A stretch of 64,000 nucleotides of DNA from Phycisphaerales bacterium (lineage in GTDB: Bacteria > Planctomycetota > Phycisphaerae > Phycisphaerales > UBA5793). Shown here piece after piece: positions 1 through 64,000 of this stretch. Each line of letters opens with the position of its first letter. Within the stretch, counting starts at the first letter, position 1. The notes under the pieces were generated by a model that worked only from the letters and a program-made list of their open reading frames with translations, did no database searches and was not told the origin of the DNA. A program made the position numbers and the translations under genes. The stretch spans positions 62,001-126,000 of the forward strand of contig JADZAS010000004.1 in the NCBI GenBank assembly GCA_020852515.1, in the 5' to 3' direction.

Positions 1-671
1 GTCTCCACGTTGTTGATGATGGTCGGCTTGCCAAAGAGGCCCTTGACAGCGGGGAACGGCGGCTTGATGCGCGGCCAGCCGCGCTTGCCTTCGAGCGATT
101 CGAGCAGTCCCGTTTCCTCGCCGCAGATGTAGGCGCCGGCGCCGCGGTGCAGGTAGCAGTCCACCTTGAAGGGGCTCGCGCCTCCCAGCAGCCCTTTACC
201 GCCAAAGATGCCGTTGTCGTACGCCTCGGCGATCGCCTTCTCGAGGACGTGGGCCTGGTGGTGGTACTCGCCGCGGATGTAGATGTACGCGGTCTGAATC
301 CTGCACGCGTAGCAGGAGATGGCGATGCCTTCGAGGAGCATGTGCGGGTCGTAGTCGAGAATGAGCCGGTCCTTGAAGGTGCCCGGCTCCGATTCGTCGG
401 CGTTGACGGCGAGGTAGCGCTGTCCCTCGTAGTTCTTCGGCAGGAAGGTCCACTTGAGGCCGCAGGGAAAGCCCGCGCCCCCGCGGCCGCGCAGACCCGA
501 ATCCTTGACCTGGTCCACGATGGCGGCCGGCTCCTGGGCGATCGCCTGCCGCAGCGCCTCGTAGCCGCCGGACTTGAGGTAGTCTTCGTACCAGACGGTG
601 CGGCGGTCTTGCGGGTTGCCGTAGGGAAACGTGGGGATGCGCCGGGTGAGCACCGGCCCGGTCATGGGCAT
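1..671 (-). CDS. nuoF: NADH-quinone oxidoreductase subunit F (3' end outside window)
   Basis: Flavoprotein subunit of complex I; it binds NADH and FMN and passes electrons to the iron-sulfur chain. The frame starts with ATG at 671 ([15 protein letters not shown]; a second ATG is at 665) and runs open off the window edge. Visible hallmarks are the glycine-rich [11 protein letters not shown] nucleotide-binding loop, the [16 protein letters not shown]-site segment and the [19 protein letters not shown] region. The C-terminal 4Fe-4S part lies beyond position 1. It sits 50 bases downstream of a glycosyltransferase gene and about 22 kb from nuoE, its normal immediate neighbour, so the nuo cluster is split here. 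The identity is certain; only the truncated end is unknown. Confidence 0.95.
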
Positions 672-721
672 GATTCAGACTCCAAACGCAGCAAAGCGCT
701 GCCATCCAGCGGTGGACGGAA

Positions 722-2557
722 TCATAGCGCCGGCTGGGCGGCGGCGGATTCGGCGCGAGGCGCCGAAGCGCGCGCCGCGATCTCGGTCAGCAGCGGGATC
801 ATGCCTTCGGCCATGACGGTGTCCCAACTCATCCCGTCGGCGAGTTCGCGGCCGGTCTGGAGCAGGCGCCGCCGCTGGTCCTCGTTGCGCGGCAGGCGGC
901 GGTGCAGTTCGGCCGCCACCGCGCGCGCCACGCGTTCCTCGACGTGGTCGCGCTGCTGCTGAGTCATGGCGCGGAGTTCATCGAGGCTCATCGGCCGGTC
1001 GAGCCGGGTGTAGTCCGCGACGATGACGTTGGGGTAATCCCGCGCCGCCTCGCCCAGGCGGCCCACAACGTGCTGATACGACGTCACGCACCCGCACACC
1101 GAACTGGCGACACAGATGGCGCCGCTGCCGAGCGGCTCGAACTGGGCGATGCCGAACGGCTCGTAGATCGACTGGCCGAATTCGACGTCCGCCGCCTGCC
1201 GCAGCGTGGCGAAGCTCATGTCCTCATGGGCCGCATCGCCCAGAACGGCGCGGCTCCAGCCGAACTGGTTGACCAGCATCACCTTGACATTCGTGTGGCC
1301 GGCGTTGAACGCCTTGACGAGTTGAAAGATTTCGAGTTCAGGCCCGGCGAGATCGGGATAGCCCTCGCGATGATGCCATGGCCAGCCATACTCGCGCGCC
1401 ATGCGGTTCACATCCGCCATGCTGCGCGGCGGCGCGCCGCAGGTCAGGATGACGAGCAGTCCCGTGCGCCCGTCGGCGCCCAGCGCCGCATCAAGATGGG
1501 AGATGACTTTGAGGTCGCGCCAGAATCCCTTGCTGATCACCGGCCGGGCGACGTGGGTCATGAGCACGTCGGGCGCGTAGCCGATGACGCGCTGAGCCCA
1601 CTCGATCACAAGTTGCCGGCTGCGTGTTTCCTGGTCAAAGTCGCTGTAGAACGCCGGCAGGCCGTTGTAGACGAGGCGGACTTTGTCGCTGTTCGTTTCA
1701 GCGTTAAGGAAGCGCATTTCCTCGGCGGTCGGGTCGCCCACGGCCACGATCGCGTCGAGCAGATGCGCGCGACTCACGAGAGCGTGGCGCATGAAGCCGG
1801 ACTGGTCGCCGAAGACATCCTCGACGAACATTCCCTTGGCAGCGCCCTGGCGCATGAGGTTGTAGAACGCGGTGTCGTGCCCGGGGTGGTGCTCGGTGAG
1901 GCGTCGCGCAGTGGCGCACTCGTGAGCGTGGAAGACGGTGCGAAAAGCGTCGCCGCCATCCATGACGGCCTTGAGCGCCGTGCACAGGCCCATGAACTCG
2001 TGGCTGAAGATGATGCAAGGCAGTTCGCTGGCCGGCACGAGCGCCGACAGCGCATAGAACGCCGGCTCGGCGAGGCGGCAGTACTCTTCAAACCCCCAGT
2101 CGTGCTCGTAGCGGCGCGCATCGAGGCCGAAACGCTCCCACAGGCGCATCTTGAAGATCGCCAGCTGCTCGCGGTCGGGCCTGGACACGTCGATGAGCAG
2201 CACTTCGGCGGTGCCCTCGCGATTGTGGTGATTCTTCTCGTAGGTTCGGATGCCGTAGGCGATGTGTACTCCGAATGCCCACTGGATCGGGTGGAATTTG
2301 CGCCCGAGGCCGTCGAAGTCGATGTGATCGACGCTGCTGTAGCGGATGTTCACGTGTGGGCCGAGACGCTTGAGCGGGCTCTCGAGATGGCTGCCTCCCA
2401 TCGGACCAACGAGGATGGAGCGGCGTACCGCCTGCTGGTAGACGGCGCTGGTCATCATGCCCTCAAGCACGGTGCCGATGCCGCCCATCTTTTCGATGGC
2501 TTCGTGCGTCACGTGGGCGAGGGTGAAGGGACCGGCTGAGGCGGGCGACTCTGGCAT
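722..2557 (-). CDS. glycogen/starch-synthase-like GT-B glycosyltransferase
   Basis: A 611-residue retaining GT-B glycosyltransferase. The N-terminus (LAHVTHEAIEKMGGIGTVLEGM) resembles the ADP-glucose-binding start of glycogen/starch synthases, where a glycine pair contacts the nucleotide sugar. Near residues 460-475 the segment IYEPFGIAQFEPLGSG supplies the E-x7-E motif typical of this fold. The internal part (VARPVISKGFWRDLKVI and following) matches the second Rossmann domain. It is longer than bacterial GlgA (about 480 residues) and diverges in the middle, so donor and acceptor are uncertain; glycogen or another alpha-glucan is inferred only. An upstream in-frame start at 2599 exists, but MPESPAS at 2557 begins just before the conserved domain. 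It shares the strand with the membrane protein upstream and nuoF downstream. Confidence 0.75.
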   Translation of the reverse strand: MPESPASAGPFTLAHVTHEAIEKMGGIGTVLEGMMTSAVYQQAVRRSILVGPMGGSHLESPLKRLGPHVNIRYSSVDHIDFDGLGRKFHPIQWAFGVHIAYGIRTYEKNHHNREGTAEVLLIDVSRPDREQLAIFKMRLWERFGLDARRYEHDWGFEEYCRLAEPAFYALSALVPASELPCIIFSHEFMGLCTALKAVMDGGDAFRTVFHAHECATARRLTEHHPGHDTAFYNLMRQGAAKGMFVEDVFGDQSGFMRHALVSRAHLLDAIVAVGDPTAEEMRFLNAETNSDKVRLVYNGLPAFYSDFDQETRSRQLVIEWAQRVIGYAPDVLMTHVARPVISKGFWRDLKVISHLDAALGADGRTGLLVILTCGAPPRSMADVNRMAREYGWPWHHREGYPDLAGPELEIFQLVKAFNAGHTNVKVMLVNQFGWSRAVLGDAAHEDMSFATLRQAADVEFGQSIYEPFGIAQFEPLGSGAICVASSVCGCVTSYQHVVGRLGEAARDYPNVIVADYTRLDRPMSLDELRAMTQQQRDHVEERVARAVAAELHRRLPRNEDQRRRLLQTGRELADGMSWDTVMAEGMIPLLTEIAARASAPRAESAAAQPAL

Positions 2558-2613
2558 GGCCTGATGGTATCGACCAAGTTCGCCGGTAGGCCGCAGCAAC
2601 GCTGCGACGACGA

Positions 2614-4044
2614 TCAGGGGATGTCGCCGACCTCTGCGACCGTGGCGCGCGCGGGCGCCATGGCGCCCTCAATCAGCCCCGGCTGCCAGATCTCGTCGAG
2701 ATCCTGATCATCCGTGGCCTTGCGCATGAGGAAGTAGAGCACGGTCATGGCCGAAGCGAGGTACGACACGACCCAGCCGGCGACCATTCCGCCGATGACG
2801 GTGCGCCAGAGCACGAGCAGTCCGCCGGTCACGCGATGCGTTCCTTCGAGCGGCCAGCCCTGCCCGGCGGGCAGCAGGTGCGCGATGTCGGCGTCGCCGG
2901 CGACCGCGGCGACCGCCGGCGCTTCCACGAACAACCCAGCGCCCCATGCGGTGAAGTTGATGGTCAGAGCCGCGATGAGCGAAACGATGACGAAGCCGAA
3001 AAGCCCCTGGATGAACGCGGCGAGGACGTAGACGATCCAGTGCAGCGGGCGGTTGCGCACGAACGAGAAGCCGCGCGCCAGCGCATCGGGCGCGTCGGCT
3101 GATTCAACCGCCACTGCGGGAACGAAGAGCCCGCAGGCCAGCAGAGTGAGCAGGATCAGGCAGGCCGCAATCAGCCCACCGAACAGCGCCAGCCCGTAAA
3201 TCAGGCCGCCGAGGATGTTGAGCACCGGCACGGCCAGCAGCAGACCCCCGACGGCCAGCGCGAGCGCGCCCAGACCGATCGCCAGCAGCGGCAGGCCGAC
3301 CGAACCCAGCGTCGGGATCCACCTCTTGAGCGCAAAGGCCAATGCCGTGGTCCAGCTGATGTACTGTTCGGCGGCGAACTGGCACGCGGCCGTCCGCGAG
3401 ATGGCCGTCAGGCCGATCATCGTAACCGCCAGAGCCCACACGCCGAACACCAGGGCGAACGCGAGGTGATCGCGAAACAGGATGCCGACGAGGCGGCCGA
3501 CGTCAGTGATCTGCGCCATCATCCCGGCGACGTCGAAGCGCAAGGCAGCTGCGAGGACGCCGTAGCAGTGCGAGACAATCGCTTCGGCGGTGGCTTCGAA
3601 GACTCCCTTTGGCGCCATGACCGCCAGTTGCCCGAGAGCCGCCTGCACCTCGGCGCGATCGCGATCCTGATCTTCCTCGGGCTTGTCGCGCCAGGTGTCG
3701 AGCACGGCGTCGCGCACATCCACCACGCGAAGCGGATCGGCTGCGGCGAGCGCTTCGGCGCGATCGGTGCGGACGAGCGTCGGATCTTCGAGAATCGGCC
3801 GGAGTTGGTCCAGCAGCACTTCGCGCGGCGGCCGCGGCGTGCCCAGGCCGGCGGCCCCAACGGGCTTGCCAAACAGGCCGTCCCAGATCGACCCCGTGGC
3901 CATGAGCAGGACGACGATGACAAAACCCATGACGACCCGGCTGGGCTGAAGCGAAAGCGCCAGCGCCCGGGGGATACGGCTGATGAGCAGGATGCCGCCC
4001 CAGTTCACCTGGTCGACCACGACGCTCCGGTGCGGTTCGTTCAT
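2614..4044 (-). CDS. multi-pass membrane protein, function unknown
   Basis: A 476-residue hydrophobic protein with about six to seven predicted membrane segments: one near residues 38-55, then a cluster from about 200 to 345, and two more near 395-440. An extramembrane region rich in charged residues (about 75-175) separates the first helix from the rest. The C-terminal tail (DDQDLDEIWQPGLIEG) is acidic. The start at 4044 is the only ATG that retains the conserved-looking N-terminus MNEPHRSVVVDQVNWGG. I recognise no family motif. It lies 56 bases upstream of the glycosyltransferase gene on the same strand, so they may be co-transcribed, and it diverges from lemA. Confidence 0.7.
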   Translation of the reverse strand: MNEPHRSVVVDQVNWGGILLISRIPRALALSLQPSRVVMGFVIVVLLMATGSIWDGLFGKPVGAAGLGTPRPPREVLLDQLRPILEDPTLVRTDRAEALAAADPLRVVDVRDAVLDTWRDKPEEDQDRDRAEVQAALGQLAVMAPKGVFEATAEAIVSHCYGVLAAALRFDVAGMMAQITDVGRLVGILFRDHLAFALVFGVWALAVTMIGLTAISRTAACQFAAEQYISWTTALAFALKRWIPTLGSVGLPLLAIGLGALALAVGGLLLAVPVLNILGGLIYGLALFGGLIAACLILLTLLACGLFVPAVAVESADAPDALARGFSFVRNRPLHWIVYVLAAFIQGLFGFVIVSLIAALTINFTAWGAGLFVEAPAVAAVAGDADIAHLLPAGQGWPLEGTHRVTGGLLVLWRTVIGGMVAGWVVSYLASAMTVLYFLMRKATDDQDLDEIWQPGLIEGAMAPARATVAEVGDIP

Positions 4045-4201
4045 GGCGTCATGCTACCTTGCCTGCGGAAACGGGCAAGTGCCCTGACGTGTCCCGGCGA
4101 CCGGTGTCGCGGACGCGCCGTACATTCCGGCTTGCCTTTCCCGTCCAAGTGGATGATGCTACATCACTGGCCTTCTGCCGTTTCCTGGAAAGGAGCACCC
4201 C

Positions 4202-4771
4202 GTGGGCACAGCCGCCATCGTGTTACTGGTCTTCGTCGGCGCGTTCGTTCTCTTCCTGCTCTGGGCGATCGGCATCTTCAATGCGATCAAGCGCAAAGAG
4301 ATCGCCGCCGAGGCCGCGTGGTCGGATATCGACGTGCAGCTCAAGCGCCGGCACGATCTGATTCCCAACCTGGTCGAGACCGTCAAGGGATACGCCACGC
4401 ATGAGAAGCAGACGCTCGACGCGGTAATCTCGGCTCGCGCCAAGGCAGTCAACACCTCGGGCGTTGCGGCTCGCGGTCAGGCCGAGGGCGAACTGAGCCA
4501 GGTGCTCGGCCGGCTCATGGTGCTCAGCGAGGCGTACCCCGACCTCAAGGCGAACCAGAACTTCCTCGCGCTCCAGGAAGAACTCACGAGCACCGAAAAC
4601 AAGATCGGCTTCTCGCGCCAGCATTACAACCGCAGCGCCCAGCAGTACAACGAAGCCATCGGCGTGTTCCCGGGTGTGCTCATTGCCGGTCTGATGAACT
4701 TCAAGGAACGGGAGTACTTCGAGATCGAGAACCCGGCGCAGCGCGAGGCGCCCAAGGTGCAGTTTTCCTGA
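4202..4771 (+). CDS. lemA: LemA family protein
   Basis: A 189-residue LemA protein: one N-terminal membrane helix (about residues 4-23) followed by a long helical cytoplasmic bundle. Family signatures are visible: EAAWSDIDVQLKRRHDLIPNLVETVKGYATHEKQTL and a C-terminal FNEAIGVFPG-type segment (YNEAIGVFPGVLIAG). It starts with GTG, supported by a GGAAAGGAG ribosome site about seven bases upstream. LemA proteins are frequently encoded next to HtpX/M48 proteases and DUF3137 proteins, exactly the arrangement that follows here; the biochemical role of the family is not settled. A second, divergent LemA is encoded at 21616-22179. Confidence 0.93.
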   Translation: MGTAAIVLLVFVGAFVLFLLWAIGIFNAIKRKEIAAEAAWSDIDVQLKRRHDLIPNLVETVKGYATHEKQTLDAVISARAKAVNTSGVAARGQAEGELSQVLGRLMVLSEAYPDLKANQNFLALQEELTSTENKIGFSRQHYNRSAQQYNEAIGVFPGVLIAGLMNFKEREYFEIENPAQREAPKVQFS

Positions 4772-4803
4772 CCTGATTGCTCCTCGGCGGAGTCGCCCGG
4801 CCG

Positions 4804-5904
4804 ATGTCTGAAGCCATCCACACCGACAACCCGGCCATACGCGGCCTGCCCGCGAACGTGACGTTTCACGACCTGATCCGGCGCAACAAGCGGCGCAGCG
4901 CGCTGCTCATGGTGGGGATGGGTCTGCTGGTGGTGCTGGTGGGTGTGGCGGTCACCATCATCATCGGCATGTACACCGGCTTTGCGCGCGACGAGGTGAA
5001 TCTGGTCCAGTCGCTGATCCTGGGCGCGGCCGCGTCGGCGCTGGTGGCGACGGTCGCGGGCGTGTGGAGCTTTTACGGTGGATCGAGCGCGATTCTGGCG
5101 ATTTCCGGCGCCAGGGAGATCGCCAAGAAGGACGATCCGCAGCTGTACAACGTGGTCGAGGAGATCGCCATCGCCGCGGGCGTGCCGCCGCCGAAGGTCT
5201 ATCTCATTGACGACACCGCTCTGAACGCCTTCGCCACGGGCCGCGATCCACAGCATGCGGCCGTGGCGATCACCAAGGGGCTGCGGGCCCAGCTGAGCCG
5301 CGACGAGCTGGCCGGGGTCATGGCGCACGAGATGTCGCACATCCGCTTCTACGACATCCGCTTTGCGATGCTCATGGCCACGATGGTCGGGCTGATCGTC
5401 TTTGCCTCCGACGCCGTGCTGCAGATGATGCGCCTCCATTTCTGGTACGGCGGGGGCCGGCGCGGCTCGCGCCGCAGTGGGGACAACAAGGGCGCGGCGA
5501 TCATCATGCTCGTCGTCTTCGTCATCTCCATCATTCTCATGATCATCGCGCCGACGCTGGCCATGCTCATTCGCATGGCGGTGAGCCGGGAGCGCGAGTA
5601 CCTCGCCGACGCGGGCGCGGTGGAACTGACGCGATATCCGCAGGGGCTGATCTCGGCGCTGAACAAGCTCGGCGCCTGCCGCGAGCCGCTGGAGGTCGCC
5701 AACCGCGCCACCTCGCACCTGTACATCGTCAACCCGATGAAGCAGGCGCTCAAGGGGCGCGGCCACGAACTCAATAGCGTGTTTCGCACGCATCCGCCGC
5801 TGCACGATCGCATCGCACGCCTCTCGGCGCTGATCGCAGCACCCGCGGCGGCGGCGGACAAGCCGAAGCCACGGCCGTCGGAGCGGCGCGATGGAAGGGC
5901 TTAA
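4804..5904 (+). CDS. HtpX-like M48 family membrane metalloprotease
   Basis: A 366-residue zinc endopeptidase of the inner membrane, probably involved in membrane-protein quality control. The zinc motif HEMSH lies at about residues 175-179 (GVMAHEMSHIRFYD), and the third-ligand glutamate is in SREREYLADAGAVELTR near residues 261-277. Two membrane helices precede the catalytic domain and two more lie inside it (about 190-215 and 235-260), as in HtpX. Start ATG at 4804 is preferred over an upstream TTG at 4777. It follows lemA by 32 bases, and its last 14 bases overlap the next gene, suggesting translational coupling. Compared with E. coli HtpX it is longer at both ends. Confidence 0.9.
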   Translation: MSEAIHTDNPAIRGLPANVTFHDLIRRNKRRSALLMVGMGLLVVLVGVAVTIIIGMYTGFARDEVNLVQSLILGAAASALVATVAGVWSFYGGSSAILAISGAREIAKKDDPQLYNVVEEIAIAAGVPPPKVYLIDDTALNAFATGRDPQHAAVAITKGLRAQLSRDELAGVMAHEMSHIRFYDIRFAMLMATMVGLIVFASDAVLQMMRLHFWYGGGRRGSRRSGDNKGAAIIMLVVFVISIILMIIAPTLAMLIRMAVSREREYLADAGAVELTRYPQGLISALNKLGACREPLEVANRATSHLYIVNPMKQALKGRGHELNSVFRTHPPLHDRIARLSALIAAPAAAADKPKPRPSERRDGRA

Positions 5905-6610
5905 TGTCCTTTTCGTGATCGCCGTGGTCGCGGTGATCGCCGTGCTCGCCTACTACTCGTGGAAGGCCGAGCGGCAGCGCACGAAGGACCTCGCGGCGAT
6001 GGCCCGGCGCCTGGGCTTTCGTTTCAGTCCATTGCGCGATGAGTCGCACGAGCAGCGGTATGGCCACTTTGAAGTCTTCCGCCAGGGCCACAGCCGGTGC
6101 GCGTTCAACACGCTTACCGGCAGCCTGGCTGTCGGTGAGCGCGCCCTGCCGATCCTGCTGGGCGACTACGAGTACAAGGTGACGACCTCCAACGGCAAGT
6201 CGACGCAGACCACGACCTATCACTTCAGTTTCGCCATCGCGCATCTGCCGTATCCGAGCGTGCCCGACGTGCTCATCCGGCCGGAGGGATTCTTCGACAA
6301 GATCAAGTCGGCCATCGGATTCGACGACATCGACTTCGAGTCGGCCGAGTTCAGCAAGTGCTTTTTCGTGAAGTCGCCCGACAAGCGCTTCGCCTACGAC
6401 CTGATCGACCCGCGCATGATGGAATTCCTGCTCGCCACGCGGCCGCCGGGTTTGGACATGGAGCGCGGGCGAATTCTGCTCACCGACGGCAGCCGCCGGT
6501 GGGAGCCCGCGCAGTTCGAGCGGAATCTCCGATGGATGCAGGAGTACCTCGAGCGCTGGCCGCGGCACCTGGTCGATCAACTCGAAGGCGGCGGCGTCAG
6601 GTCGCTTTGA
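5891..6610 (+). CDS. DUF3137-like membrane-anchored protein
   Basis: A 239-residue protein with one N-terminal membrane helix (about residues 5-22) and a soluble domain. The C-terminal half contains FESAEFSKCFFVKSPDKRFAY and a following DPRMMEFLL segment, which resembles the conserved core of DUF3137 proteins; I assign the family with moderate confidence. The gene overlaps the M48 protease gene by 14 bases, giving a LemA-M48-DUF3137 cassette on one transcript. Its 3' end overlaps the convergent thioesterase gene by 14 bases. No catalytic motif is evident; a role in the same envelope quality-control system is inferred from context only. Confidence 0.7.
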   Translation: MEGLNVLFVIAVVAVIAVLAYYSWKAERQRTKDLAAMARRLGFRFSPLRDESHEQRYGHFEVFRQGHSRCAFNTLTGSLAVGERALPILLGDYEYKVTTSNGKSTQTTTYHFSFAIAHLPYPSVPDVLIRPEGFFDKIKSAIGFDDIDFESAEFSKCFFVKSPDKRFAYDLIDPRMMEFLLATRPPGLDMERGRILLTDGSRRWEPAQFERNLRWMQEYLERWPRHLVDQLEGGGVRSL

Positions 6611-7025
6611 CGAACGGCGTGGGCCGGCCCGCTTCATCCACGGCGACAAACGTAATCTGCGCCTCGGTCACGTCCACGATTTCCCTGCTCGCGAAGCGCT
6701 CGACCTGCACGAGGACCCGGACGGTCAGGCTTGTCGTGCCGGTGCGGATGGTTTGGGTGTGCAGGTTGACGATGTCGCCGACGAAAACCGGCGCGTGGAA
6801 GATGACCTTCTCCATGGCCACGGTGACCCAGCGGTATGGCCCGTGCTTGCGGGCCTCGATGTAGCCGGCCTGGTCGATGTAGCTGAGAATCACGCCGCCG
6901 AAGATCGTGCCCAGGTTGTTCGTGTCCTTGGGCATCGTCATGATGCGCAGCGACGGCACGGAGTGCTCGAGATCCCAGTGCTCGTGCGGCTGGCCGGTCG
7001 AGGCTCGTCCCGGGTTCTCAGTCAT
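6597..7025 (-). CDS. acyl-CoA thioesterase, hotdog fold (YciA/BFIT-type)
   Basis: A 142-residue single-hotdog acyl-CoA thioesterase. The segment DTNNLGTIFGGVILSYIDQAGYIEARKH carries the typical N-x-x-G-x-x-F/H-G-G ... D arrangement on the central hotdog helix, and the rest (VIFHAPVFVGDIVNLHTQTIRTGTTSLTVRVLVQ) forms the beta sheet. Family members hydrolyse acyl-CoA thioesters in the cytoplasm; chain-length preference cannot be read from sequence. It is the last gene of a minus-strand run, 15 bases after the OppB-type permease, and overlaps the convergent DUF3137-like gene. Why a thioesterase should follow a peptide permease is unclear. Confidence 0.88.
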   Translation of the reverse strand: MTENPGRASTGQPHEHWDLEHSVPSLRIMTMPKDTNNLGTIFGGVILSYIDQAGYIEARKHGPYRWVTVAMEKVIFHAPVFVGDIVNLHTQTIRTGTTSLTVRVLVQVERFASREIVDVTEAQITFVAVDEAGRPTPFVKAT

Positions 7026-7040
7026 GCGCCCTCCGTCCGT

Positions 7041-7994
7041 TCAGGCGAGTTGAATTCGCGGATCGACCCAGCGGTACATCACATCCACGGCGAGATTGAA
7101 CAGCACGAGCATGGTTGAGTAGGTGAGCACGATGCCCATGATGACGAAGAGGTCCTTGTTGAGCACCGAATTGACGAAGTGCTGGCCAAGCCCGGGCACA
7201 TTAAAGACTTTCTCGACCACGAACGAGCCGGTCATGACGTACGCTGCGGCCGGCCCGAGGTAACTGAGCACGGGCAGGAAGGCGACCTTAAGCGCGTGGC
7301 GAAGCACGATGCGGGTTTCTGAGACGCCCTTGGCGCGTGCCGTGCGGATGAAGTCCGACTGCAGCACATCGATCATGCCCAGGCGCGTCAGGCGCGCGAT
7401 GTAGGCCGCAAATGGCAGGCTGAGGGTGAGCGCGGGCAGGATGAGATCGCGCGGCGAACCCCAGTGGGCCACGTGGACGAACTCGAACCACACGGCAAAC
7501 ACAATGAGCAGCGCTGTGCCGATGACGAAACTCGGCAGGCTGATGCCCACCAGCGCTACGAGCAGCGTCGCCACGTCCATCCAGCTGCCAGGCCTCACGG
7601 CGCCGACGATCCCGGAGACCAGGCCGATGGCCAGGGCGAAGACGAGCGCGACCATTCCCAGCACGATACTCACGGGCAGCGCACCGCCGATGAGTTCGTT
7701 GACGCTCCAGTCCTCGTACTGCAGGCAGGGGCCGAGGTTGAAGACCTTGCGCGAGTCGCCGCGCAGCCACGCCACGCCCGACGCCTGGTCGAGGTACGAC
7801 ACATAGAACTTCAGCGGGTCGTCGAGGTTGTATTGCGCCTTCATGGCGTCCTGCACTGCGGGGTCGGGCCGGCGGCCTTCGGGCTTGTCGAGCGGATTGC
7901 CGGGCAGCCACCAGGCGAGCGTGAAGGTCGCCGTATAGATGACCAGCAGGATCAGAGGCACCTGCAGCAGTCTGCGAATGAGCATCGCCGTCAT
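7041..7994 (-). CDS. oligopeptide/dipeptide ABC transporter permease (OppB/DppB type)
   Basis: A 317-residue inner-membrane permease with six predicted helices. The N-terminus (MLIRRLLQVPLILLVIYTATFTLAWWLPGNP) is the standard OppB/DppB opening with the periplasmic PGNP motif. The EAA-type coupling loop is TARAKGVSETRIVLRHALKVAFLPVLSYLG, contacting the ATPase. The C-terminus shows the common VVEKVFNVPGLGQHFVNSVLNKDLFVIMG. The gene follows the substrate-binding protein by 16 bases. The expected partners oppC, oppD and oppF are absent from the window: the next gene is a thioesterase. The transporter must therefore be completed by subunits encoded elsewhere. Confidence 0.93.
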   Translation of the reverse strand: MTAMLIRRLLQVPLILLVIYTATFTLAWWLPGNPLDKPEGRRPDPAVQDAMKAQYNLDDPLKFYVSYLDQASGVAWLRGDSRKVFNLGPCLQYEDWSVNELIGGALPVSIVLGMVALVFALAIGLVSGIVGAVRPGSWMDVATLLVALVGISLPSFVIGTALLIVFAVWFEFVHVAHWGSPRDLILPALTLSLPFAAYIARLTRLGMIDVLQSDFIRTARAKGVSETRIVLRHALKVAFLPVLSYLGPAAAYVMTGSFVVEKVFNVPGLGQHFVNSVLNKDLFVIMGIVLTYSTMLVLFNLAVDVMYRWVDPRIQLA

Positions 7995-8010
7995 GCCGGC
8001 ACTCCCCTGC

Positions 8011-9891
8011 TCACTTCACGACCTCCATCTCCCAGAGGAACTGGGTGAGCCGCGGGTGCGTGGAGACGTTGCGCAGTTCGGCGGGATCGTACATGTACAG
8101 CGTGACCTGGTGAAACAGCGGCAGCAGCGGCAACTCTTCGTTGATGGTCATCGCGTCGGCCTGCTCCAGCAGTTGCATGCGCTTCTGGGGATCGAGTTCG
8201 CGGTCGGCGCGATCCATCAGTTCATCAAACGCGGGGTTGGAGAAGTTGCGGTCGTTGTTGCTGTTGCCGGTGCGGTGCAGATCAAGGAAGGTGGTCGGGT
8301 CGCCGTAGTCGCCGTACCAGTTGCCGCGCGCGACCATGAAGTCGTGCTCCTGGAGGTGAGTGGCCTGCACCTTGGTCTCTTCCTCGCGCAGGCGGCATTT
8401 CACGCCGAGCTGCCGCTCCCACATGTGCGCGATGGCCTGGGCGATGGACTTGTGCTCGGCGACGGACGGGAAGAGAATCTCCACCGTCGGGAACATCTGG
8501 CCCGACGCTTCCTCGATGAAGCCGTCGCCGTCTCGATCGCTCCAGCCGGCCTCGGCCAATTCCTCGCGCGCCCTGGCGGGGTCGTAGCCGATGCCCTTGG
8601 CGCCCTCGAAACCCGCGATGGAGCCGGGCGGAATGAGCACGTTCGCGACGGGCTGATTCATCCGCGTCACGCGCTCGACGATGGCCTGCTTGTCCACCGT
8701 CCGAGCGAAGGCGCGGCGGATGCGCGCATCCTTGAACGGGTTGAACGCGCCGCTGTTGAGCGTGGGCTGGCAGTTGAAGTTGTAGAAGTACGTCCCATAC
8801 GCCGCGAAGGCGTGGATGTCGTTGCGCTCGCCGGGCTGTGGCGGCGATTCCTCTGCGAGGATCGCCATCGCCTCGTTGTAGCCCAGCCCCTGCGCTCGAA
8901 GTTCGTCGTAGCGCGCGGCGTTGCGATCCATGTACTTCCGTTTCTGCACGAGCATGTCGGCGCGGTAGTCCACGCCAACGTCGCTGAGCCAGTTGATCGT
9001 TCCCGTCTCGTACGCGAGCACGGCGGTGTTGGCGTCTTCGACGGCGATGCACAGGACGGAGTCGGATTTGACAGCGCCGGCGTTCCAGTAGTACGAGTTG
9101 CGCTCCAGGCGAAGGTCGCGCATGTAGCGCCACACGGCAAGGATGTACGGGCCGTTGCTCACGAGGTGGGGCGGCTTGGTCCAGCCGTGATGCTGGCGCA
9201 GCGCGCCCGTCGCCGCGTCGAGTTTCACGTAAGGCTCGACGGTGGGCCGGTGCACCGGCTTGAACGGGCCGAACGCCAGCAGATCGAGCATGTAGGGCGT
9301 GGGCACTTCAAGGGTGACCACCAGCGTGCGGGCATCGAGCGCCTTGACGCCGACGGTGTGCTCGTAGCGGGCCAGCGCTTCGTCGAGCATGGTCTGAGCG
9401 AGTTTCAGCCGCTCGGGTCCGCTCAGCGGCATCGCCTGCGTGATGAATGTCTCGAGTTGAGCCGCGCGCCAGTCGAAGAACGCACGGCCCCCCTTGATCT
9501 TGAAGAACAGATCGGCATACCCCGCGACGGTGTCGGGAAAAAGGGCGCGACGCCAGGAGTACGCGAAGTCCGGCGCGATCACGGGATCGCCGTTGGACCA
9601 TTTGGCGTTTTCGCGGAGGTGGAAGGTGTACGTCAGCCCGTCGGGGGAGACTTCCCAGGTCTCCGCCACGCCGGGGACGATCTCGAAGGTGTCGTTGTCG
9701 TGATTGACGAGACCTTCATAAATCGCATCGGCGATGCGGAAGTCCTGTAACCAACTCATGCGCTGCGGGTCGAGCGAGTGCACCTCGCCCCGATTGATGA
9801 ACGTCAGGTCGGCGGCAGGTTGCGGCCGGTCGAGCAGCACCGCGCCAACTACAAGAGCAACCAGCATCAGAATGGGCGCGATCGACCGCAT
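8011..9891 (-). CDS. extracytoplasmic oligopeptide-binding protein (SBP_bac_5 family)
   Basis: A 626-residue substrate-binding protein of the OppA/DppA class. The first 25 residues (MRSIAPILMLVALVVGAVLL) form a signal or anchor segment without a lipobox cysteine. Family hallmarks follow: the LDPQRMSWLQDFRIADAIYEGLV opening, AETWEVSPDGLTYTFHLRENAKWSNGDPV, and late PAFDELMDRADRELDPQKRMQLLEQADAM. It captures peptides in the periplasm for the permease encoded 16 bases downstream. It is about 80 residues longer than E. coli OppA, with extra sequence around residues 330-370. It starts 48 bases after the stop of the preceding HEAT-like gene, so three or four genes may be one transcript. Confidence 0.92.
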   Translation of the reverse strand: MRSIAPILMLVALVVGAVLLDRPQPAADLTFINRGEVHSLDPQRMSWLQDFRIADAIYEGLVNHDNDTFEIVPGVAETWEVSPDGLTYTFHLRENAKWSNGDPVIAPDFAYSWRRALFPDTVAGYADLFFKIKGGRAFFDWRAAQLETFITQAMPLSGPERLKLAQTMLDEALARYEHTVGVKALDARTLVVTLEVPTPYMLDLLAFGPFKPVHRPTVEPYVKLDAATGALRQHHGWTKPPHLVSNGPYILAVWRYMRDLRLERNSYYWNAGAVKSDSVLCIAVEDANTAVLAYETGTINWLSDVGVDYRADMLVQKRKYMDRNAARYDELRAQGLGYNEAMAILAEESPPQPGERNDIHAFAAYGTYFYNFNCQPTLNSGAFNPFKDARIRRAFARTVDKQAIVERVTRMNQPVANVLIPPGSIAGFEGAKGIGYDPARAREELAEAGWSDRDGDGFIEEASGQMFPTVEILFPSVAEHKSIAQAIAHMWERQLGVKCRLREEETKVQATHLQEHDFMVARGNWYGDYGDPTTFLDLHRTGNSNNDRNFSNPAFDELMDRADRELDPQKRMQLLEQADAMTINEELPLLPLFHQVTLYMYDPAELRNVSTHPRLTQFLWEMEVVK

Positions 9892-9939
9892 GGGCGAAGC
9901 GTAGAGCCGCCGCCGCCCCCGAGCGATTCGATCCGCACA

Positions 9940-11022
9940 TCAGCGGCGGAAAGCGTCCTCGATCGCGCCGGGCTGAAACTCCCAGGTGCGGTTCGAGTAG
10001 ATCGGGCCGTCCTCGGCGAGCCAGCCGGTCTCAAGCGCCTGGGCGGCCTCGTCGATGCGGCCGGCGGAAATGGCGCTGGTAACCTTCGTCTGCGCGGTGG
10101 CCTGGCGGCAGAGCAGGCTCATGAGATTCTCGCTCGTGCGCGTCAGGTCGGTGTACACCTGGCGATTCTGGTCGATGATCAGATCATTGCGGCCGTGTTC
10201 GACGGCCAGCAGCAGGATGCTGGCCGCCGCCTCGATCATATTGTGCTCGTGCGGCGCGATGGCCGGGCCGCCGACCGTGTCCACGACGTAGCGCTTCTGC
10301 AGGCGCTCAAGGCCGGTGCGAAGCGAGTTGAGCGCCGCGGCTGAAGCGTCGTCCTTGAGTCGCCGGGCCTGCAACGTGAGCCCCTCGCTCACCGCGTCGA
10401 TGGCGTCAGCGACGGTGGGCAGCGCCGCGGCGGCGGCGAACATCGCGCGCAGCACTTCGGGGTCGCTTTCATCACCGAGGGCCTCGCGCAGGTAGCGGGC
10501 GACATTCTTCTCGCTCTGCAAAGCGTTGGAATAGGCATTGCGGTCCTGCGGGATCGAACGCATGGAGCGCTCGAGCCCCGTGGCCGCCGCGTAGCGCAGG
10601 GCCGGCTCCTCGCTGCCCATGACGTCGCGCAGAGCCGCGTCGGCTTCGTCGCTGGCAATCGAGCCGAGGATCCAGATCGCCGCCTGCCGGTTGGCCATTT
10701 CCGCGGCCTCATCGCGCGCGATGGCGGCCAGGCCGGGGGTCAGAGCCTCGTTGTAGGCCAGCCGGAAGGTGCGCGACGTATCCTGCCGAAACGGCTCGAG
10801 CAAGGAACGGCGTGCGTCCGCGAGGACTTTGCCGTCGGGCGATTTCATCCCTTCGAGACTTCGCTGCACGTGGCTCTTGAGAACGGCCGACTGCTCAGCC
10901 GTCAGCGGGCGCGGCGTGTTGTAGATTTCGCGCGGCAGTTGGGCCCGGGCGACCGAGCCTGAAGCAGCCATGGCGAGCACAAGAGCGAGGATGGCGGACG
11001 TACGTCGCCGGAAAAGATCCAT
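9940..11022 (-). CDS. exported HEAT-like helical-repeat protein, unknown function
   Basis: A 360-residue protein with an N-terminal signal peptide (LALVLAMAASGSVARAQ, cleavage probably after ARA near residue 27). The rest is alanine-rich and helical, with HEAT-like pairs around residues 95-150 (AAEMANRQAAIWILGSIASDE) and 170-200 (LREALGDESDPEVLRAMFAAAAALP). No catalytic motif is visible. It starts the minus-strand run leading to the peptide-transport genes and diverges from the secreted TPR protein across a 245-base spacer, so the two could share a regulatory region. A scaffold or protein-interaction role outside the cytoplasm is the most that can be inferred. Confidence 0.75.
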   Translation of the reverse strand: MDLFRRRTSAILALVLAMAASGSVARAQLPREIYNTPRPLTAEQSAVLKSHVQRSLEGMKSPDGKVLADARRSLLEPFRQDTSRTFRLAYNEALTPGLAAIARDEAAEMANRQAAIWILGSIASDEADAALRDVMGSEEPALRYAAATGLERSMRSIPQDRNAYSNALQSEKNVARYLREALGDESDPEVLRAMFAAAAALPTVADAIDAVSEGLTLQARRLKDDASAAALNSLRTGLERLQKRYVVDTVGGPAIAPHEHNMIEAAASILLLAVEHGRNDLIIDQNRQVYTDLTRTSENLMSLLCRQATAQTKVTSAISAGRIDEAAQALETGWLAEDGPIYSNRTWEFQPGAIEDAFRR

Positions 11023-11267
11023 TCTGAAGTTCTCCGCGAAAAAGCGGGCGTCTCGCGCCCGTCTGGGCCAGACTCAATCGCTGGCGACACCGAACCTTAC
11101 GCTACGATTGCTCCCTGAGACGGTCAAACCCCGAATTCGCAGGTGCATGGAATCGGCCGAGACCGTGCTGCTAGCATGCCGGCCCGCCGGCCTGTTCTGA
11201 TCTGAGTTGACCCGGCGCGCACGGCGGCTGACGTAACCGCCCTGCAGCGTCCGATCTGAAGAACACC

Positions 11268-13877
11268 ATGACCCGACTGCTGGTTGCACTCACCGTTGCC
11301 CTGCTCACCCTGGCCCCCGCACGGGGCCAGCAGGAGGCGGCGAATGCGCAAGACGCTCCAACGCCCGCCAGCAGAGTCAATGAACTGCTGGCTCGGCGTC
11401 TCGTGCAGCACTCCGCCCGCTTCGCCCGGCCCGGACCCGAGGCCGACCCCCTCGCCGGGTATCGCGCGGCGGTGGGAATGTTGAAATGGGCCGCCAGACT
11501 CTCGCCTGACGACGTTGAGATCTACCGGCGGCTGGAGGCGGCGGGGTCGATCCTGGGATCGGAAGACGAGACGCTCATTGACGCCGAGCGGAATCTGCTT
11601 CGCCTCGATCCCGACAACGCCATCGCGCAGCTGCGCGTGATCAACCGCGGCATCGACGCCCGCCAGAGCGTGGCTGAGCGGCTAGCGCTTTGCGAGCGGC
11701 TGCTGCGTTCGCCAGCGGGCAGCCGGCTTGCTCCCGAGGTGCTCAGCCAGATCGCATATCGCGCGGCAACGCTGGCTCAGGAACAGGGCCGGGCGAGCGT
11801 CGCGGCGTCCTACCTCGAAGAAGCGTTGAAACTGAATCCGGCGAATCTCGATGCGGCCGCACTCAACGCGCTGGAAATCGACCGGCAGACCGCCAAGCCG
11901 GAACTGCTGGTGCGCGCGATGGTGCAACTCGTCAAGGCCGACCCGACCAATGAAGCGGCGCTGAGCGATCTCGTGGCCGCCGTGCAGGAAGCCGGATGCG
12001 CCAGCGCTGCAGCCGACCTGATCGAAGCAATGAGCGCGCAGGCGGCGCGGAGCGGAGCGAGCCTTCCCGATGACCTCTTCGCCGACTACGCCTATCTGCG
12101 GGCGGCTGACAGCGGCCCGAGGGAAGGACTCGACCTCATTCAGCGGCGGCAGGAGTCGTTCGACCGCTTCGAGCGCCAGCGCCTCCAGGCGCAGTGGGCG
12201 CGCGAGCGGCAGGCCGAGCAGCAGCAGGCTGCCGAGGCGCATCTGCCCCCGCCGCCGATCGGCGAGATGCCCACGTATGACGACGTTTCTGTCGAGCTGT
12301 CCGTGCATCTGCAGATCACGCGCGTGCTGCTGGCGCTTGCCGCGGGCGCCTCGGAAGAGATCGATCGCGGCATGGCGTCGCTCGAGAAGTCGTGGGCGAG
12401 GCAACTCGAAGAGCTGCGCAGCACCGACCGGACCGATCTGCCCGCATCCGCGGTCAACGCCATGGAAGCGGATGAGCGGCGCATCATCGCCGACCGCAGC
12501 TGGACGCGGCTGTGGGTGAATCGACACGTTGACGAGGCCGCCGCAGACATCGATCTGCTCGACCGCAGCGGTAAGCACGACCAGACAGAGATTCGGCGGC
12601 TTCGCGCCTGGCTCAGCCTTCGCCAGGGTGATGCGGCGGCGGCGATTGCCGGCCTCGAGTCGCTGCCGACGGCGGATCCGCTCAGCGATCTGGGCTTGGC
12701 GCTGGCGCAACTTCAGCTCGGCCGCACCGCCGACGCCACTCGGTTGCTCGGGCAGATCTACCAGAATCAACCCGGCAAACTGGTCGGGGTGATGTGCAAG
12801 TGGACGTATGAAGACCTGACCGGCAATCCGATGCCCCTGCCGCGCGAAGCGCGCGCGGTGGAGAGAGAACTCGACCGCTTCCCCCGGATGCTCGGCGACC
12901 TGCTTCATCGGCCGCAGCGGCACTTCTCGCTCTCGATCAACCCGCGTCAAAGCCGGGTCGACCCCCTTGACCCGATGACCTTTGACCTGGTCTTGAGCAA
13001 CGATTCTCCGTGGCCGGTCGCGATCGGCCCGGAGACAATTTTGCCCAGCCGCGCGGCGCTGTTTCCCATCTTTCAGGTCGTGGGCAAGACCGTCCAGACC
13101 GGCACGCCTCCCCTGACGCTCGATCTCCAGCGCCGGCTGATGCTCGAACCTTCCAAGTCAATGACGGTCCCCATCGCCATCGACTACACGCTCTTCGGGC
13201 TGATCATTCCGAACCTGGCCGTGCGGCCAATGACGGTTGAGATTCAGGCGAAACTGGACTGTGACGTCGGACCCAACGGGAAATTCCAGGAAACGCCGCG
13301 GAGCCTCGTGCGCCAATCGCCGCCAATGCACGTTTCGCCGTGGCCGGGAATGCTCGACAAAACGCCGCCGGATTTCGCTGGCTCGCTGCCGGGCGAGTCT
13401 CCGCTGAGCACCATTGAAGCGATCACCCGTCTCTCGGCCGCGCTGCACGCACGACTGACGCGCATGATCGATCCAAGCGAGCACGCCGACTTGCTTGCCG
13501 CGGCCGACACAGGAATTCTCCGACTCGTGGAGATCTGGCCGGAATTGGATCGGGAGGTGTCGGCGTGGGCGGTGCTGACCGTGCCATTCCAAACCGAGGC
13601 GAGCAGGAACCGGATCGAGTCGCTGAACCAGTTCGAAGCCGCTGCGCGCCGTTCGACTGATCCACTGGTGCAGATGTCGTGGATCGCCGCCCGCGTGAAC
13701 TCGCCGACCGACGTAGTGCTTGAAGGCGCGCTGCGCAGCGAAGACCCGGCGCTGCGGGCCATCGCGGAAGACGCCCGCATCTTCATCGAAGGGCTCAAGT
13801 CGGCCCCGCCGTCGGAAGCAACGACATCGAGCGAAGCGCCTCTCGAGGCCCCGGTCGAGGCGCCTCCCGAGAAGTGA
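11268..13877 (+). CDS. secreted TPR-containing protein, unknown function
   Basis: An 869-residue exported protein. Residues 1-20 (MTRLLVALTVALLTLAPARG) are a signal peptide. Residues about 60-300 and 390-540 are built of helical pairs of TPR character, for example around LAQEQGRASVAASYLEEALKLNPANLDAAAL and LRQGDAAAAIAGLESLPTADPLSDLGLALAQLQLG. The C-terminal third changes to beta-rich sequence (about 555-680), possibly an Ig-like domain, then more helix. The last 25 residues are Pro/Glu/Ala-rich low complexity. TPR proteins of this size are usually assembly or docking platforms. It ends three bases before the convergent gene's stop codon. Confidence 0.82.
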   Translation: MTRLLVALTVALLTLAPARGQQEAANAQDAPTPASRVNELLARRLVQHSARFARPGPEADPLAGYRAAVGMLKWAARLSPDDVEIYRRLEAAGSILGSEDETLIDAERNLLRLDPDNAIAQLRVINRGIDARQSVAERLALCERLLRSPAGSRLAPEVLSQIAYRAATLAQEQGRASVAASYLEEALKLNPANLDAAALNALEIDRQTAKPELLVRAMVQLVKADPTNEAALSDLVAAVQEAGCASAAADLIEAMSAQAARSGASLPDDLFADYAYLRAADSGPREGLDLIQRRQESFDRFERQRLQAQWARERQAEQQQAAEAHLPPPPIGEMPTYDDVSVELSVHLQITRVLLALAAGASEEIDRGMASLEKSWARQLEELRSTDRTDLPASAVNAMEADERRIIADRSWTRLWVNRHVDEAAADIDLLDRSGKHDQTEIRRLRAWLSLRQGDAAAAIAGLESLPTADPLSDLGLALAQLQLGRTADATRLLGQIYQNQPGKLVGVMCKWTYEDLTGNPMPLPREARAVERELDRFPRMLGDLLHRPQRHFSLSINPRQSRVDPLDPMTFDLVLSNDSPWPVAIGPETILPSRAALFPIFQVVGKTVQTGTPPLTLDLQRRLMLEPSKSMTVPIAIDYTLFGLIIPNLAVRPMTVEIQAKLDCDVGPNGKFQETPRSLVRQSPPMHVSPWPGMLDKTPPDFAGSLPGESPLSTIEAITRLSAALHARLTRMIDPSEHADLLAAADTGILRLVEIWPELDREVSAWAVLTVPFQTEASRNRIESLNQFEAAARRSTDPLVQMSWIAARVNSPTDVVLEGALRSEDPALRAIAEDARIFIEGLKSAPPSEATTSSEAPLEAPVEAPPEK

Positions 13878-13880
13878 TGT

Positions 13881-14477
13881 TCACCCGCCCAGCAGTCCGG
13901 CCGTGGGCACCTGGTTGAGCATCCAGCGCTCCCAGATCATCTCCGTGATCTTCCACCGGCCGGATGAGTCCCGACGCCAGCGAAAGCGCCATTGGTTGGG
14001 GATCGCCTCTCCCATCGCCGTGACCGTGGTCTGCGCCAGCACCGATTCGCCCGTGTCCGGCCCCGTTGACGTACCCAGCACATCGCGGATGTTGTTGGAC
14101 TTGACGAGCGACTTGATGGTCCTGACCCGCTCAACAAGATCCAGATGATCGAGCGAACTGCGGTCCGGACCGATGCGCAATACCAGTGTCGGGTCGAGCC
14201 GCTCGCCGAACGCCGCCGCGTCGCCGTTTACGGCTGCTTCGACGAGACTTCGCGTCTCGCGCGACAGGCGTTCGCCCGTCGTCTCGATGAGCCTGGCGAG
14301 TGCAATCAGGCCCACAGCGGCGGCGAGCAGGCCCAGGGCCGTCCATTGAGCCGGCTTTGGCGCGCGGTAACGAAAGGCGACCCAGGCGACCACTGCGGCG
14401 ATGACCAGCAGCGCCGCGAGGAACCAGGGGCTCTCAAGCGTGTGCACGACAAGGGCTGAGCGGTCGGGCAGATCCAT
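13881..14477 (-). CDS. small two-helix membrane protein with C-terminal NTF2-like domain
   Basis: A 198-residue protein. Two membrane helices lie at about residues 14-33 and 43-61 (FLAALLVIAAVVAWVAF and WTALGLLAAAVGLIALA). The remainder resembles an NTF2-like/SnoaL fold: an amphipathic helix (SLVEAAVNGDAAAFGERLDP), then strands ending WRFRWRRDSSGRWKITEMIWERW. I assign this fold by pattern only. ATG at 14477 has a GGAGA ribosome site; a longer reading from 14615 would run into the divergent gene's coding region and is rejected. It faces the Maf-like gene across a 78-base divergent spacer and converges with the TPR gene. Confidence 0.72.
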   Translation of the reverse strand: MDLPDRSALVVHTLESPWFLAALLVIAAVVAWVAFRYRAPKPAQWTALGLLAAAVGLIALARLIETTGERLSRETRSLVEAAVNGDAAAFGERLDPTLVLRIGPDRSSLDHLDLVERVRTIKSLVKSNNIRDVLGTSTGPDTGESVLAQTTVTAMGEAIPNQWRFRWRRDSSGRWKITEMIWERWMLNQVPTAGLLGG

Positions 14478-14555
14478 TTCAAGTCTCCGGCAAACTGATT
14501 CCGATAATACCCGAGCAGCACCGGCGCCGGACCAGCAAACGACCCTTCGAGCGGA

Positions 14556-17500
14556 GTGGCGAGCGATTTGAGTACCGCAATCCTCGACGCCAATCTCGCC
14601 GCGCTCGCCGGGCACAATCCACGGCTCGTGCAGCGGATCCGTGCCGCGCCACCATCTCCGGAGTGCGCGTTCGCACCGACGCCTCAGGATGTTCCCGCCC
14701 TTTCGCTGGGGGGATCACAATTGTGCAGCCGCCACCGGCCCCTGGACGAGGCCGACCGCTTTGCGGCGTCGGTCGACATCGTGGAGCACGCGGCGGTCGT
14801 GGTGCTGGGCTTTGGCGCGGGATATCACGTGCAGCGGGTGGCCGAGCGGCTGCGCAAGACCGGCCTGATCATCGTCTACGAGCCGGACGTGGCGATGCTG
14901 CGCGCTGTATTCGAGCGGGTAGACCACTCGGCTTGGATCAACGCGACGAACCTCGTGATCGCCGACGAGGCGGAAGACCGCGCTTCGCTGGCATCGCAAC
15001 TCGCCGGTGCCGAGGGCATCGTCGCGCAAGGCACAACGATCGAATCGCACCTGCCCAGCCGCACGCGTCTGGGCGAAGGAGCCGGCCGCTTCGGCAAGAT
15101 GCTCGCCGACCTGGTGTCGAACATCCGCACGACGATGCTGACGACGCTCGTGCATTCATCGACGACCTGCCGCAACCTGAGCCTGAATCTCGACCACTAC
15201 GGCGCGGGCGAAGGCATCGCACCTTTGCAAGGCATTGCCGCCGGGCGCACGGCGCTGCTCATCGCGGCGGGTCCGAGCCTGTCGCGGCATTACGAACTCC
15301 TCGCGGACCCTTCGCTGCGCGAGCGGGTGGTGATCATCGCGGTGCAGTCCTGCCTGCGGCCGCTGCTGCGGCGCGGCATTCGGCCGCACTTCGTGACGGC
15401 GCTGGACTATCACGAAATCAGCCGGCACTTCTACGACGGGCTCGATCCCCACGAACTGCGCAACATCACGCTGGTCTGCGAGCCGAAGGTGAACCGGATC
15501 GTGGTCGAGTCGTACCCGGGGCCGATTCGCTGCGTGGCCAACGGCTTTCTCGACCGGCTGCTCGGACCGCTGGCGCGCGACATGGGCGCCGTGCCCGCGG
15601 GCTCGACGGTTGCTCATCTCAGTTTTTACCTGGCGCAGTATCTCGGCTGCGATCCGATCGTGCTCGTCGGCCAGGATCTGGGCTTTACCGACAATCTCTA
15701 CTACGGCCCGGGCGCCGCCATTCACGACCAGTGGGCGCCGGAGATCAACGCCTTCAACACCATCGACATGATGGAATGGGCCCGCGTGGCGAGGATGAAG
15801 CGCAACCTGCGCCAAGCGCCGAGCCAGTCGGGCGCGCCGATGCTCATCGACGAGCAGATGAGCACCTACCTGACGCAGTTCGAGCGCGACTTCTCCAGAG
15901 CGCCGCAGACGATCATCGACGCGCAGGGCGGCGGCGCTGCCAAACAGCACACACTCGTTCGCCCGCTTGCTGAAGTGATCGCGGAGGCCGGCTCGACCCC
16001 CCTGCCCGATTTTACCGCCGAGCGCCGACCGCTGAACCCGAAGCGGCTTGGCGAGATCAGCCGGCGCATCCAGTCCGTCTGCGGCGACGTACAGGAACTC
16101 GAGCGCATCAGCCGCGACACGGGCCGCGTGCTGGGTGAAATGGCCGCTCGCCAGCGCGATGCGGCGGCGATGAAGCGGTTGTTCCAGAAAGTTCGCGACA
16201 ACCAGCGGCGCGTGGACGGCCTTGAGCGCACGCACGACCTTGTCAACAACCTCAACCAACTGGGTGTGTTCAAGCGGCTCCGGGCCGACCGGCGACTCGA
16301 ACTCACCGAGGGCCTTGACCCCCTCGAACGGCAAAAGGCCCAACTCGAACGCGATCAGACCAATGTGCGCTGGCTCGCAGACGCCTGCGCGGAGGCGAGG
16401 CACATACTCGACGATGCCCTGCGCGTGCTGCGCGGCGAAGCCGTGAGCACGCGCATCGGCGAGGGCTATGCGGGTGAGGACGCGCCGGATGGTGATGTTC
16501 TCGCCCAGCGGCCTCGCCGCATTGCCGCGATGATTGCCGTAGACCCCGCGCGCGACGGCCTGCTCCGCGAGCCCTCACTGGGCGGCGCCGCGAACGATGG
16601 CGCGCTGCTCCAGCGCACGCTCGAGCGGCTTGGCCGCTGCCGGCGCATCGAGTCGATCGTTCTGCTCGTGCCGCGCAGCTTTGCGGTGTGCGAACTCATC
16701 CACGCAGAGGCGATCGACCGGCCGCTTGTCGTACGAGAGATCGACGGACCGGTCTTTGACGATGCGCACCCAGCAGTGGCCGCCGCGCGGCAGTGGAGCG
16801 ACTGGTGCTGGCGCGGCGGCATCGGCGGGATGACCGTCTTTGACGAGATCATGGCGCCGGCCTGCATGGCTGAGGCGATGGATGAGCTCGGACTCGACGC
16901 CGTGGTCGTCGTCGGCCCGGACTGGCCCTTGCTCGACTGGTCGGAATCGACCGGCTGCGATGCGCTCGTCGCTCGCTACCTCGAACATCCCGAGAGTCAT
17001 CGCCTCGTGTTCACCCAGGCGCCGCCGGGGCTGTGCGGCGTGCTCGTCGAAGCGTCGCTCATGCGCGAAATGGCCCAGCGGGTGCGGCAGTTCACGCTGG
17101 GCTCGATGCTCTCGTACATTCCCAGCCTGCCGCAACTCGACCCGACGAGCAAAGATGCGTGCATCAAACTTCCTGCGGAGATCCGCAACCACGCAGGCCG
17201 GTACATCGGCGGCCAGCGGGTCGCGGCGCTTGCCGATGCAATTGGCCCGGAGAGTTGCGGCACGGAGTTGCTCGCAGCGATCGGCGCAGCGCCGCGCGAA
17301 GTCGATGCGCTACCGCAGCAGATCGAGATCGAACTGACGACACGGCGCGTTACACAGCCGCGATGGTTGACTGAGGCCGTCGCGCCAACCGACGTTGAAG
17401 TCGAACTGGTCGAGCGCGTCTTGCACGAAGCAGCGGGGCGCGGCGACCTGGCGGTGACCTTCGGCGGCAGAGGTGATCCGCTGCTGCATCCGCGGTGTCG

Positions 17501-18125
17501 CGAGATCGTTCAGTTGTGCCGCAACCTGGGTTGCCGCGCGATCCATATCCGCACCGACCTGCCCGAGTCTTTCGATGCGCTGCAACTGTTCGACTGGCCG
17601 GTGGATGTCATCAGCATTGAACTGCAGGCGGAGACCGCGGCGACGTACCGGGCGGTCATGGGCGTCGATCGTTTTGATGACCTGCGGCGGCGCGTTGATG
17701 CGCTGATCAACGCGCGGACGGCTCGCACGGGCAATCCGAACCGGCTCGCGCTGCCGTGGATCGTACCCCGCATGGCGCGTTGCCGGGCGACGATGGACGA
17801 GATGCGCAACTTCTACGATCGCTGGCTGCACTACGCGGGCGCTGCGATGATCGACCCTTGGCCGGGGGAAGACGGCACGATTTCGCTCGAAGCGCCGCCG
17901 GCCGCTCGCGATGAACTGAACCGGCGGATCATGCACATGCGCGCGGATGCCACGGCGTTCTCCGGGCCAAGCGGCTGGGGAGCGCCCGCGCCGGAGGATA
18001 CGATCGATCTCACCGCGCAGTCGCTCGCCGAGGCATGGTCGCAACTGCAGTCGCGCCTGCGCTGGCAGTCGAATCATGAAGAAGCCGATGCGCCGGCGCT
18101 CATCCTCGAATTCGGTGCTGCGTGA
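14556..18125 (+). CDS. Maf/DUF115-type glycosyltransferase fused to nucleotidyltransferase-like and radical-SAM-like domains
   Basis: A 1189-residue protein heading a nonulosonate operon. Residues about 20-620 are Maf/DUF115: an N-terminal Rossmann part (VVLGFGAGYHVQRVAERL), then GRTALLIAAGPSLSRHYELL near 228-247, HFVTALDYHEISRHFYDG near 280, and a GCDPIVLVGQDLGFTDNLYYGPG stretch near 363-385. Maf proteins transfer nonulosonic acids to flagellin. Residues about 650-900 resemble a cytidylyltransferase/SpsF-type fold (LLQRTLERLGRCRRIESIVLLVP) with the N-terminal nucleotide loop degenerate. Residues about 920-1189 look like a radical-SAM barrel (IEIELTTRR ... FGGRGDPLLHPRC), but the CxxxCxxC cluster motif is absent. 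Starts at GTG 14556. The domain limits are my estimates. Confidence 0.8.
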   Translation: MASDLSTAILDANLAALAGHNPRLVQRIRAAPPSPECAFAPTPQDVPALSLGGSQLCSRHRPLDEADRFAASVDIVEHAAVVVLGFGAGYHVQRVAERLRKTGLIIVYEPDVAMLRAVFERVDHSAWINATNLVIADEAEDRASLASQLAGAEGIVAQGTTIESHLPSRTRLGEGAGRFGKMLADLVSNIRTTMLTTLVHSSTTCRNLSLNLDHYGAGEGIAPLQGIAAGRTALLIAAGPSLSRHYELLADPSLRERVVIIAVQSCLRPLLRRGIRPHFVTALDYHEISRHFYDGLDPHELRNITLVCEPKVNRIVVESYPGPIRCVANGFLDRLLGPLARDMGAVPAGSTVAHLSFYLAQYLGCDPIVLVGQDLGFTDNLYYGPGAAIHDQWAPEINAFNTIDMMEWARVARMKRNLRQAPSQSGAPMLIDEQMSTYLTQFERDFSRAPQTIIDAQGGGAAKQHTLVRPLAEVIAEAGSTPLPDFTAERRPLNPKRLGEISRRIQSVCGDVQELERISRDTGRVLGEMAARQRDAAAMKRLFQKVRDNQRRVDGLERTHDLVNNLNQLGVFKRLRADRRLELTEGLDPLERQKAQLERDQTNVRWLADACAEARHILDDALRVLRGEAVSTRIGEGYAGEDAPDGDVLAQRPRRIAAMIAVDPARDGLLREPSLGGAANDGALLQRTLERLGRCRRIESIVLLVPRSFAVCELIHAEAIDRPLVVREIDGPVFDDAHPAVAAARQWSDWCWRGGIGGMTVFDEIMAPACMAEAMDELGLDAVVVVGPDWPLLDWSESTGCDALVARYLEHPESHRLVFTQAPPGLCGVLVEASLMREMAQRVRQFTLGSMLSYIPSLPQLDPTSKDACIKLPAEIRNHAGRYIGGQRVAALADAIGPESCGTELLAAIGAAPREVDALPQQIEIELTTRRVTQPRWLTEAVAPTDVEVELVERVLHEAAGRGDLAVTFGGRGDPLLHPRCREIVQLCRNLGCRAIHIRTDLPESFDALQLFDWPVDVISIELQAETAATYRAVMGVDRFDDLRRRVDALINARTARTGNPNRLALPWIVPRMARCRATMDEMRNFYDRWLHYAGAAMIDPWPGEDGTISLEAPPAARDELNRRIMHMRADATAFSGPSGWGAPAPEDTIDLTAQSLAEAWSQLQSRLRWQSNHEEADAPALILEFGAA

Positions 18126-18141
18126 GGGGAGCGGTTTGGCC

Positions 18142-18888
18142 ATGAGTGCTTTGAACGGATCAGGACGCGAGCGAGCCACCGCGGTCATTCTCGGCCGGGC
18201 CGGCAGCAAGGGCCTGCCGGGCAAGAACGCGATGCGCCTGGCCGGCCGGCCCATGGTGCAGTACTCCATCGAGCACGCGCGAATCGCCGCGACGGTGAGC
18301 CGCATCCTCGTCTCGACGGACTGCCCGCACGTGGCTGCCGCTGCCCGAAGTGAGGGCGTAGAAGTGATCGCCCGACCCGCCGACCTCGCGGGCGACGAGG
18401 CCACGGTGGACGCGGCGGCTCGCCACGCTCTGCGCGACGACGATGCACCGATCGCGGTGATGCTGTATGCCAACGTACCGATCCGGCCGGCGGGGCTGAT
18501 CGATCGCGCGGTCCGGACCCTGATCGAATCAGGCGCTGATTCGGTGCAGAGTTACGCGCCGGTGGGCAAGTATCACCCCTACTGGGAAGTGAAGATCGAC
18601 GCTGCGGGGCGCGTGTCGGCGTATGTCGAGAACACGGTGTACCGCCGCCAGGACCTGCCGCCGCTGTTCGTGCCCGATGGCGGGGTGATCGCCGTGCGCC
18701 GGACGAGCCTGTACGACGTCGTCGAAGGTCAGCCGCATTCGTTTCTCGGTCGTGATCGCCGCGGCATTGAGAACGCCGCAGGCTCCGTGATCGACATCGA
18801 CGATCGCATGGATCTCCTGCTGGCCGAACTCATCCTGAACGAGAATGCCGACCGACGCGCCGAGGCCGCCAGCCATGCGCATCGGTGA
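18142..18888 (+). CDS. neuA: CMP-nonulosonate (acylneuraminate) cytidylyltransferase
   Basis: A 248-residue cytoplasmic enzyme that activates a nonulosonic acid with CTP to give the CMP-sugar donor. The nucleotide-binding signature is AVILGRAGSKGLPGKNAMRLAGRPMVQYSIEHA (residues about 14-46), matching the R-x-G-S-K-G-x-P-x-K-N motif of the NeuA/PseF/LegF group. Later landmarks are LYANVPIRP, IESGADSVQSY and the acidic end VIDIDDRMDLLLAE. ATG 18142 follows an AGGGGAG ribosome site and lies 16 bases after the Maf-like gene. The last 14 bases overlap neuB. Which nonulosonic acid it uses (Neu5Ac, legionaminic or other) cannot be decided here. Confidence 0.9.
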   Translation: MSALNGSGRERATAVILGRAGSKGLPGKNAMRLAGRPMVQYSIEHARIAATVSRILVSTDCPHVAAAARSEGVEVIARPADLAGDEATVDAAARHALRDDDAPIAVMLYANVPIRPAGLIDRAVRTLIESGADSVQSYAPVGKYHPYWEVKIDAAGRVSAYVENTVYRRQDLPPLFVPDGGVIAVRRTSLYDVVEGQPHSFLGRDRRGIENAAGSVIDIDDRMDLLLAELILNENADRRAEAASHAHR

Positions 18889-19921
18889 GCGCTCGATCGG
18901 CCGCGATGAGCCGCCATATGTCATTGCCGAGATCGGCGTGAATCACGACGGATCGACGCAACGCGCGCTGCAACTGGTCGAAGCGGCAAAGCACGCCGGC
19001 GCGGATGCGGTGAAGGTGCAGTATTTTGAGGCGGAGCACCTGATGAGCCGGGCGTGCCGGCTTGCCAAGTACCAGGAGCAAGCGGGCGAGACCGATCCGC
19101 TTGAGATGCTGCGCGGCCTGCAACTCAATCGCGAGGCCATGAGCGAGATCGTCCGCTACGCACACTCGCTCGATCTGCACGCCGTCGTGACGATCTTCAG
19201 CCTCGAAGATGCGCCGCTGGCGGGCGAGCTGGACTGGGATGCGATCAAGACGGCCTCGCCTGACATCATCAACATTCCCCTGCTCGAGGCATTGGCTGCG
19301 GCGGGCAAGCCGCTGATCGTCAGCACCGGGGCCGCCAACGCCGAGGAGATCGCCGCCGCCCTGTCCCGCCTCGGCGACATCGCGCTGCACTGCGTGAGCG
19401 CCTATCCCACGCCGGATGAGTGCGCACAACTGGCCGGGATCGGCGCCCTGGCTGACCTCGCGCGAACCGTGTGCCCGGATCGCAACCTCGCGATCGGCTA
19501 CTCGGATCACACTCCATCGATCGACACCGGCGGTCTCGCGGTCGCGTGCGGCGCGAGCGTGCTCGAAAAGCACCTGACGTGGAGCCGCACCGCGCGCGGG
19601 CCGGACCACGCGGCGTCTCTCGATCCGGGCCAGTTCGCCCAGTACGTGCAGCTCGCCCGCCAGGCCCGGGCGATGCTTGGGCCGCGCGACGTCATCGTGC
19701 AGACGATTGAAGAGGATGTCCGCACCGTCAGCCGGCAGTCGATTACCGCGACGCGCGACCTGAAAGCCGGCGCGATGCTCACGCGCGATGACCTCACGAT
19801 CAAGCGTCCCGGCGCCGGATTGCCGCCCGCAATGCTCACGGCTCTCCCGGGGCGCCGGCTGGCGCGCGATGTCGCTGCGGATACGCCACTCACTGCCGCC
19901 GATCTCGAGGGGGGAGCGTGA
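18875..19921 (+). CDS. neuB: N-acylneuraminate/nonulosonate synthase with SAF domain
   Basis: A 348-residue enzyme that condenses phosphoenolpyruvate with an N-acyl-hexosamine to form a nine-carbon nonulosonic acid. The barrel begins PPYVIAEIGVNHDGSTQRALQLVEAAKHAGADAVKVQ and contains LIVSTGAANAEEI, the CVSAYPTP segment and AIGYSDHTPSIDTGGLAVACGASVLEKHLTW, all typical NeuB landmarks. A C-terminal SAF (antifreeze-like) domain starts near residue 290 (SITATRDLKAGAMLTRDDLTIKRPG). ATG 18875 gives the family-like N-terminus MRIGERSIG; an in-frame ATG at 18845 would lengthen it by ten residues. It overlaps neuA by 14 bases, and its stop overlaps the neuC start. Confidence 0.93.
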   Translation: MRIGERSIGRDEPPYVIAEIGVNHDGSTQRALQLVEAAKHAGADAVKVQYFEAEHLMSRACRLAKYQEQAGETDPLEMLRGLQLNREAMSEIVRYAHSLDLHAVVTIFSLEDAPLAGELDWDAIKTASPDIINIPLLEALAAAGKPLIVSTGAANAEEIAAALSRLGDIALHCVSAYPTPDECAQLAGIGALADLARTVCPDRNLAIGYSDHTPSIDTGGLAVACGASVLEKHLTWSRTARGPDHAASLDPGQFAQYVQLARQARAMLGPRDVIVQTIEEDVRTVSRQSITATRDLKAGAMLTRDDLTIKRPGAGLPPAMLTALPGRRLARDVAADTPLTAADLEGGA

Positions 19922-21051
19922 TGGCCGCATCGCGGTTGCCCTGGAAGATCGCCGTCGTCACCGGCTGCCGCGCCGACTTCGGTTTGCTGCGCCCGGTCAT
20001 GCGCGCCATCGCGGTGTCGCCGGTGCTTGATCTGCAGGTGATCGTGACGGGGACGCATCTTCTGGCGGAAGTGAACACGCGCGATGAAGTCGCGACTGAA
20101 TTCGAGATCGACGCCGAGGTGGCCATGCAGCGAGCGGGCGAAACCGGGCGCATTGCCGACGCCAGTGCGCTGGGTCGCGGCGTCACCGGCATGGCCGAGG
20201 CCCTTGCGAATCTCAAGCCGGATGTCGTGCTCGTGCTCGGCGATCGCATCGAGGCGTTTGCCGCGGCGTCGGCGGCGAGCGTCGCGGGCATTCTCGTCGC
20301 CCACGTGCACGGCGGCGACCGGGCCGAAGGCGTAGCGGATGAAGCGATGCGTCATGCCATCACCAAGCTCGCGCATATCCACTTTCCCGCGACGGCGCAG
20401 AGTGCCGAGCGCATCGCGCGCATGGGCGAACGCGAAGACGCGATCCACATCGTCGGCTCGCCGGCGATCGATGATCTGAGTGCTTTCGAACCTCTCGCGG
20501 ACGGGCAATTGTGCGAACTTGGGCTCGACCCGGCGCGTCCGTTCGCCGTCGTGCTGCATCATCCGACAGGGCTCGATGATGCCATCGAGTTCGAGACGAT
20601 GTCGGCGGTTGCTGCGGCGACGGATGCCGCTTTCGGAGGCAACTTCGTCATCGGCGCGCCAAATCACGACCCGGGCCGGGCCGCAGTTCTGCGCGCGATC
20701 GGGCAGCGGCGAATGCTGCCGCACCTGCCCCGTCAGCACTTCATCGGCCTGCTCCGGCGGGCGGCAGTGCTCATCGGCAACTCATCGGCGGGGCTGATCG
20801 AAGCCGCGGCGCTGGGAGTGCCGGTCGTCAACGTCGGGCCGAGACAAGCCGGCAGAGAACGCGGCGGGAACGTGTTCGACGTCCCTGCCCCGAGCCCGAG
20901 TGCAGTTGGGCAGGCGATCGACCGGGCTCGCTGTCTCAAACCCGGCACGAGCCACCCCTACGGCGACGGCCGCGCCGGCGAGCACATCGCGGCCACGCTG
21001 GTTCAACTGCATGCGTCGCCGCCGTCGATCCGCAAGCGCATTTCATACTGA
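19921..21051 (+). CDS. neuC: UDP-N-acetylglucosamine 2-epimerase (hydrolysing), NeuC type
   Basis: A 376-residue GT-B-fold epimerase that converts a UDP-GlcNAc-type substrate to a free ManNAc-type sugar, the acceptor for NeuB. Landmarks: KIAVVTGCRADFGLLRPVMRAI at the start, VVLVLGDRIEAFAAASAASVAGILVAHVHGGDRAEG, the RHAITKLAHIHFPAT segment, and LIGNSSAGLIEAAALGVPVVNVGPRQAGRERG near the C-terminus. Distinguished from the non-hydrolysing WecB by the GDRIEA ... HGGD pattern typical of NeuC/LegG. ATG at 19921 overlaps the neuB stop and follows a GGGGGGAG ribosome site; a GTG three bases earlier is possible. With neuB and neuA it completes a minimal nonulosonate pathway. Confidence 0.92.
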   Translation: MAASRLPWKIAVVTGCRADFGLLRPVMRAIAVSPVLDLQVIVTGTHLLAEVNTRDEVATEFEIDAEVAMQRAGETGRIADASALGRGVTGMAEALANLKPDVVLVLGDRIEAFAAASAASVAGILVAHVHGGDRAEGVADEAMRHAITKLAHIHFPATAQSAERIARMGEREDAIHIVGSPAIDDLSAFEPLADGQLCELGLDPARPFAVVLHHPTGLDDAIEFETMSAVAAATDAAFGGNFVIGAPNHDPGRAAVLRAIGQRRMLPHLPRQHFIGLLRRAAVLIGNSSAGLIEAAALGVPVVNVGPRQAGRERGGNVFDVPAPSPSAVGQAIDRARCLKPGTSHPYGDGRAGEHIAATLVQLHASPPSIRKRISY

Positions 21052-21052
21052 T

Positions 21053-21538
21053 ATGCTTGAGAGGTTCGAGCCATTTCGCAGGTCTGCCATGCGGGTACGC
21101 GGGATCTACTGCAGCAACTGCAAGTACAACCTCCGGGGCCTGCCGCGCGGCCGGTGCCCGGAGTGCGGCACGGGGTTCGATCCGCAAGAACCGAATTCGT
21201 TTGACCGCTCCGACAAACGATTCGTCGTTCACGTGGGGTGGGATGTCTGTGTTCGCGCAGCGGTCGCGCTCGCAACGCTGGGACTCTGGAGTCTGACCAT
21301 GTTTGGCGAGCGAAGAAGCACACTCTTGATGTTCGCCGGTCCGTTCATTCTCTGCCGGGGCGCCATGGAGTGGCCGCACATCATCGCGGCAATGATCGTC
21401 GTTTTCTCGATCGTGGCGCCACTGGGGCTGTGGGTTTGGACCGGCCGAACCAGATACCTGGTGTTTGTGGCGATTGCCTGTCTTGGCGCGCTCTTTGTGT
21501 CCATCTCGCTGGTGGAGTTCAACAGGGCGCGTGCGTGA
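21053..21538 (+). CDS. zinc-ribbon membrane protein, planctomycete type
   Basis: A 161-residue protein. Residues about 18-45 form a zinc ribbon, GIYCSNCKYNLRGLPRGRCPECGTGFDP, with Cys-x2-Cys and Cys-x2-Cys pairs; this C-x-x-C-x-Y-x-L-R-G-L ... CPECG form is very common in planctomycete membrane proteins. Three to four hydrophobic helices follow (about 68-82, 90-103, 107-126 and 133-150). The start could be ATG 21053, one base after the neuC stop, or ATG 21089 giving MRVRGIYC. The tight spacing makes it part of the nonulosonate transcript, but no functional link is evident. Two unrelated proteins with similar ribbons are encoded at 53321-53929 and 56269-57012. Confidence 0.78.
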   Translation: MLERFEPFRRSAMRVRGIYCSNCKYNLRGLPRGRCPECGTGFDPQEPNSFDRSDKRFVVHVGWDVCVRAAVALATLGLWSLTMFGERRSTLLMFAGPFILCRGAMEWPHIIAAMIVVFSIVAPLGLWVWTGRTRYLVFVAIACLGALFVSISLVEFNRARA

Positions 21539-21587
21539 TTGACGCGGCGGTAGAAAGCGCGGGTGCGAAAGAGGCGCCCCTGACGCT

Positions 21588-21608
21588 CCCCCACCTAGCC
21601 GGTGGGGG
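21588..21608. terminator. hairpin between convergent genes
   Basis: Eight-base-pair stem CCCCCACC (21588-21595) / GGTGGGGG (21601-21608) with a five-base loop, lying in the 77-base gap between the stop of the zinc-ribbon gene and the stop of the second lemA. The stem is GC-only but has no clear T-run on either side, so a bidirectional transcription stop is plausible but unproven. Confidence 0.45.
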
Positions 21609-21615
21609 CAAATGC

Positions 21616-22179
21616 TCACCCCATCTCCACGCGCGGCGTCACTCGCTCGGCTTCGCTGCTCAATTCGAAGAAGTCGCCGCCCTGGAAGTTGAACATCCCG
21701 GCGACCATGCTCGAGGGCACGGTCTGGCACAACTGCCTCATCTCGCGGGTGTTGGCGTTGAAGAAGCGGCGGGCCGCGGCGATGCGGTCTTCCGTCAGGG
21801 CCAGTTCGCGCTGGAGTTCGAGGAAGTGCGCATCGGCCTTGAGCTGGGGGTAGTGCTCGACGACGGCGAACAACTGCTTGAGGCCGAGCATGAGTTTCGT
21901 CTCATCCGCCGCCTGCGACGCCGCGCTGCCGTGGTTGGCCGCGGCTGCGTTGCGCAGGGCGATGACCTTTTCGAGCGTCTCCCGCTCGTGGGCCGCGTAG
22001 CCCTTGACGGTGTTGACGAGGTTGGGGATGAGGTCGTAGCGGCGCTTGAGTTCGACATCGACATCCGACCACGACTCGATCACTGTCTGCCGCAAGGTCA
22101 CGAGGCGGTTGTAGATGACGATGACGTAGAGCAGCGGCAGCAGGACGATGAATCCGAAGATGATCAGCGCGGGCCACAT
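21616..22179 (-). CDS. LemA family protein (second copy)
   Basis: A 187-residue LemA protein with one N-terminal helix (ALIIFGFIVLLPLLYVIVIY) and the cytoplasmic bundle: VIESWSDVDVELKRRYDLIPNLVNTVKGYAAHERETLEKV, then a C-terminal FNFQGGDFFEL. It shares the LKRR-x-D-L-I-P-N-L-V core with the copy at 4202-4771 but differs in most other positions, so it is a paralogue rather than a recent duplicate. It is the last gene of the nuoD-nuoE operon, nine bases after the preceding small membrane gene, and lacks an adjacent M48 protease. This unusual placement suggests a membrane-complex maintenance role (inference). Confidence 0.9.
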   Translation of the reverse strand: MWPALIIFGFIVLLPLLYVIVIYNRLVTLRQTVIESWSDVDVELKRRYDLIPNLVNTVKGYAAHERETLEKVIALRNAAAANHGSAASQAADETKLMLGLKQLFAVVEHYPQLKADAHFLELQRELALTEDRIAAARRFFNANTREMRQLCQTVPSSMVAGMFNFQGGDFFELSSEAERVTPRVEMG

Positions 22180-22188
22180 TCTGATTGC

Positions 22189-22401
22189 TTATTCCGATTC
22201 GTCCCTGGGTCCATACACCGCGGCGAAGAAAACCGACCCGAGCAGGAAGACCACGCCCAGGCAGAGCAGAAACGCGACGGAATCGACGAGCGACATTCTC
22301 AGCAGGCGCGACACGGCGAAGCCGCCGCCGAACCAGAGGGCGGCCGCCACGGCGATGCGCGAGAGTACCTGCTTTGTGCTCAGGCGGGCATGGCTACTCA
22401 T
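22189..22401 (-). CDS. small two-helix membrane protein
   Basis: A 70-residue protein with two hydrophobic stretches, about residues 12-32 (LSRIAVAAALWFGGGFAVSRLL) and 38-62 (LVDSVAFLLCLGVVFLLGSVFFAAVYG), and a charged tail PRDESE. No family recognised. It overlaps the upstream 62-residue gene by eight bases and precedes lemA by nine bases, so it is translated within the nuoDE-lemA transcript. The gene-like spacing on both sides is the main argument that it is real. Confidence 0.65.
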   Translation of the reverse strand: MSSHARLSTKQVLSRIAVAAALWFGGGFAVSRLLRMSLVDSVAFLLCLGVVFLLGSVFFAAVYGPRDESE

Positions 22402-22582
22402 CGCGCACCTCGATCTCGCGGATGCGCGTTTCGCGAATGACAGTCGAGCCGCGCTTTTCCTCGCGATGCTCCGACTCGACGATGCGCCGGTCCCTGCTCA
22501 CGTCCTGACGAACGCCCCTGATGATGTGGCCGAAGAATTCGCCGATACAGCGCATGAGCGGCTTGCGTGGCTCGCCGGGCAT
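22394..22582 (-). CDS. small charged protein in nuoDE operon
   Basis: A 62-residue, strongly charged protein. The N-terminal part (LMRCIGEFFGHIIRGVRQDV) can form an amphipathic helix; the remainder is rich in Arg and Glu (RETRIREIEVRDE). No homologue recognised. The start codon lies one base after the nuoE stop (pattern TGAcATG), and its end overlaps the next gene by eight bases. It may be an accessory or assembly peptide, but nothing in the sequence proves this; it could also be spurious. Confidence 0.5.
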   Translation of the reverse strand: MPGEPRKPLMRCIGEFFGHIIRGVRQDVSRDRRIVESEHREEKRGSTVIRETRIREIEVRDE

Positions 22583-22583
22583 G

Positions 22584-23129
22584 TCAGGCCCGCCCGCTCT
22601 CGCGGGCGCGAATCTCGTCGATCATCGAGCCCATCTGCTCGATGGTAATCAGATCGTGCCGCTCTTCGTTGACCAGAGCGCAAGGCGCCGTGTCGCACGC
22701 GCCCAGGCACTCCATGCAGCGCAGGGTGAACAGGCCGTCGCTGGTGGTCTCGTGCGGCTCGATGCCGAGCTTGCCGCGCAGGTAATCGACGATCTCCTGG
22801 TGGCCGCAGGCCTCGCACGCAATCGACTGGCACACGCCGATGATGTACTTACCCACGGGCGTGAAGAAGAACTCTTCGTAGAACGAAGCGGTGTCGAGCA
22901 CCTGCGCCGGGGTGAGTTCGAGGAAGTCGGCCACTTCGAGCAGCGCCTGGTGCGGCAGGTAGCCGGCGTGGTGCTGCACCTCGTGAAGCACGGGCAGCAG
23001 CGCGGCCATCTTCGTTTCGTAGCGCGGCAGGACGCGGCGGGTCAGGTCCGCCTTGATCTCTTCGGTGAGATACGGCTGCTCACGCCGCTCGATGGTCATC
23101 GTCGCCGAATTCTTGGTGATCCACGCCAT
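22584..23129 (-). CDS. nuoE: NADH-quinone oxidoreductase subunit E (2Fe-2S, thioredoxin-like)
   Basis: A 181-residue complex I subunit carrying a 2Fe-2S cluster in the NADH-dehydrogenase module. Cluster ligands are Cys100 and Cys105 (CQSIAC) and Cys141 and Cys145 (CLGAC), the standard C-x4-C and C-x3-C spacing on a thioredoxin-like fold. The N-terminal helical region (LLPVLHEVQHHAGYLPHQALLEVADFL) is typical. It starts 12 bases after nuoD. The usual partner nuoF is not next to it: two tiny genes and lemA follow, and nuoF lies about 22 kb away at the window start. Confidence 0.96.
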   Translation of the reverse strand: MAWITKNSATMTIERREQPYLTEEIKADLTRRVLPRYETKMAALLPVLHEVQHHAGYLPHQALLEVADFLELTPAQVLDTASFYEEFFFTPVGKYIIGVCQSIACEACGHQEIVDYLRGKLGIEPHETTSDGLFTLRCMECLGACDTAPCALVNEERHDLITIEQMGSMIDEIRARESGRA

Positions 23130-23141
23130 GAATGGCCCGCC

Positions 23142-24431
23142 TCAGCGATCGAGTTCCGCCGCGATGATGTTCAGACTGCCCAGAATGGCCACCGAGTCGG
23201 ACAGGAGGTGCCCCTCGAGCATTTTCGCGAACGACTGGTAATTGATGAAGGACGGCGGCCTCGTCCGCGCCCGCCATGAGCGCGGCCCGCCGTCGGAAAC
23301 GATGTAGTAGCCCAGTTCGCCGTTGGCCGTCTCCTGGCAGTCGTACACCTCGGCGATGGGCGCCTTCCAGCCGCGATTGGTCATGATGATCTCGAAGTGC
23401 TGGATGAGCCCTTCGATCGAGCCGTAGACCTGGCTCTTGGACGGCTTGGTGAACTTGGCGTCGGCGAAGGTGTTGACGGAGCCGCCGGGGATGTCATCGA
23501 TGAGCTGGCGGATGATCTCGACGGACTGGCGCATCTCGAACAGGCGGACGTAGTAGCGGCTGAAGACGTCGCCCTCGGTCATCACCGCGACCTTGAACTT
23601 CACCGCCGGGGCGCCCTGCCCATCCCAGTTGTCGGCGTAGCAGAGGTACGGCTCATCCTTGCGGACGTCGCGCCGCACGCCCGAAGCCCGCGCGACGGGG
23701 CCGGTCAGGCTCCACGCAATGGCATCCTCGGCCGAGATGGCGCCGATGCCCTGGGTGCGGTCGAGGAAGATGCGATTGCGGTTGAGCAGCGTCTCGACGT
23801 CGTCGAGCGCCGGGGGCAACTCTTCGTCAATGAAGCGCTTGACGAGCGTCTTGAACGTCTTCTCATCGGGCAGGTCCTGCATGAGCCCGCCGACGCGCGT
23901 CCAGTCCGGGTGGAATCGCTGGCCGCAGATGAAATCGCAGATGTCGTAGATGCGCTCGCGCTGGTTGAAGCCGTAGAGAAACCCGGTGAACGCGCCGAGG
24001 TCGAGAGCCGAGGCCCCGACGCACAGGAGGTGGTCCTGGATGCGACCGAGCTCGGCCATGATCGTCCGCAACACCTTGCAGCGGGGTGTGATGTCGATGC
24101 CAAAGAGCGTCTCGACGGCGCCGTGCCAGGCGATGTCGTTGGAAATCGGCGAGACGTAATTCATCCGGCTGACCGTGCAGACGTACTGGTTGTAGTCGTG
24201 GTGCTCGGCGAGTTTTTCGAAGCCCGAGTGGAGGTAGCCGATGTGCGGCGTGACGCGGGCGACGCGCTCGCCATCCAGTTCCATGACGAGACGGAGGGTG
24301 GTGTGCGTGGCGGGGTGTTGCGGGCCGAAGTTGAGCACCCACCGGTCGCCGGTGTCCACGTGCTCCTTGAGGTAGTCCACCCGCTCGTCATCGAGTTCGA
24401 TGGGGTCGATCGGCTTGATCGTGTAGGGCAT
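23142..24431 (-). CDS. nuoD: NADH-quinone oxidoreductase subunit D
   Basis: A 429-residue 49-kDa-type subunit of complex I that lines the quinone pocket in the peripheral arm. Conserved landmarks: LNFGPQHPATHTTLRLVMELDGE, the IGYLHSGFEKLAEHHDYNQYVCTVSRMNYVSP stretch with the quinone-site histidines and tyrosine, and DCQETANGELGYYIVSDGG near the C-terminus. The common NuoD ending after LGSLNIIAAELDR is intact (the terminal D-R is usual). It leads the minus-strand operon nuoD-nuoE-small-small-lemA. The window contains no nuoA, B, C or G-N, so complex I genes are dispersed in this genome. Confidence 0.97.
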   Translation of the reverse strand: MPYTIKPIDPIELDDERVDYLKEHVDTGDRWVLNFGPQHPATHTTLRLVMELDGERVARVTPHIGYLHSGFEKLAEHHDYNQYVCTVSRMNYVSPISNDIAWHGAVETLFGIDITPRCKVLRTIMAELGRIQDHLLCVGASALDLGAFTGFLYGFNQRERIYDICDFICGQRFHPDWTRVGGLMQDLPDEKTFKTLVKRFIDEELPPALDDVETLLNRNRIFLDRTQGIGAISAEDAIAWSLTGPVARASGVRRDVRKDEPYLCYADNWDGQGAPAVKFKVAVMTEGDVFSRYYVRLFEMRQSVEIIRQLIDDIPGGSVNTFADAKFTKPSKSQVYGSIEGLIQHFEIIMTNRGWKAPIAEVYDCQETANGELGYYIVSDGGPRSWRARTRPPSFINYQSFAKMLEGHLLSDSVAILGSLNIIAAELDR

Positions 24432-24533
24432 GGTCGGTCGCGCTTCCCAAAGGCTGATGCGGCGGCATCATAGGTCGCCGACGGCTGTCCGGTGCAAGAG
24501 AGCTGGGCGGCCCAACGTCCCGCGCGGCGCGAT

Positions 24534-24800
24534 TCAGAAGCCGGACATCTGGCCGGCGTAGCGGCGATACAACCGGTACAGATAGACCGAGAGAATGCCC
24601 GCGCCCAGGAGCATCGCCAGGCCCGTGTACATGGCGGCCGGGCCGGTCTGTGCGGCGACGGCGCCGGTGATCTCGGCTTCGGCGCTGCCCCCGGCCGCAC
24701 CGCCTCCGAACCAGTAGTCGTACAGTTCCCACGCCCCGTAGCCGACCATGAAGATGATGGCCGAGGCGATGAGCAGCTGATGGAAGACGATGAGTTTCAT
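24534..24800 (-). CDS. small two-helix membrane protein upstream of nuoD
   Basis: An 88-residue protein with a helix at about residues 5-25 (VFHQLLIASAIIFMVGYGAWELYDYW) and another at about 57-75 (MYTGLAMLLGAGILSVYLYRLYRRY), separated by a Gly/Ala-rich loop. The Tyr-Arg-rich C-terminus probably faces the cytoplasm. No family recognised. It is on the same strand as nuoD with a 102-base gap and diverges from the acyl-CoA mutase gene. A complex I-associated role is only a guess from position. Confidence 0.62.
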   Translation of the reverse strand: MKLIVFHQLLIASAIIFMVGYGAWELYDYWFGGGAAGGSAEAEITGAVAAQTGPAAMYTGLAMLLGAGILSVYLYRLYRRYAGQMSGF

Positions 24801-24947
24801 ATCGGTTGGTTCATTCTAGTGTGGCCGGTGCGGTTTGCCCCGGGCATCGATCCGGAGGCGAGGTTTGTCCGTTCAAGCGTCTAGAATACAGCACCTTACC
24901 GAGTCGATTCACCCAGAGTGCCCCCGGAGGGGGAAGGCTTGTCGATC

Positions 24948-26606
24948 ATGAGCACCATTCCCAGGCAAACCACTTCAGTCGCAGACGCCGTCAAGCCTTC
25001 GGTCGATCCGCACGCCGTCAGCCTCTCGGGCTACGTGGTTGATCGCGTGTACGGGCCGGCCAGCGCCGAAGGCCGCGACTACGCCGGCGATGTCGGCGAA
25101 CCGGGGCAATTCCCCTATACGCGCGGCATCCACCCGGGCATGTATCGCGACCGTCTGTGGACGATGCGCCAGTTCGCCGGCTTTGGCAACGCCGACGACA
25201 CCAACCGGCGCTTCAAGTACCTGCTTGCCGCGGCGCACGGCACCAAGGCCAACACGGGGCTCTCGACGGCGTTCGATCTGCCGACGCTGATGGGGCGCGA
25301 CAGCGATGACCCGCTCTCGGCGGGCGAAGTCGGCCGCTGCGGCGTGGCGATCGACACGATCGAAGACATGCATCGGCTCTACGCAGACATCCCCATCGAC
25401 CACGTGACCGTCAGCCAGACCATCAACGGCCCGGCAGCGATCATCTGGGCGATGTACCTCGCCATGGCCCGGCAGCGCGGCTTCGACTGGACCAGGCTCG
25501 GCGGGACGCTGCAGAACGACATTCTCAAAGAGTTCCACGCGCAGAACGAGTTCATCTACCCGCCCGAAGCCTCGACCAAGCTCGTTATCGACACGATCGA
25601 GTTCCAGTCGGAGCACGTGCCGCGCTGGAACAGCGTGTCGATCTCGGGCTACCACATCCGCGAGGCGGGATCGACGGCGACGCAGGAGCTGGCCTTTACG
25701 CTGCGCGACGGGATGGAGTACGTCGAGTGGGCGATGAAGCGCGGCATGGACGTCGATGAGTTTGCGCCGCGACTCTCGTTCTTCTTCAACAGCCACAACG
25801 AGTTCTTCGAAGAGATCTGCAAACTTCGCGCCGCCCGCCGCATCTGGGCGAAGATGATGCGCGATCGCTACAAGGCGAAGAACCCGCGCTCGTGGCTCCT
25901 GCGCACACACGTGCAGACGGCCGGCTGCTCGTTGACCGAGCAGCAGCCCTACAACAACATCATCCGCGTGGCCTACCAGGCGATGGCCGGCGTGCTGGGC
26001 GGCTGCCAGAGCCTGCACACCGACTCGATGGATGAGACGCTCGGCCTGCCCACCGAGCAGGCCGTCACCATCGCGCTGCGCACGCAGCAGATCCTGGCGC
26101 ACGAGACGGGCGTGACGCGCACGGCCGATCCGCTGGGCGGATCGTACTACGTCGAAGCGCTCACCGACCAGATGGAAAGTGATGCGCTGGAGATCATCCA
26201 CGAGATCGACGACATGGGCGGAGTGATCGGCGGCATCACGCGCGGCTACTTCCGCCGCTCGATCGCGGAGGCCTCCTACCGCTTCGGCCAGGAGATGGAG
26301 CGCGGCGAGCGGCTCATCGTCGGCGTCAACGCGTACGTCGATGAGAACGAGCAGCGCGACGTGGAGATTCTTCAGATCAGCCACAAGGTGGAGACGGACC
26401 AAATCGCGCGGCTCGCCGAGTTCAAGAAGCGGCGCGACGCGGCGAAGGTGAAAGGTGCGCTGGACCGCATCCGCGAGGCGGCGCGCAACGATGAAAACGT
26501 GATGCCGAGTCTCGTCGACGGGGCGGAGTCGAACTGCACCCTGGGTGAAATGGTGCAGGCGATGGCCGATGTGTTCGGCCGCTACAGCGGCGGGCCGGAG
26601 TGGTGA
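24948..26606 (+). CDS. B12-dependent acyl-CoA mutase large subunit, isobutyryl-CoA mutase-like
   Basis: A 552-residue substrate-binding (TIM-barrel) subunit of the methylmalonyl-CoA mutase family. It lacks the C-terminal cobalamin-binding domain (no DxHxxG), so it needs a separate small subunit not encoded here. Landmarks: [40 protein letters not shown] and [11 protein letters not shown]. Two specificity positions differ from methylmalonyl-CoA mutase: the residue equivalent to Tyr89 is Phe76 (RQFAGFG), and the one equivalent to Arg207 is Gln199 (FHAQNEF). Phe plus Gln is the known isobutyryl-CoA mutase (IcmA) pattern, so a carbon rearrangement between isobutyryl- and butyryl-CoA is predicted. 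Start ATG 24948; TTG 24939 is closer to the GGAGGGGGA site. Confidence 0.88.
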
Positions 26607-26770
26607 AGTTCACACACCTGTAATCTTCGCCGAAAATCGAACTTCTCCCGCACCGTGTGATTGCCCTGCTGGTATCATCGCCGATGCTGACGGCGCTGCA
26701 TCCGACCGCGGTGGGATGGATCACGCCGTCTTCGATCGGCATCCCCAACAACAGAGCAAGGAGCATGAGA

Positions 26771-27259
26771 ATGACCAAGGTCAACCCCATCCCCGAAGGG
26801 CTCGAAGGCATCATCGCCCACCTCGTCGTCAATGACTGCGGCAAGGCAATCGAGTTTTACAAGAAGGCGTTCGGCGCTGAAGAGATCTGCCGCATGCCTG
26901 CGCCCGACGGCCGGCTCATGCACGCCGAGGTGAAGATCGGTTCGACGACTGTCTTCCTCTGCGACGATTTCCCGGAATACTGCGGCGGCAAGGCGCGCAG
27001 CCCCAAGGCGCTGGGCAACACGCCCGTCACGCTCACGCAGTACGTGCGCGACTGCGACGGCGCCATCGACCGCGCCGCCAAGGCCGGCGCGACGGTGACC
27101 ATGCCGGCCGCTGACATGTTCTGGGGCGATCGCTACGGCACGATCAGCGACCCGTTTGGCCACTCGTGGGCCTTCTGCACGCACCTCAAGGACATGACGC
27201 CGCAGGAGATGGACGAGGCCGCCAAGGCCGCCTTCAGCGGCGCCGGCTGCAACGACTGA
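26771..27259 (+). CDS. PhnB/VOC-fold protein (glyoxalase-bleomycin resistance superfamily)
   Basis: A 162-residue VOC-fold protein. The start LEGIIAHLVVNDCGKAIEFYKKAFGAEEICRMPAPDGRLMHAEVKIGSTTVFLCDDFPE is typical of the PhnB-like branch, and the second half contains DMFWGDRYGTISDPFGHSWAF. Candidate metal or substrate residues are His-20-type (AHLVV), the HAE of LMHAEVKIG and the late RYGTISDPFGH. Function within this branch is generally unknown. ATG at 26771 has AGGAG about eight bases upstream; an ATG at 26765 is too close to that site. It is followed by a strong rho-independent terminator at 27284. Confidence 0.9.
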   Translation: MTKVNPIPEGLEGIIAHLVVNDCGKAIEFYKKAFGAEEICRMPAPDGRLMHAEVKIGSTTVFLCDDFPEYCGGKARSPKALGNTPVTLTQYVRDCDGAIDRAAKAGATVTMPAADMFWGDRYGTISDPFGHSWAFCTHLKDMTPQEMDEAAKAAFSGAGCND

Positions 27260-27283
27260 GTTCGTCCCCATCACGCCTCCCCT

Positions 27284-27320
27284 GTCGGACCGTCACGAGC
27301 GTGGCGGTCCGACCCTTTTT
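27284..27320 (+). terminator. rho-independent terminator after the VOC gene
   Basis: Perfect nine-base-pair stem GTCGGACCG (27284-27292) / CGGTCCGAC (27305-27313) with a 12-base loop, followed by CCTTTTT ending at 27320. It lies 25 bases after the VOC-protein stop codon and is the clearest intrinsic terminator in the window. Confidence 0.85.
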
Positions 27321-27433
27321 GCCGGCCGCGATCAAGGTGATTTGCCTAACGGGGCCGCCGGGCCCCTTCCGTACCATACATGTAGCGACATGTCTCACTT
27401 CAACTCGATCGAGCGAGCAAAAGGGGAGGACTC

Positions 27434-27904
27434 ATGGCTGCCGCATCAACGGCCACCACGCCGATTTCATGCGTACTCATCGCTGACCAACAGGTCGGCC
27501 GGCTTTTCGCCTGCAGACACCGCCGAGGCTCCAACGCAATTCGCCTCGAAGAGATTGCATCGCACGCCAACGCGCTTATCTCGCACGATCGCGGAGGCAG
27601 GCCGACGGCGACAAAAGTCCGCCGCGTCACCTTCGCAAACCCGGACCGCGACCACGACATCATGCGCGACCAGTTCGCCGCCGATCTCCTCGCGTGGCTG
27701 CAGAACGAACTTCGCATGCGCCCGACGGACGGCACGCTCGTGATCTTCGCGCCGCCCGAGTTCCTGGGGGCGCTGCGCAGCGCGATGTCATCCAAGCCTC
27801 TGCCCGTGCGCATCACAGATCAACCGCTCGATCTGGCGAGGCTGTCGACCAGCGAACTTGAGCGGCATCCGAGCGTCATTCGCGAACTCGCTGGGCCTCA
27901 GTAG
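27434..27904 (+). CDS. host-attachment/baeRF-family protein
   Basis: A 156-residue protein of the family annotated as host attachment protein (baeRF superfamily, distant relatives of eRF1 domain 2). The pattern is clear: an opening strand CVLIADQQVGRLFACRHR, then RDQFAADLLAWLQNELR, the conserved LVIFAPPEFLGALRSAM and the ending ITDQPLDLARLSTSELERHPSVIREL. A GGGGAGGA ribosome site precedes ATG 27434. Family members are linked to translation or ribosome-related roles and, in Agrobacterium, to attachment; the exact role here is unknown. Its 3' end overlaps the convergent membrane-protein gene by 29 bases. Confidence 0.82.
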   Translation: MAAASTATTPISCVLIADQQVGRLFACRHRRGSNAIRLEEIASHANALISHDRGGRPTATKVRRVTFANPDRDHDIMRDQFAADLLAWLQNELRMRPTDGTLVIFAPPEFLGALRSAMSSKPLPVRITDQPLDLARLSTSELERHPSVIRELAGPQ

Positions 27905-28607
27905 CGCTTCCCAGCAGCGCCGGCGGGGCCAGGAGCAGAGCCAGCACCAGCATCTGCACGGCGAACATGATCAGCACGCGCGCTGGCCACGGGCCCATGA
28001 TGCTGGTAGGCGAATCGGCCGGGCCGATGTATCCGTAGTTCAGATCGAACATCCAGTCGATGGGCACGATGATGATGCAGTACAGCGCCAGCAGCACCTG
28101 CGCGACCGCCCAGTCGCCGGCACGGGGCACGTAGCCGCGCACCGCGACAAGGTACACCGCCGAGCCGACGATCTGCAGGTGCGTGAGCCAGAAGAGGTAG
28201 AACTCGATGCTCTCCGGGCCGTGCGTGAGCGACGGCCAGATGAAGCCGAGGATGCACAGGCCGATTCCCCAGAAGTAGACGACCGACCACACCCAGCGTT
28301 GGTCGCGCAGCAAAGACACGGCCGCGAGCACGGCGACGATGTCGCAGATGTGCAGCGGCAGACTGAGGCGCCACTCGAAACGCGAAGGCCAGGCGTACCA
28401 CATGGCCGCGACTACCTGGGTGAGCAGGGTAAAGACGGCCCAGGCGGTGCGCAGGGCCCGCTCGGCCTCTGGACGATTCCTGTACCACCTTCGGCCGATA
28501 CAGCTGGCAGCAACCGCTGCAATCACGCAAATCGAGACTGCAGCCAAGTGGACTTCCGAGCCGATCCTGAAGGTCTGCAATGTGATGGCGAACGCAGGCA
28601 TCGTCAA
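27876..28607 (-). CDS. YwaF/TIGR02206-like membrane protein
   Basis: A 243-residue protein with seven predicted membrane helices. The WRLSLPLHICDIVAVLAAVSLL segment with conserved Leu-Pro-Leu-His-x-Cys and the late NYGYIGPADSPTSIMGPWPAR (compare NY-x-Y-x-x-x-K-P) are typical of the TIGR02206/YwaF family, whose biochemical role is unknown. It is encoded opposite the baeRF gene, with overlapping 3' ends. Confident as a gene; family assignment is good but not certain. Confidence 0.82.
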   Translation of the reverse strand: MTMPAFAITLQTFRIGSEVHLAAVSICVIAAVAASCIGRRWYRNRPEAERALRTAWAVFTLLTQVVAAMWYAWPSRFEWRLSLPLHICDIVAVLAAVSLLRDQRWVWSVVYFWGIGLCILGFIWPSLTHGPESIEFYLFWLTHLQIVGSAVYLVAVRGYVPRAGDWAVAQVLLALYCIIIVPIDWMFDLNYGYIGPADSPTSIMGPWPARVLIMFAVQMLVLALLLAPPALLGSATEAQRVRE

Positions 28608-28664
28608 TCAGTGTACAACGCCCCCTGCGGCAACTCTCGGCGAATCTGCTGCCATTGGACCGTT

Positions 28665-29954
28665 TCAGAGGGTTGCATTGAATCGGTAGCGGACCTCAAG
28701 CAGCGTCGGTCGCACTTCTTCCGGCCAGTGCGCGCTGATGATGGATGGAACGAGTCCATCCGCCGCAACGTTCCACAACACGATTTCGAGCCTGTCTCGC
28801 ACGGCTTCACTGGGCCAGAGGCTGCAGAGAGTCGTGTCGTCGAGCCAGACTGGTTGCATCGCGCGACCGTCGATCGGCAGATACCGGTCGTATTCTCGAA
28901 TCCACGAGGGCTTGCTGAACGTCGCCGTGCGTTCGGCGCCATCCACCAGTGAACGCACGACCAGCTCGCCTTTGTCGCGGAAATACGCGATCTGTGTCGC
29001 AGCAGGATTCACCGCAAAGTCGTTGGTGTACGTCGGCCCTTCGAAGGATCGCTCTGCAACCACACGAAGTGCGGAAGCCGACGAATCGCACGCCATATCC
29101 AGAAGTCTCCACCGTACCCCGGATTCGGTTCGACCCTCCGGATACAGCAGTCGCACCAAAAGTGATCCGTCGTCCTGCGGGAGCAGAAACGTTTCAGGTC
29201 GTCCACCTGGAAGTGCGCCACACGCGAAGGGGCCCTCGATCACACCGCGTTCGAGCGAGATGTTGGCGGACATCACAATCGACTTCGTCCAATCGTCCCC
29301 TTCCGCCGGTGCGAGCCACCACAGTCGACCGGTGGCCGGATCGAATCTCAGCAGACCCCCCTCGCAGCGAAATCTGAATGTCTGAACTTGTTCTCCGGAC
29401 GGCAAGTCCACAATGCTGTATGCGTAGTTGGAGCCGGCCCCTTGCCGAGCCGAGAGTACCCTCACTTGACCATTCGAACCAGGTTGCCACATCGAGAGAA
29501 TTCGATCGTCTGGCTCGAACGAATCGGTGACATCATATTGCATGGGATCGCGCAACGTGCCGGTCGTCAGATCGAAGCGGAGGATATCAAGCCACGCCGC
29601 AACCGGATTGTAATAGCTCGTCCAGCGGCACACCGCCAGTGATTCAGCGTCGGACCACAACCACCGGTAGTAGTAGTAGCCGGTTGGTCGGCCCGCACCG
29701 TCGTGAGTGCGTTCGGCAAGCCTACGAACTTGCACACCGCAAATCACGTCTCCCTGCCGGTCGGCAAGCAGGAGCGTTTCTCGCGACTCGATCGCGACTG
29801 CATCGCCCGCAGGCGACCATTGAATCCATTGGGGTGCAATCTGAACCGGTTCCCATGAGCAACCCGTCATCAGAAGAAGCGCCGCCAACATCACGCTCCA
29901 TCCACGCAGTGGGATTTCCGCCGGCGTGGCTGAATGATCAACAGGGCTTTCCAT
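28665..29954 (-). CDS. lipoprotein with beta-propeller-like repeats
   Basis: A 429-residue predicted lipoprotein. The N-terminal hydrophobic segment ends in the lipobox LMTGC with Cys32 as lipidation site. The rest is beta-rich with recurring short motifs such as WSPAGDAVAIES, RFDPATGRLWWLAP and FAVNPAATQIAYF, resembling the blades of a WD40/TolB-type propeller. A GGAGGGAGGG ribosome site sits just upstream of ATG 29954. Composition is noticeably less GC-rich than neighbouring genes. No enzyme motif; a periplasmic binding or sensing role is only inferred. Confidence 0.72.
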   Translation of the reverse strand: MESPVDHSATPAEIPLRGWSVMLAALLLMTGCSWEPVQIAPQWIQWSPAGDAVAIESRETLLLADRQGDVICGVQVRRLAERTHDGAGRPTGYYYYRWLWSDAESLAVCRWTSYYNPVAAWLDILRFDLTTGTLRDPMQYDVTDSFEPDDRILSMWQPGSNGQVRVLSARQGAGSNYAYSIVDLPSGEQVQTFRFRCEGGLLRFDPATGRLWWLAPAEGDDWTKSIVMSANISLERGVIEGPFACGALPGGRPETFLLPQDDGSLLVRLLYPEGRTESGVRWRLLDMACDSSASALRVVAERSFEGPTYTNDFAVNPAATQIAYFRDKGELVVRSLVDGAERTATFSKPSWIREYDRYLPIDGRAMQPVWLDDTTLCSLWPSEAVRDRLEIVLWNVAADGLVPSIISAHWPEEVRPTLLEVRYRFNATL

Positions 29955-30041
29955 CTTCTGCCCTCCCTCCGGCGGATCTCCGTGCTGCCACTGGGTGGGG
30001 TGACGCAGTTGCCTGGCCCGTATTCCCTGTTCTCACAATAG

Positions 30042-30947
30042 TCATGCATCCGGCCCTTCGAGTTCCTCAATCGTCCTGGGCCAGTCGTCGCGGAGCAGGC
30101 GCGAGAGGGAGCGGTCGGCGAGGATCCTGCCGCCCGTCTGGCACCGGGCGCAGTAGTTCATCTCGTTCTCGGCGTAGACGATGCGCTGCACGGGTGAGCC
30201 GCAGCGCGGGCACGGCTGGTTGAATCGGCCGTGAACGGCAAAGCCCTTGCGAAACGCCGTGATCTGCCCCCGGCCGGGGAACACGCGGCCGGCGTCGAAC
30301 TGGTCGCTCAGCCGCATCGACCACTTCTCCAGCGTAACCCGTGCAGCGTCATGCAGACCCGCGATCTGCTCATCCGTCATCTCGCCGGTGCGCACGAACG
30401 GCGAGAGCTGCGCTTCGTGGAGGATCTCATCCGAGTAGGCGTTGCCCACGCCGTCGATGAGACGCGGGTCGGTCAGCGCGCGTTTGAGGGTGCGGTTCTC
30501 GCTGCGCAGGCGCTCGGCGAGATCGTCACGCGAACAGGTGAGCAGATCGAGGCCGCCGCGATCGATGCGCTTCAGTTCATCGGCGCTGCCGACAGCGGTG
30601 AGCGTGGCGCGGTGTTTCGTACCCGCTTCGGTGAGGATGAGCGTGCCGTGCTCGAAACGGAACGCGGCCAGTTCATTGCGCCTCTTGGGCCGCACGCGCT
30701 CATTCCTCCAAATCAGCCGGCCGGCGATCATGAGGTGGATGACCAGCGCCATCTCGTCAAAGTGGAGCACCATCCGCTTGCCCAGGCGCGACACGCCGGT
30801 GAGCACCCGCCCATCGAACGCATCGAGAGGCGGCTCGACCGACCGCAGCAGCGACGGGCCGCGCACGATGACATCCTCGAGCCGCTTGCCCACGGCGTGA
30901 TGGCGCAGCGCGTCGAGGTAGACGAGAATGTCAGGCAGTTCGGGCAC
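30042..30947 (-). CDS. Fpg/Nei family DNA glycosylase-AP lyase
   Basis: A 301-residue base-excision-repair glycosylase. GTG at 30947 was chosen because it gives MPELPDILVYL: after Met removal the N-terminal proline is the catalytic nucleophile, followed by the catalytic glutamate. An ATG at 30977 would bury that proline and is rejected. The beta-hairpin lysine is in RLGKRMVLHF, the helix-two-turn-helix region contains LTDPRLIDGVGNAYSDEIL, and the C-terminal zinc finger is CPRCGSPVQRIVY ... YCARCQTGGRIL. It removes oxidised bases such as 8-oxoguanine or oxidised pyrimidines; the MPELPD start fits Fpg better than Nei but does not decide it. Confidence 0.93.
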   Translation of the reverse strand: MPELPDILVYLDALRHHAVGKRLEDVIVRGPSLLRSVEPPLDAFDGRVLTGVSRLGKRMVLHFDEMALVIHLMIAGRLIWRNERVRPKRRNELAAFRFEHGTLILTEAGTKHRATLTAVGSADELKRIDRGGLDLLTCSRDDLAERLRSENRTLKRALTDPRLIDGVGNAYSDEILHEAQLSPFVRTGEMTDEQIAGLHDAARVTLEKWSMRLSDQFDAGRVFPGRGQITAFRKGFAVHGRFNQPCPRCGSPVQRIVYAENEMNYCARCQTGGRILADRSLSRLLRDDWPRTIEELEGPDA

Positions 30948-31099
30948 GGGCTTGCATTCCGTGGGTGCCGTGGTCAAGCGACGCCTTGGGAGCGCGGGCC
31001 ACGTGAGTGGAACATGAAGCGATCAAGTTGCGTGCCGCGCCGCTGCGCACATCTTCGTCGCCTTGTCGCATTTGCGGCAAAGCAGGCGCCGCCACTCCA

Positions 31100-32359
31100 T
31101 CAATCCGTCAGCGTCCCCACTTCGACGCCGGCGCGCTTCGCCGGCTTCTTCGCCTTCGGCTCGGCCTTCACCGATCCTTTGCCGAGCAGATTGAGCATGC
31201 GATTCAGCGCCACCAGCGCCCACTTGCGTGCCTCGGGGTGCACCTTGATCTGATTCACCACCTTGCCCTCGGCGAGATTGTCGAGCACCCAGAGCAGGTG
31301 CTGCTGGTCGATGCGGTACATCGTCGTGCAAAGGCACTGGCAGCCGCTGAGCATCTCCACGTGCACGCCGCGCTTCCTGGCCGCCTCGGCGACGCGATTG
31401 ACCAGGTGCGTCTCGGTCGCCACCGCCCACCTGCTGCCCGGCTCAGCCGCGTCGATGATCTTGATGATGTACTCGGTCGATCCCGAAAGATCAGCCAGAT
31501 CGACCACCTCCTGGCATACCTCGGGATGCACGAGCACGGTCACGCCGTTGTGCTTGCTGCGCATCTCCGCGACGTGCTCGGGGCGGTACAGCTTGTGCAC
31601 GCTGCAGTGCCCCTTCCAGAGCAGCACAACCGCGTCGCGAATCTCCTGCGCGCTCAGGCCGCCGGATTCCTGCTTCGGGTCCCACAGCGCTGTCTGCGGC
31701 TTCTTGCCGGTCGCGGCGGCGTCGACTTCGGTGACAAACCCGGCCGCCTTGGCCGTGTTGCGACCGAGATGCTGATCGGGCAGAAAGAGAATCTTGACGA
31801 CTTCGCCCTTTTTCAGCGGCTTGTCTCCGCCGGCCAGGGCCCACTCGAACACGCGGGCCGCGTTGCTGCTCGTGCACACCGCGCCGCCATGCTCACCCAC
31901 GAAGGCCTTGATGGCGGCGCTGCTGTTCATGTAGGTGATGGGGATAACCCGCGTCGCCGGGCCGCGCGTCTCATCGAGCGCTTCGTGAATCTCCGTCCAC
32001 GCCTGCACGGTCTGGTCGTAATCCGCCATGTCGGCCATCGAGCAGCCCGCCGAGAGGTCTGGCAGGATGACCACGACATCGTCGGGCGTGAGGATGTCCG
32101 CGCTTTCGGCCATGAAGTGCACGCCGCAAAAGACGACGTATTTCGCCCCCGCCTGGCGCACCTTCTCAGCGGCGAGTTGCGAGAGTTTGAACGAGTCGCC
32201 GGTGAAATCGGCATGCTGGATGACATCATCCTGCTGGTAGTGGTGCCCGAGGATGATGAGTTGTTCACCCAGCTCCGCCCGCCGCGCGCAGATCGCCTCG
32301 GCGAGTTGATCGTCGGAGAGGTCGAGGTATTTGAGCGGCAGGGCGGGTTGCCAGAGCAT
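31100..32359 (-). CDS. nadA: quinolinate synthase
   Basis: A 419-residue 4Fe-4S enzyme that condenses iminoaspartate with dihydroxyacetone phosphate to form quinolinate, the first pyridine of NAD synthesis. Cluster cysteines are recognisable in VVFCGVHFMAESA, WKGHCSVHKLY and SGCQCLCTTMYRI. Other landmarks: ILGHHYQQDDVIQHADFTGDSF, DLSAGCSMADM and TYMNSSAAIKAF. It belongs to the longer NadA type; a lysine-rich tail of about 25 residues (KAEPKAKKPAKRAG) is added. ATG 32359 follows a GTGAGG site; a GTG at 32371 is possible. nadB and nadC are not in the window. Confidence 0.95.
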   Translation of the reverse strand: MLWQPALPLKYLDLSDDQLAEAICARRAELGEQLIILGHHYQQDDVIQHADFTGDSFKLSQLAAEKVRQAGAKYVVFCGVHFMAESADILTPDDVVVILPDLSAGCSMADMADYDQTVQAWTEIHEALDETRGPATRVIPITYMNSSAAIKAFVGEHGGAVCTSSNAARVFEWALAGGDKPLKKGEVVKILFLPDQHLGRNTAKAAGFVTEVDAAATGKKPQTALWDPKQESGGLSAQEIRDAVVLLWKGHCSVHKLYRPEHVAEMRSKHNGVTVLVHPEVCQEVVDLADLSGSTEYIIKIIDAAEPGSRWAVATETHLVNRVAEAARKRGVHVEMLSGCQCLCTTMYRIDQQHLLWVLDNLAEGKVVNQIKVHPEARKWALVALNRMLNLLGKGSVKAEPKAKKPAKRAGVEVGTLTD

Positions 32360-32617
32360 GGGGCGCCTCACTCGTCGGTTCGCGGCATGAATGATATGCG
32401 AACGGCCCTTTGCCTACAAAGCCGGCGGACCATCCGGAGTCCACCCCCTTCTGCCCACGTCGCAGGATCGCGCCACCAGATGGGCGGAAAGGCACGGACG
32501 GCCGGCCTGACCGACGCTTCACGCCTCGCACGCGTCTGATGCCGGCGTAAGCACATACCGCGGCGGCACTGCAAGGAATTCACGCTAGCGTCTTGAGTCC
32601 ATGCAAAGGAGGCAGTC

Positions 32618-33019
32618 ATGCCTGTGTACGAGATTCACGGCGTCGAGGAAGAAGCCGGCGTCACCACCAGCGTACCCATCAAGGCGCGCAGCGAGGATGA
32701 CGCGATCGAGGAGGCTCATCGCCAGGGGATTCTCGATGCGCACGTCGTCGGCCTGCACAACGAGCCCGCGACGCAGATCGACGAGCCGGTCGAGATGCAG
32801 GCCAACGAACTCATCGAGAAATCCGGACCGACGATCCAGCGCCGCGTTCTGGCGGGATGGGTCCTGCTGCTCTTCGCCCTGCCGGCCCTCGTGTCGTTGA
32901 CCGCGTGGATCGGCGCGCAGATGGGGTTGGCGAACGGCATCATCATCGCCGCCGAGGTGATCGGTGCGATGGTCATCATCCTCATCGCGGTGCAGATGTT
33001 CAGGCGGTTTTGGAGTTGA
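32618..33019 (+). CDS. small membrane protein with N-terminal soluble domain
   Basis: A 133-residue protein with a strong ribosome site (AAAGGAGG, seven bases before ATG). Residues 1-50 form a compact domain (YEIHGVEEEAGVTTSVPIKARSEDDAIEEAHRQGI) whose alternating strands and helix suggest a beta-alpha-beta unit. Two membrane helices follow, about residues 78-99 and 103-125. No family recognised. It lies 258 bases from the divergent nadA and stands alone, followed by an 8-bp tandem repeat tract. Confidence 0.72.
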   Translation: MPVYEIHGVEEEAGVTTSVPIKARSEDDAIEEAHRQGILDAHVVGLHNEPATQIDEPVEMQANELIEKSGPTIQRRVLAGWVLLLFALPALVSLTAWIGAQMGLANGIIIAAEVIGAMVIILIAVQMFRRFWS

Positions 33020-33102
33020 AGCGAGTAAACAGGAGGCACTAAGGCACGCGCGGCGAAGCGCCGGGAGCGGCAAGTGGAGCGAGTCGAACAGCAAAGTGAA
33101 TA

Positions 33103-33174
33103 CCTCGGTGCCTCGACGCCTTGATGCCTCGATCCCATGATGTCTCGATGCCTTGATGCCTTGATGCCTTCCCG
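33103..33174. repeat. degenerate 8-bp tandem repeat, about nine units
   Basis: Nine successive octamers of consensus CCTTGATG: CCTCGGTG, CCTCGACG, CCTTGATG, CCTCGATC, CCATGATG, TCTCGATG, CCTTGATG, CCTTGATG and CCTTCCCG. The tract ends about ten bases before the DoxX-like start codon and includes the bases next to its ribosome site. The degeneracy shows it is not freshly expanded. Confidence 0.85.
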
Positions 33175-33183
33175 GAGCCCCCC

Positions 33184-33633
33184 ATGTCACACGCCATTCC
33201 CGCTCGTTCCGTTCACATCGATTCCGCCAGCACGATTCGCGACCCGGCGGCGCACGCCTACTGGATTCTGCGCGTTGGCTTTGCGATTCTGCCGATCGTC
33301 GCCGGCGCGGACAAGTTCATGCACGTGCTCACCGACTGGGAGCAATACCTCGCGCCGTGGATCGCCGACCTCTTCGGCGGCGCTACGCACAACATCATGC
33401 TCGCCGTCGGCGTGGTCGAGATCATCGCAGGCATCGGCGTGGCGTTCGCGCCGCGCTTCTTCGCCTACATCGTGGCGGCGTGGCTGCTGGGCATCATCAT
33501 CAATCTCGTGAGCATGCAGGCGTACTACGACATCGCCCTGCGCGACACGGGGCTGATGCTCGGCGCGCTGGCCCTGGGCCAGTTGAGCCACTGGTACGCC
33601 CACCTCCGCCCGCGCGCTCCAGCAGTGGCGTGA
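33184..33633 (+). CDS. DoxX-like four-helix membrane protein
   Basis: A 149-residue membrane protein with four predicted helices at about residues 26-47, 67-85, 87-105 and 112-135. The pattern WILRVGFAILPIVAGADKFMHVLTDWEQYL at the start and GVVEIIAGIGVAFAPRFFAYIVAAWL in the middle resembles the DoxX/DUF417-like superfamily, small proteins of uncertain redox-related function. A GGAG ribosome site lies six bases upstream of ATG 33184. The 8-bp repeat tract immediately upstream may affect its expression. Confidence 0.72.
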   Translation: MSHAIPARSVHIDSASTIRDPAAHAYWILRVGFAILPIVAGADKFMHVLTDWEQYLAPWIADLFGGATHNIMLAVGVVEIIAGIGVAFAPRFFAYIVAAWLLGIIINLVSMQAYYDIALRDTGLMLGALALGQLSHWYAHLRPRAPAVA

Positions 33634-33715
33634 GGGCAGCGTGCCCCGCTGGCCATCAGAGTACTCAATCATGCCTTGCACGGTCGCGCGGCAGCCGCTC
33701 GCCCCGTTACCCGGC

Positions 33716-35200
33716 TCACTCGATGACCTGCTCGATCACATTGCTGGCGCGCTGGTATTCGGCGGCTTGCAGCCAGGCCCGCCTGCCACTGGCGCCTGAA
33801 GGAATGCGCGTTTGAAGCAGCGCGTAACCGGACTGATCTGCGGTCCTGACCCCGGCCAGGAGTGGACGGGAGAGATCAATCGTCACGTCCAACTGCGGGA
33901 TGTACGTCGAACCGCTGCCGCGCAGACTGTAGATGAACGCAACCCTTCCGCCGGGCGATGCGCCGGACACTTCCAGATCGGCGATGGCTCCCGCCACCCA
34001 CCGCGACGACGAGAGGCGAAAGGCGCCCGCGCCGCCCAATCTTTCCGCGAGGGTAAAACTCGTCGTCCCATCGGGCAGCGTCCAGAACCCGACACACCAG
34101 AGATCGCACTCGCCGACGATGTCGATGCCGCCGCTGCGAATGACATAACTCGCGCCCGGCACCTCGGCGGGCACTTCCGTCCAGGTGCTTCCATCCCAGT
34201 GCCAGTAGCCGTACCAGCCCGACACCCAGACGTCATCGGGACCGACAGCGGCGATCGAGCCGCCGGAGTTGGGCGGCGGCTGCCTGAGGCTCCACTGAGA
34301 GCCGTTCCAGTGCTTCAGCACCACCGCGCCGTCTCCGCCGCCCAGGGCCCAGACGTCATTGGGGCCGGAAGCGGCAATGTCATCCAGGCCGCTGCTGCCC
34401 ATGTGTTCGACCGGGCTGTCAACGTGCGACCAGCTTTGCCCGTCCCAGTGGTAGGTCACGCCGAGGAATGGCCCCGCGACGTTGCGGTAGTCGCCGACGG
34501 CCCAGACATCGTCAGATGCGATCGCGACGACGTCAGTCAGTTCGTGATGCCGGTTAGCGACGAGAGGAACTTCGATATCGGTCCAGTCCGAGCCGTCCCA
34601 GTGCGCTGCGAGGGGAACGGAAGTTGCGCTCGCATCGCCATACCCGGCGGCCAGGCCCACGGCCCAGATGTCATCGGCGGTCACCGCATCCACTTCGTAG
34701 AGGAATCCGCCGCGCGGCCCGAAGGGATACACCGTCTGGGGGCGCAATGTGACCGTATCGACATAGTTCCATGAGTTGCCGCGCCAGCGCAGGACGAGCG
34801 GGAGGTTATTCGTGGGATAGGGCGTGGTGAGGTACCCGACGACCCAGACATCACCGTTGGGAGCCGCATCGACGCCGGTGGTCTGCGGGGAGGTTCCAAG
34901 ATGAGAAGTATCGGGCAAATCGACCAGGCTCCAGGCCGCACCGTTCCAGCGCACGGCCAGAGGCCCGTAGCCGACCGGATCATTGCGCCAGATTCCAACC
35001 GCCCACGCGTCGTCGGGCGAGAGCGCGGACACTCCCGTGAGACGAGTGACGCTGTTGCCGACATCGGGCGTGGGAACAAGTTCCCACGAACCGCAGGGCG
35101 GAGCGGCGTGCGATGCGGCCGCCATCAGTGAAGCGAACAGAATGGGATTCGCCAGGACTCCGACAAACCGGCGATGCGATGTGCGCATTCGAGTCAGCAT
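33716..35200 (-). CDS. secreted beta-propeller-like repeat protein
   Basis: A 494-residue exported protein. The first 32 residues carry a basic start and a hydrophobic core ending in AAASHA, a typical signal-peptide cleavage site. The mature part contains about seven repeats of 45-60 residues with the consensus DDVWAVG ... HWDGSxW, for example DDAWAVGIWRND, DDIWAVGLAAGYG, DDVWAVGDYRNV and NDVWALGGGDGA. This fits a beta-propeller. Residues about 395-494 form a different beta-rich domain (SPGGRVAFIYSLRGSGSTYI). A CAGGGGAG site precedes ATG 35200. An extracellular adhesion or structural role is likely but unproven. Confidence 0.78.
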   Translation of the reverse strand: MLTRMRTSHRRFVGVLANPILFASLMAAASHAAPPCGSWELVPTPDVGNSVTRLTGVSALSPDDAWAVGIWRNDPVGYGPLAVRWNGAAWSLVDLPDTSHLGTSPQTTGVDAAPNGDVWVVGYLTTPYPTNNLPLVLRWRGNSWNYVDTVTLRPQTVYPFGPRGGFLYEVDAVTADDIWAVGLAAGYGDASATSVPLAAHWDGSDWTDIEVPLVANRHHELTDVVAIASDDVWAVGDYRNVAGPFLGVTYHWDGQSWSHVDSPVEHMGSSGLDDIAASGPNDVWALGGGDGAVVLKHWNGSQWSLRQPPPNSGGSIAAVGPDDVWVSGWYGYWHWDGSTWTEVPAEVPGASYVIRSGGIDIVGECDLWCVGFWTLPDGTTSFTLAERLGGAGAFRLSSSRWVAGAIADLEVSGASPGGRVAFIYSLRGSGSTYIPQLDVTIDLSRPLLAGVRTADQSGYALLQTRIPSGASGRRAWLQAAEYQRASNVIEQVIE

Positions 35201-35554
35201 CTGAAACTCCCCTGAGGTGGCCGCCGAGCGACCGGCGGCAAACGGACCGCCATCGCGGCGGCTTGGGATGCAAGTTCATTGCGCGACGCCCGGGCGATCG
35301 ACCCGGCCATGTCGACACGGCTCGCATTCGGTTGATCGTACGGTGTCGATGCGCCGCGCCAACGGAACGGCACTGCCCACTGGCACAATCAGGGTGCTTT
35401 CCTGTACGATCGTCACCCGCCAGCGGCCGCGCGCGCCGGCAGTCGTGTGAGCCTCGGAATCAACGAAACCAAGGTCGGGCTCACGCAGAGGCGCAGAGAT
35501 CGCGGAGTTTTCGACGCGAACAAGAATTGCAATGGCTCGCCGGAACCAGGCCAT
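35201..35554. other. intergenic spacer with one dispersed-repeat copy
   Basis: 354 bases between two minus-strand genes. It must contain the promoter of the propeller-protein gene, but I could not identify convincing -35/-10 boxes. The only recognisable structure is one copy of a 26-base purine-rich repeat (CACGCAGAGGCGCAGAGATC plus GCGGAG) at 35482-35507, also present as an inverted pair at 36360-36434. Short overlapping reading frames here lack ribosome sites and codon character. Confidence 0.5.
35482..35507 (+). repeat. single copy of 26-bp dispersed repeat
   Basis: Matches the left arm of the inverted pair at 36360-36434: shared start CACGCAGA and shared end AGAGATCGC(A/G)GAG, with differences only in the middle. 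It lies intergenically about 45 bases upstream (in + coordinates) of the conserved-unknown gene's stop. Confidence 0.65.
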
Positions 35555-36316
35555 TCACGCCGCCATGCGCATTCCCACCCGACGCTGATTTTCACCCGAC
35601 GCCCGCGACGCCGACTCCCCGCCCCCCGCGCCCACGATCGTCATTGAGCGCGGCAGCGAAAACGGCCCCGCCAGACCCCTCGCCGTCACCCACCGCCCAA
35701 AGTACGTCGCCGTCTTGCCCGCATCGGCCGTGTGGAACTGCACACGAATCGGCTGCCGCGTGTACGCCCCTTCGAGCCGCGCCTCGGATGGATCATTGGG
35801 CGTCGCCCGGCCATACTCGGTGATGGCCACGAACAACTGCAGCTGCGCCACGCCGTACGGCTTGCGCAGCGCCGTCGGCGTGTTCTCATCGGCGTACCGG
35901 ATAAGGTGCCGACCCGCCGCCGCCGAAACCAGCATCATCAGCGGGCACGACCTCGGCGGTCCGATCGGCGACCGCGTCAGGTCATCCACATGCAGCCCCA
36001 GCGCCATCTTCTCCGCGTTGCTCAGCGACCAATTGGATTTGATCAGACCTGCATAGTCTCGATACACCCGCTCCGCCCAGGCGCGTGCTTCATCTTTCGC
36101 CGCCACAATCGCACTCGTCCGCGTTTCGTTCGACTGCGCCAGAACATACGCCTGCGCAAACATCGCCGCGCGGGAGGAGATGAATGCCGCATCCTCCGCA
36201 TCCAGACCGTACCGCGCCGGATCGGCCGCGATCAACGCCGCGAAGTTCGAGCCCCAATCACGAAACGCCACGTCCGCCCTCGGAATGTACGGCCCGGTCT
36301 GAATCGGCGGCGCCAT
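35555..36316 (-). CDS. conserved protein with C-terminal fibronectin-like region
   Basis: A 253-residue protein without signal peptide or membrane helix. The N-terminal 130 residues are helical (IPRADVAFRDWGSNFAALIAADPARYGL, then SSRAAMFAQAYVLAQSNETRTSAIVAAKDEARAWAERVYRDYAGLI). After a proline-rich hinge (SPIGPPRSCPLMML) the sequence becomes beta-rich, ending KTATYFGRWVTARGLAGPFSLPRSMTIV, which looks like an Fn3-type domain. I recognise this two-part layout as a widespread uncharacterised family. A GGGGGA ribosome site precedes ATG 36316. The last 25 residues are Gly/Ala/Ser-rich. Confidence 0.68.
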   Translation of the reverse strand: MAPPIQTGPYIPRADVAFRDWGSNFAALIAADPARYGLDAEDAAFISSRAAMFAQAYVLAQSNETRTSAIVAAKDEARAWAERVYRDYAGLIKSNWSLSNAEKMALGLHVDDLTRSPIGPPRSCPLMMLVSAAAGRHLIRYADENTPTALRKPYGVAQLQLFVAITEYGRATPNDPSEARLEGAYTRQPIRVQFHTADAGKTATYFGRWVTARGLAGPFSLPRSMTIVGAGGGESASRASGENQRRVGMRMAA

Positions 36317-36359
36317 GGCTCATCCCCCTGTGAAATCCAATCAGGCAAACGCATGGTTC

Positions 36360-36434
36360 CACGCAGAAACCCAGAGATCGCAGAGCGGAATCGTCTTCAC
36401 CAAGGCCTCTCTGCGGACTCGGCGCCTCTGCGTG
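36360..36434. repeat. imperfect inverted repeat, 26-base arms
   Basis: Left arm 36360-36385 (begins CACGCAGAAACCCAGAGATC, ends GCAGAG) and right arm 36409-36434 (begins CTCTGCGGACTCGGCGCCTC, ends TGCGTG) are imperfect reverse complements, identical over the outer CACGCAG and inner GCAGAG parts. The 23-base centre is unique. A direct copy of the left-arm type occurs at 35482-35507. Confidence 0.75.
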
Positions 36435-36538
36435 ACAAATCCTCTCGGACCTGCCAAGCGCTCCATCGGCGATTTCATGCGGCGAATTGAGTTCGACAAG
36501 CGAAGCAACCATCGAATCGACCAGACCGCTGTCCCGTT

Positions 36539-36565
36539 TGCGCGAACGGATGACCCGTTCGCGCA
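36539..36565. other. perfect 11-bp hairpin
   Basis: TGCGCGAACGG (36539-36549) and CCGTTCGCGCA (36555-36565) are exact reverse complements around the five-base loop ATGAC. No T-run follows on either strand, so it is more likely a protein-binding palindrome or a repeat remnant than a classical terminator. Confidence 0.7.
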
Positions 36566-36608
36566 GACGCAGGCCCCGGCAGCGCGACCCGCGCGCGCGT
36601 CTGACCAG

Positions 36609-36647
36609 CCCGTCCCCCCGTCCCGCCTTCCCGCCCGCCCGTCTCCC
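36609..36647 (-). other. G-quadruplex-capable tract on the minus strand
   Basis: Seven runs of three or more C on the plus strand (36609-36611, 36614-36619, 36622-36624, 36630-36632, 36634-36636, 36638-36640, 36645-36647), separated by one to five bases. The minus strand therefore carries seven close G-runs, more than the four needed for a quadruplex. Structure formation is a prediction. Confidence 0.6.
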
Positions 36648-36898
36648 GGGCCGAATCTCCCGTCACCCGATCCGCAAGCCCGGTCTCCCCAACCCGATCC
36701 CCGCACCGCGCGAAGCAACAGATGCAACCCGACACCCGCGGATGCGCCCCCACCACGCGAGGCGCGGGCCGCAAAGCAGCCGGCGCAGAACCGATGGCGG
36801 GTCCATCGTGTCCCGGCAGACAGAACACGCACCGCGCGGCGGTTGGGCGGGTTTTGGATGCGGAGTGATTGAAACAGCCCGGACGGAAAGAGACCGAC

Positions 36899-36936
36899 CA
36901 GTCCCGATTACTTCCTCCAGTCCCGATTACTTCCTC
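36899..36936. repeat. tandem pair of 19-bp repeats (left flank)
   Basis: CAGTCCCGATTACTTCCTC occurs twice back-to-back with no mismatch (36899-36917 and 36918-36936). A closely related pair with ATTTC instead of ATTAC occurs at 37573-37609, so the two pairs bracket about 640 bases holding small Cys-rich reading frames. Confidence 0.85.
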
Positions 36937-37173
36937 TGGCGTGAGGCAAGTAGGAGTCAGCGCAGCACGAGATGGATTTACAGAATGATCGCCGCTTCAA
37001 TCGATCGGGTAACTGGATCGTCGACTGGGGATGCCGCGCCAAAGTCGTGGCCAGTCTTGGTGCCATCGGGTTTCACCTGTGGACCGGTGTTGAGGTCAAG
37101 GCCGCGTCTGTAAACTCCGTCTCCCCTTGGGAGTCGGCGGGGGTGAGGGCCGATCTTCCTTGGAGAGCCAATC

Positions 37174-37254
37174 ATGCCGACGAGTGGGCGAACGGCGAGG
37201 AACAAGACACCAATCGAAGCCGGACACGAGCTGGTATTGTGGGAGTTCCAGTGA
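37174..37254 (+). CDS. possible 26-residue leader peptide
   Basis: Short frame MPTSGRTARNKTPIEAGHEL and six more residues, starting at ATG 37174 after TTGGAGAG (six bases spacing). Its stop overlaps the GTG start of the following Cys-rich frame (GTGA at 37251-37254), the usual geometry of translational coupling. There is no other evidence that it is translated; it could be chance. Confidence 0.25.
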   Translation: MPTSGRTARNKTPIEAGHELVLWEFQ

Positions 37255-37526
37255 GGCGTAAGGGCCCGACTGTTTGTCGACATTGCAAAGGTGGCCTCGG
37301 CAGTCCCGAGTGCCTCTATTGCCACGGAACCGGATTGGAGCACTCTGGGCCGTGGCACCCTCAAGGTGCGAGTGGACGGCCCAGCGGCTTGTCTGTTGAG
37401 CCACGACCACTACTGCAACCTCGCTCTCGTATATGCTGGTGCCATCTCTGCGGCTGTGTCCTCAAAGACACGAGACGGTTACGGAGACATCTCAAGGGCT
37501 GCCGTCGGAGGCAACGGCCACGCTGA
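37251..37526 (+). CDS. small Cys-rich putative zinc-finger protein
   Basis: A 91-residue, very basic frame beginning at GTG 37251 with GGGAG upstream. It contains a Cys-x2-Cys-x8-Cys-x2-Cys cluster (CRHCKGGLGSPECLYC) resembling one DnaJ-type zinc repeat (CxYCxGTG), and a C-terminal C2HC-like unit (CHLCGCVLKDTRRLRRHLKGC). The frame stays open upstream to 36972, but that extension has no protein-like character. It lies inside the block bracketed by the 19-bp tandem repeats and upstream of the Mrr-type endonuclease. Two independent plausible metal sites argue for a real gene; no homologue is recognised. Confidence 0.45.
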   Translation: MRRKGPTVCRHCKGGLGSPECLYCHGTGLEHSGPWHPQGASGRPSGLSVEPRPLLQPRSRICWCHLCGCVLKDTRRLRRHLKGCRRRQRPR

Positions 37527-37572
37527 TCCACCAGAATTGCAAGTTTCGATTCTCGTGAGGAGGGAACCGTAC

Positions 37573-37609
37573 CAGTCCCAATTTCTTCCTCTGTCCCAAT
37601 TTCTTCCTC
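37573..37609. repeat. tandem pair of about 18-19-bp repeats (right flank)
   Basis: CAGTCCCAATTTCTTCCTC (37573-37591) is followed directly by CTGTCCCAATTTCTTCCTC (37591-37609, sharing one base). Same family as the pair at 36899-36936. It lies 32 bases upstream of the Mrr-type gene's start codon, where the promoter would be expected. Confidence 0.85.
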
Positions 37610-37641
37610 TCTCGACAGAGTCGGTCTAGGAGAATCAGGAG

Positions 37642-38643
37642 ATGACCAATCCAACGCAAGGTACCGCGTTCGTACTTCGGATTGCGCCGAGTGGCATTGA
37701 TCGCATGCAGGAGGCACTCCGCTGCAACCAGCTTATAATCGGCTGGGCGAAGGCCACAGGCCTCTTGGACGGGTCGCTATCCTGGGAGAGCTTTCGAGAG
37801 ATCATTCGGCTGGCATACCACGCCGGTGAACGCGATCTGCGCGGAGCCGGCCGCGGCGCGGGCAACATGTGGCGATTTATCCGCGACATGCATGTCGGCG
37901 ACCTCGTTGTAGTTCCCTATGGTTCAGCTTTCTATTTGGCCAGAGTGACTGGACCTGCCACATACGACCCTGCCCATGTCAACGACGACACCGCATACCG
38001 GCGGCGCGTTGAGTGGCTCAACAACGGACACCCGATTCCTCGGCAGTTGGCAAGGTCGGCACTGCTTGCCCGGATGAAAATTCAAGGAACGAGCGCACAG
38101 GCCGCGGACCTGCTTGAAGAGATTAATGAGTGTCTAAAGGTCGCTGAGCGCGGCAACCAACCGACCTTCGAGCAAGATCTCCAAGCACGTTTGATCAGAG
38201 AAGTTCTTGAAGAGATGCGCAGTGGCAGAATCTCTGACTTTGGCTTTGAACGGCTCATTCAGACAGTGTTGACAGGGATGGGGGCAGAGGACGTACGCAT
38301 CGTTCCGCGAAACCAGGACAAAGGGGCGGACTTGGTGGCGACGTTCCGCGTCGCGGAAGCATTTGAGATCGTCATTGCCATTCAGGCGAAGCACTGGCAG
38401 CCTTCTCCCCCTGTCGGAAAGGACGTCATCGCGCAAACCATCTCCGGCATCGAAGCGGAAGAGGCCGACTTCGGAATGGTCATCACGACCGGCACTTTCT
38501 CAGCGGACGCAGAATTCACGGCGGAATCGTACTTCAAAGACGAGGGCGTCCGTATCCGACTGATCGACGGTGAGCAGTTTGCCAAGTTTATCGTTGAACA
38601 CGGGATCAGGCTCACGTTGGGCAGCGAAGTGCAGCGGCGGTAG
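37642..38643 (+). CDS. Mrr-type restriction endonuclease with N-terminal PUA/EVE-like domain
   Basis: A 333-residue predicted nuclease. The C-terminal Mrr_cat domain shows the expected residues: Glu203 (GFERLIQTVLTGMG), Asp230 (DKGADLVATF) and Gln248-Ala-Lys250 (IAIQAKHW), the QxK variant of PD-(D/E)xK used by Mrr enzymes. The first 120 residues, with MWRFIRDMHVGDLVVVPYG and a following YLARVTGPATYD strand, look like a small beta-barrel reader domain of PUA/EVE type that could recognise modified bases. Such enzymes restrict methylated foreign DNA and act alone, without a methylase, as found here. Two AGGAG sites precede ATG 37642. Lower GC than neighbours suggests acquisition by transfer. Confidence 0.85.
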   Translation: MTNPTQGTAFVLRIAPSGIDRMQEALRCNQLIIGWAKATGLLDGSLSWESFREIIRLAYHAGERDLRGAGRGAGNMWRFIRDMHVGDLVVVPYGSAFYLARVTGPATYDPAHVNDDTAYRRRVEWLNNGHPIPRQLARSALLARMKIQGTSAQAADLLEEINECLKVAERGNQPTFEQDLQARLIREVLEEMRSGRISDFGFERLIQTVLTGMGAEDVRIVPRNQDKGADLVATFRVAEAFEIVIAIQAKHWQPSPPVGKDVIAQTISGIEAEEADFGMVITTGTFSADAEFTAESYFKDEGVRIRLIDGEQFAKFIVEHGIRLTLGSEVQRR

Positions 38644-38927
38644 ATTCCCGCGGGCAACATTTGGGTCGCATCTAAACTGAGTGGAAAGTTGAGTGCGGTG
38701 GCCGCCGTGCACCGTCATCGCCAAGCCACTCCCACCGTCTCTCTCGACGCGCCGAAGGAGCGGGTAGAACTCCTTTTTGCGTTGTGGACCCCGGCGGAGC
38801 CGATACCATATCCTGTAGGGCTGTACACTCAGCCTCGGGGTGGGGTCGGCGGTGGAGTTGCCGCGTTCGTCCTGCTCCGTAAGTCCTGTAGCGCCCGACG
38901 GTTGGACATGGAGGTCTTGCCCGAATC
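38644..38927. other. intergenic region before smc
   Basis: 284 bases between the endonuclease and smc. I looked for SRP RNA, RNase P and tmRNA signatures on both strands and saw none. A GGAGGT at 38910-38915 lies 12 bases before the smc start and may be its ribosome site. Nothing else is recognisable. Confidence 0.4.
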
Positions 38928-41900
38928 ATGCGACTGGCCCGACTCAAACTGCACGGTTTCAAGTCCTTCGCCGACGCGACCGAGTTTCGCTTCGACGATC
39001 CCATCACCTGCATCGTCGGGCCCAACGGCTGCGGCAAGAGCAACGTCGTGGACGCCATCAAGTGGGTCCTGGGCGAGCGGTCGGCCAAGAGCCTGCGCGG
39101 CGAGCAGATGATGGATGTCATCTTCGCTGGCACGACCAGCCGGCCCTCGATGAACATGGCCGAGGTCGTGCTGACCTTCGAGAACCCCCTGCTCGACGCA
39201 GCCAGCGGCAAGCGCGAACTGCCGGTGGAGAGCGAACTGGTCGATGTCGGCCGGCGGCTGTATCGCGACGGCACGAGCGAGTATCTCATCAACAACGCCA
39301 AGGCGCGTCTCAAGGATGTGCGCGACCTGTTTCTCGATACCGGCATCGGGGCCGACGCCTACTCGATCATCGAGCAGGGCAAGGTCGATGCCATGCTCAC
39401 GAGCAACCCCGTCGAACGCCGGACCATCTTTGAAGAAGCCGCAGGCGTGGCCAAGTTCAAGGTGCGGCGGATCGAGGCGATGCGGCGGCTCGAGCGCACC
39501 GAAGTCAACCTGACGCGCTGCAGAGAGCAACTCGACAACGCTGAGCGCCGGCTGCGGATCGTCAAGGGCCAGGCGGCCAAGGCGCGGACGTTCAAGGGAC
39601 TCGACGACGAGTTGCGGGCCCTGCGCGCGGCGCATCTGCTCGATCTGTATCACGAATTGCACGAGACCATCGACGGGCTGACGTCGGAGCTGAGCCACCT
39701 CGAAGCCGACCGGACCAGCGTGATGGACCGCGTGCACGAACTCGAAGAAGCGCGGCAGGATGCGAACATCGAGCGCGACCGGCTGCAGACGCGCTGCACG
39801 GAACTCGAGCAGGACCGGCTGCAACTGCAGGCGCGGCGGGACCAGGCCGAGCAGCGGCGGGCCATGACCATCAAGGCGCGCGATGAAGCGCAGGCGGAGA
39901 TCGGCGCCGAGCAGCGCCGGCTGGGCGAACTGGATGCGAAGATCGACCAGTTGCGCCGCGGCGTGGTGGATCACGAACAGTCGCACGAAGCGCTGGCCAG
40001 GGCCCGAAGCGACGCCGAGCGCGCTGTCGAGGCGGCGCTGGCGAGGCGGGCCGAGTGCGATGCGGCGCTGAACGAGTTGAACCGGCGCCTCAGTGAGATG
40101 CAGCGCACCCTTTCGGGTATCGAGCGCGAGATCGTCTCGCAGGCGGCGTCGATCGAGGCGATCGATCATCGGCTCGCCGAACTGCAGCAGCAGGCCGAAC
40201 AGATCGAAAGCCGTCGCGGCGAGATCGAGTCGCGCCTGACGGCGCTGGCCGACCAGGCGGCCGAAGCGGCCCGGCGAGCCGACGCGGCTGACGCGCAGAT
40301 CGAACAACTCGAGGCGCAACAGGTCGAGCACGAGCGGCAGGCCCAGAGCCTCAGCGGGCGGCAGCGTTCGTTGAGTGAAACGCTGGGCAACCTGGAGCAG
40401 GAGCGCGCCGGGCTCGAGGCCCGCCGGCGAACGCTCAAGGAGATGCTCGACAGCGGCACCGAACTGGGCGAAGCGGTGCGCGGCGTGCTGCGGCAGCGGC
40501 ACGAAGGATCGGGCTTTCAGTTCGTGCGCGGCCTGCTTGCCGACGGCATCGAGACGGACATCCAGCACGCGGCCGCGGTCGAAGCGGCGCTGGGCACACT
40601 GCTCCAGGCGATGGTGGTCGGCAGCCTGACGGAAGTCATCGAAGCGCAGGCGGATCTTGAGGCGCTGTCGGGTCGGATCACCTTCCTGCCGCTGCGCGTG
40701 TTCGGAGATGAAGCGACATCGCAAGCGGTCGCGCTGCCATTGATCGAGGGGGCGCGATCGTTGCTCTCGGTGGTGCGCGTGCCCGATGAGTGGATGGGGC
40801 TGGCGACTCGGCTCTTTGCGCGGACGATCATCGTGGACACGCTCGACAGCGCCCTGCTGCTGGCCGCCGGGCCGATGCGCGAGTGCCGATTCGTGACGGC
40901 CGGCGGCACCGTGCTGGAGACGGACGGCCGGATCATCGCCGGGCCGAATTCAGCCGAGGGCACGGGCGCCGGGCTCATCGTCCATCGAATCGAAATGAAC
41001 AGCCTCGCCGAGCAGGTGGAGGCTCTCACCACGCGGATCGAGGCGCTGCGCGTCGAACTGGCCGCGATCGACAACGAGGCGGCGGCTCTCGACCAGCGGC
41101 GCTCGGCGCTTGGTCAGAGTCTCTTTGAAACGCGCAGCGCGCGGAACAAGGCCTCGCACGACGCCGAGCGATTCGAGGCCGAAAGCCAGCGGGCCCAGCG
41201 CGATGGGCAACGGCTCGATGAAGAACTCAGTGCGGCCCGCTCGCGCCGAGATGAACTGACCGCCAGCCGGGCCCAGAAGCAGGAGCATCTCGACTCGCTG
41301 GAGCGATTGCGCGAAGACGAGGCCGCGGCGCAGGCGTCTCTGCGCGAGCAACTGGAGTCGGCAGAGCAGAATGCCGCGGAGACCGCGGAGTCGCTCACGA
41401 CGCGCCGCGTCGAGGCGAGCCAGGCCAGCGAGCGGCTGGCGGCGTCGGACCGCGAACGCCGACAACTCGAAGCAGCCGTGCAGGAGCAGCAGCGGCAGCG
41501 GAGCATGCTCGAAGCGGCGCTCAAGCAGCGAACAGGCAGGATCATCGAGTTTGAGCGGGTCATCGATGAAGCCGTGTTCGAGGCCGAAGAATGCACGAAA
41601 ACCCTCGGTGAGTCGGAGGGGCTGCTGGAACAACTTTCAGCCCAGCGCCAGGCTTGCCAGGCCAACGTCGTCGAACTGGGTGATGCGCTCAACGCCGCGA
41701 GGCAGCGATTGTCCATCGTCGAGCGCAACTACCACGCCGTGGAACTGAGCAAGCGAGAAAACGAAGTCAAGCGCGAGCATCTCGAGCAGAGCAGCGCTGA
41801 TGACCTGTCGCTCGATCTGCCGAGCGAGTACCCCGAGTACCGCCTGATGATGCAGTCGGGCGACGTGCTGGCAGTCGATCGCGAGCAGGCGACGGCACGG

Positions 41901-42692
41901 ATCGACGAACTGCGCGGCGCCATCAAGCGCCTGGGCAACGTTAACCTCGATGCGATCGAAGAAGAGAAGGAACTCGTCGATCGCAACGAGGATCTCGTGC
42001 GGCAGGTCGGCGATCTCGATGCGGCACGCGGCCAACTCATCGAACTCATCGAGGAACTGAGCAACCTCAGCCGCGAGCGATTCAAGGAGACGTTCGAGAC
42101 CATCCGCGAGAACTTTGCAGGCACCAACGGTATGTTCCGGCGCGTGTTCGGCGGGGGCAAGGCGGACATGCACCTCATCCCCAACGAAGAGACGGGCGAA
42201 GTGGACTGGCTCGAATCAGGCATCGACATCGTCGCCAAGCCGCCCGGCAAGGAGCCGCGCTCGATCAAACTGCTCAGCGGTGGCGAGAAGACGATGACGA
42301 GCGTGGCCCTGGTGATGGCGATTTTCCAGAGCAAACCCAGCCCCTTCTGCCTGCTCGACGAAGTGGATGCGGCGCTGGATGACGCCAACGTCGAACGGTT
42401 CTGCGGCGTGCTGCACACTTTCCTCGATCGCAGCCACTTTGTGATCATCACCCATAACAAGCGCACCATGCAGGCGGGCGACCAGTTGTATGGCGTAACG
42501 ATGCAGGAGCGCGGCGTGTCCAAGCGCGTCGCGGTCCGCTTCGACCAGGTCGGCGCCGACGGGCACATCTCAAAAGAAGCGCTCAAGGAAGCCGAGGCGA
42601 CGGTCTCCGTCGGCGGCGCCGCCGCGGGCGAAGAGATGGACGGGCCGATGGTCGAGACCGTCTCGCGGTCCGGCGCCGCGATGCAGAACTGA
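38928..42692 (+). CDS. smc: chromosome segregation protein SMC
   Basis: A 1254-residue structural-maintenance-of-chromosomes ATPase that forms a V-shaped dimer and compacts and segregates DNA with ScpA/ScpB. Order of parts: N-terminal half-head with Walker [10 protein letters not shown] (residues 31-39) and the [12 protein letters not shown] loop; long coiled coil; hinge at about 520-680 ([25 protein letters not shown]); return coiled coil; C-terminal half-head with the signature [18 protein letters not shown] (near 1114) and Walker [17 protein letters not shown] (near 1138). It is slightly longer than B. subtilis SMC (1186) because of a C-terminal extension of about 40 residues ([21 protein letters not shown]). 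No scpA/scpB nearby. Confidence 0.97.
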
Positions 42693-42724
42693 CGGATGCC
42701 GAGGCGCAATCGTCTGACCCGCGA

Positions 42725-43834
42725 CTAGCGCGTCAGGCGGCCCAGCGCGCGGCGGGCGTCGGCTTCGGCGGGCTTGCCTTCGATGGCGTGCGAGAAGGCG
42801 TCGGCCTGCGGGTCGCCGCGTGCGATCCAGCGGTAGATGAAAAAGCCCGTGTAACGATCGGGCGATCGCGGGTCGATGCCGGTGTAGGCGTCGAGAAACG
42901 CGCTCAGGGCGCGCTGCTGGATCTGCGCATCGGGCGTTTCCGAAGCAAGCGGCGCAGCGTCCGATGGCTGGGTCAATGCCGTCTGACGGCTCGGGTAACC
43001 GACCGCCGTGATGAGCACCGGCCGCTGGTTGTCGGCCGAGATTGCGTTGAGGTGCAGCAGCGCTTCGCGCCAGGCCGCGCCGAGGTCGGGCGATTCGGCG
43101 CCCTCCTGAGCCAGCGGAAACCAGGCGCTGACACCGATGAGATCGACGTGCTCCCAGAAGGTGATGTCCGCCGCGCGGTCCCACTGCGCGTTGTACATGA
43201 GCAAACCGCTGAACTGCTCACGGACCTTCGCGGAGAGGTCCATCCATTGCGTGGTCATGATCTCCGATTCGCTCAGTTCACTGCCAATGGCGAACACTTC
43301 AACGCCGCTGCTCTTGGCCATTGCGGCCAGCTCGAGAACGGCATCGGCGTAACTGAGCCACCACCGGTCCCAGTCCGCGGGTGCGAAACTCGCTCGCGAC
43401 TGACTCGCTTTGACCTCCTGGAAGACGATCGTCGGCACGAGCGCGACCGCCAGACCGCGATCGGTCGCGTGGTGAATGATCGAGACCAGATCGGTCAGCA
43501 GCGGCGACTCGGCCCCCTGCAGCGAGACCTCGACCGACTCGGGATTCTCCTGGAGCATGGGCGTCTCGATGAGCACCGCGTTGGCGTTCATCGCCGCGAT
43601 GTCATCGATCGCCTTTTTGAATTCGGCCGCGTCGTGCAGGCCATCCACGCGCAGCACGAAGCCGAACCAGCCTCGCTGCAGTTCAGACTCGGTGACGGGC
43701 GTCATCGGGCGCGGCTCAGCCTCGCGGATCGGGGCGGCGCGGAAGGGCTGGAGGAACGACACGAGGACCACCAGCAGCCACACCAGAGCTGCGGTGACGA
43801 TCACGCCGTTGGCAATGAGCACGGATGGTCGCAT
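42725..43834 (-). CDS. membrane-anchored GH113-like glycoside hydrolase, nucleophile apparently missing
   Basis: A 369-residue protein with one N-terminal helix (about residues 8-30) and a TIM-barrel domain resembling glycoside hydrolase family 113 (beta-mannanase-related). Matching landmarks: VLELAAMAKSSGVEVFAIGSELSE, LLMYNAQWDRAADITFWEHVDLIGVSAWFPL and PVLITAVGYPS. The proposed acid/base is Glu186 in the GSEL motif. In GH113 the nucleophile is the Glu of an (F/I)TE(V/I)GY motif; here the position is Ala277 (ITAVGY). If the alignment is right the protein cannot act as a normal retaining glycosidase and may be a binding pseudoenzyme. ATG 43834 preferred over GTG 43852. Confidence 0.7.
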   Translation of the reverse strand: MRPSVLIANGVIVTAALVWLLVVLVSFLQPFRAAPIREAEPRPMTPVTESELQRGWFGFVLRVDGLHDAAEFKKAIDDIAAMNANAVLIETPMLQENPESVEVSLQGAESPLLTDLVSIIHHATDRGLAVALVPTIVFQEVKASQSRASFAPADWDRWWLSYADAVLELAAMAKSSGVEVFAIGSELSESEIMTTQWMDLSAKVREQFSGLLMYNAQWDRAADITFWEHVDLIGVSAWFPLAQEGAESPDLGAAWREALLHLNAISADNQRPVLITAVGYPSRQTALTQPSDAAPLASETPDAQIQQRALSAFLDAYTGIDPRSPDRYTGFFIYRWIARGDPQADAFSHAIEGKPAEADARRALGRLTR

Positions 43835-43908
43835 GCCGAAGGATGCTAGCACGGTCGCACTCGCGTCTGCCCGGGCGAGTTGACTTTGCCTGCCGGGCCT
43901 GCTGCGAT

Positions 43909-45066
43909 ATGCCCGTGTCCGAGACCTCTGCCGCCAGACCGCCTGTGGTTTTGTTTACCGCGTTTGAACCCAGCGGCGATGCGCACGCAGCGCCGGTGAT
44001 CGCGGAACTGCGCCGCCGCCGCCCGGACGTGGAAGTCTTCGCCTGGGGCGGGCCGAAGATGCGCGCCGCCGGAGCGACCATCGTCGAGCCGACCGGGACC
44101 GACGCCGTCATGGGCGCCGGATCGCTGCGCAAGGTGAGCGAACACTGGCGGCTGAATCGTCGCATTGGCCGCTGGCTCGCTTCCCACCCCGTGCGCGTGC
44201 ACGTGCCGGTCGATTCGCCTGCGGCCAACTTTCCAATCTGCAAACTGACTCGCGCCGCGGGCTGCCGCATCGTCCACCTGGTGGCGCCGCAGATCTGGGC
44301 GTGGGGCTCGTGGCGGATCGGCAAACTCAAGCGGCTCACCGATCACGTGCTGTGCCTGTTGCCGTTTGAGCAGGATTACCTCGCCAGCCGCGGCGTGCCG
44401 GCCACGTTCATCGGCCACCCCGTGATGAACGAGCCGCTGCCCGTACCGGATGAGCCGCCGGATGACGAGACAGAGCCGGACACCGCCCTGCCGCGCATCG
44501 CGCTGCTGCCGGGCTCGCGTCCCTCGGAGATACGGCGAAACCTGCCTTCGATGATCTCGATCGTGGATGGCATCCGGCGGAGTGACTATCCCGACATGGC
44601 CGTGCGGATCATCAGCGCCGACGAGCGGGCGGCAGCGTTGGCTCGCGAGTGCATGCACTCGATACCGCGCTTCACCACGATCGCCGTTGATCAGTTGCAC
44701 GAGACGCTGGAATGGGCCGACGCGGCGCTGGTGTGCTCCGGAACGGCGACACTCAACGTCGTTCGGCATGGAGTGCCACTGGTTTCGATGTTCCGGACAG
44801 CGTGGCTGCCGTGGATGCTCATCGGACGGTGGCTCGTGCGCTCGCCCATGCGGGCGCTGCCCAACATCGTGGCCGAGCGGCAGGTCGTGCCGGAGTTCAT
44901 CCCCCACTTCGGCGCCGACGACCCAATCGCCGAAGCGCTGGCGCAGGTGCTCACCGACGCGTCGATGCAGGAAGCGCAGCGGCAGGCGTTTGTGGAGATC
45001 AGAGCGAAGTACGACGGGCACCATCCCGATCGAGAGGCGGTTGATGTGATCGAGCGCATGCTGTAG
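43909..45066 (+). CDS. lpxB: lipid-A-disaccharide synthase (LpxB-like)
   Basis: A 385-residue GT-B glycosyltransferase of family GT19, which joins lipid X to UDP-diacylglucosamine in lipid A synthesis at the inner membrane. Landmarks: LFTAFEPSGDAHAAPVIAELRRR at the N-terminus, the HLVAPQIWAWGSWRIGKLKRLTDHVLCLLPFEQDYL stretch, FIGHPVMNEPL, IALLPGSRPSEIRRNLP and VCSGTATLNVVRHGVPLV. Together these are diagnostic for LpxB, and imply LPS in this organism. ATG 43909 begins just before the conserved part; no clear ribosome site. Other lpx genes are not in the window. It diverges from the GH113-like gene. Confidence 0.88.
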   Translation: MPVSETSAARPPVVLFTAFEPSGDAHAAPVIAELRRRRPDVEVFAWGGPKMRAAGATIVEPTGTDAVMGAGSLRKVSEHWRLNRRIGRWLASHPVRVHVPVDSPAANFPICKLTRAAGCRIVHLVAPQIWAWGSWRIGKLKRLTDHVLCLLPFEQDYLASRGVPATFIGHPVMNEPLPVPDEPPDDETEPDTALPRIALLPGSRPSEIRRNLPSMISIVDGIRRSDYPDMAVRIISADERAAALARECMHSIPRFTTIAVDQLHETLEWADAALVCSGTATLNVVRHGVPLVSMFRTAWLPWMLIGRWLVRSPMRALPNIVAERQVVPEFIPHFGADDPIAEALAQVLTDASMQEAQRQAFVEIRAKYDGHHPDREAVDVIERML

Positions 45067-45116
45067 GCGCGCGGCGGCGGAATTGCTCAGCGCCAGTGGG
45101 ACAGCCCGCGCGCGAC

Positions 45117-46238
45117 TCAACCGTCGGCGGCGGCCGAGCCTGTGGCGTCGCGCTTTTCGACGAGGTCGCTCACGACATCTTCGAGTTCATCATTGCTCAC
45201 GGCGGTCGCAGCGAGGTTGCCCTCGTGATCGACGATGAAGATGCACGGCAGACGATCGACTCCCCATGACGAGGAGAACTCACTCTGCCAGCCCAGCCCC
45301 TGGTAGTACTGAGGCCAGGTGATGCCGTGCCGGTCGAGGAAACCCTTGAGCCCGTCGAGGCCCCGCTGATCTGGCGACGGATCGAGATTGACACCGATGA
45401 ACTCGACCCCCTGCGGGCGCCACTTCTCATAGAGATCCTTGAGTCGCGGCGCCAGTTCGTCGCACTGCGGCGACCAACTCGCCCAGAAGTCGATCACGAC
45501 GATCTTGCCGCGCAGAGATTTGATCGAGACGTCGCTGCCGGTGATCGCATCGGTAAACTGGAGTTCAAACGGTTTATCGATCTCGTCAACCTGCCGCAAC
45601 TTGCGCTTCGCCTCGCGAGCAGCTCCCGACAGCGGCCAGTTGCTCGCGATGCGGCGAAGCAGCGCCGTTGACTGTTCCCGGTCGCGCAAGTGAAACGATG
45701 CCGCCTCGTAGAGCATCGACGGACCCTGCGAACTGTCGGGATAGCGCTTGATGTAGTCTTCGATGGGATCGACGATTTTCTGTGCGTCGTAACTCGAACC
45801 CCGGCTGTAGCACATCATCGCACTCATGGCCCGGAACTGCCAGGCGTAGCGCTCGGAGGGATAGTCCGGGTGAGACTTGAGCAGCGACTGCGTTTCGGCC
45901 AGCACGCCGTCGTAGTCGCTGAGCAGGCTGAACATGGTGTCCCAGCGCTCGGGAAGCAGGTTCGCCGTCTCCGGGTGGAGCGGATAAGCGCGGTACAGTT
46001 CACCGATGAGTTCGCTGCGGCGGAGCGTGATTTCGCGGCGTTTGCCGAGCAACTCCTGCACGTAATTCGTATTCGGCGTGTCGCGATTGACATCGTACGC
46101 CGGCATCTCCAGACTGTTGATCTCGCTCAAGATCGCTTCGACGGTTCGGTCCTGGGCGGCGCCGACGGCGGCGCCGGCGAGCCAGACCAGGACGGCGGCC
46201 AGATGAAGCAGGCGGACGCGGCGGTTCTTCACGATCAT
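45117..46238 (-). CDS. exported thioredoxin-like (TlpA/redoxin) protein lacking one active-site Cys
   Basis: A 373-residue secreted protein: signal peptide to about residue 28 (LAAVLVWLAGAAVGAAQ), helical TPR-like region at about 35-215, then a TlpA/ResA-type thioredoxin domain (SLRGKIVVIDFWASWSPQCDELAPRLKDLYEKW; GVEFIGVNLDPSPDQ; LPCIFIVDHEGNL). The usual WCxxC is WSPQC: Ser256 replaces the nucleophilic first cysteine and Cys259 remains. It therefore cannot perform a standard dithiol exchange, though Cys259 or the Cys of LPC could act alone. Alternatives: a monothiol or scaffold role. Convergent with lpxB. Confidence 0.82.
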   Translation of the reverse strand: MIVKNRRVRLLHLAAVLVWLAGAAVGAAQDRTVEAILSEINSLEMPAYDVNRDTPNTNYVQELLGKRREITLRRSELIGELYRAYPLHPETANLLPERWDTMFSLLSDYDGVLAETQSLLKSHPDYPSERYAWQFRAMSAMMCYSRGSSYDAQKIVDPIEDYIKRYPDSSQGPSMLYEAASFHLRDREQSTALLRRIASNWPLSGAAREAKRKLRQVDEIDKPFELQFTDAITGSDVSIKSLRGKIVVIDFWASWSPQCDELAPRLKDLYEKWRPQGVEFIGVNLDPSPDQRGLDGLKGFLDRHGITWPQYYQGLGWQSEFSSSWGVDRLPCIFIVDHEGNLAATAVSNDELEDVVSDLVEKRDATGSAAADG

Positions 46239-46330
46239 CTCCCGGTGGCGGATGGGCGTCAGAATGAATCATATCGAGCCGAGCACCGGGGCGTCTTGAG
46301 GCCGCACACTTGCCAACCGGCATGAACCCG

Positions 46331-46993
46331 TCACCAGCCCTTGATGCGAAACAGGGCAATGGTGCAGCAGGCATTGCCCAGGCGGTCCACAATTTCGATG
46401 TGCCGCAGATACGGCGGCTGGACCGGCAATCCCCGCTGGGCACACCGGTTCTGCCAGACTTCGATGTCGTGCCGGGCGACTTCGACGCCCGCGGTGAAGA
46501 GAACGAGCAGCACCGCCGCGTGGTCAATGGCCGCCGCCCGAGCCAGTTTGGCCACATCCTGACGAACCGGCTGCTGCAGGGCCGAGGCATACGACACGTT
46601 CGCGCCCTCTTCCGTGAACTGCGCGACGACCTTCACTTCAAGCCACAGCGCCTGGCCGGGCTCCGTTGAACGCTCAGGAGCGAACAGCGTCGAAACCGAT
46701 TCCTCCTCGACGAGCGGCCGGCCGGGCGGGCAGAGAACAAAGTCGCATCGCTCGCCTTCCGAGCGGCGCCGGCGGCCGCGGGCGGTCGGATAGCGCTGCT
46801 CGCGATGCACGGCGTAACCCGACTCCCGCAGACTGGCGTCGATGACCGCGTGAAACTGCAATTCGCTCAGGCTATCCAGGCCGCGGACCGCCTGGGCCTG
46901 CCGGTCCGCCTGCGAGCGAGCCTGGAGCCCGCGCTGCAGCGCATCGGCGATTTCCGGCAGGGACCAGTCCACGGGGACGACTTCATCTTCCAT
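46331..46993 (-). CDS. PD-(D/E)xK-like nuclease-fold protein, unknown function
   Basis: A 220-residue protein. The ordered residues Glu44 (SLSELQFHAVIDASLRESGY), Asp84 (ERCDFVLCPPGRP) and Glu119-Val-Lys121 (ALWLEVKVVAQF), each at the end of a predicted strand or helix, match the active-site layout of PD-(D/E)xK nucleases. The C-terminal half (AAAIDHAAVLLVLFTAG) fits the following helix-strand part of that fold. No DNA-binding domain or methylase is nearby. ATG 46993 was chosen because a longer frame to 47173 overlaps the divergent deacetylase gene. Function could be repair, restriction or RNA processing; the fold assignment is inference. Confidence 0.6.
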   Translation of the reverse strand: MEDEVVPVDWSLPEIADALQRGLQARSQADRQAQAVRGLDSLSELQFHAVIDASLRESGYAVHREQRYPTARGRRRRSEGERCDFVLCPPGRPLVEEESVSTLFAPERSTEPGQALWLEVKVVAQFTEEGANVSYASALQQPVRQDVAKLARAAAIDHAAVLLVLFTAGVEVARHDIEVWQNRCAQRGLPVQPPYLRHIEIVDRLGNACCTIALFRIKGW

Positions 46994-47055
46994 CGTGACA
47001 ACGATACGGCAGCGGCACAGAGCCGCCTGACGCGTCGTGGGGGTGACACAAGCCG

Positions 47056-48021
47056 ATGCTGGTCTTTCAGGAACCGATCGCAGCCAGGCACGACACCGGC
47101 CTGCACCACCCCGAGCGGGCCGCGCGGCTGGACGCCGTGGCGTCAGCGCTGCTCGAACTCGATCTGCAGCCACATGGGCTGCACGGCACAGACTGGGCAG
47201 ACCCGGAAGAAGTGATTGCCTTCGTGCAGCGGCTGCATGAGCGGACGTACGTCGCGCGATTCCGGCGCGCCTGCGAAACCGGCCGGGCCTATCTCGACGT
47301 GGTGGACTGCACCATCAGCCCCGATTCGTTCGCGGCGGCTGCGGCGGCGGCCGGCTGCGCACTGGCCGCGGCGGATGCGGTGATGCGCGGACCCCATCGA
47401 GCAGCATTCTCGGCGATGCGCCCGCCGGGCCACCATGCCGAAGCCGACCGGGCGATGGGATTCTGCTTTTTCAACAACGTCGCGCTGGCCGCTGAGCGGC
47501 TGCTCGTCGATCATGGCCTGCAGCGCGTGGCGATCGTCGATTTCGACGTGCATCACGGCAACGGCACGCAGCATCTTTTCGAAGCGCGCGGCGACGTGCT
47601 GTACATCTCGACCCATCAGCATCCCGCCACGCTCTATCCCGGGACCGGCTACGAGTGGGAGCGCGGCGCGCGCGGCACGCCGGGCGAAGGCTGCACCATC
47701 AACATCCCCCTGCGGCCGGGTTGTGGGCACGGCGAGGCGCTGCGGACCTACGAATCGGGCGTGATTCCCGCACTGGAGCAGTATCGACCCGAAGCGCTGC
47801 TCCTCTCCGCCGGCTTTGATGCCGACGAGCGCGATCCGCTGGCGGCTCTGCGCTGGCGGCCGCAGACGTTCGAGATGATCTCCGGGCTGCTCGCGGAAGC
47901 GGCTGCAAGTCACTGCGGAGGAAGGATCGTTACGGTGCTGGAGGGCGGATACGATACGGGCGCCTTATCGGAAGGTCTGAAGGGACATCTCTCCGCGATC
48001 ATCTCGCGGATCAACGGCTGA
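47056..48021 (+). CDS. HDAC/acetoin-utilisation family zinc deacetylase
   Basis: A 321-residue class II-type histone deacetylase-family hydrolase. Catalytic landmarks: MRPPGHHAEADRAMGFCFFNNVALAA (His-His pair), IVDFDVHHGNGTQHLF (zinc-binding Asp-x-His), LLSAGFDADERDPL (zinc-binding Asp) and LEGGYD (transition-state Tyr region). Bacterial members deacetylate polyamines or acyl-lysine; the substrate here is unknown. It is cytoplasmic, with no signal peptide. It is preceded by a 62-base divergent spacer and followed after ten bases by a gene of unknown function that may be co-transcribed. Confidence 0.93.
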   Translation: MLVFQEPIAARHDTGLHHPERAARLDAVASALLELDLQPHGLHGTDWADPEEVIAFVQRLHERTYVARFRRACETGRAYLDVVDCTISPDSFAAAAAAAGCALAAADAVMRGPHRAAFSAMRPPGHHAEADRAMGFCFFNNVALAAERLLVDHGLQRVAIVDFDVHHGNGTQHLFEARGDVLYISTHQHPATLYPGTGYEWERGARGTPGEGCTINIPLRPGCGHGEALRTYESGVIPALEQYRPEALLLSAGFDADERDPLAALRWRPQTFEMISGLLAEAAASHCGGRIVTVLEGGYDTGALSEGLKGHLSAIISRING

Positions 48022-48031
48022 TCGAGCGCAG

Positions 48032-48994
48032 TTGAACTACCTCATCGATCCATCTCTGAAACGGCTCACCATCAACGGCTTTGCGTTTCCACTCGGGTGG
48101 ACTCCAAGCGACGGGCAGCGGCCGTTCGAGGGCTACACCATCTCGAGGCTCGATCCCGACCTGGAATTGCCCGACACGCATCAGTTCCAGATCGCCGTTT
48201 CCCATGAGCGGCTCAGACCGCTGCTGGCCGGACTCTTCGCGATGCTGCCCGAACTGGTGTACCCTATTCTCGAGATCATCTCCACTGACGCCTATCGCCA
48301 GGTGGACACGCTCATGAGTCCCGAGCCGGTTCCCAAGGCCGAGTTCATGGCGACGTGGAACGAGTTTGAGCCCCTGCTGATCGACGACTGCGCCCTGGCG
48401 GCCGGCGCGATGAGCGAAGAGCCTTACGTCGAGGTATTCCTCGAGGCAAACAAGTTCATCATCATCAATATCGCCAGCGAGTACAGCCAGGCGCTCGAAT
48501 CCGAACTGCAGGGCCAGGGGTTGCAGGAAGTGCCGAGCCACTGGATCGACGACGATGAATGCATGGATGAGTTCCGCAGCGTGGTGCTGGAAAAGGACGG
48601 GTTGATGACGCTGGATGAGGTCATCGTCCACCTCCAGCGGCTCTGGCGCCTCGAATTGAACGTCGATCCCGACGGCAATCCCGATGAGAGCGGGCGCGAT
48701 CTGGGCGTCACGCTCTGGCACATCGTCGTGCTGGCGGTCCGACGCGACCAGCAGCCCCCTACGGACAGCGCCCGGATCGAGATCTGGCTCTCCGCGGCGT
48801 CGCTTGGGGAGGTTGAAGAACTCGTCGCCGATGTCTTCGATCAACTCAAGGAATGGGACATCGACACCATGGTGAGCCAGGATCGCGTCGCCTTCGACGA
48901 TCGGCCCCGCGAACTCAACGACCTTGAGCACGGCTCGAATGAAACGGGCGTGTGGGCCGTCTCGGTCCAGCCGCTCGAATCGCGTAGCCACTGA
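48032..48994 (+). CDS. acidic cytoplasmic protein, unknown function
   Basis: A 320-residue, strongly acidic protein without signal peptide, membrane helix or metal motif. It starts with TTG at 48032, ten bases after the deacetylase stop, and ends one base before the convergent mqnC stop. Predicted secondary structure alternates: N-terminal beta-rich part (LTINGFAFPLGWTPSDGQRPFEGYTISRL), central helices and strands (PYVEVFLEANKFIIINIASEYSQALE), and a C-terminal alpha/beta part (VTLWHIVVLAVRRDQ; EIWLSAASLGEVEELVADVFDQLKEW). I recognise no family. The coding signal is clear from codon bias and length. Confidence 0.72.
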   Translation: MNYLIDPSLKRLTINGFAFPLGWTPSDGQRPFEGYTISRLDPDLELPDTHQFQIAVSHERLRPLLAGLFAMLPELVYPILEIISTDAYRQVDTLMSPEPVPKAEFMATWNEFEPLLIDDCALAAGAMSEEPYVEVFLEANKFIIINIASEYSQALESELQGQGLQEVPSHWIDDDECMDEFRSVVLEKDGLMTLDEVIVHLQRLWRLELNVDPDGNPDESGRDLGVTLWHIVVLAVRRDQQPPTDSARIEIWLSAASLGEVEELVADVFDQLKEWDIDTMVSQDRVAFDDRPRELNDLEHGSNETGVWAVSVQPLESRSH

Positions 48995-48995
48995 G

Positions 48996-50408
48996 TCAAT
49001 CCGCAACGACCTCTTCCGAAGCGGCCGACACCGTGACCTCCACCGGTGCGCTCACGGCCTGCTTGCGCTCGATAGCCAGCTTCCGGGCCCGCTGCTGCGA
49101 CCAGTCTGCCACGAGCAGATCGGGCGCATCATCGCCATCGTGAACGCGCAGGAGGTTGTAGACGTTGTCGCGCTGAGCGGGCAGGAAGCCGGCGTTGCGG
49201 ATGAGCCGGCAGATCAGCGCCTCGGTCAGGCAGTAGGTCGTGCCGGCGGCGGAGACGACGTTCTCTTCCATCATCACGCTGCCCATGTCGCTCGCCCCGA
49301 AATGCAGCGCCACCTGGCCGATGTGCGGCCCCATCGTCACCCAGCTGGCGCCGATCGAGTACACGTTGTCAAGATACAGCCGGCTGATCGCCTGCGTGCG
49401 CAGATACTCGCTCGCCCCGGCCATGCGCACGACCTTGCCAAAGCGGTCGCTGTTTCGCCCCGCCGCGACGGCATCGCCGGGGAACTCGGCCCCGTCGGCT
49501 GCATCCCACTCCGGCAGGCGACCCAGCGGCGTGTTCTCTCGCTGGAACGGCCAGGAGATAAACGCCTTGTAGCGCCCGCCGCCGCTGCGGGCAAAGTCGT
49601 TGATCGATCGGTCCTGCCAGGTGCGCACGAGGTCCATGTGGTCGATCCGGTCGGCCCGGCCCTCGATATGGCCGAACATCATCGTGGCACTCGTGTACAT
49701 GCCCATGCGGTGGGCGACGCGCATGACGGTCAGCCACTCCTGGGCCGTGCACTTGCCCAGCCCGATTTTGCGGCGCACCGGCAGGGCGAAGATCTCCCCT
49801 CCCCCGCCGGGCAGTGAATCGAGCCCCGCCTTGCGGAGGCGTTCAAACACGTACAAGAGTTTCGCCTCGAGGTCGTCGCCGGGCGGATCGAAGAAGCGAA
49901 CGAACTCGATGAACTCGGGCGGGCTGAAGGCATGAATGTGGATGTGCGGAAAGTCAGCCTTGATGCCGCTGAGAAGGTCTTCGTACCAGGAAAGCGGCAA
50001 CTCGGGATTCATCCCGCCCTGCATGAGGATCTGCGTGCCTCCGATCGCTTCCAGTTCGGCGATCTTGGCGCTGATCTGCTCGCGCGAGAGTGTGTACGCA
50101 TCATCCTCGTCGCCGTCGCGCCGGAACGCGCAAAAGGTGCAGTGGGCCGTGCAGACGTTGGTGTAGTTGATATTGCGGTCGATGACGTAGGTGCGGACGC
50201 TGTTGCCGTGCAAGACGCGGCAGCGCGCATCCGCCCACCGACCGAGCGTGAACAGCGGAACCGTCTCGAGAATCCGCATGGCCATGTCGCGATCGAGCCG
50301 GACCTCGCCATGAATCAACGCGGCGATCCATCCTGGGTCAAACCCGTACGCGTCGGCGCCGAGTTCAGCAGATTCTTCGAGACGGGATGGAAGCGGGGTA
50401 TCAGACAT
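48996..50408 (-). CDS. mqnC: cyclic dehypoxanthine futalosine synthase (radical SAM)
   Basis: A 470-residue radical SAM enzyme of the futalosine menaquinone pathway; it cyclises dehypoxanthine futalosine. The 4Fe-4S motif is Cys86-x3-Cys90-x2-Cys93 (CTAHCTFC), preceded by TYVIDRNINYTN, the MqnC-specific form (MqnE has NRNRHINPTN). Further matches: LMQGGMNPELPLSWYEDLL, HIHAFSPPEF, LDSLPGGGGEIF and the TMGPHIGQVALHFGASDMGSVMMEENVVSAAG stretch. It is about 100 residues longer than typical MqnC, with an insertion near 300-330 (LPEWDAADGAEFPGDAVAAGRN) and a 50-residue tail. ATG 50408 gives MSDTPLPS. No other mqn gene is in the window. Confidence 0.94.
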   Translation of the reverse strand: MSDTPLPSRLEESAELGADAYGFDPGWIAALIHGEVRLDRDMAMRILETVPLFTLGRWADARCRVLHGNSVRTYVIDRNINYTNVCTAHCTFCAFRRDGDEDDAYTLSREQISAKIAELEAIGGTQILMQGGMNPELPLSWYEDLLSGIKADFPHIHIHAFSPPEFIEFVRFFDPPGDDLEAKLLYVFERLRKAGLDSLPGGGGEIFALPVRRKIGLGKCTAQEWLTVMRVAHRMGMYTSATMMFGHIEGRADRIDHMDLVRTWQDRSINDFARSGGGRYKAFISWPFQRENTPLGRLPEWDAADGAEFPGDAVAAGRNSDRFGKVVRMAGASEYLRTQAISRLYLDNVYSIGASWVTMGPHIGQVALHFGASDMGSVMMEENVVSAAGTTYCLTEALICRLIRNAGFLPAQRDNVYNLLRVHDGDDAPDLLVADWSQQRARKLAIERKQAVSAPVEVTVSAASEEVVAD

Positions 50409-50624
50409 GGAGCGACCGGCTCCAGAGCATATGCCGCGGGGCGCGCGATCGTGGATGGCAGGTCCGAAAACGCGGCGTCCCCCCGACCGAGCCTCGCCAA
50501 CCACCTGCTCTGCGAGTCGTGCGGCCGAAGCTGGATTGAATCCCGGCCCGGCGCCTCAGCCCCGGCCCAGAATGGCCGATAGGACCGAGAGAATCTTCGA
50601 TAGCGCCGGCCCGGGAAGCACCTG

Positions 50625-51560
50625 ATGGAAAGCCGTCCCCAGATTCAGACTCCGCACGCCTCGCCCGCTCTGCGGCACATCCGCCTGAGCGTGACGGTCT
50701 GCGCCTGGGTCGTCGGCCTGGCGCTGTTCGTGCAGGTGCTCACGTGGGCGCTGGTCAACTACACCGACCTGCGCGTGGACCGGATTCAGCCGACGGCCGC
50801 AGAGTACCAGCCGACCGTCGTGAAGAAGACTCGACAGCCGCGCGGCGAGGTTCGCTCTCTGACGGGCGTCGAGCCCGCGCCCGTTGAAGAGCCTGAGATC
50901 CCCAAGAATGAACCGGCGCCGGAGGTGAACCAGTCCGCCAGCCGCTTCAACATCTGGTTCCGCCTGCAACACCAGTTGGCGCTGGTCGCCGGCATTGCCG
51001 GGTGTCTTGCGCTGTGTGTGCAGTTGGCCGTAGGCACGGTCGTGTCCGCGGGCGCGCAGGTCTTCGGTATCCGCCGCGTCGTCTCGGCGCAGGCGTGGTC
51101 GATGGCGCTGCTGGCCCTGTGCCTGCCTTGGCAGCGCCTGGCAAGCGAGTTTCCGTTCAGTGGCATCTTCACCACCTACGACATGATGGCGGCCGCGAGC
51201 GATGCCTACGGGGCGGGCGCCGCAGACGCCATGCCCGGACTGCTGTTCTACAGCAGGTTCTTTCTGCTGCCCGTCGCGGCCCTGTGCGCAACGACGTTGA
51301 TCGGCCTGCGCTTCGCCTCGGGCATCGAAACAGGCATCGTCTCCACCGGACCGACCGCCGAAGAGCTGGCGATTGAAGCCGAGGCGAGCAATCGCAAGGC
51401 CGGCAGCCTGATGGGCGCGGGCCGCATCGGCGGAGCGCTCGAATCGACGCTCAAGAAGCCGGCGACGGGTCCGATTCTCAATCCGCCCGATCCATTCGTG
51501 GCCGCGCGGCCTCAGCCCGAACCCGCGATGGCCGAGCCGCCGTCGCGCCGACCCATCTGA
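50625..51560 (+). CDS. four-helix membrane protein, unknown function
   Basis: A 311-residue membrane protein: helices at about residues 21-45, 118-140, 150-168 and 205-226. A proline-rich extracytoplasmic or cytoplasmic segment lies between the first two (VEPAPVEEPEIPKNEPAPEVN), and the C-terminal 90 residues are hydrophilic and low complexity, ending PEPAMAEPPSRRPI. A GGGAAG ribosome site precedes ATG 50625. No family recognised. It diverges from mqnC across 216 bases and converges with the QueC-like gene (21 bases between). Confidence 0.7.
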   Translation: MESRPQIQTPHASPALRHIRLSVTVCAWVVGLALFVQVLTWALVNYTDLRVDRIQPTAAEYQPTVVKKTRQPRGEVRSLTGVEPAPVEEPEIPKNEPAPEVNQSASRFNIWFRLQHQLALVAGIAGCLALCVQLAVGTVVSAGAQVFGIRRVVSAQAWSMALLALCLPWQRLASEFPFSGIFTTYDMMAAASDAYGAGAADAMPGLLFYSRFFLLPVAALCATTLIGLRFASGIETGIVSTGPTAEELAIEAEASNRKAGSLMGAGRIGGALESTLKKPATGPILNPPDPFVAARPQPEPAMAEPPSRRPI

Positions 51561-51581
51561 GCTCTTCTCGTTCACTCACGT

Positions 51582-52181
51582 TCACGCCGGCGCGGTGGCG
51601 CGCAGCGCGCTTTCCCATCGCCGGCAACTGTCGCATCCGCCGCAGGGCCGCTGGGTGTCATGATCGCACCACCATGCCAGCGTGGTCGGAACGCCGCTGC
51701 CCGCGATGAGATCGACAATCTGCTCATCCGTGCAGTCGAGAACCGGCGTGCGGATCTCCGGCGCCGGCCGCGTGGGGCTGGCATCAAGATCAGCGAGATG
51801 CGCGGCGCACATCGTCACCTCGTGCAGCACCGCCATGCGATCGAGGTCCATGCCGGCCTGGCAGGGCCAGACGAGCCGGCTGCAGCGCAGCAGGCGGGCC
51901 GTGGAGAGCGCGGCGAGCAGCACGCCCGCCTCGTCAAGAGCCGACGCCGTCGAGCGGCCCGAACCGTCCTCGGCGGCGATGCGCGCAGCGCCCGGGCCGA
52001 CGGGCCGGTCGATGCCGAAGTGCTCCGCCTGGCGAGCGACGGCGGCCAGGCGGCGCGGGGCGGCGACCTGACCCATCGCAGGAACCCACAGCACCGCCTG
52101 GTCGGGCCGATCCTGCAGGGCCAGGGCGGCCAGAGCAGGCAGCGATCCGTCGGAGATGATCAGGCGGCGCGGCGTCAACAT
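51582..52181 (-). CDS. QueC-like protein with degenerate ATP-binding loop
   Basis: A 199-residue protein whose C-terminus (WWCDHDTQRPCGGCDSCRRWESAL) has the Cys-x7-Cys-x2-Cys-x2-Cys zinc site of 7-cyano-7-deazaguanine synthase (QueC). The preceding part (PVLDCTDEQIVDLIAGSGVPTTLAWW) also aligns with QueC, where TKAEI precedes the helix. However, the PP-loop SGGxDS near the N-terminus is replaced by ISDGSLPALAAL, so ATP activation is doubtful. Length is close to QueC (about 225). It could be a diverged paralogue with another substrate or a non-catalytic relative. ATG 52181 preferred over GTG 52250. No queD/queE/queF nearby. Confidence 0.72.
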   Translation of the reverse strand: MLTPRRLIISDGSLPALAALALQDRPDQAVLWVPAMGQVAAPRRLAAVARQAEHFGIDRPVGPGAARIAAEDGSGRSTASALDEAGVLLAALSTARLLRCSRLVWPCQAGMDLDRMAVLHEVTMCAAHLADLDASPTRPAPEIRTPVLDCTDEQIVDLIAGSGVPTTLAWWCDHDTQRPCGGCDSCRRWESALRATAPA

Positions 52182-52307
52182 CCGATGGCTTATCGGCTTG
52201 CGTTCGGCCGAAACTTGCGTTTCGGGTGAACTCCAGTCTTGAAGCCGCACGACCGGCCGTCAAGGATCGCTCTCCATTCCAGAGCCCTTTGACCCGAAAG
52301 ACCAATC

Positions 52308-53297
52308 ATGAAGTACGCTGCCGAACGCCAGGCCGCCGTCAATGCCGTCCTCGACGCATGCCACCTGTGCAAAACCGTCCAGGCGACGCTGATCTCCGAA
52401 GAGACCATGGCCAAGAAGGACAAGTCGCCGGTGACGGTGGCGGACTTCGGCGCCCAGGCAGTCGTCGCGAGCCAGCTGCGCAAGGCGTTTCCCAACGATC
52501 CGCTCGTGGGTGAGGAAGACGCGGCGGCCCTGCGGGGCGATGAGGGGGCTGAACTGCGTCGCAAGGTCGTCGCCAGCGTGCAGAAGGTCGCGCCGTCGAT
52601 GACCGAAGCGGCGATCCTCGATTCCATCGATCGCGGCATGTACGAAGGTGGCCCCAAGGGTCGCCACTGGACGCTCGACCCGATCGATGGCACGAAGGGA
52701 TTCCTGCGCAACGATCAGTACGCCGTGGCACTGTCGCTGATCGAACATGGCAAGGTGGTGCTCGGCGTGCTGGGATGCCCGAGTCTGCCCCATGATGGCA
52801 AGAAGCCCAACGGGCCGGCCGGCTGCCTGTTCATCGCCGTGCAGGGTCAGGGCGCAACGATGCGGACACTCGACGATCCGACGGAGCACAAGGTTCACGT
52901 GACGAGCATCAGCGATCCGAGCAAGGCGAGCTTCTGTGAGTCGGTCGAGTCGGCTCACTCGGCGCAGGACGACTCGGCCAAGGTCGCTGAACTGCTCGGC
53001 ATCAGCGGGCCCCCCTATCGCATCGACAGCCAGTGCAAGTATGCGGCGGTATCGCGCGGCGACGCATCGATCTACCTCCGCCTGCCGACGAAGAAGGGCT
53101 ACGAGGAGAAGATCTGGGACCACGCGGCAGGCTGCATCGTGATCCGCGAAGCCGGCGGCCGCGCGACGGACGTGCGCGGCAACGAACTGGACTTCTCACT
53201 CGGCCGCACGCTGCGCGACAACATGGGGGTCGTGGTCACCAACGGCCTGCTGCACGATCGGGTGATCGCGGCGGTGCGAAAGGTGCTTGGGGTTTAG
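52308..53297 (+). CDS. 3'(2'),5'-bisphosphate nucleotidase (CysQ/Hal2 type)
   Basis: A 329-residue member of the lithium-sensitive inositol-monophosphatase superfamily, closest to Hal2/CysQ, which removes the 3' phosphate from PAP. Metal-site motifs: VGEEDAAAL (residues about 66-74), LDPIDGTKGFLRNDQYA (about 123-139) and KIWDHAAGCIVIREAGG (about 263-279). TVADFGAQAVV at the N-terminus is also typical. It acts in the cytoplasm on the by-product of sulfate assimilation or sulfation. The final 67 bases, encoding LLHDRVIAAVRKVLGV, recur imperfectly at 54717-54783. Confidence 0.9.
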   Translation: MKYAAERQAAVNAVLDACHLCKTVQATLISEETMAKKDKSPVTVADFGAQAVVASQLRKAFPNDPLVGEEDAAALRGDEGAELRRKVVASVQKVAPSMTEAAILDSIDRGMYEGGPKGRHWTLDPIDGTKGFLRNDQYAVALSLIEHGKVVLGVLGCPSLPHDGKKPNGPAGCLFIAVQGQGATMRTLDDPTEHKVHVTSISDPSKASFCESVESAHSAQDDSAKVAELLGISGPPYRIDSQCKYAAVSRGDASIYLRLPTKKGYEEKIWDHAAGCIVIREAGGRATDVRGNELDFSLGRTLRDNMGVVVTNGLLHDRVIAAVRKVLGV

Positions 53298-53320
53298 TCC
53301 GCAAACTACCATTCGACGCT

Positions 53321-53929
53321 TCAGGTCAAGAAGAACTCGCCGATTCCAATGCTGGCAATCAAGAGAGCAAGTGCGGCGTAGAGATACACCAACCCGCTGA
53401 CCGCGCGCACCGCTTTGGTGGCAACTGGGCGGCGTTGCTGCACCTCGGAAATCCACAGCACCGCAAGCGCAGCTAATCCGGCCATCGCCAGCAAAAACAG
53501 CACCGCGCCCGCATTGCGAATGGCTGTCTTCCAGAGTTGGACGACGTCGTCTTGTACGGAACCGTTTGCCAGCACAGGGGCCTTGGGCGCGAGGCCGGGA
53601 TCTCTGCCATTCTTTACGTCATTCCACCACTTGATGGTCTTCATCCGGTAGTCCTGCAAATCCGACATGTTCTGTTGCACCAGCCCCACCTGAAGCGCAA
53701 CGCGCTGTCTGGAGACATCTACAGCCAGCATTCCTAAGACTATGGTGGCGAGCAGCATGGCTGAGGCACAGATGAGCAGTCGTAACTGCCACGGCCCTGT
53801 GACGAGCATGTTTGGGGAGGACAACGTCGCCTTCAGCGTTGCGCCGCACTCTGAACAAGTTGGCCTCTCGACGGCACGACAGTCATATCCGCAGATCGGA
53901 CAGGGTAACTCTGCAGCGTTGGCCGACAT
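53321..53929 (-). CDS. zinc-ribbon membrane protein (second type)
   Basis: A 202-residue protein. An N-terminal zinc ribbon (CPICGYDCRAVERPTCSECG, residues about 10-29) is followed by three membrane helices at about 50-70, 135-155 and 168-192. A hydrophilic loop of about 60 residues (VALQVGLVQQNMSDLQDYRMKTIKWWNDVKN) separates helices one and two. ATG 53929 starts just before the ribbon. It converges with the CysQ-like gene (23 bases between stops). Function unknown; the layout is typical of planctomycete ribbon-membrane proteins. Confidence 0.75.
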   Translation of the reverse strand: MSANAAELPCPICGYDCRAVERPTCSECGATLKATLSSPNMLVTGPWQLRLLICASAMLLATIVLGMLAVDVSRQRVALQVGLVQQNMSDLQDYRMKTIKWWNDVKNGRDPGLAPKAPVLANGSVQDDVVQLWKTAIRNAGAVLFLLAMAGLAALAVLWISEVQQRRPVATKAVRAVSGLVYLYAALALLIASIGIGEFFLT

Positions 53930-54266
53930 ACTTAGCCCCCGACGAAGTGTCGATATCCAAAGCGCCATCGTAGTCCACGCGTCGGGTCTGCGCAGCGCCT
54001 TGACTCCGGTCTACAACAGGCCGAAGCGGTTCGAGTGCCCCGGAGGGGCGCAACAGCGTAGCCACGGGTGGAGCGATGCGCAGCGAGTGGAACCCGTGGT
54101 CAGGTCGAGATTCGAGAGAGGGCCCGCACGGAGCGATGGAGGCGCACCGGGAGTCTCTTTAGCCATCGCCGGGGCGCGATGCGGTTCCTGAGACTCGCTC
54201 GACCGGTCTCGGCCGCGGGATACGATCCCGTGCATGGCCTCATTCCAACTCCCTCCAAGTCGCACG
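53930..54266. other. intergenic region containing a palindromic repeat
   Basis: 337 bases between divergent genes. The centre is occupied by the first 63-bp palindromic repeat (54037-54099). The remainder shows no convincing promoter boxes or RNA structure; the neighbouring small gene has no strong ribosome site, so its start at 54267 is provisional. Confidence 0.5.
54037..54099 (+). repeat. 63-bp palindromic dispersed repeat, copy 1
   Basis: Begins GCCCCGGAGGGGC and ends GGAACCCGTGG. It contains two small palindromes: GCCCC ... GGGGC at its left end and CCACGGGT (54062-54069) / ACCCGTGG (54092-54099) at its right end. It differs from copy 2 (55352-55414) at a single position. Both copies have the same orientation and lie between genes. 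Confidence 0.9.
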
Positions 54267-54677
54267 ATGAGTAAGGCGTGGGCAGAGCGCGGCCGAGCGG
54301 ACGTCATCAAGATCGATTGCGTTGAAGTGCGTGACGGCGAGACGCTTCGTCTGACGTTTGAGGGCGTGAAGTCGCCGTGGCGTCAGGGGGTATGGCTGCG
54401 GACCGACGGCGGCATTCGCATCGAGAATCAGTTGTGTCCGAGCGCCGTGCTGTGGCAGGACACCGCACCGGATGAGGTGCTGATTGAGTGTCGGACTCAG
54501 AGCGGCCACCTGCATCTCTACAACATCTGGGAGGAGCAGGGTCGGCGTCAATCACAGATGTGGGCTTCCGGTATGCTCGCCGAGGAGCTGCCCAACGGTC
54601 GGCTGTACCGGTGCAATGACGTTGGCTTCGAGGCCGACTTCGACAAACTGGTCTTCCGACTGGAGCACCTGCGCTGA
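54267..54677 (+). CDS. small protein, unknown function
   Basis: A 136-residue soluble protein, beta-rich: CVEVRDGETLRLTFEGVKSPWRQGVWLRTDGGIRIENQL, then DEVLIECRTQSGHLHLYNIWEEQG and a final helix FEADFDKLVFRLEHL. No signal peptide. The single-domain size and its position beside an ankyrin protein among repeats resemble an immunity- or effector-type accessory gene, but this is only contextual. Start at ATG 54267 (MSKAWAERG); an ATG 33 bases upstream is possible. Confidence 0.62.
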   Translation: MSKAWAERGRADVIKIDCVEVRDGETLRLTFEGVKSPWRQGVWLRTDGGIRIENQLCPSAVLWQDTAPDEVLIECRTQSGHLHLYNIWEEQGRRQSQMWASGMLAEELPNGRLYRCNDVGFEADFDKLVFRLEHLR

Positions 54678-54716
54678 GTGCAGAGAGCAATCGATCTCTT
54701 CCAGGCGATCGCTGAG

Positions 54717-54783
54717 TCGTGGTGACCAATGCCTGCTACACGACCGCGTGGTCGCCGCGGTGCGGAAGGTGCTTGGGGTTTAG
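54717..54783 (+). pseudogene. duplicated 3'-end scrap of the CysQ-like gene
   Basis: Bases 54717-54783 repeat the last 67 bases of the phosphatase gene (53230-53297), including its TAG stop, with about ten substitutions and a one-base deletion (AACGGCCTG in the gene, AATGCCTG here). In one frame it still reads LLHDRVVAAVRKVLGV. The sequence upstream is unrelated to the gene. It is a remnant of a duplication or recombination event, not a functional gene. Confidence 0.85.
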
Positions 54784-54824
54784 GCGAGGAAGATATTGCC
54801 ACGCCCGGTTCGTACAGTCACGAC

Positions 54825-55310
54825 ATGACGAAGTCGATGATCGAGTGCTGCTACCGCGATGATGTCCCGGGCATTCGGCAACTTCTCGAGGTGGGCGCCG
54901 ATCCAAATGAACGGGAATCAAGAAGCGGTCGCACCGCGCTCCTGCTCGCCACCAGCTTCCCAATGCTGCCACGGGCGGATGAAATCTTCTCGCTCTTGCT
55001 GACCTTCGGCGCCGATGTCAACGCAAGCGACATGCGCGGCTGGACCGCTCTCCATTTCGCGGCCCAACGACACGATCTGCTGAAAGCGGCGGCGCTGATC
55101 GAGCACGGCGCCGTTGTCGATGCCGAAGATGAGCATGGCAATACCCCCCTCTGCCGGGCGACGTTTGAATCGCGCGGACGCGGCGAAATGATCCAGTTGC
55201 TGCTCGACGCCGGCGCGGATCGGCACCGTCCCAACAAACACGGCATCTCGGCTCTCGCTCTCGCGATGAGTATCGCAAACTATGACGTCGCCCGATACTT
55301 TCGCGACTGA
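54825..55310 (+). CDS. ankyrin-repeat protein
   Basis: A 161-residue protein made of about four ankyrin repeats: residues about 8-25 (DDVPGIRQLLEVGADPNE), 30-65 (GRTALLLATSFPM ... LLLTFGADVNA), 70-100 (GWTALHFAAQRHDLLKAAALIEHGAVVDA) and 103-140 (GNTPLCRATFESRGRGEMIQLLLDAGAD). The final unit is incomplete and caps the array (SALALAMSIANYDVARYF). Ankyrin repeats bind other proteins; no partner is indicated. ATG 54825 lies 41 bases after the duplicated cysQ scrap. No signal peptide. Confidence 0.85.
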   Translation: MTKSMIECCYRDDVPGIRQLLEVGADPNERESRSGRTALLLATSFPMLPRADEIFSLLLTFGADVNASDMRGWTALHFAAQRHDLLKAAALIEHGAVVDAEDEHGNTPLCRATFESRGRGEMIQLLLDAGADRHRPNKHGISALALAMSIANYDVARYFRD

Positions 55311-55351
55311 CTCGCGTCTTCGCCGCGTTGCGGAAGGGGTTGGTTTACCAC

Positions 55352-55414
55352 GCCCCGGAGGGGCGCAACAGCGTAGCCACGGGTGGAGCGATGCGCAGCG
55401 AGCGGAACCCGTGG
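55352..55414 (+). repeat. 63-bp palindromic dispersed repeat, copy 2
   Basis: Identical to copy 1 (54037-54099) at 62 of 63 positions: the only change is GAGTGG to GAGCGG. Same orientation; spacing between copies is 1315 bases, covering the small protein and the ankyrin gene. Confidence 0.9.
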
Positions 55415-55537
55415 AATCGAGTGCGCGCTTGGACAAAGCCCCGGCAGGGGCGGCAGGGGCGTCCGAATCGTCTGTGCGCGACGCGCACCGGTGGCTTCTT
55501 TCGCCCCTTCGGAGCTTGATTCGTTTCCTAACGACAT

Positions 55538-55590
55538 CCACGGGTTCCGCTGCGCCGCGGGCGCGGCTGCGCTGCCCCCGTGGCTACGCC
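55538..55590 (-). repeat. degenerate inverted copy of the palindromic repeat
   Basis: CCACGGGTTCCGCTGCGC (from 55538) and CCCCGTGGCTACGCC (to 55590) match the reverse complement of the outer parts of the 63-bp element, with an altered GC-rich middle. A shorter fragment of the same type is at about 57146-57174 (GTTCCGCTGCG ... ACCCGTGGCTACGC). Confidence 0.65.
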
Positions 55591-55603
55591 ACACGTCACT
55601 TGA

Positions 55604-56107
55604 TCAGTACTGCTCATCCGGCAAGCAATCTTCGCTCGAGGTAGACAAATTCTCACCCCCGACCTCGCTTCTAAGCGCGGCGAACTCATCCGGACTCAGC
55701 TTGAGGTAGACATCGTATTCGTGCGTGATCGTGATGAGCATCGGCCGGCCATCGCTTCGCAGAAGACTCAGGTCTTCGACGGGAGGCCATGGCACCCCAT
55801 CGTCAGGTCCGGGAAGTTCAGCCGCGATCACGGTCGGGAACAAATCGGCAAGCAGGAATGGCTTGGCACGATCACTCAATTCGAACTTGAAAAGCTCGAC
55901 AAATTGTGCTGACCTTGTGCCCGGCCAGACGTTGGTCCTGCGGCGTTCTATCAGATCGCTCATCAATGGACTGAGGATCCGCTCAGCGCTTTCGATCTCG
56001 TCCAGACGAGCAATCACTGTGAACGCAGTGCATCGACCCATGGCCCACTCGACCAGCGGAGCAATCGATCGAACTGACAGTTCGCCGTGATAGTCGACGA
56101 TCTTCAT
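55604..56107 (-). CDS. small protein, unknown function
   Basis: A 167-residue soluble protein starting at ATG 56107 (MKIVDYHGELSVRSIAPLVEWAMGRCTAF). It is mixed alpha/beta: a helix ARLDEIESAERILSPLMSDLIERRR, strands VELFKFELSDRAKPFLLADL and MLITITHEYDVYLKLSPDEFAALRSE near the C-terminus. The frame stays open upstream to 56416, but that part lacks protein character. No family recognised; flanked by repeats and a zinc-ribbon membrane protein. Confidence 0.6.
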   Translation of the reverse strand: MKIVDYHGELSVRSIAPLVEWAMGRCTAFTVIARLDEIESAERILSPLMSDLIERRRTNVWPGTRSAQFVELFKFELSDRAKPFLLADLFPTVIAAELPGPDDGVPWPPVEDLSLLRSDGRPMLITITHEYDVYLKLSPDEFAALRSEVGGENLSTSSEDCLPDEQY

Positions 56108-56268
56108 GCAGGTGTGAATTATAACGGGTCCGGCGTCCTGCATGCGCGGGGTGCGGAGAAATCTCCTGCCCCCGCCGGGGTCGCAGATCACATTTTCGCC
56201 TTCGGGGCTGCGACGCGGCGGCGGTCCGGACCGTTCGCGCGGCACTCTCTGCGCATGGCGCTGAAGAC

Positions 56269-57012
56269 TTAGACAAGTCGGCGATCGAGGTTTCGAACTA
56301 CCGACGATGGAGAGGGCTCTCCGCACTCGGGACAGAACGCAGCAGCGCTCAGACCCCGGCGAGGATATCCGCACTCTGTGCACCGCTGCCGTTGTCGGCG
56401 CGCTGAGCGACGGCACTGACTGAGGCCCAAGAAGATCAGGCTGGACACGATGGCGTACAGAGCACTGTCGACTATGAATCCTACCGGATTGATCCGCATT
56501 GGGAAAGGCACCTCGTCAGGAGCACCGGCGCGCTGGACACTCCAACCTAGGAAATCAGTTTGCTCGAACGGCCCCTGAAGCCCATGTTGCGTCCTCCTCC
56601 CGGCCCATACCGCTGCGAGCGGCCAACCGTAGTGAAACTCCTCGGTACTGGTGGATTCACTGATCCAGCTGCGGCCCCGTGCGGTGCTTTGATCCTTACC
56701 TATTGGTGGTTCTGCCCCGATCCATGTTGTACCACCAATGGATCGAGTAGCATTTACCCATCCCACCCCGGTTTCGCTCGTCCATTCCCAACCGTCTGTT
56801 ATGAACACGCGGCAGCGGCCGAACCCGGACTGCAGGCTCTTCAACTGATCCCCCTGAGGAGTTGTCTCGATTGAGTATTGCGGATTGGGCGATCGGATGG
56901 CCGGATCCTGAATGCGGCATCCATATGCCACCACGAGCGTGACGATGACTCCAACCAGGGCTGACAAGACGGGATGGAAGCGGCGGTGCACCTGCTGATC
57001 CTGCTTGGCCAT
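56269..57012 (-). CDS. zinc-ribbon membrane protein (third type, C-terminal ribbon)
   Basis: A 247-residue protein with membrane helices at about residues 14-32 and 180-200, and a long extracytoplasmic segment between them (about 35-175) containing many Trp, Gly and Thr residues. The C-terminus carries a zinc ribbon, CTECGYPRRGLSAAAFCPECGEPSPSS, the planctomycete form with the ribbon after, not before, the helices. Start ATG 57012. Function unknown; relative to the other two ribbon proteins only the ribbon is shared. Confidence 0.72.
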   Translation of the reverse strand: MAKQDQQVHRRFHPVLSALVGVIVTLVVAYGCRIQDPAIRSPNPQYSIETTPQGDQLKSLQSGFGRCRVFITDGWEWTSETGVGWVNATRSIGGTTWIGAEPPIGKDQSTARGRSWISESTSTEEFHYGWPLAAVWAGRRTQHGLQGPFEQTDFLGWSVQRAGAPDEVPFPMRINPVGFIVDSALYAIVSSLIFLGLSQCRRSARRQRQRCTECGYPRRGLSAAAFCPECGEPSPSSVVRNLDRRLV

Positions 57013-57510
57013 TCAACATGGGCAATTGCCCCGGCAGGATATGCCGCGAGGAATACGGTCGCGACGACTCCTTGATCTTCGAACCAAGGCAAGATGCGCT
57101 CCACGCGGCAGAGAGCACCTCTGCTACAGGAACCGCCGCGCCGCCGTTCCGCTGCGTTTCACCCGTGGCTACGCGCTTTCAGAGTTGAGAGGCAACTTCC
57201 CGGCTCATCGTCAACAGAACCGCCCCAGACCGCGGCCCTGGTGCGGCAATCGCCTCATGTTGAGGGTTCACTTCGCCGGTACGATCACCTTTCGGGTCTG
57301 TTGCCCGAATCTGACTTTTGCGGCGCACAGGGTGCGCTGCTTGCGGGCTCGTGGAGACCTGCCCCTGCCTTGGCAGGGGCGGGCTCTGCGCAGGCACGCC
57401 GGCGCTGGCGCCCCTTTGGGCAACGGAGTTTTTCGACACGGCTAGAACTGCGGGCGCGGCACGCCCTGCGGCTTTCAGCCGGCGAGGCTGCAGACAGGAA
57501 GGTTCACTGG
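57013..57510. other. intergenic region with repeat fragment and hairpin
   Basis: About 500 bases without a supported gene. It contains a fragment of the palindromic dispersed repeat at 57146-57174 and a near-perfect palindrome GCCCCTGCCTTGGCAGGGGC at 57361-57380 (nine-base stem, two-base loop). Reading frames through it (for example 57094 onward) merely run into the DUF2254 fragment. The hairpin has no T-run. Confidence 0.5.
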
Positions 57511-57873
57511 ATGCGACACCTTCGCGTGTTCTGGGAAGCGCTGCGCACGAGCCTGTGGTTTGTGCCGGGGCTGCTCGTGCTCAGCACCGTTATTCTCGCG
57601 CAGGTGTTCATCGAGGTGGATCATCGCCTCGACCCGCAGGCGATGCAGGAGCACTGGCCGCGACTCTTCGGGGCCAGCGCCGAGGGCGCGCGTGCCGTGC
57701 TTGCGACTATCGCCAGTTCGATGATCAACCTGGCGGCTCTCGCGTTTTCGATCACTATCGTCTCGCTCACGCTCGCCTCCCGCCAGTACACCTCGCGCGT
57801 GCTGCGCAACTTCATGCGCGACCGGGTCAACATGAATGTAGCCCCTGTGTCTCTCGGGCAGACGCCGGGCTGA
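57511..57873 (+). pseudogene. truncated DUF2254 membrane protein gene
   Basis: The 120-residue product starts like DUF2254 proteins: an N-terminal helix (SLWFVPGLLVLSTVILAQVF), then FGASAEGARAVLATIASSMINLAALAFSITIVSLTLASRQYTSRVLRNFMRDR. In this family the strongly conserved LRNFMRDR-x-N is followed by more helices and a cytoplasmic domain, to about 400-450 residues. Here it stops after 15 unrelated residues at 57873, and 22 bases later the convergent VIT/VWA gene ends. A deletion removed the last 70 percent or so. Expression of the fragment is possible but normal function is unlikely. Confidence 0.78.
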
Positions 57874-57894
57874 GAGACGGCGCCGGCCGCGCCT

Positions 57895-60270
57895 CTACTT
57901 CTTGGGCGCGCCGGCCTGGATGATCGCCTTGAGTTCGTCCGTGAGCGACTTGACGCCGTCTTCCTGTCGAATGACGATCGCGTTGTTCGGATCAACCATG
58001 ACGACCATGAAGCGGCCGGCGGCGAGGGCCTTGCGCAGATCGGGCCGCATCGCGATGAGATCGAAGTAGCCGTCGGAGCCGAACTCGAGTTCGGTCAGCT
58101 TCGTCTCTTCGGTGAGCGCGGAATCGACGTAGTAGCCGGAGACGAAGACGTAGTTGCGGCCGTTGATGCGGCGAACCGCCATGGCGCGCATGTCTGCGGA
58201 CTGCTCTTCGAGTGTCGTCGCTTCGCGGGCGCGGGCCTGGCCGGCGGCGAAGTAGAAGGCATCCTCCCCGGCGGCTTCGGACGGCATGGCTTGGCCGCGG
58301 CCGACTGCTCCGCCTTCGCGCCCCGTGGCTGCGCCCTCGAATCCGCCGGCGGCCGGGGCGGCCTTCCGCGCTTCCTCCAGTGCTTCGCTCTCGTCGAGCG
58401 AGCGCCGCAGGCGATCGGCAGGGATCGCCAGATCGCGCTGCGCGTCGAGGCCGCCGCCTTCAAATCCCCCGCCTCCCTCGAAGCCACGGCCGAAGCGGCG
58501 CGCCACGCCCAGCCGATCCTCAAGTTCCGGCGCCACGAGCCAGCTCGAGTACGGCGTCTGCAGGCTGTACTTCGTGGACAGATCGATGATCTCGCGCACC
58601 ATCTCGCTCGATTCACCGTCGAGCCGGATGCGGTCGATCAGGTAGGCGATCTTGCGCCCGGCCCAGATGCGAGGCACGTAGGTCGCGTCCTCAGTCGGCT
58701 CAAACGAGACCTGCGGCCAGGTGTAGACGAGTTCCTTGTCGCCTCGCTTGGCCTTGAGTGTGACGGGGCCCGTTACCGACTTCTCGAACTGGCCCGAGAG
58801 CAAGATCTGGCGCCCATTGTAAAGATCGCCGATGCTCGGCGGATACTGCTCCGTAACGACCAGATCAGGCAGATCGAGATGCAGGTCCGTCAGCACGGGT
58901 TCGCTGAACACCGCGAAGAAGTCGCCCAGACTGTGCTCGAGATTCTCGCCCGGCTGAACGTAGGTCGGAATGCCGCCGTAGCCCGTGGCGAGGGCATCGA
59001 GCAGTTCGGTGTTTACATCGTGGCCGACGCCGAAGGGGAACAGACGGATGTTCTCGCGGAAGTCCTTGGTTTCGCGCGCGAACATGTCTTCGACGATCTG
59101 CCTCGCCTGATCACCCTTGCCGTCAGTGATGAAGACGAGCACAAAGGGGCGTTCCCTGGATTCGGGGTCCCGCATTTCGAGCGCCGCTTTGAGCGCATCA
59201 TTGATGTTCGTGCCGCCCGAAGGCTTGAACTTCTCCACGCGGTGGCGCGCTTCGGCTTTACTCGCTTTGTCAGCCTCCTGCAGTTTCGGGAAGATCGTGT
59301 CAAAGCCCGTGGAGAAGCGCACGACGGAGAAGCGATCACCATCTTCGAGCCGCTCGATGCAGTAGTTGAGCGCCTGCTTCGCCTGGTCGATCTTGCCGTC
59401 GCTGGCCATCGAGCCGGACGTATCGACGACGAAGACGTAGTCCTGAGGCACCTGCACCTGGTCATCCCAGATCGGTTTTGGCGCCAGCAGTAGCAGGAAA
59501 TGGCCCGGCAAAGCCTCGTCTTCCTGGTAGGAGACGACGGACAAGCCGACATCGCGCTGCTGCGCGTCGTAGAGAAGCACAAAGTCGTCGGCGAGGCTGA
59601 CCTTGTTGCGCTCGAAGACGGCGCGGGCCTTGTAATCGCCATCGCGCACGATCTCGACCTCGTGCGTGGGCGACCAGATGCCGCGCAGCGGCGTGGTGGA
59701 GGCGAGGGAGACATCGAATCGCACCGTGCCGAATGCGATGCTGTTCTGGCCGGGTGTGCGAAGCGGGTACTGGTAGCGCCACATCTCCGAGACGCTGTCG
59801 GTCACCTGTTGATACGAGAGTTGGATCTCGGTAGTCGAGTTGGGCTCGATGGGAAAGACCCGCGCCCGCATGAGGCGCCGGCCGATGAACTCGATGAGCC
59901 CCGGATCGCGGTTGCCGCGCACGATGCGCTCGTAGATCTCGCGCGCCTGATCTGCGGGCAGGACTTCGCCCTGAACCATCTTGCCGTTGAAGGTCATCTG
60001 AAAGTCGGTAAGGTCCGCGCCTTCGGGAATCGGAAAAATGTAAGTCGCTTCAAGGCGCTGCTGGCTCGTGTTGTGGAAGGTCTGGTTCACCGTCGTCAGA
60101 GCCACGCGGTCGCTGATGGAGATGCGCACGAGATGATCCTCGATGCGCAGCGGGTTGGTCCGCGCACCTTCGACGACGAGAATCCCCGAGGCGCGGGCGG
60201 CAGCCTCGAACAGTACAAAGAGCAGGCCGGAGAGGGCCAGGGCGATGCAGAGGCGGGCGCGGCGGTTCAT
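57895..60270 (-). CDS. exported VIT/VWA domain protein
   Basis: A 791-residue secreted or surface protein: signal peptide to about residue 27, VIT domain at about 32-165 (RVALTTVNQTFHNTSQQRLEATYIFPIPEGADLTDF), VWA domain at about 275-450 with the MIDAS motif DTSGSMASDGK (about 281-291), then a beta-rich region, a Gly-rich linker near 600-675 (FGRGFEGGGGFEGGG and GFEGAATGREGG) and a C-terminal domain (AVRRINGRNYVFVSGYYVDS). The layout resembles inter-alpha-trypsin-inhibitor heavy chains. It probably mediates metal-dependent adhesion or protein binding. An AGGGAGGT ribosome site precedes ATG 60270. Confidence 0.9.
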   Translation of the reverse strand: MNRRARLCIALALSGLLFVLFEAAARASGILVVEGARTNPLRIEDHLVRISISDRVALTTVNQTFHNTSQQRLEATYIFPIPEGADLTDFQMTFNGKMVQGEVLPADQAREIYERIVRGNRDPGLIEFIGRRLMRARVFPIEPNSTTEIQLSYQQVTDSVSEMWRYQYPLRTPGQNSIAFGTVRFDVSLASTTPLRGIWSPTHEVEIVRDGDYKARAVFERNKVSLADDFVLLYDAQQRDVGLSVVSYQEDEALPGHFLLLLAPKPIWDDQVQVPQDYVFVVDTSGSMASDGKIDQAKQALNYCIERLEDGDRFSVVRFSTGFDTIFPKLQEADKASKAEARHRVEKFKPSGGTNINDALKAALEMRDPESRERPFVLVFITDGKGDQARQIVEDMFARETKDFRENIRLFPFGVGHDVNTELLDALATGYGGIPTYVQPGENLEHSLGDFFAVFSEPVLTDLHLDLPDLVVTEQYPPSIGDLYNGRQILLSGQFEKSVTGPVTLKAKRGDKELVYTWPQVSFEPTEDATYVPRIWAGRKIAYLIDRIRLDGESSEMVREIIDLSTKYSLQTPYSSWLVAPELEDRLGVARRFGRGFEGGGGFEGGGLDAQRDLAIPADRLRRSLDESEALEEARKAAPAAGGFEGAATGREGGAVGRGQAMPSEAAGEDAFYFAAGQARAREATTLEEQSADMRAMAVRRINGRNYVFVSGYYVDSALTEETKLTELEFGSDGYFDLIAMRPDLRKALAAGRFMVVMVDPNNAIVIRQEDGVKSLTDELKAIIQAGAPKK

Positions 60271-60436
60271 GACAACCTCCCTGAGGGTCGGTGGTGGCGG
60301 GTCTACCTGAGTTCTGACGCACGAGCAGCCCGCGCGTTAGCCCATTTTGCCAGCCCGGGGCCGCAAATGGTGATTTCGGGGCCCGCCGGCTATGATGTGG
60401 GCGAGTTTCGGGGCAATCACCCGGGACTCAAAAATC

Positions 60437-60509
60437 GGGGCCGTAGCTCAATTGGGAGAGCACTGCCTTTGCAAGGCAGGGGTTAGGGGTTCGAGCCCCC
60501 TCGGCTCCA
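60437..60509 (+). tRNA. tRNA-Ala (anticodon UGC)
   Basis: A 73-base cloverleaf. Acceptor stem GGGGCCG pairs with CGGCTCC and contains the G3-U70 pair that identifies alanine tRNA; discriminator base A73 (60509). D arm GCTC-AATTGGGA-GAGC, anticodon stem CTGCC/GGCAG with anticodon TGC at 60470-60472, T arm GGGGTTCGAGCCCC. The CCA end is not encoded, so it must be added by a nucleotidyltransferase. Confidence 0.97.
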
Positions 60510-60674
60510 TTTTCGACGCTGCGTGGAAGGGCGAAACTTCGCGCGCAGTGGATGGGCCGCCAATTGGCGACCTCGCCGGATGGCGTGGAATGGTCGAAGT
60601 TGATCGCGCGCGGCTCCGCGCCGAGTTCGGGCAGAGCCTGGCGTCGAATCTGCGAGAACCGTCACCTCCGGGCC

Positions 60675-62054
60675 TCAGTCGAGCTTGTACTCCCAGCCCT
60701 TGCGGTACGTCTTGCTGATGAAGGCGTTGGCGGCGTCGTTGTTGGTGAATTTCATCGACTCGGGGTTGTACTCGAGCCGGCCGCCGACGCGCTGCGCGAT
60801 GCAGCCGAGCAGGATGAGTTCGCTGAATGGGCCCGCGTAAGCGAAGTTGCTCTTGGGGAAGTCGTACGGCTTCTCCTCGATGCACGCGAGGTACCACTCC
60901 TTGTGATGGCCCTCGGCCGAGCGCTCGATCTGCTGCTTTGGCGTGCCGAATTCGGCGTGGCGCTCGGCGGGGAGGAGCATGGGCGCGTTGCGCGGGTCGT
61001 TCAGCGCGACCATCTTGCCCTTGGTGCCGAAATAGAGCGCGCCTTCCTTGGTCCACTCGTGTTCGGCGGCGAGTTCTTCGGGGCGTTGCGGCCGGTTGCC
61101 GCCGTCATACCAGAAGAGTTTGAATGCGGGCCGCGCGCCCACGGCCGGGAAGTCGAAGCGCACGATGCTGGCCTTGCCGTACATCTCGGCATTGCCGAAG
61201 GGTTCGCCGCCAACGAGTTCGATGGCCGCTGGATAGCCGGGGTTCATGGCCCAGTAGACGGGATCGACCTCGTGGCAGGCCATGTCGCCCAGCGCACCGC
61301 AGCCGAAGTCCCACCAGCCGCGCCAGTTGAACGGGTGATACAGGCCGCCCCAGCCGTCGGCGGGGTTGTGGCGATAGGGCCGCTCGGGCGCTGGTCCGAT
61401 CCACGAATCCCAATCCATGGTGGCGGGAATCTCCTCCGCGCCATCCGGGCGTTGCATGCCTTGGCGCCACCACGGGCGATCGGTCCACACGTGCGCTTCC
61501 TGCAGGTCGCCGATGGCCCCGCCGCGGAGGTAGTCGATGGTCACGCGCAACGAATCGCTGGCGTGGCCCTGGTTGCCCATCTGCGTGGCGAGCTTGTATT
61601 TCTTCTGCGCAAGCGTGAGTTGCCGGGCTTCCCACGGAGTGTGGGTGAGGGGCTTTTGGGTGTAGACGTGCTTGCCCAGGCTCATGGCAATCATTGTCGC
61701 GGGGAAGTGATGATGATCCGGCGTGCCCACCATCACCGCATCGATGTCCTTGTGCTGCTTGTCGAACATCTTTCGGTAGTCGGTGTAGCCTGTGGCGTCG
61801 GACCATTTCTCAGTCGCGGGCTTCCAGCGCGTCCTGTCAACGTCGGTGAAACACGGACACATGGCGCCGAGCTTGTGCAGCGGCGGGATGTGCTCGCCGC
61901 TGGCGATGCCGCCGACGCCGATGAAGGCGACGTTGAGCCGGGCGTTGGAGCCGAGCACCCGGCCGTAGGACGAAGCGGTCATCGCCCAGGCGGTCGCGGC
62001 GGCGGAAGTCTGCAGGAACTGGCGGCGCGTGAGGGAGCGTGGAGTGTGGTTCAT
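60675..62054 (-). CDS. TAT-exported Gfo/Idh/MocA family oxidoreductase
   Basis: A 459-residue NAD(P)-dependent oxidoreductase with a twin-arginine signal (SLTRRQFLQTSAAATAWAM). The Rossmann fold begins LNVAFIGVGGIASGEHIPPLHKLG (residues about 40-63), followed by DIDAVMVGTPDHHHFPATMIAMSLGKHVYTQKPLTHT, in which the conserved E-K-P of many family members reads Q-K-P. The C-terminal dimer domain contains WDFGCGALGDMACHEVDPVYWAMN with the substrate-site His. Planctomycetes encode many such exported enzymes, thought to act on sugars or sugar acids. The substrate cannot be inferred. No clear ribosome site upstream of ATG 62054. Confidence 0.92.
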   Translation of the reverse strand: MNHTPRSLTRRQFLQTSAAATAWAMTASSYGRVLGSNARLNVAFIGVGGIASGEHIPPLHKLGAMCPCFTDVDRTRWKPATEKWSDATGYTDYRKMFDKQHKDIDAVMVGTPDHHHFPATMIAMSLGKHVYTQKPLTHTPWEARQLTLAQKKYKLATQMGNQGHASDSLRVTIDYLRGGAIGDLQEAHVWTDRPWWRQGMQRPDGAEEIPATMDWDSWIGPAPERPYRHNPADGWGGLYHPFNWRGWWDFGCGALGDMACHEVDPVYWAMNPGYPAAIELVGGEPFGNAEMYGKASIVRFDFPAVGARPAFKLFWYDGGNRPQRPEELAAEHEWTKEGALYFGTKGKMVALNDPRNAPMLLPAERHAEFGTPKQQIERSAEGHHKEWYLACIEEKPYDFPKSNFAYAGPFSELILLGCIAQRVGGRLEYNPESMKFTNNDAANAFISKTYRKGWEYKLD

Positions 62055-62152
62055 GGTGCCATCACTATACCAGACCTGGCGCAGCTGAAATCAGGAAATT
62101 CACCTTGTTCCGCGATCAGACGGCGGTGGGTTTCGGTTGTGCCACCGCGTCG

Positions 62153-63454
62153 CTAATGGCCTGATGCGACTGGAGTTGCCACCGGGGCGACCCAGCGGCG
62201 CAGCAGCCGGGAGATGGTCAGGCCCTGGACGACGATCGAGAAGACCACGACGACGTAGGTCATGACGAGAATGGCGTCGGAGACGCTGCGGTCGGCGTGC
62301 TCGCCAAGTTCTTCGCGAAGCGAGAGGGCCAGAGCGACGGAAATGCCGCCGCGCAGCCCGCCCCACGTCATCAGTTTCACGGCGTGCGGCACGCGCTTGT
62401 GCTTGAGCGGCAGAATCGCGAAGGGAAGGCCCACGGAGATGAACCGGGCCAACAGCACGACCGGGATGGCGAGCAGACCCGCCTCTACGTAGCGCGTCTC
62501 GATGGCCAGCAGGAGCACTTCGAGGCCGATGACCACGAAGAGCACGGCGTTGAGGATCTCGTCGATGAGTTCCCAGAAGGTATCGAGATGCTGTCGCGTC
62601 GTTTCGGACATGGCAAACGCGCGCCCGTGGTTGCCGATGAGCAGTCCCGCGACGACCATGGCGATGGGGCCGGAGATGTGCACGGCGTCGGCCAGCGCGT
62701 AGCCGCCGGTGACCAGCGCCAGCGAGATGAGCACTTCCACCTGATAGTTGTCGATGTCTTTGAGCATGCGGTAGGCGATCAGCCCCACGCCCAGTCCGAA
62801 CACCGCGCCGCCCACGGCTTCCTTCACAAAGAGCATGAGGATGGTCGAGGCGCTCGTCGCATCCTCCCCGTGGCCGGCGCCGGCGAAGCCGAGCAGCGCG
62901 AGAAATACGACCACGCCCACGCCGTCGTTGAAGAGTGACTCGCCCGCAATCTGCGTCTTGAGATCATCCGGCGCATGCAGGCTCTTGAGAATCGACAGCA
63001 CGGCAATCGGGTCCGTCGGCGAGATCAAGGCGCCAAAGAGCAGGCAGTGAATGAACCCAATGGGCAGACCAAGCATCTGTGCGATCACCCACACCGCGCC
63101 GCCGACGATCGCCGTGGACAGCACCACGCCAAAGGTGGCGAGGACGGCGATCACGGTCGTGTGCCGGCGCAGGCTGCTGAGATCGATGTGCAGCGCGCCG
63201 GCAAAGAGGAGATAACCGAGCATGCCGTGCAGCAGGGTGTTGTCGAAGTCAACCGACTGCATGATGCGATCGGCAGTCTCGCGCACCGACGGGAAGACGT
63301 GCCCCGCGCCGATGAGACCGACCGACAGGAGCATCGCAAGGATCATGAGGCCGATCGTGGTCGGCAACCGCAGAAACCGGTGGTTGACGTAGCCGAAGAC
63401 CGCGGCGAGCGTCAGGAGGACAGCGATGATCTCGAAGGTGCTCAAGAGATGCAT
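62153..63454 (-). CDS. Na+/H+ antiporter, CPA1 family
   Basis: A 433-residue inner-membrane cation/proton antiporter with about 12 hydrophobic segments. CPA1 landmarks: LLFGALISPTDPIAVLSILKSLHAPDDLKTQIAGESLFNDGVGVVVFLALLG (SPTDP on helix 4 and the ESLFNDG ND motif on helix 5, the ion-binding site) and MTWGGLRGGISVALALSL (TWGGLRG). Unlike many CPA1 proteins it lacks a long cytoplasmic tail, ending soon after the last helix. It uses the proton gradient to expel Na+ or K+. It lies 89 bases from the ABC-2 permease stop on the same strand. Confidence 0.94.
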   Translation of the reverse strand: MHLLSTFEIIAVLLTLAAVFGYVNHRFLRLPTTIGLMILAMLLSVGLIGAGHVFPSVRETADRIMQSVDFDNTLLHGMLGYLLFAGALHIDLSSLRRHTTVIAVLATFGVVLSTAIVGGAVWVIAQMLGLPIGFIHCLLFGALISPTDPIAVLSILKSLHAPDDLKTQIAGESLFNDGVGVVVFLALLGFAGAGHGEDATSASTILMLFVKEAVGGAVFGLGVGLIAYRMLKDIDNYQVEVLISLALVTGGYALADAVHISGPIAMVVAGLLIGNHGRAFAMSETTRQHLDTFWELIDEILNAVLFVVIGLEVLLLAIETRYVEAGLLAIPVVLLARFISVGLPFAILPLKHKRVPHAVKLMTWGGLRGGISVALALSLREELGEHADRSVSDAILVMTYVVVVFSIVVQGLTISRLLRRWVAPVATPVASGH

Positions 63455-63543
63455 GCGGCGGAGTGTATGCGGCGCGAGTCAGCGCGGAAGAGGACCCGAG
63501 GCGGCGCCGAGCCTTGGTCTCGGCTTGAGAGCGAAGCCCTTCG

Positions 63544-64000
63544 TCAATCGGTGGCGCGGCTGAGGATCATCACCCCCATCGCAGTGCCCGCCAGGCCGAC
63601 GGTGATGAGGATCGCGCAAGGCAGGAGCATCTCGGCCAGCGAGAAGCCGCGCCAGATCGCCCCTTCGAGCGCCAGCACGCCCCAACTCATCGGGCTGAAC
63701 TGGCTGAGCGTCTTCATGAACGAGGGCATGAACGCGAGCGGAATCATCCCGCCGCCGAACATAGCCATGAGCACGTTGGCCCCCCATGCCGCGCCCGACA
63801 CGGCCTCTTCGCTGCGGCCGATCACGCTCATGAGCATCATGATGCCGACGACGCAGAAGGCAAGGCTGGCGATGCCGATCACGAGAAGGACGATGCTGTT
63901 GGGCCGCATGCCCAGCGCGTAACCCAGCGCGACCATCACCGCGTTCACCAGGACGACGGCGATGAAACAGGCGAGCCCCTTGCCCGCCAGAATCTGGCCC
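63544..64000 (-). CDS. ABC-2 type transporter permease (5' part outside window)
   Basis: The frame is open to the window edge; 152 residues of the C-terminal half are visible, beginning GQILAGKGLACFIAVVLVNAVMVALGYALGM. Five helices follow, including the conserved VSGAAWGANVLMAMFGGGMIPLAFMP-type region and the ending SPMSWGVLALEGAIWRGFSLAEMLLPCAILITVGLA, typical of ABC-2 (YadH/NatB-like) permeases. The apparent start at 63948 is only the first in-frame GTG inside the window, not the gene start. The ATPase partner must lie beyond 64000. Substrate unknown. Confidence 0.85.
   Translation of the reverse strand, partial: GQILAGKGLACFIAVVLVNAVMVALGYALGMRPNSIVLLVIGIASLAFCVVGIMMLMSVIGRSEEAVSGAAWGANVLMAMFGGGMIPLAFMPSFMKTLSQFSPMSWGVLALEGAIWRGFSLAEMLLPCAILITVGLAGTAMGVMILSRATD

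Follow-up and report, generated by a model that had tools for sequence, protein, structure and literature searches.

The window analysed, a stretch of 64,000 nucleotides, comes from the 4.7 Mb, 39-contig assembly of a Phycisphaerales bacterium (genome G000). On its forward strand, a single open frame of 1189 amino acids with a GTG start was found at 14556..18125, and directly 3' of it lie neuA (18142..18888), neuB (18845..19921) and neuC (19918..21051) in the same orientation. The first of these, a CMP-nonulosonate synthetase gene by its match to PF02348 (6.2e-20), starts 16 bp after the long frame; the second matches the nonulosonate synthase families PF03102 (2.6e-58) and TIGR03569 (7.8e-83, below the curated cut-off); and the third, encoding a UDP-GlcNAc 2-epimerase, scores 312.9 bits with TIGR03568, above the cut-off of 235.9. 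The first-pass annotation had described the long frame as a three-part protein heading a neuABC operon, and the Pfam and NCBIfam matches confirm the operon, while profiles and fold comparison agree on a Maf/DUF115 part, a cytidylyltransferase-fold domain and a radical-SAM-type barrel. The extra part beyond Maf (hereafter the tail) is likewise present, but it measures about 550 residues (640-1189) and not the 570 given earlier. Searched against the PDB as a single sequence with phmmer, the whole fusion protein gave no useful match, and its full-chain AlphaFold model, based on a five-sequence alignment, reached a pLDDT of 42.5.

The Maf/DUF115 glycosyltransferase part occupies residues 1-640 (14556..16475). 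Its MptE-like/DUF115 core (PF01973, residues 212-379) scored 113.8 bits against a cut-off of 34.6 (9.5e-33), and a profile built from 20 Maf heads matched the solved 666-residue protein 5mu5 at 4.1e-14. For the Maf N-terminal family PF20157, the window protein scored 19.6-21.6 bits, below the cut-off of 23.5, and all 20 heads matched at E<0.01 (best 1.2e-9). The fusion gene encodes the sole PF01973 protein of its genome, which also encodes two clear flagellins plus a protein related to them; flagellin was detected in 92 of the 94 genomes with PF01973. The Maf part is a predicted nonulosonate transferase acting on flagellin. It is joined to the tail by a variable linker (residues 635-653, 16458..16514), which has 47% identity to its counterpart in a relative whose Maf part is 94% identical.

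The first domain of the tail (residues 654-895, 16515..17240) is nearest in fold comparisons to cytidylyltransferases of the IspD/KdsB/NeuA type. A nucleotidyltransferase-like segment of NeuA type had been suspected here, and it is supported by profile matches both to NeuA and to solved cytidylyltransferases: hhalign aligned the domain with NeuA proteins encoded at the same loci at a probability of 93% (E 2.7e-7), the profile of 72 tails matched the cytidylyltransferase 6oew and an IspD chain, and VIA-align of the tail model gave Z scores of 13.3 to 6oew and 13.1 to the KdsB-type 1h7e. Many of the near-invariant positions of the 72 tails, namely R745, W752, R753, G754, G755, D763, E764, P824 and G825, lie in this domain, and several of them form a WRGG...DE stretch (residues 752-764, 16809..16847), whose W, R and two G residues are kept in 70-71 tails, with D in 68 and E in 66. 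Among the basic residues of the first NeuA loop (RxGSKGLPxKN), which bind the CTP phosphates, the lysine is not matched by any conserved residue of the tails, and the arginine was found in a minority. Judging by its sequence, the fusion protein should not be classed as an active cytidylyltransferase.

Residues 918-1100 (17307..17855) form a radical-SAM-type (partial TIM-type) barrel, as the earlier reading had proposed, followed by a cysteine-free Twitch/SPASM-like end (residues 1101-1189, 17856..18122). Compared with nine intact radical SAM proteins from Planctomycetota, the barrel gave an hhalign probability of 99.85% (E 1.4e-30, 177 columns), with 0.8% for the nucleotidyltransferase-like profile as negative control. 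The AF2 model of the tail, with a mean pLDDT of 62 and values of 80-90 over a large part of the barrel's first half, displays the expected strand-helix order and a terminal hairpin and helix as in Twitch/SPASM domains. Its best fold match was PqqE (Z 17.1, 220 residues, 2.7 A), with DesII, SuiB, BtrN, MoaA, CteB (5why/5wgg) and anSME ranking just after, and the Pfam families Radical_SAM and SPASM were recognized in 55 and 39 of the 72 tails, respectively. Both patterns read from the sequence at first sight are present, IEIELTTRR at residues 923-931 and FGGRGDPLLHP at 969-979. The latter contains GGRGDPLLHP (residues 970-979, 17463..17492), the counterpart of the GGEP motif, and the form GGxGDPLLHP is well conserved among the tails (G971 in 67, G973 in 69, D or E at 974 in 68 and H978 in 65 of 72).

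The reported lack of cysteines at the CxxxCxxC site also holds, as R931, P935 and L938 stand in their place in the hhalign alignment (residues 931-938, 17346..17369), and the motif was found at this site in none of the 72 tails, a sample that spans the order, its class and further classes of the phylum. The position of the first cysteine is occupied by R in 44 tails and by D in 13; a CxxxCxxC pattern occurs elsewhere in two tails, and one (L026) has three cysteines close to the site with a different spacing. Since the cluster site is missing in every planctomycete member sampled, the tail would not cleave S-adenosylmethionine in the known way; the loss of the radical SAM site across all these members is strongly supported, and at the sequence level it excludes known radical SAM chemistry by the tail. 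A second set of four cysteines (C...C...CxxC), which lines up with the region of the BtrN auxiliary cluster, is kept at the C-terminus in 38 of 45 unfused tails. The full set was present in none of the 27 fused tails, and the window protein has none of the four.

In most other loci the tail is a gene of its own. Of 34 unfused loci from Phycisphaerae and other Planctomycetota, 30 have it directly 3' of maf, and the two genes often overlap by 4 bp (ATGA). In 198 genomes of the class, after exclusion of four weak tail matches (E>1e-6), Maf and tail were found together in 92, tail only in 2, Maf only in 2 and neither in 102 (Fisher 1e-51, a test that ignores shared ancestry); the pattern was seen across many families of the class. 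The two genomes with tail only are 65% and 86% complete, and flagellin genes were detected in 90 of the 92 genomes with both. Within the class, about 50 genomes that encode flagellin, belonging to families f9, f102, f103, f108 and f109 (e.g., G197, G212, G355 and G436), carry neither Maf nor tail, suggesting that their flagellin is unmodified or modified otherwise. Outside the class, one locus (L096:4313-9422, G087) displays the order Maf, tail and a second Maf-like protein. No tail relatives were found in viral contigs or plasmids. Taken from co-occurrence, gene order and fusion, the view that the tail is linked functionally to Maf and works with it is strongly supported.

In a set of 60 relatives, the fused form predominates in families f1 to f4 of the order, while f5 and f6 carry maf and tail as neighboring genes. 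In two loci of the latter families (L011:1393-5067 and L021:1234-4863), Maf and tail share one frame with a single in-frame stop between them (TGA and TAG, respectively), an arrangement that likely pictures the state before fusion. The full-length fusion is also present in four congeners (63-88% identity) and in a clade that comprises 27 of the loci sampled, and in a tree computed without the C-terminal columns all fused tails fall on one side of a single branch (SH-aLRT 98). These relationships indicate that the tail was ancestrally a separate partner gene of Maf and that the fusion arose once; with one fusion event, the loss of the auxiliary cysteines counts as one correlated change and not as 27 independent ones. 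At least one of neuA, neuB and neuC lies near all six fused tails examined and near 16 of the 34 unfused ones. One record (L033, WYBR01000013.1) is titled Vicinamibacteraceae (Acidobacteriota), yet its gene, 62% identical over the full length, sits firmly within the planctomycete clade, so that it is probably a mislabelled metagenome assembly.

Compared with the 88% identical relative, dN/dS was lowest in Maf (0.07), followed by the barrel (0.15), the nucleotidyltransferase-like domain (0.19) and the C-terminal end (0.22), and it was highest in the linker (0.40). The tail is under purifying selection by this comparison, and values well below 1 indicate that it is functional, with the C-terminal end drifting faster.

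With moderate confidence, we consider the tail to be a pseudoenzyme that assists Maf, that descends from a radical SAM/SPASM protein and that most likely recognizes or positions flagellin. Its ancestor would have been a two-domain protein with a cytidylyltransferase-fold domain and a radical SAM/Twitch domain, from which a dedicated accessory module of Maf may have arisen, usually made as a separate protein from the next gene and fused in the window. The operon's own NeuC, NeuB and NeuA would supply the CMP-sugar, as their families suggest, and the tail very probably acts with Maf in transferring the nonulosonate, presumably onto flagellin, in the cytoplasm. There, the barrel and the Twitch-like end may hold or present flagellin at the Maf active site in the manner of their peptide-holding catalytic cousins, and the WRGG...DE part of the first domain may bind Maf or a nucleotide or sugar ligand. 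That the tail recognizes or presents flagellin is suggested by analogy, because several of the nearest folds (PqqE, SuiB, CteB and anSME) handle peptides and because there are precedents in Maf and FlmG: Maf1 of A. caviae directly binds flagellin ahead of the export chaperone (PMC4065374), and the unrelated flagellin glycosyltransferase FlmG of Caulobacter owes its specificity to a flagellin-binding domain of its own (PMC7591256). As for the history, we give about even weight to a stepwise conversion from enzyme to scaffold, in which a radical SAM/Twitch protein that had lost its SAM cluster and carried a nucleotidyltransferase fold became a subunit that Maf requires for specificity or activity across Planctomycetota, and then underwent one fusion in which the last iron-sulphur site was shed.

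The earlier proposal of a catalytically silent tail guiding nonulosonate transfer stands in so far as the tail is conserved without its ancestral catalytic site and is tied to neuABC, Maf and flagellin; its peptide-recognition half is less secure. Against a role in recognizing flagellin, many of the near-invariant residues lie in the nucleotidyltransferase-like domain and not in the barrel, and they may serve to bind a ligand, to dock Maf or to carry out an altered chemistry; our confidence in the specific role is only moderate because such a site for a ligand or Maf is possible there. Maf proteins elsewhere reach flagellin without such a partner, which counts against an accessory role. Two genomes, G012 (L050:1086-4301) and G024 (L049:2535-5042), have no recognized flagellin but keep the fusion; the export gene fliP is present, the Maf part is degenerate (GQDL changed to GVDL or GVDP) and the tail is recognizable throughout. 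This too weighs against the flagellin role.

The most serious competitor, which we nonetheless regard as unlikely, is that the tail assists on the donor side, its first domain binding CMP-nonulosonate or CMP and passing the donor from NeuA to Maf or controlling Maf, with the barrel as scaffold. The near-invariant WRGG...DE, PPG and single D/R positions, the fold itself, which is that of CMP-sugar synthetases, and the neighboring neu genes all fit this arrangement, but the tails conserve no counterpart to the lysine in NeuA's phosphate-binding loop, neu genes are missing from the flanks of about half of the unfused loci, and the window already encodes a separate NeuA. More doubtful still is an enzyme of altered chemistry acting on flagellin or sugar, whether, for instance, by cluster-independent use of SAM, by a redox step at the auxiliary cluster where unfused forms have one, or by a new reaction of the nucleotidyltransferase-like domain. 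Purifying selection, the well-kept motif at the SAM-binding place and the near-invariant residue set of the first domain would suit an enzyme, yet the radical SAM cysteines are absent from all 72 tails, and the additional loss of the auxiliary ones in fused forms rules out a general redox role. We find it improbable that the tail merely stabilizes Maf or aids its expression with no part in substrate choice: strict pairing and fusion are equally expected of a stabilizing subunit, but clusters of near-invariant residues and a kept ligand-type motif exceed what stabilization needs. A sequencing or assembly error joining separate genes, or a decaying relic, as the two degenerate catalytic signatures might suggest, is ruled out for practical purposes by the fusion in four congeners and the 27-locus clade and by dN/dS well below 1.

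How Maf chooses the serines and threonines of flagellin is an unsettled question, and few pseudoenzymes of the radical SAM superfamily have been described. The role of the tail is testable, since it occurs both fused and unfused, and some forms have a probable auxiliary cluster that others lack. The finding also hints at what proteins currently annotated as spiro-SPASM, or simply as radical SAM, may do. In a literature search that drew mainly on open-access journals, no mention of spiro-SPASM or TIGR04321 was found, nor any connecting radical SAM proteins to Maf.

With reference to known systems, the nearest named family of the tail by profile search is the NCBIfam spiro-SPASM family TIGR04321, which 67 of 72 tails matched at E<0.01 (the best at 1.3e-46, with almost the full model covered). 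Length and two-part layout are the same, but the planctomycete members all fall below the curated cut-off of 250 bits (best 158 bits in G115; 27.3 bits in the window). TIGR04347 (pseudo-SAM/SPASM), matched by 13 of 72 tails at E<0.01, provides a named pseudo-SAM precedent among SPASM proteins, but it is named for haloarchaea and we know of no link between it and Maf. Like NeuA, KdsB and IspD, the first tail domain has the cytidylyltransferase fold, but it displays the WRGG...DE set in place of the basic phosphate-binding residues of the first loop. Residues 918-1189 share the fold and GGEP-like motif of the radical SAM/SPASM and Twitch enzymes (PqqE, SuiB, CteB, anSME, BtrN and MoaA), and unfused relatives even keep the BtrN-like four-cysteine site; unlike those enzymes, the tail lacks CxxxCxxC and the window protein lacks the auxiliary cysteines as well. 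On sequence grounds, the fusion protein should not be classed as a radical SAM enzyme but as a Maf protein with a fused pseudo-radical-SAM partner. Caulobacter FlmG (PMC7591256) is comparable as a flagellin glycosyltransferase with a separate specificity-setting part, though the domains are unrelated and its flagellin-binding domain is N-terminal. Finally, the protein resembles the Maf flagellin nonulosonate transferases (DUF115/PF01973, PF20157; 5mu5) over residues 1-640, including the GPSL and GQDLGF motifs, and in its place next to neuABC in a genome that encodes two flagellins; it differs from them in the roughly 550 further residues, whose counterpart in relatives is the partner gene after maf.

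Follow-up and report, generated by a model that had tools for sequence, protein, structure and literature searches.

Elements of the IS200/IS605 type encode a HuH/Y1 transposase and have MITE-like derivatives, namely internally deleted copies, as does the family described here. Among the relatives of the RAYT transposases, the TIRYT/TIRtron group has been described as carrying terminal inverted repeats (TIRs) in place of GTAG REPs, with the TIR consensus GGGGWSAS and with many TIR elements in dimers or clusters (Di Nocera et al. 2013, PMC3733652). The account of Quentin et al. (2018, PMC6006769) places most TIRYTs in TnpA-REP subclass 2.1, in whose vicinity REP-like sequences are reported to be absent. 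Here we analysed a 64-kb stretch of a Phycisphaerales genome (the window, i.e. the whole 64,000 nucleotides) with two conspicuous tandem repeat pairs. They very probably represent solitary, partly decayed TIR arms of a TIRYT-type (RAYT-related, HuH/Y1) element, whose transposase gene is located on contig C15 of the same genome (G000) and whose ends have been doubled locally.

The left pair consists of two perfect copies of CAGTCCCGATTACTTCCTC at positions 36899-36917 and 36918-36936 (period 19), exactly as the initial annotation had it. The related pair that it reported at 37573-37609 is present as well (CAGTCCCAATTTCTTCCTC, 37573-37591; CTGTCCCAATTTCTTCCTC, 37591-37609), but its units overlap by one base, which results in a period of 18 and not 19. 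With up to three mismatches, the 19-mer class has exactly these four matches in the window and none in 100 dinucleotide shuffles of it. All four units lie on the plus strand, and the block between the pairs is therefore bracketed by direct and not by inverted repeats. A genome-wide search (39 contigs totalling 4.72 Mb; completeness 96.7%) showed that the earlier reservation that the motif might occur only here applies to the strict 19-mer class, which is confined to this locus, but not to the wider family: the widened pattern ACCNGTCCCNNTTTNTTNC, with one mismatch allowed, is found at 46 places (26 on the plus and 20 on the minus strand), two of which are the window arms, compared with no place for the reversed pattern. 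A chance origin of the repeats is ruled out by the shuffles and the reversed-pattern controls. Many family copies are located near contig ends (C2, C15, C19, C21, C22, C37), often in alternating orientation.

The family sequence AAACGTACC(T/A)GTCCCnnTTTnTTnCC also constitutes the inverted repeats at either end of L015 (G000:C15:103464), a resident Y1 transposase gene outside the window's contig, with GGGACAGGTACGTTT to its left and AAACGTACCTGTCCCGTTTTCTTGCC to its right. These arms point outward on both sides, and tandem units are present on either side too. The product of 227 residues matches PF01797 with 49.8 bits (cut-off 23), harbors the HuH motif NHWH and reaches 69.7 bits against NCBIfam NF047646 (REP_Tyr_transpos), which is below the curated cut-off of 80; it has a C-terminal extension of about 100 residues, for which an HTH-like domain (Bac_DnaA_C, HTH_23 or HTH_28) would be the subclass 2.1 trait; Pfam gives Y1_Tnp as the only domain of the product. 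The L015 arm CGGGACAG agrees with the published GGGGWSAS in seven of eight positions, the window copies in six to seven. These comparisons establish both the arm family and its link to the transposase gene. The REP/RAYT likeness proposed initially is thereby confirmed in one respect, because the GTCCC family forms the ends of a RAYT-like Y1 gene, and the match to the published TIRYT/TIRtron group indicates that this lead was right in kind. Identity with REPs in the strict sense was rejected: GTAG is absent from the window arms and the L015 arms, and the window copies form no stable hairpin, folding no better than shuffles (z = 1.9 and -0.1).

Units of about 271 bases share both ends with the L015 element; they match the beginning and the end of its gene, the middle being absent. 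According to this alignment (11 units, eight of them good; L054 poor, L051 and the short L053 partial), they are internally deleted derivatives (MITEs) of the L015 element. At one locus close to a contig end (L053, G000:C21:168000-177255; positions 3862-9131), arms and ~271-bp TIRYT MITEs alternate with small genes whose products (215-238 residues) resemble each other and in several cases terminate in a Cys-rich CTECG-type motif; the arrangement resembles an array of paralogous genes with MITEs in between.

In the window, the left arm (36892..36936, plus strand) comprises a degenerate inner half, GACCGACC, and perfectly doubled outer 19 bases, whereas in the right arm (ACCGTACCAGTCCCAATTTCTTCCTC; 37566..37609, plus strand) the outer 18 bases are doubled, and 32 bases separate its end from the start codon (ATG) of a nuclease gene. 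They diverge from the C15 element by GATTACTTCC and AATTTCTTCC in place of GTTTTCTTGCC; the inner ACGTACC is missing from the left one. A position matrix trained without the window on 53 arm sequences from other contigs, among which are several second units and at least two arms of doubtful status, one from L050 and one from L054, scores 23.4 at 37566 and 13.3 at 36892. These are the top two values of the 64 kb, compared with 8.7 for the next unrelated place in the window and null maxima of 8.1 in twenty Markov sequences and 11.7 in the reversed window. Scores of the second units are lower (8.3 and 5.9), in line with copying of the outer half only. In agreement with the early statement that no transposase is present, Y1_Tnp is absent from the window's contig, and tblastn searches of the window with seven TIRYT-like proteins gave no match at E ≤ 0.01. 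A decayed transposase copy inside the block was ruled out as well, since tblastn and blastn did not go beyond chance (best E 0.027). Within the block, neither an inward partner arm nor a piece of a transposase gene is left. The two same-facing arms and the lack of a transposase remnant are thus indicative of end remnants rather than of a complete element.

These ends are typically prone to doubling: of the 42 arms in the genome, 12 are accompanied within 40 bases by another unit or arm (own reading), namely by a full outer unit in six cases, a partial one in four and a whole second arm in two. In nine tandem arrays, including both window arrays and one from the related genome G001, the mean number of differences over 11 outer bases is 0.56 within an array compared with 2.98 for shuffled partners, and none of 20,000 partner shuffles was as low as 0.56. 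The units are far more alike within than between arrays, which documents that the second unit was copied from its neighbor and that the doubling is a local event that took place in situ. Direct 10-mer repeats (within 60 bases, in 170-base gene flanks) accompany 9 of the 13 L015-like, i.e. TIRYT-like, genes, compared with 1 of 11 IS200-like Y1 genes; of about 500 random segment pairs from the window, 27 have them. This bias argues against plain replication slippage in pyrimidine-rich DNA without any transposon connection, as does the fact that a matrix trained on transposon arms picks out the window arms; short tandem duplications are possible anywhere and the units are indeed pyrimidine-rich, but we regard this scenario as extremely improbable. 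Direct repeats were also found at L146, L151 and L152, whose arm sequence is of another type. The left repeated unit of L152 contains locus-specific outer bases that differ from the right side, thus suggesting that the duplication postdates the insertion and that its junction is located slightly outside the conserved arm.

Duplications associated with these arms also exist in longer versions. Three copies of a gene 3' end at L058 (1783-2114) and L059 (2401-2070 and 3701-3579) differ in their left edges, and all of them stop at the outer end of an AATCGTACCAGTCCCGTTTTCCTGCC-type arm. At 1961-2279 of L063 (G001:C23), 159 bp comprising a gene 3' end together with its arm are repeated in tandem without any change, the copy beginning directly past the arm.

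In our preferred scenario, the TIRYT-type family is spread through the genome in the form of an autonomous copy, internally deleted MITEs of ~271 bp and solo ends. The window arms would have arrived by transposition in the past, and the outer 18-19 bases of each would have been duplicated in place after the arrival of the arm. The doubling may have been caused by repeated nicking by the transposase at the outer end of the arm followed by repair, or by simple slippage. A single genome displays the full ladder from the autonomous gene over MITEs and solo ends to ends duplicated in place, and if the duplicated unit marks the DNA that is cut, it would allow the cleavage site to be approached from the sequence in this transposase group, whose target is not defined in the descriptions consulted. 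Titles and opening abstract lines of the papers retrieved on TIRYTs, RAYTs and planctomycete MITEs make no mention of a tandem duplication of these ends. A more far-reaching proposal, which we consider rather unlikely, is that TIRYT transposases nick repeatedly just outside the element ends and that repair gives rise to tandem duplications that grow outward, their outer edge being fixed and their inner edge variable. If true, it would account for doublings of 12-19 bp like those in the window, and equally for the longer units with host gene 3' ends (159 bp at L063; L058/L059), thereby providing these transposases with a route for the copying of neighboring genes.

The DNA enclosed by the two pairs (36937..37572; 636 bases) has a G+C content of 59% compared with 65% in the window and exhibits no similarity to the TIRYT gene or its MITE. 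It contains an open frame of 184 codons (36972..37526, plus strand), whose last 91 codons correspond to the Cys-rich frame on which the proposal of a block of small Cys-rich genes was based. Neither coding statistics nor homology support this proposal. The log-likelihood of codon usage is -0.16 per codon for the 184 and -0.34 for the 91 codons; the next gene reaches +0.13 and smc +0.33. In the four other frames of the block that were tested, the score is negative as well. The long frame lacks a Pfam match at E ≤ 1 as well as matches in NCBIfam and PADLOC, and a second copy is missing from its own genome. Four matches at E ≤ 0.001 were obtained in 301 genomes of the order; one is the window's own, and the other three (E 7e-4 to 9e-4) cover 22-33 residues once re-aligned. 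A Cys-rich gene was rejected given that there is no codon-usage support and no family and that the homologues are weak, and the 184-codon frame is probably not an intact gene. In its first third, two segments of 120 bases have small positive scores (+0.10 and +0.02 per codon), and a decayed gene is therefore possible. The DNA between the pairs is probably not a gene; most likely, the 636 bases represent unselected and presumably functionless DNA and not a cassette.

The coding analysis also bears on a regulatory explanation, according to which the pairs are operator or promoter repeats that bind a regulator of both adjoining frames, perhaps the Cys-rich product itself. The spacing fits, as the distance from the end of a pair to the next ATG (36972, 37642) is 32-35 bases in both cases, but the first of the two frames is without coding support and no sigma-70-like promoter was detected in 36700-37700. 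Moreover, copies of the motif are dispersed over the genome and linked to a transposase gene, and elsewhere the arms are located at 3' ends of genes as well as at 5' ends (own reading). A role as operator is accordingly very improbable.

The gene downstream of the right arm (37642..38643, plus strand) encodes a Mrr_cat-type restriction endonuclease of 333 residues (PF04471, E 1.1e-21) and corresponds to the PADLOC candidate defence system PDC-S02 (E 2.4e-27). Its G+C content is 58% compared with the 65% of the window, and G001-G004 harbor weak or partial matches only and no close homologue. The following smc gene (38928..42692, plus strand) is a conserved right anchor that was found in all five relatives searched. 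In G004, which belongs to the same genus, the segment 36718..38771 is replaced by about 2.25 kb of other DNA, while the flanks are 86.6% (33289-36717) and 88.9% (38772-41022) identical. The alignments with G001, G002, G003 and G005 end just upstream of smc; weaker aligned pieces are present further left in G001 and G005, and the G001 contig ends nearby. These comparisons show that a variable stretch of about 2.05 kb, including the nuclease gene, is genome-specific among the genomes compared and that its edges are not the arms. An arm scan of the five corresponding regions revealed no arm, and both the repeats and the block are missing at this locus in the comparisons with G001-G005. No arm-free site with matching flanks was detected among the relatives compared, which are distant, same-genus genomes. 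The region 36700-38800 matched neither the plasmid nor the phage collection. The smc-adjacent site of G004 (L082; G004:C25, about 3504-5751) carries other accessory content.

The arms thus sit in a hypervariable accessory stretch beside smc together with a Mrr-family nuclease gene, and the question arises whether they delimit a mobile block, as the initial annotation claimed. In such a TIR-bounded cassette, the 636-bp block, alone or together with the nuclease gene, would be a passenger that the transposase mobilizes between the arms. The presence of arms on both sides and the variation of the locus between relatives are in line with this assumption, and further analogies come from other sites: other genes are located between arms elsewhere in the genome, the duplicated gene 3' ends of L058/L059 stop at the outer end of an arm, the 159-bp copy of L063 ends with one, and a gene between motif clusters in L118 is presumably MscS-like. 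However, the window arms face the same way, whereas those of the autonomous and MITE copies are inverted, and the segment that is variable in comparison with G004 (36718-38771) does not coincide with 36899-37609. The enclosed frame is single in its own genome and has no convincing copy in the 301 genomes of the order. The claim of a bracketed mobile block is thus unsupported, and a cassette is quite unlikely in comparison with solitary TIRYT arms.

The association of arms and transposase was further investigated in related genomes. The six genomes of the family contain 45 Y1_Tnp matches, and 31 loci were examined. Whole, partial or degenerate arms adjoin all five L015-like frames (L015, L094, L095, L098 and L102, from G000, twice G001, G002 and G004); they point outward on both sides of L015 and L094/L144 and are partial, degenerate or of mixed orientation at L095, L098 and L102. 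The motif is missing beside the IS200-like Y1 genes of the family genomes. Of 400 genomes surveyed in the order, six contain the exact arm core and 34 an L015-like gene (E ≤ 1e-30). Five of the six also harbor an L015-like gene (hypergeometric P 1.9e-5, kinship ignored), but three of these five represent one genus; the sixth, G300, has the arm and no listed L015-like gene. A GTCCC arm accompanies 5 of 13 L015-like loci, all of them in the window's genus, and is absent within 220 bases (strict pattern) of the other eight, indicating that the link between arm sequence and transposase holds only within this genus. Several of the eight loci carry other inverted repeats when inspected by eye, e.g. 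AAAGGTTCCTGACACCTTT (L150) and CGACTCCCGACCCC (L149), so that the transposase clade seems to have retained its architecture and changed its arm sequence.

A GTDB-wide scan with the narrow double motif yielded no match, and a looser tandem pattern nine loci in eight MAGs. Y1_Tnp was detected in seven of the eight genomes searched, with L118 standing in for its MAG, from which L120 also comes. A TIRYT-like frame adjoins the motif at two of the nine loci (L113, L118). The surroundings of L118 are T-rich and L114 resembles an array of simple sequence, hence not all of these loci are transposon ends. Tandem GTCCCC pairs are also present in the order genomes G282 and G294, with no TIRYT-like frame in the loci of 1.9 and 3.0 kb. 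In L113 (positions 1-660), which originates from a Candidatus Taylorbacteria MAG, GTCCCCATTTCTTC units, some of them full and some truncated, form a ladder behind the end of a TIRYT-like gene, whose 3' terminus is present a second time.

With the IS200/IS605 derivatives, the family thus shares the type of transposase and the internal deletions, but it has inverted-repeat arms, and the IS200-like Y1 genes of these genomes are devoid of the motif. REPs and REPINs with their RAYTs, as portrayed in PMC2817692 and PMC3116915, are likewise non-autonomous repeats tied to a Y1 transposase gene, and two facing arms in MITE-like units are another common trait. They differ from the present case, in which the GTAG tag and a stable hairpin of the window copies are missing and the ~271-bp units contain remnants of the transposase gene. 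The closest correspondence is with the TIRYT/TIRtron group as depicted in the publications cited at the outset: the Y1 transposase gene L015 is located between long inverted repeats instead of GTAG REPs, and the repeats represent a moderately abundant dispersed family that occurs in dimers or clusters. In contrast to the published elements, the window contains no complete TIRYT element, its copies are solo arms that face the same way, and the arm core varies among related transposases. Locally doubled outer units do not feature in the descriptions of PMC3733652 and PMC6006769. The ends in the window belong to a known kind of element, the TIRYTs, and their duplication in place is the interesting part.
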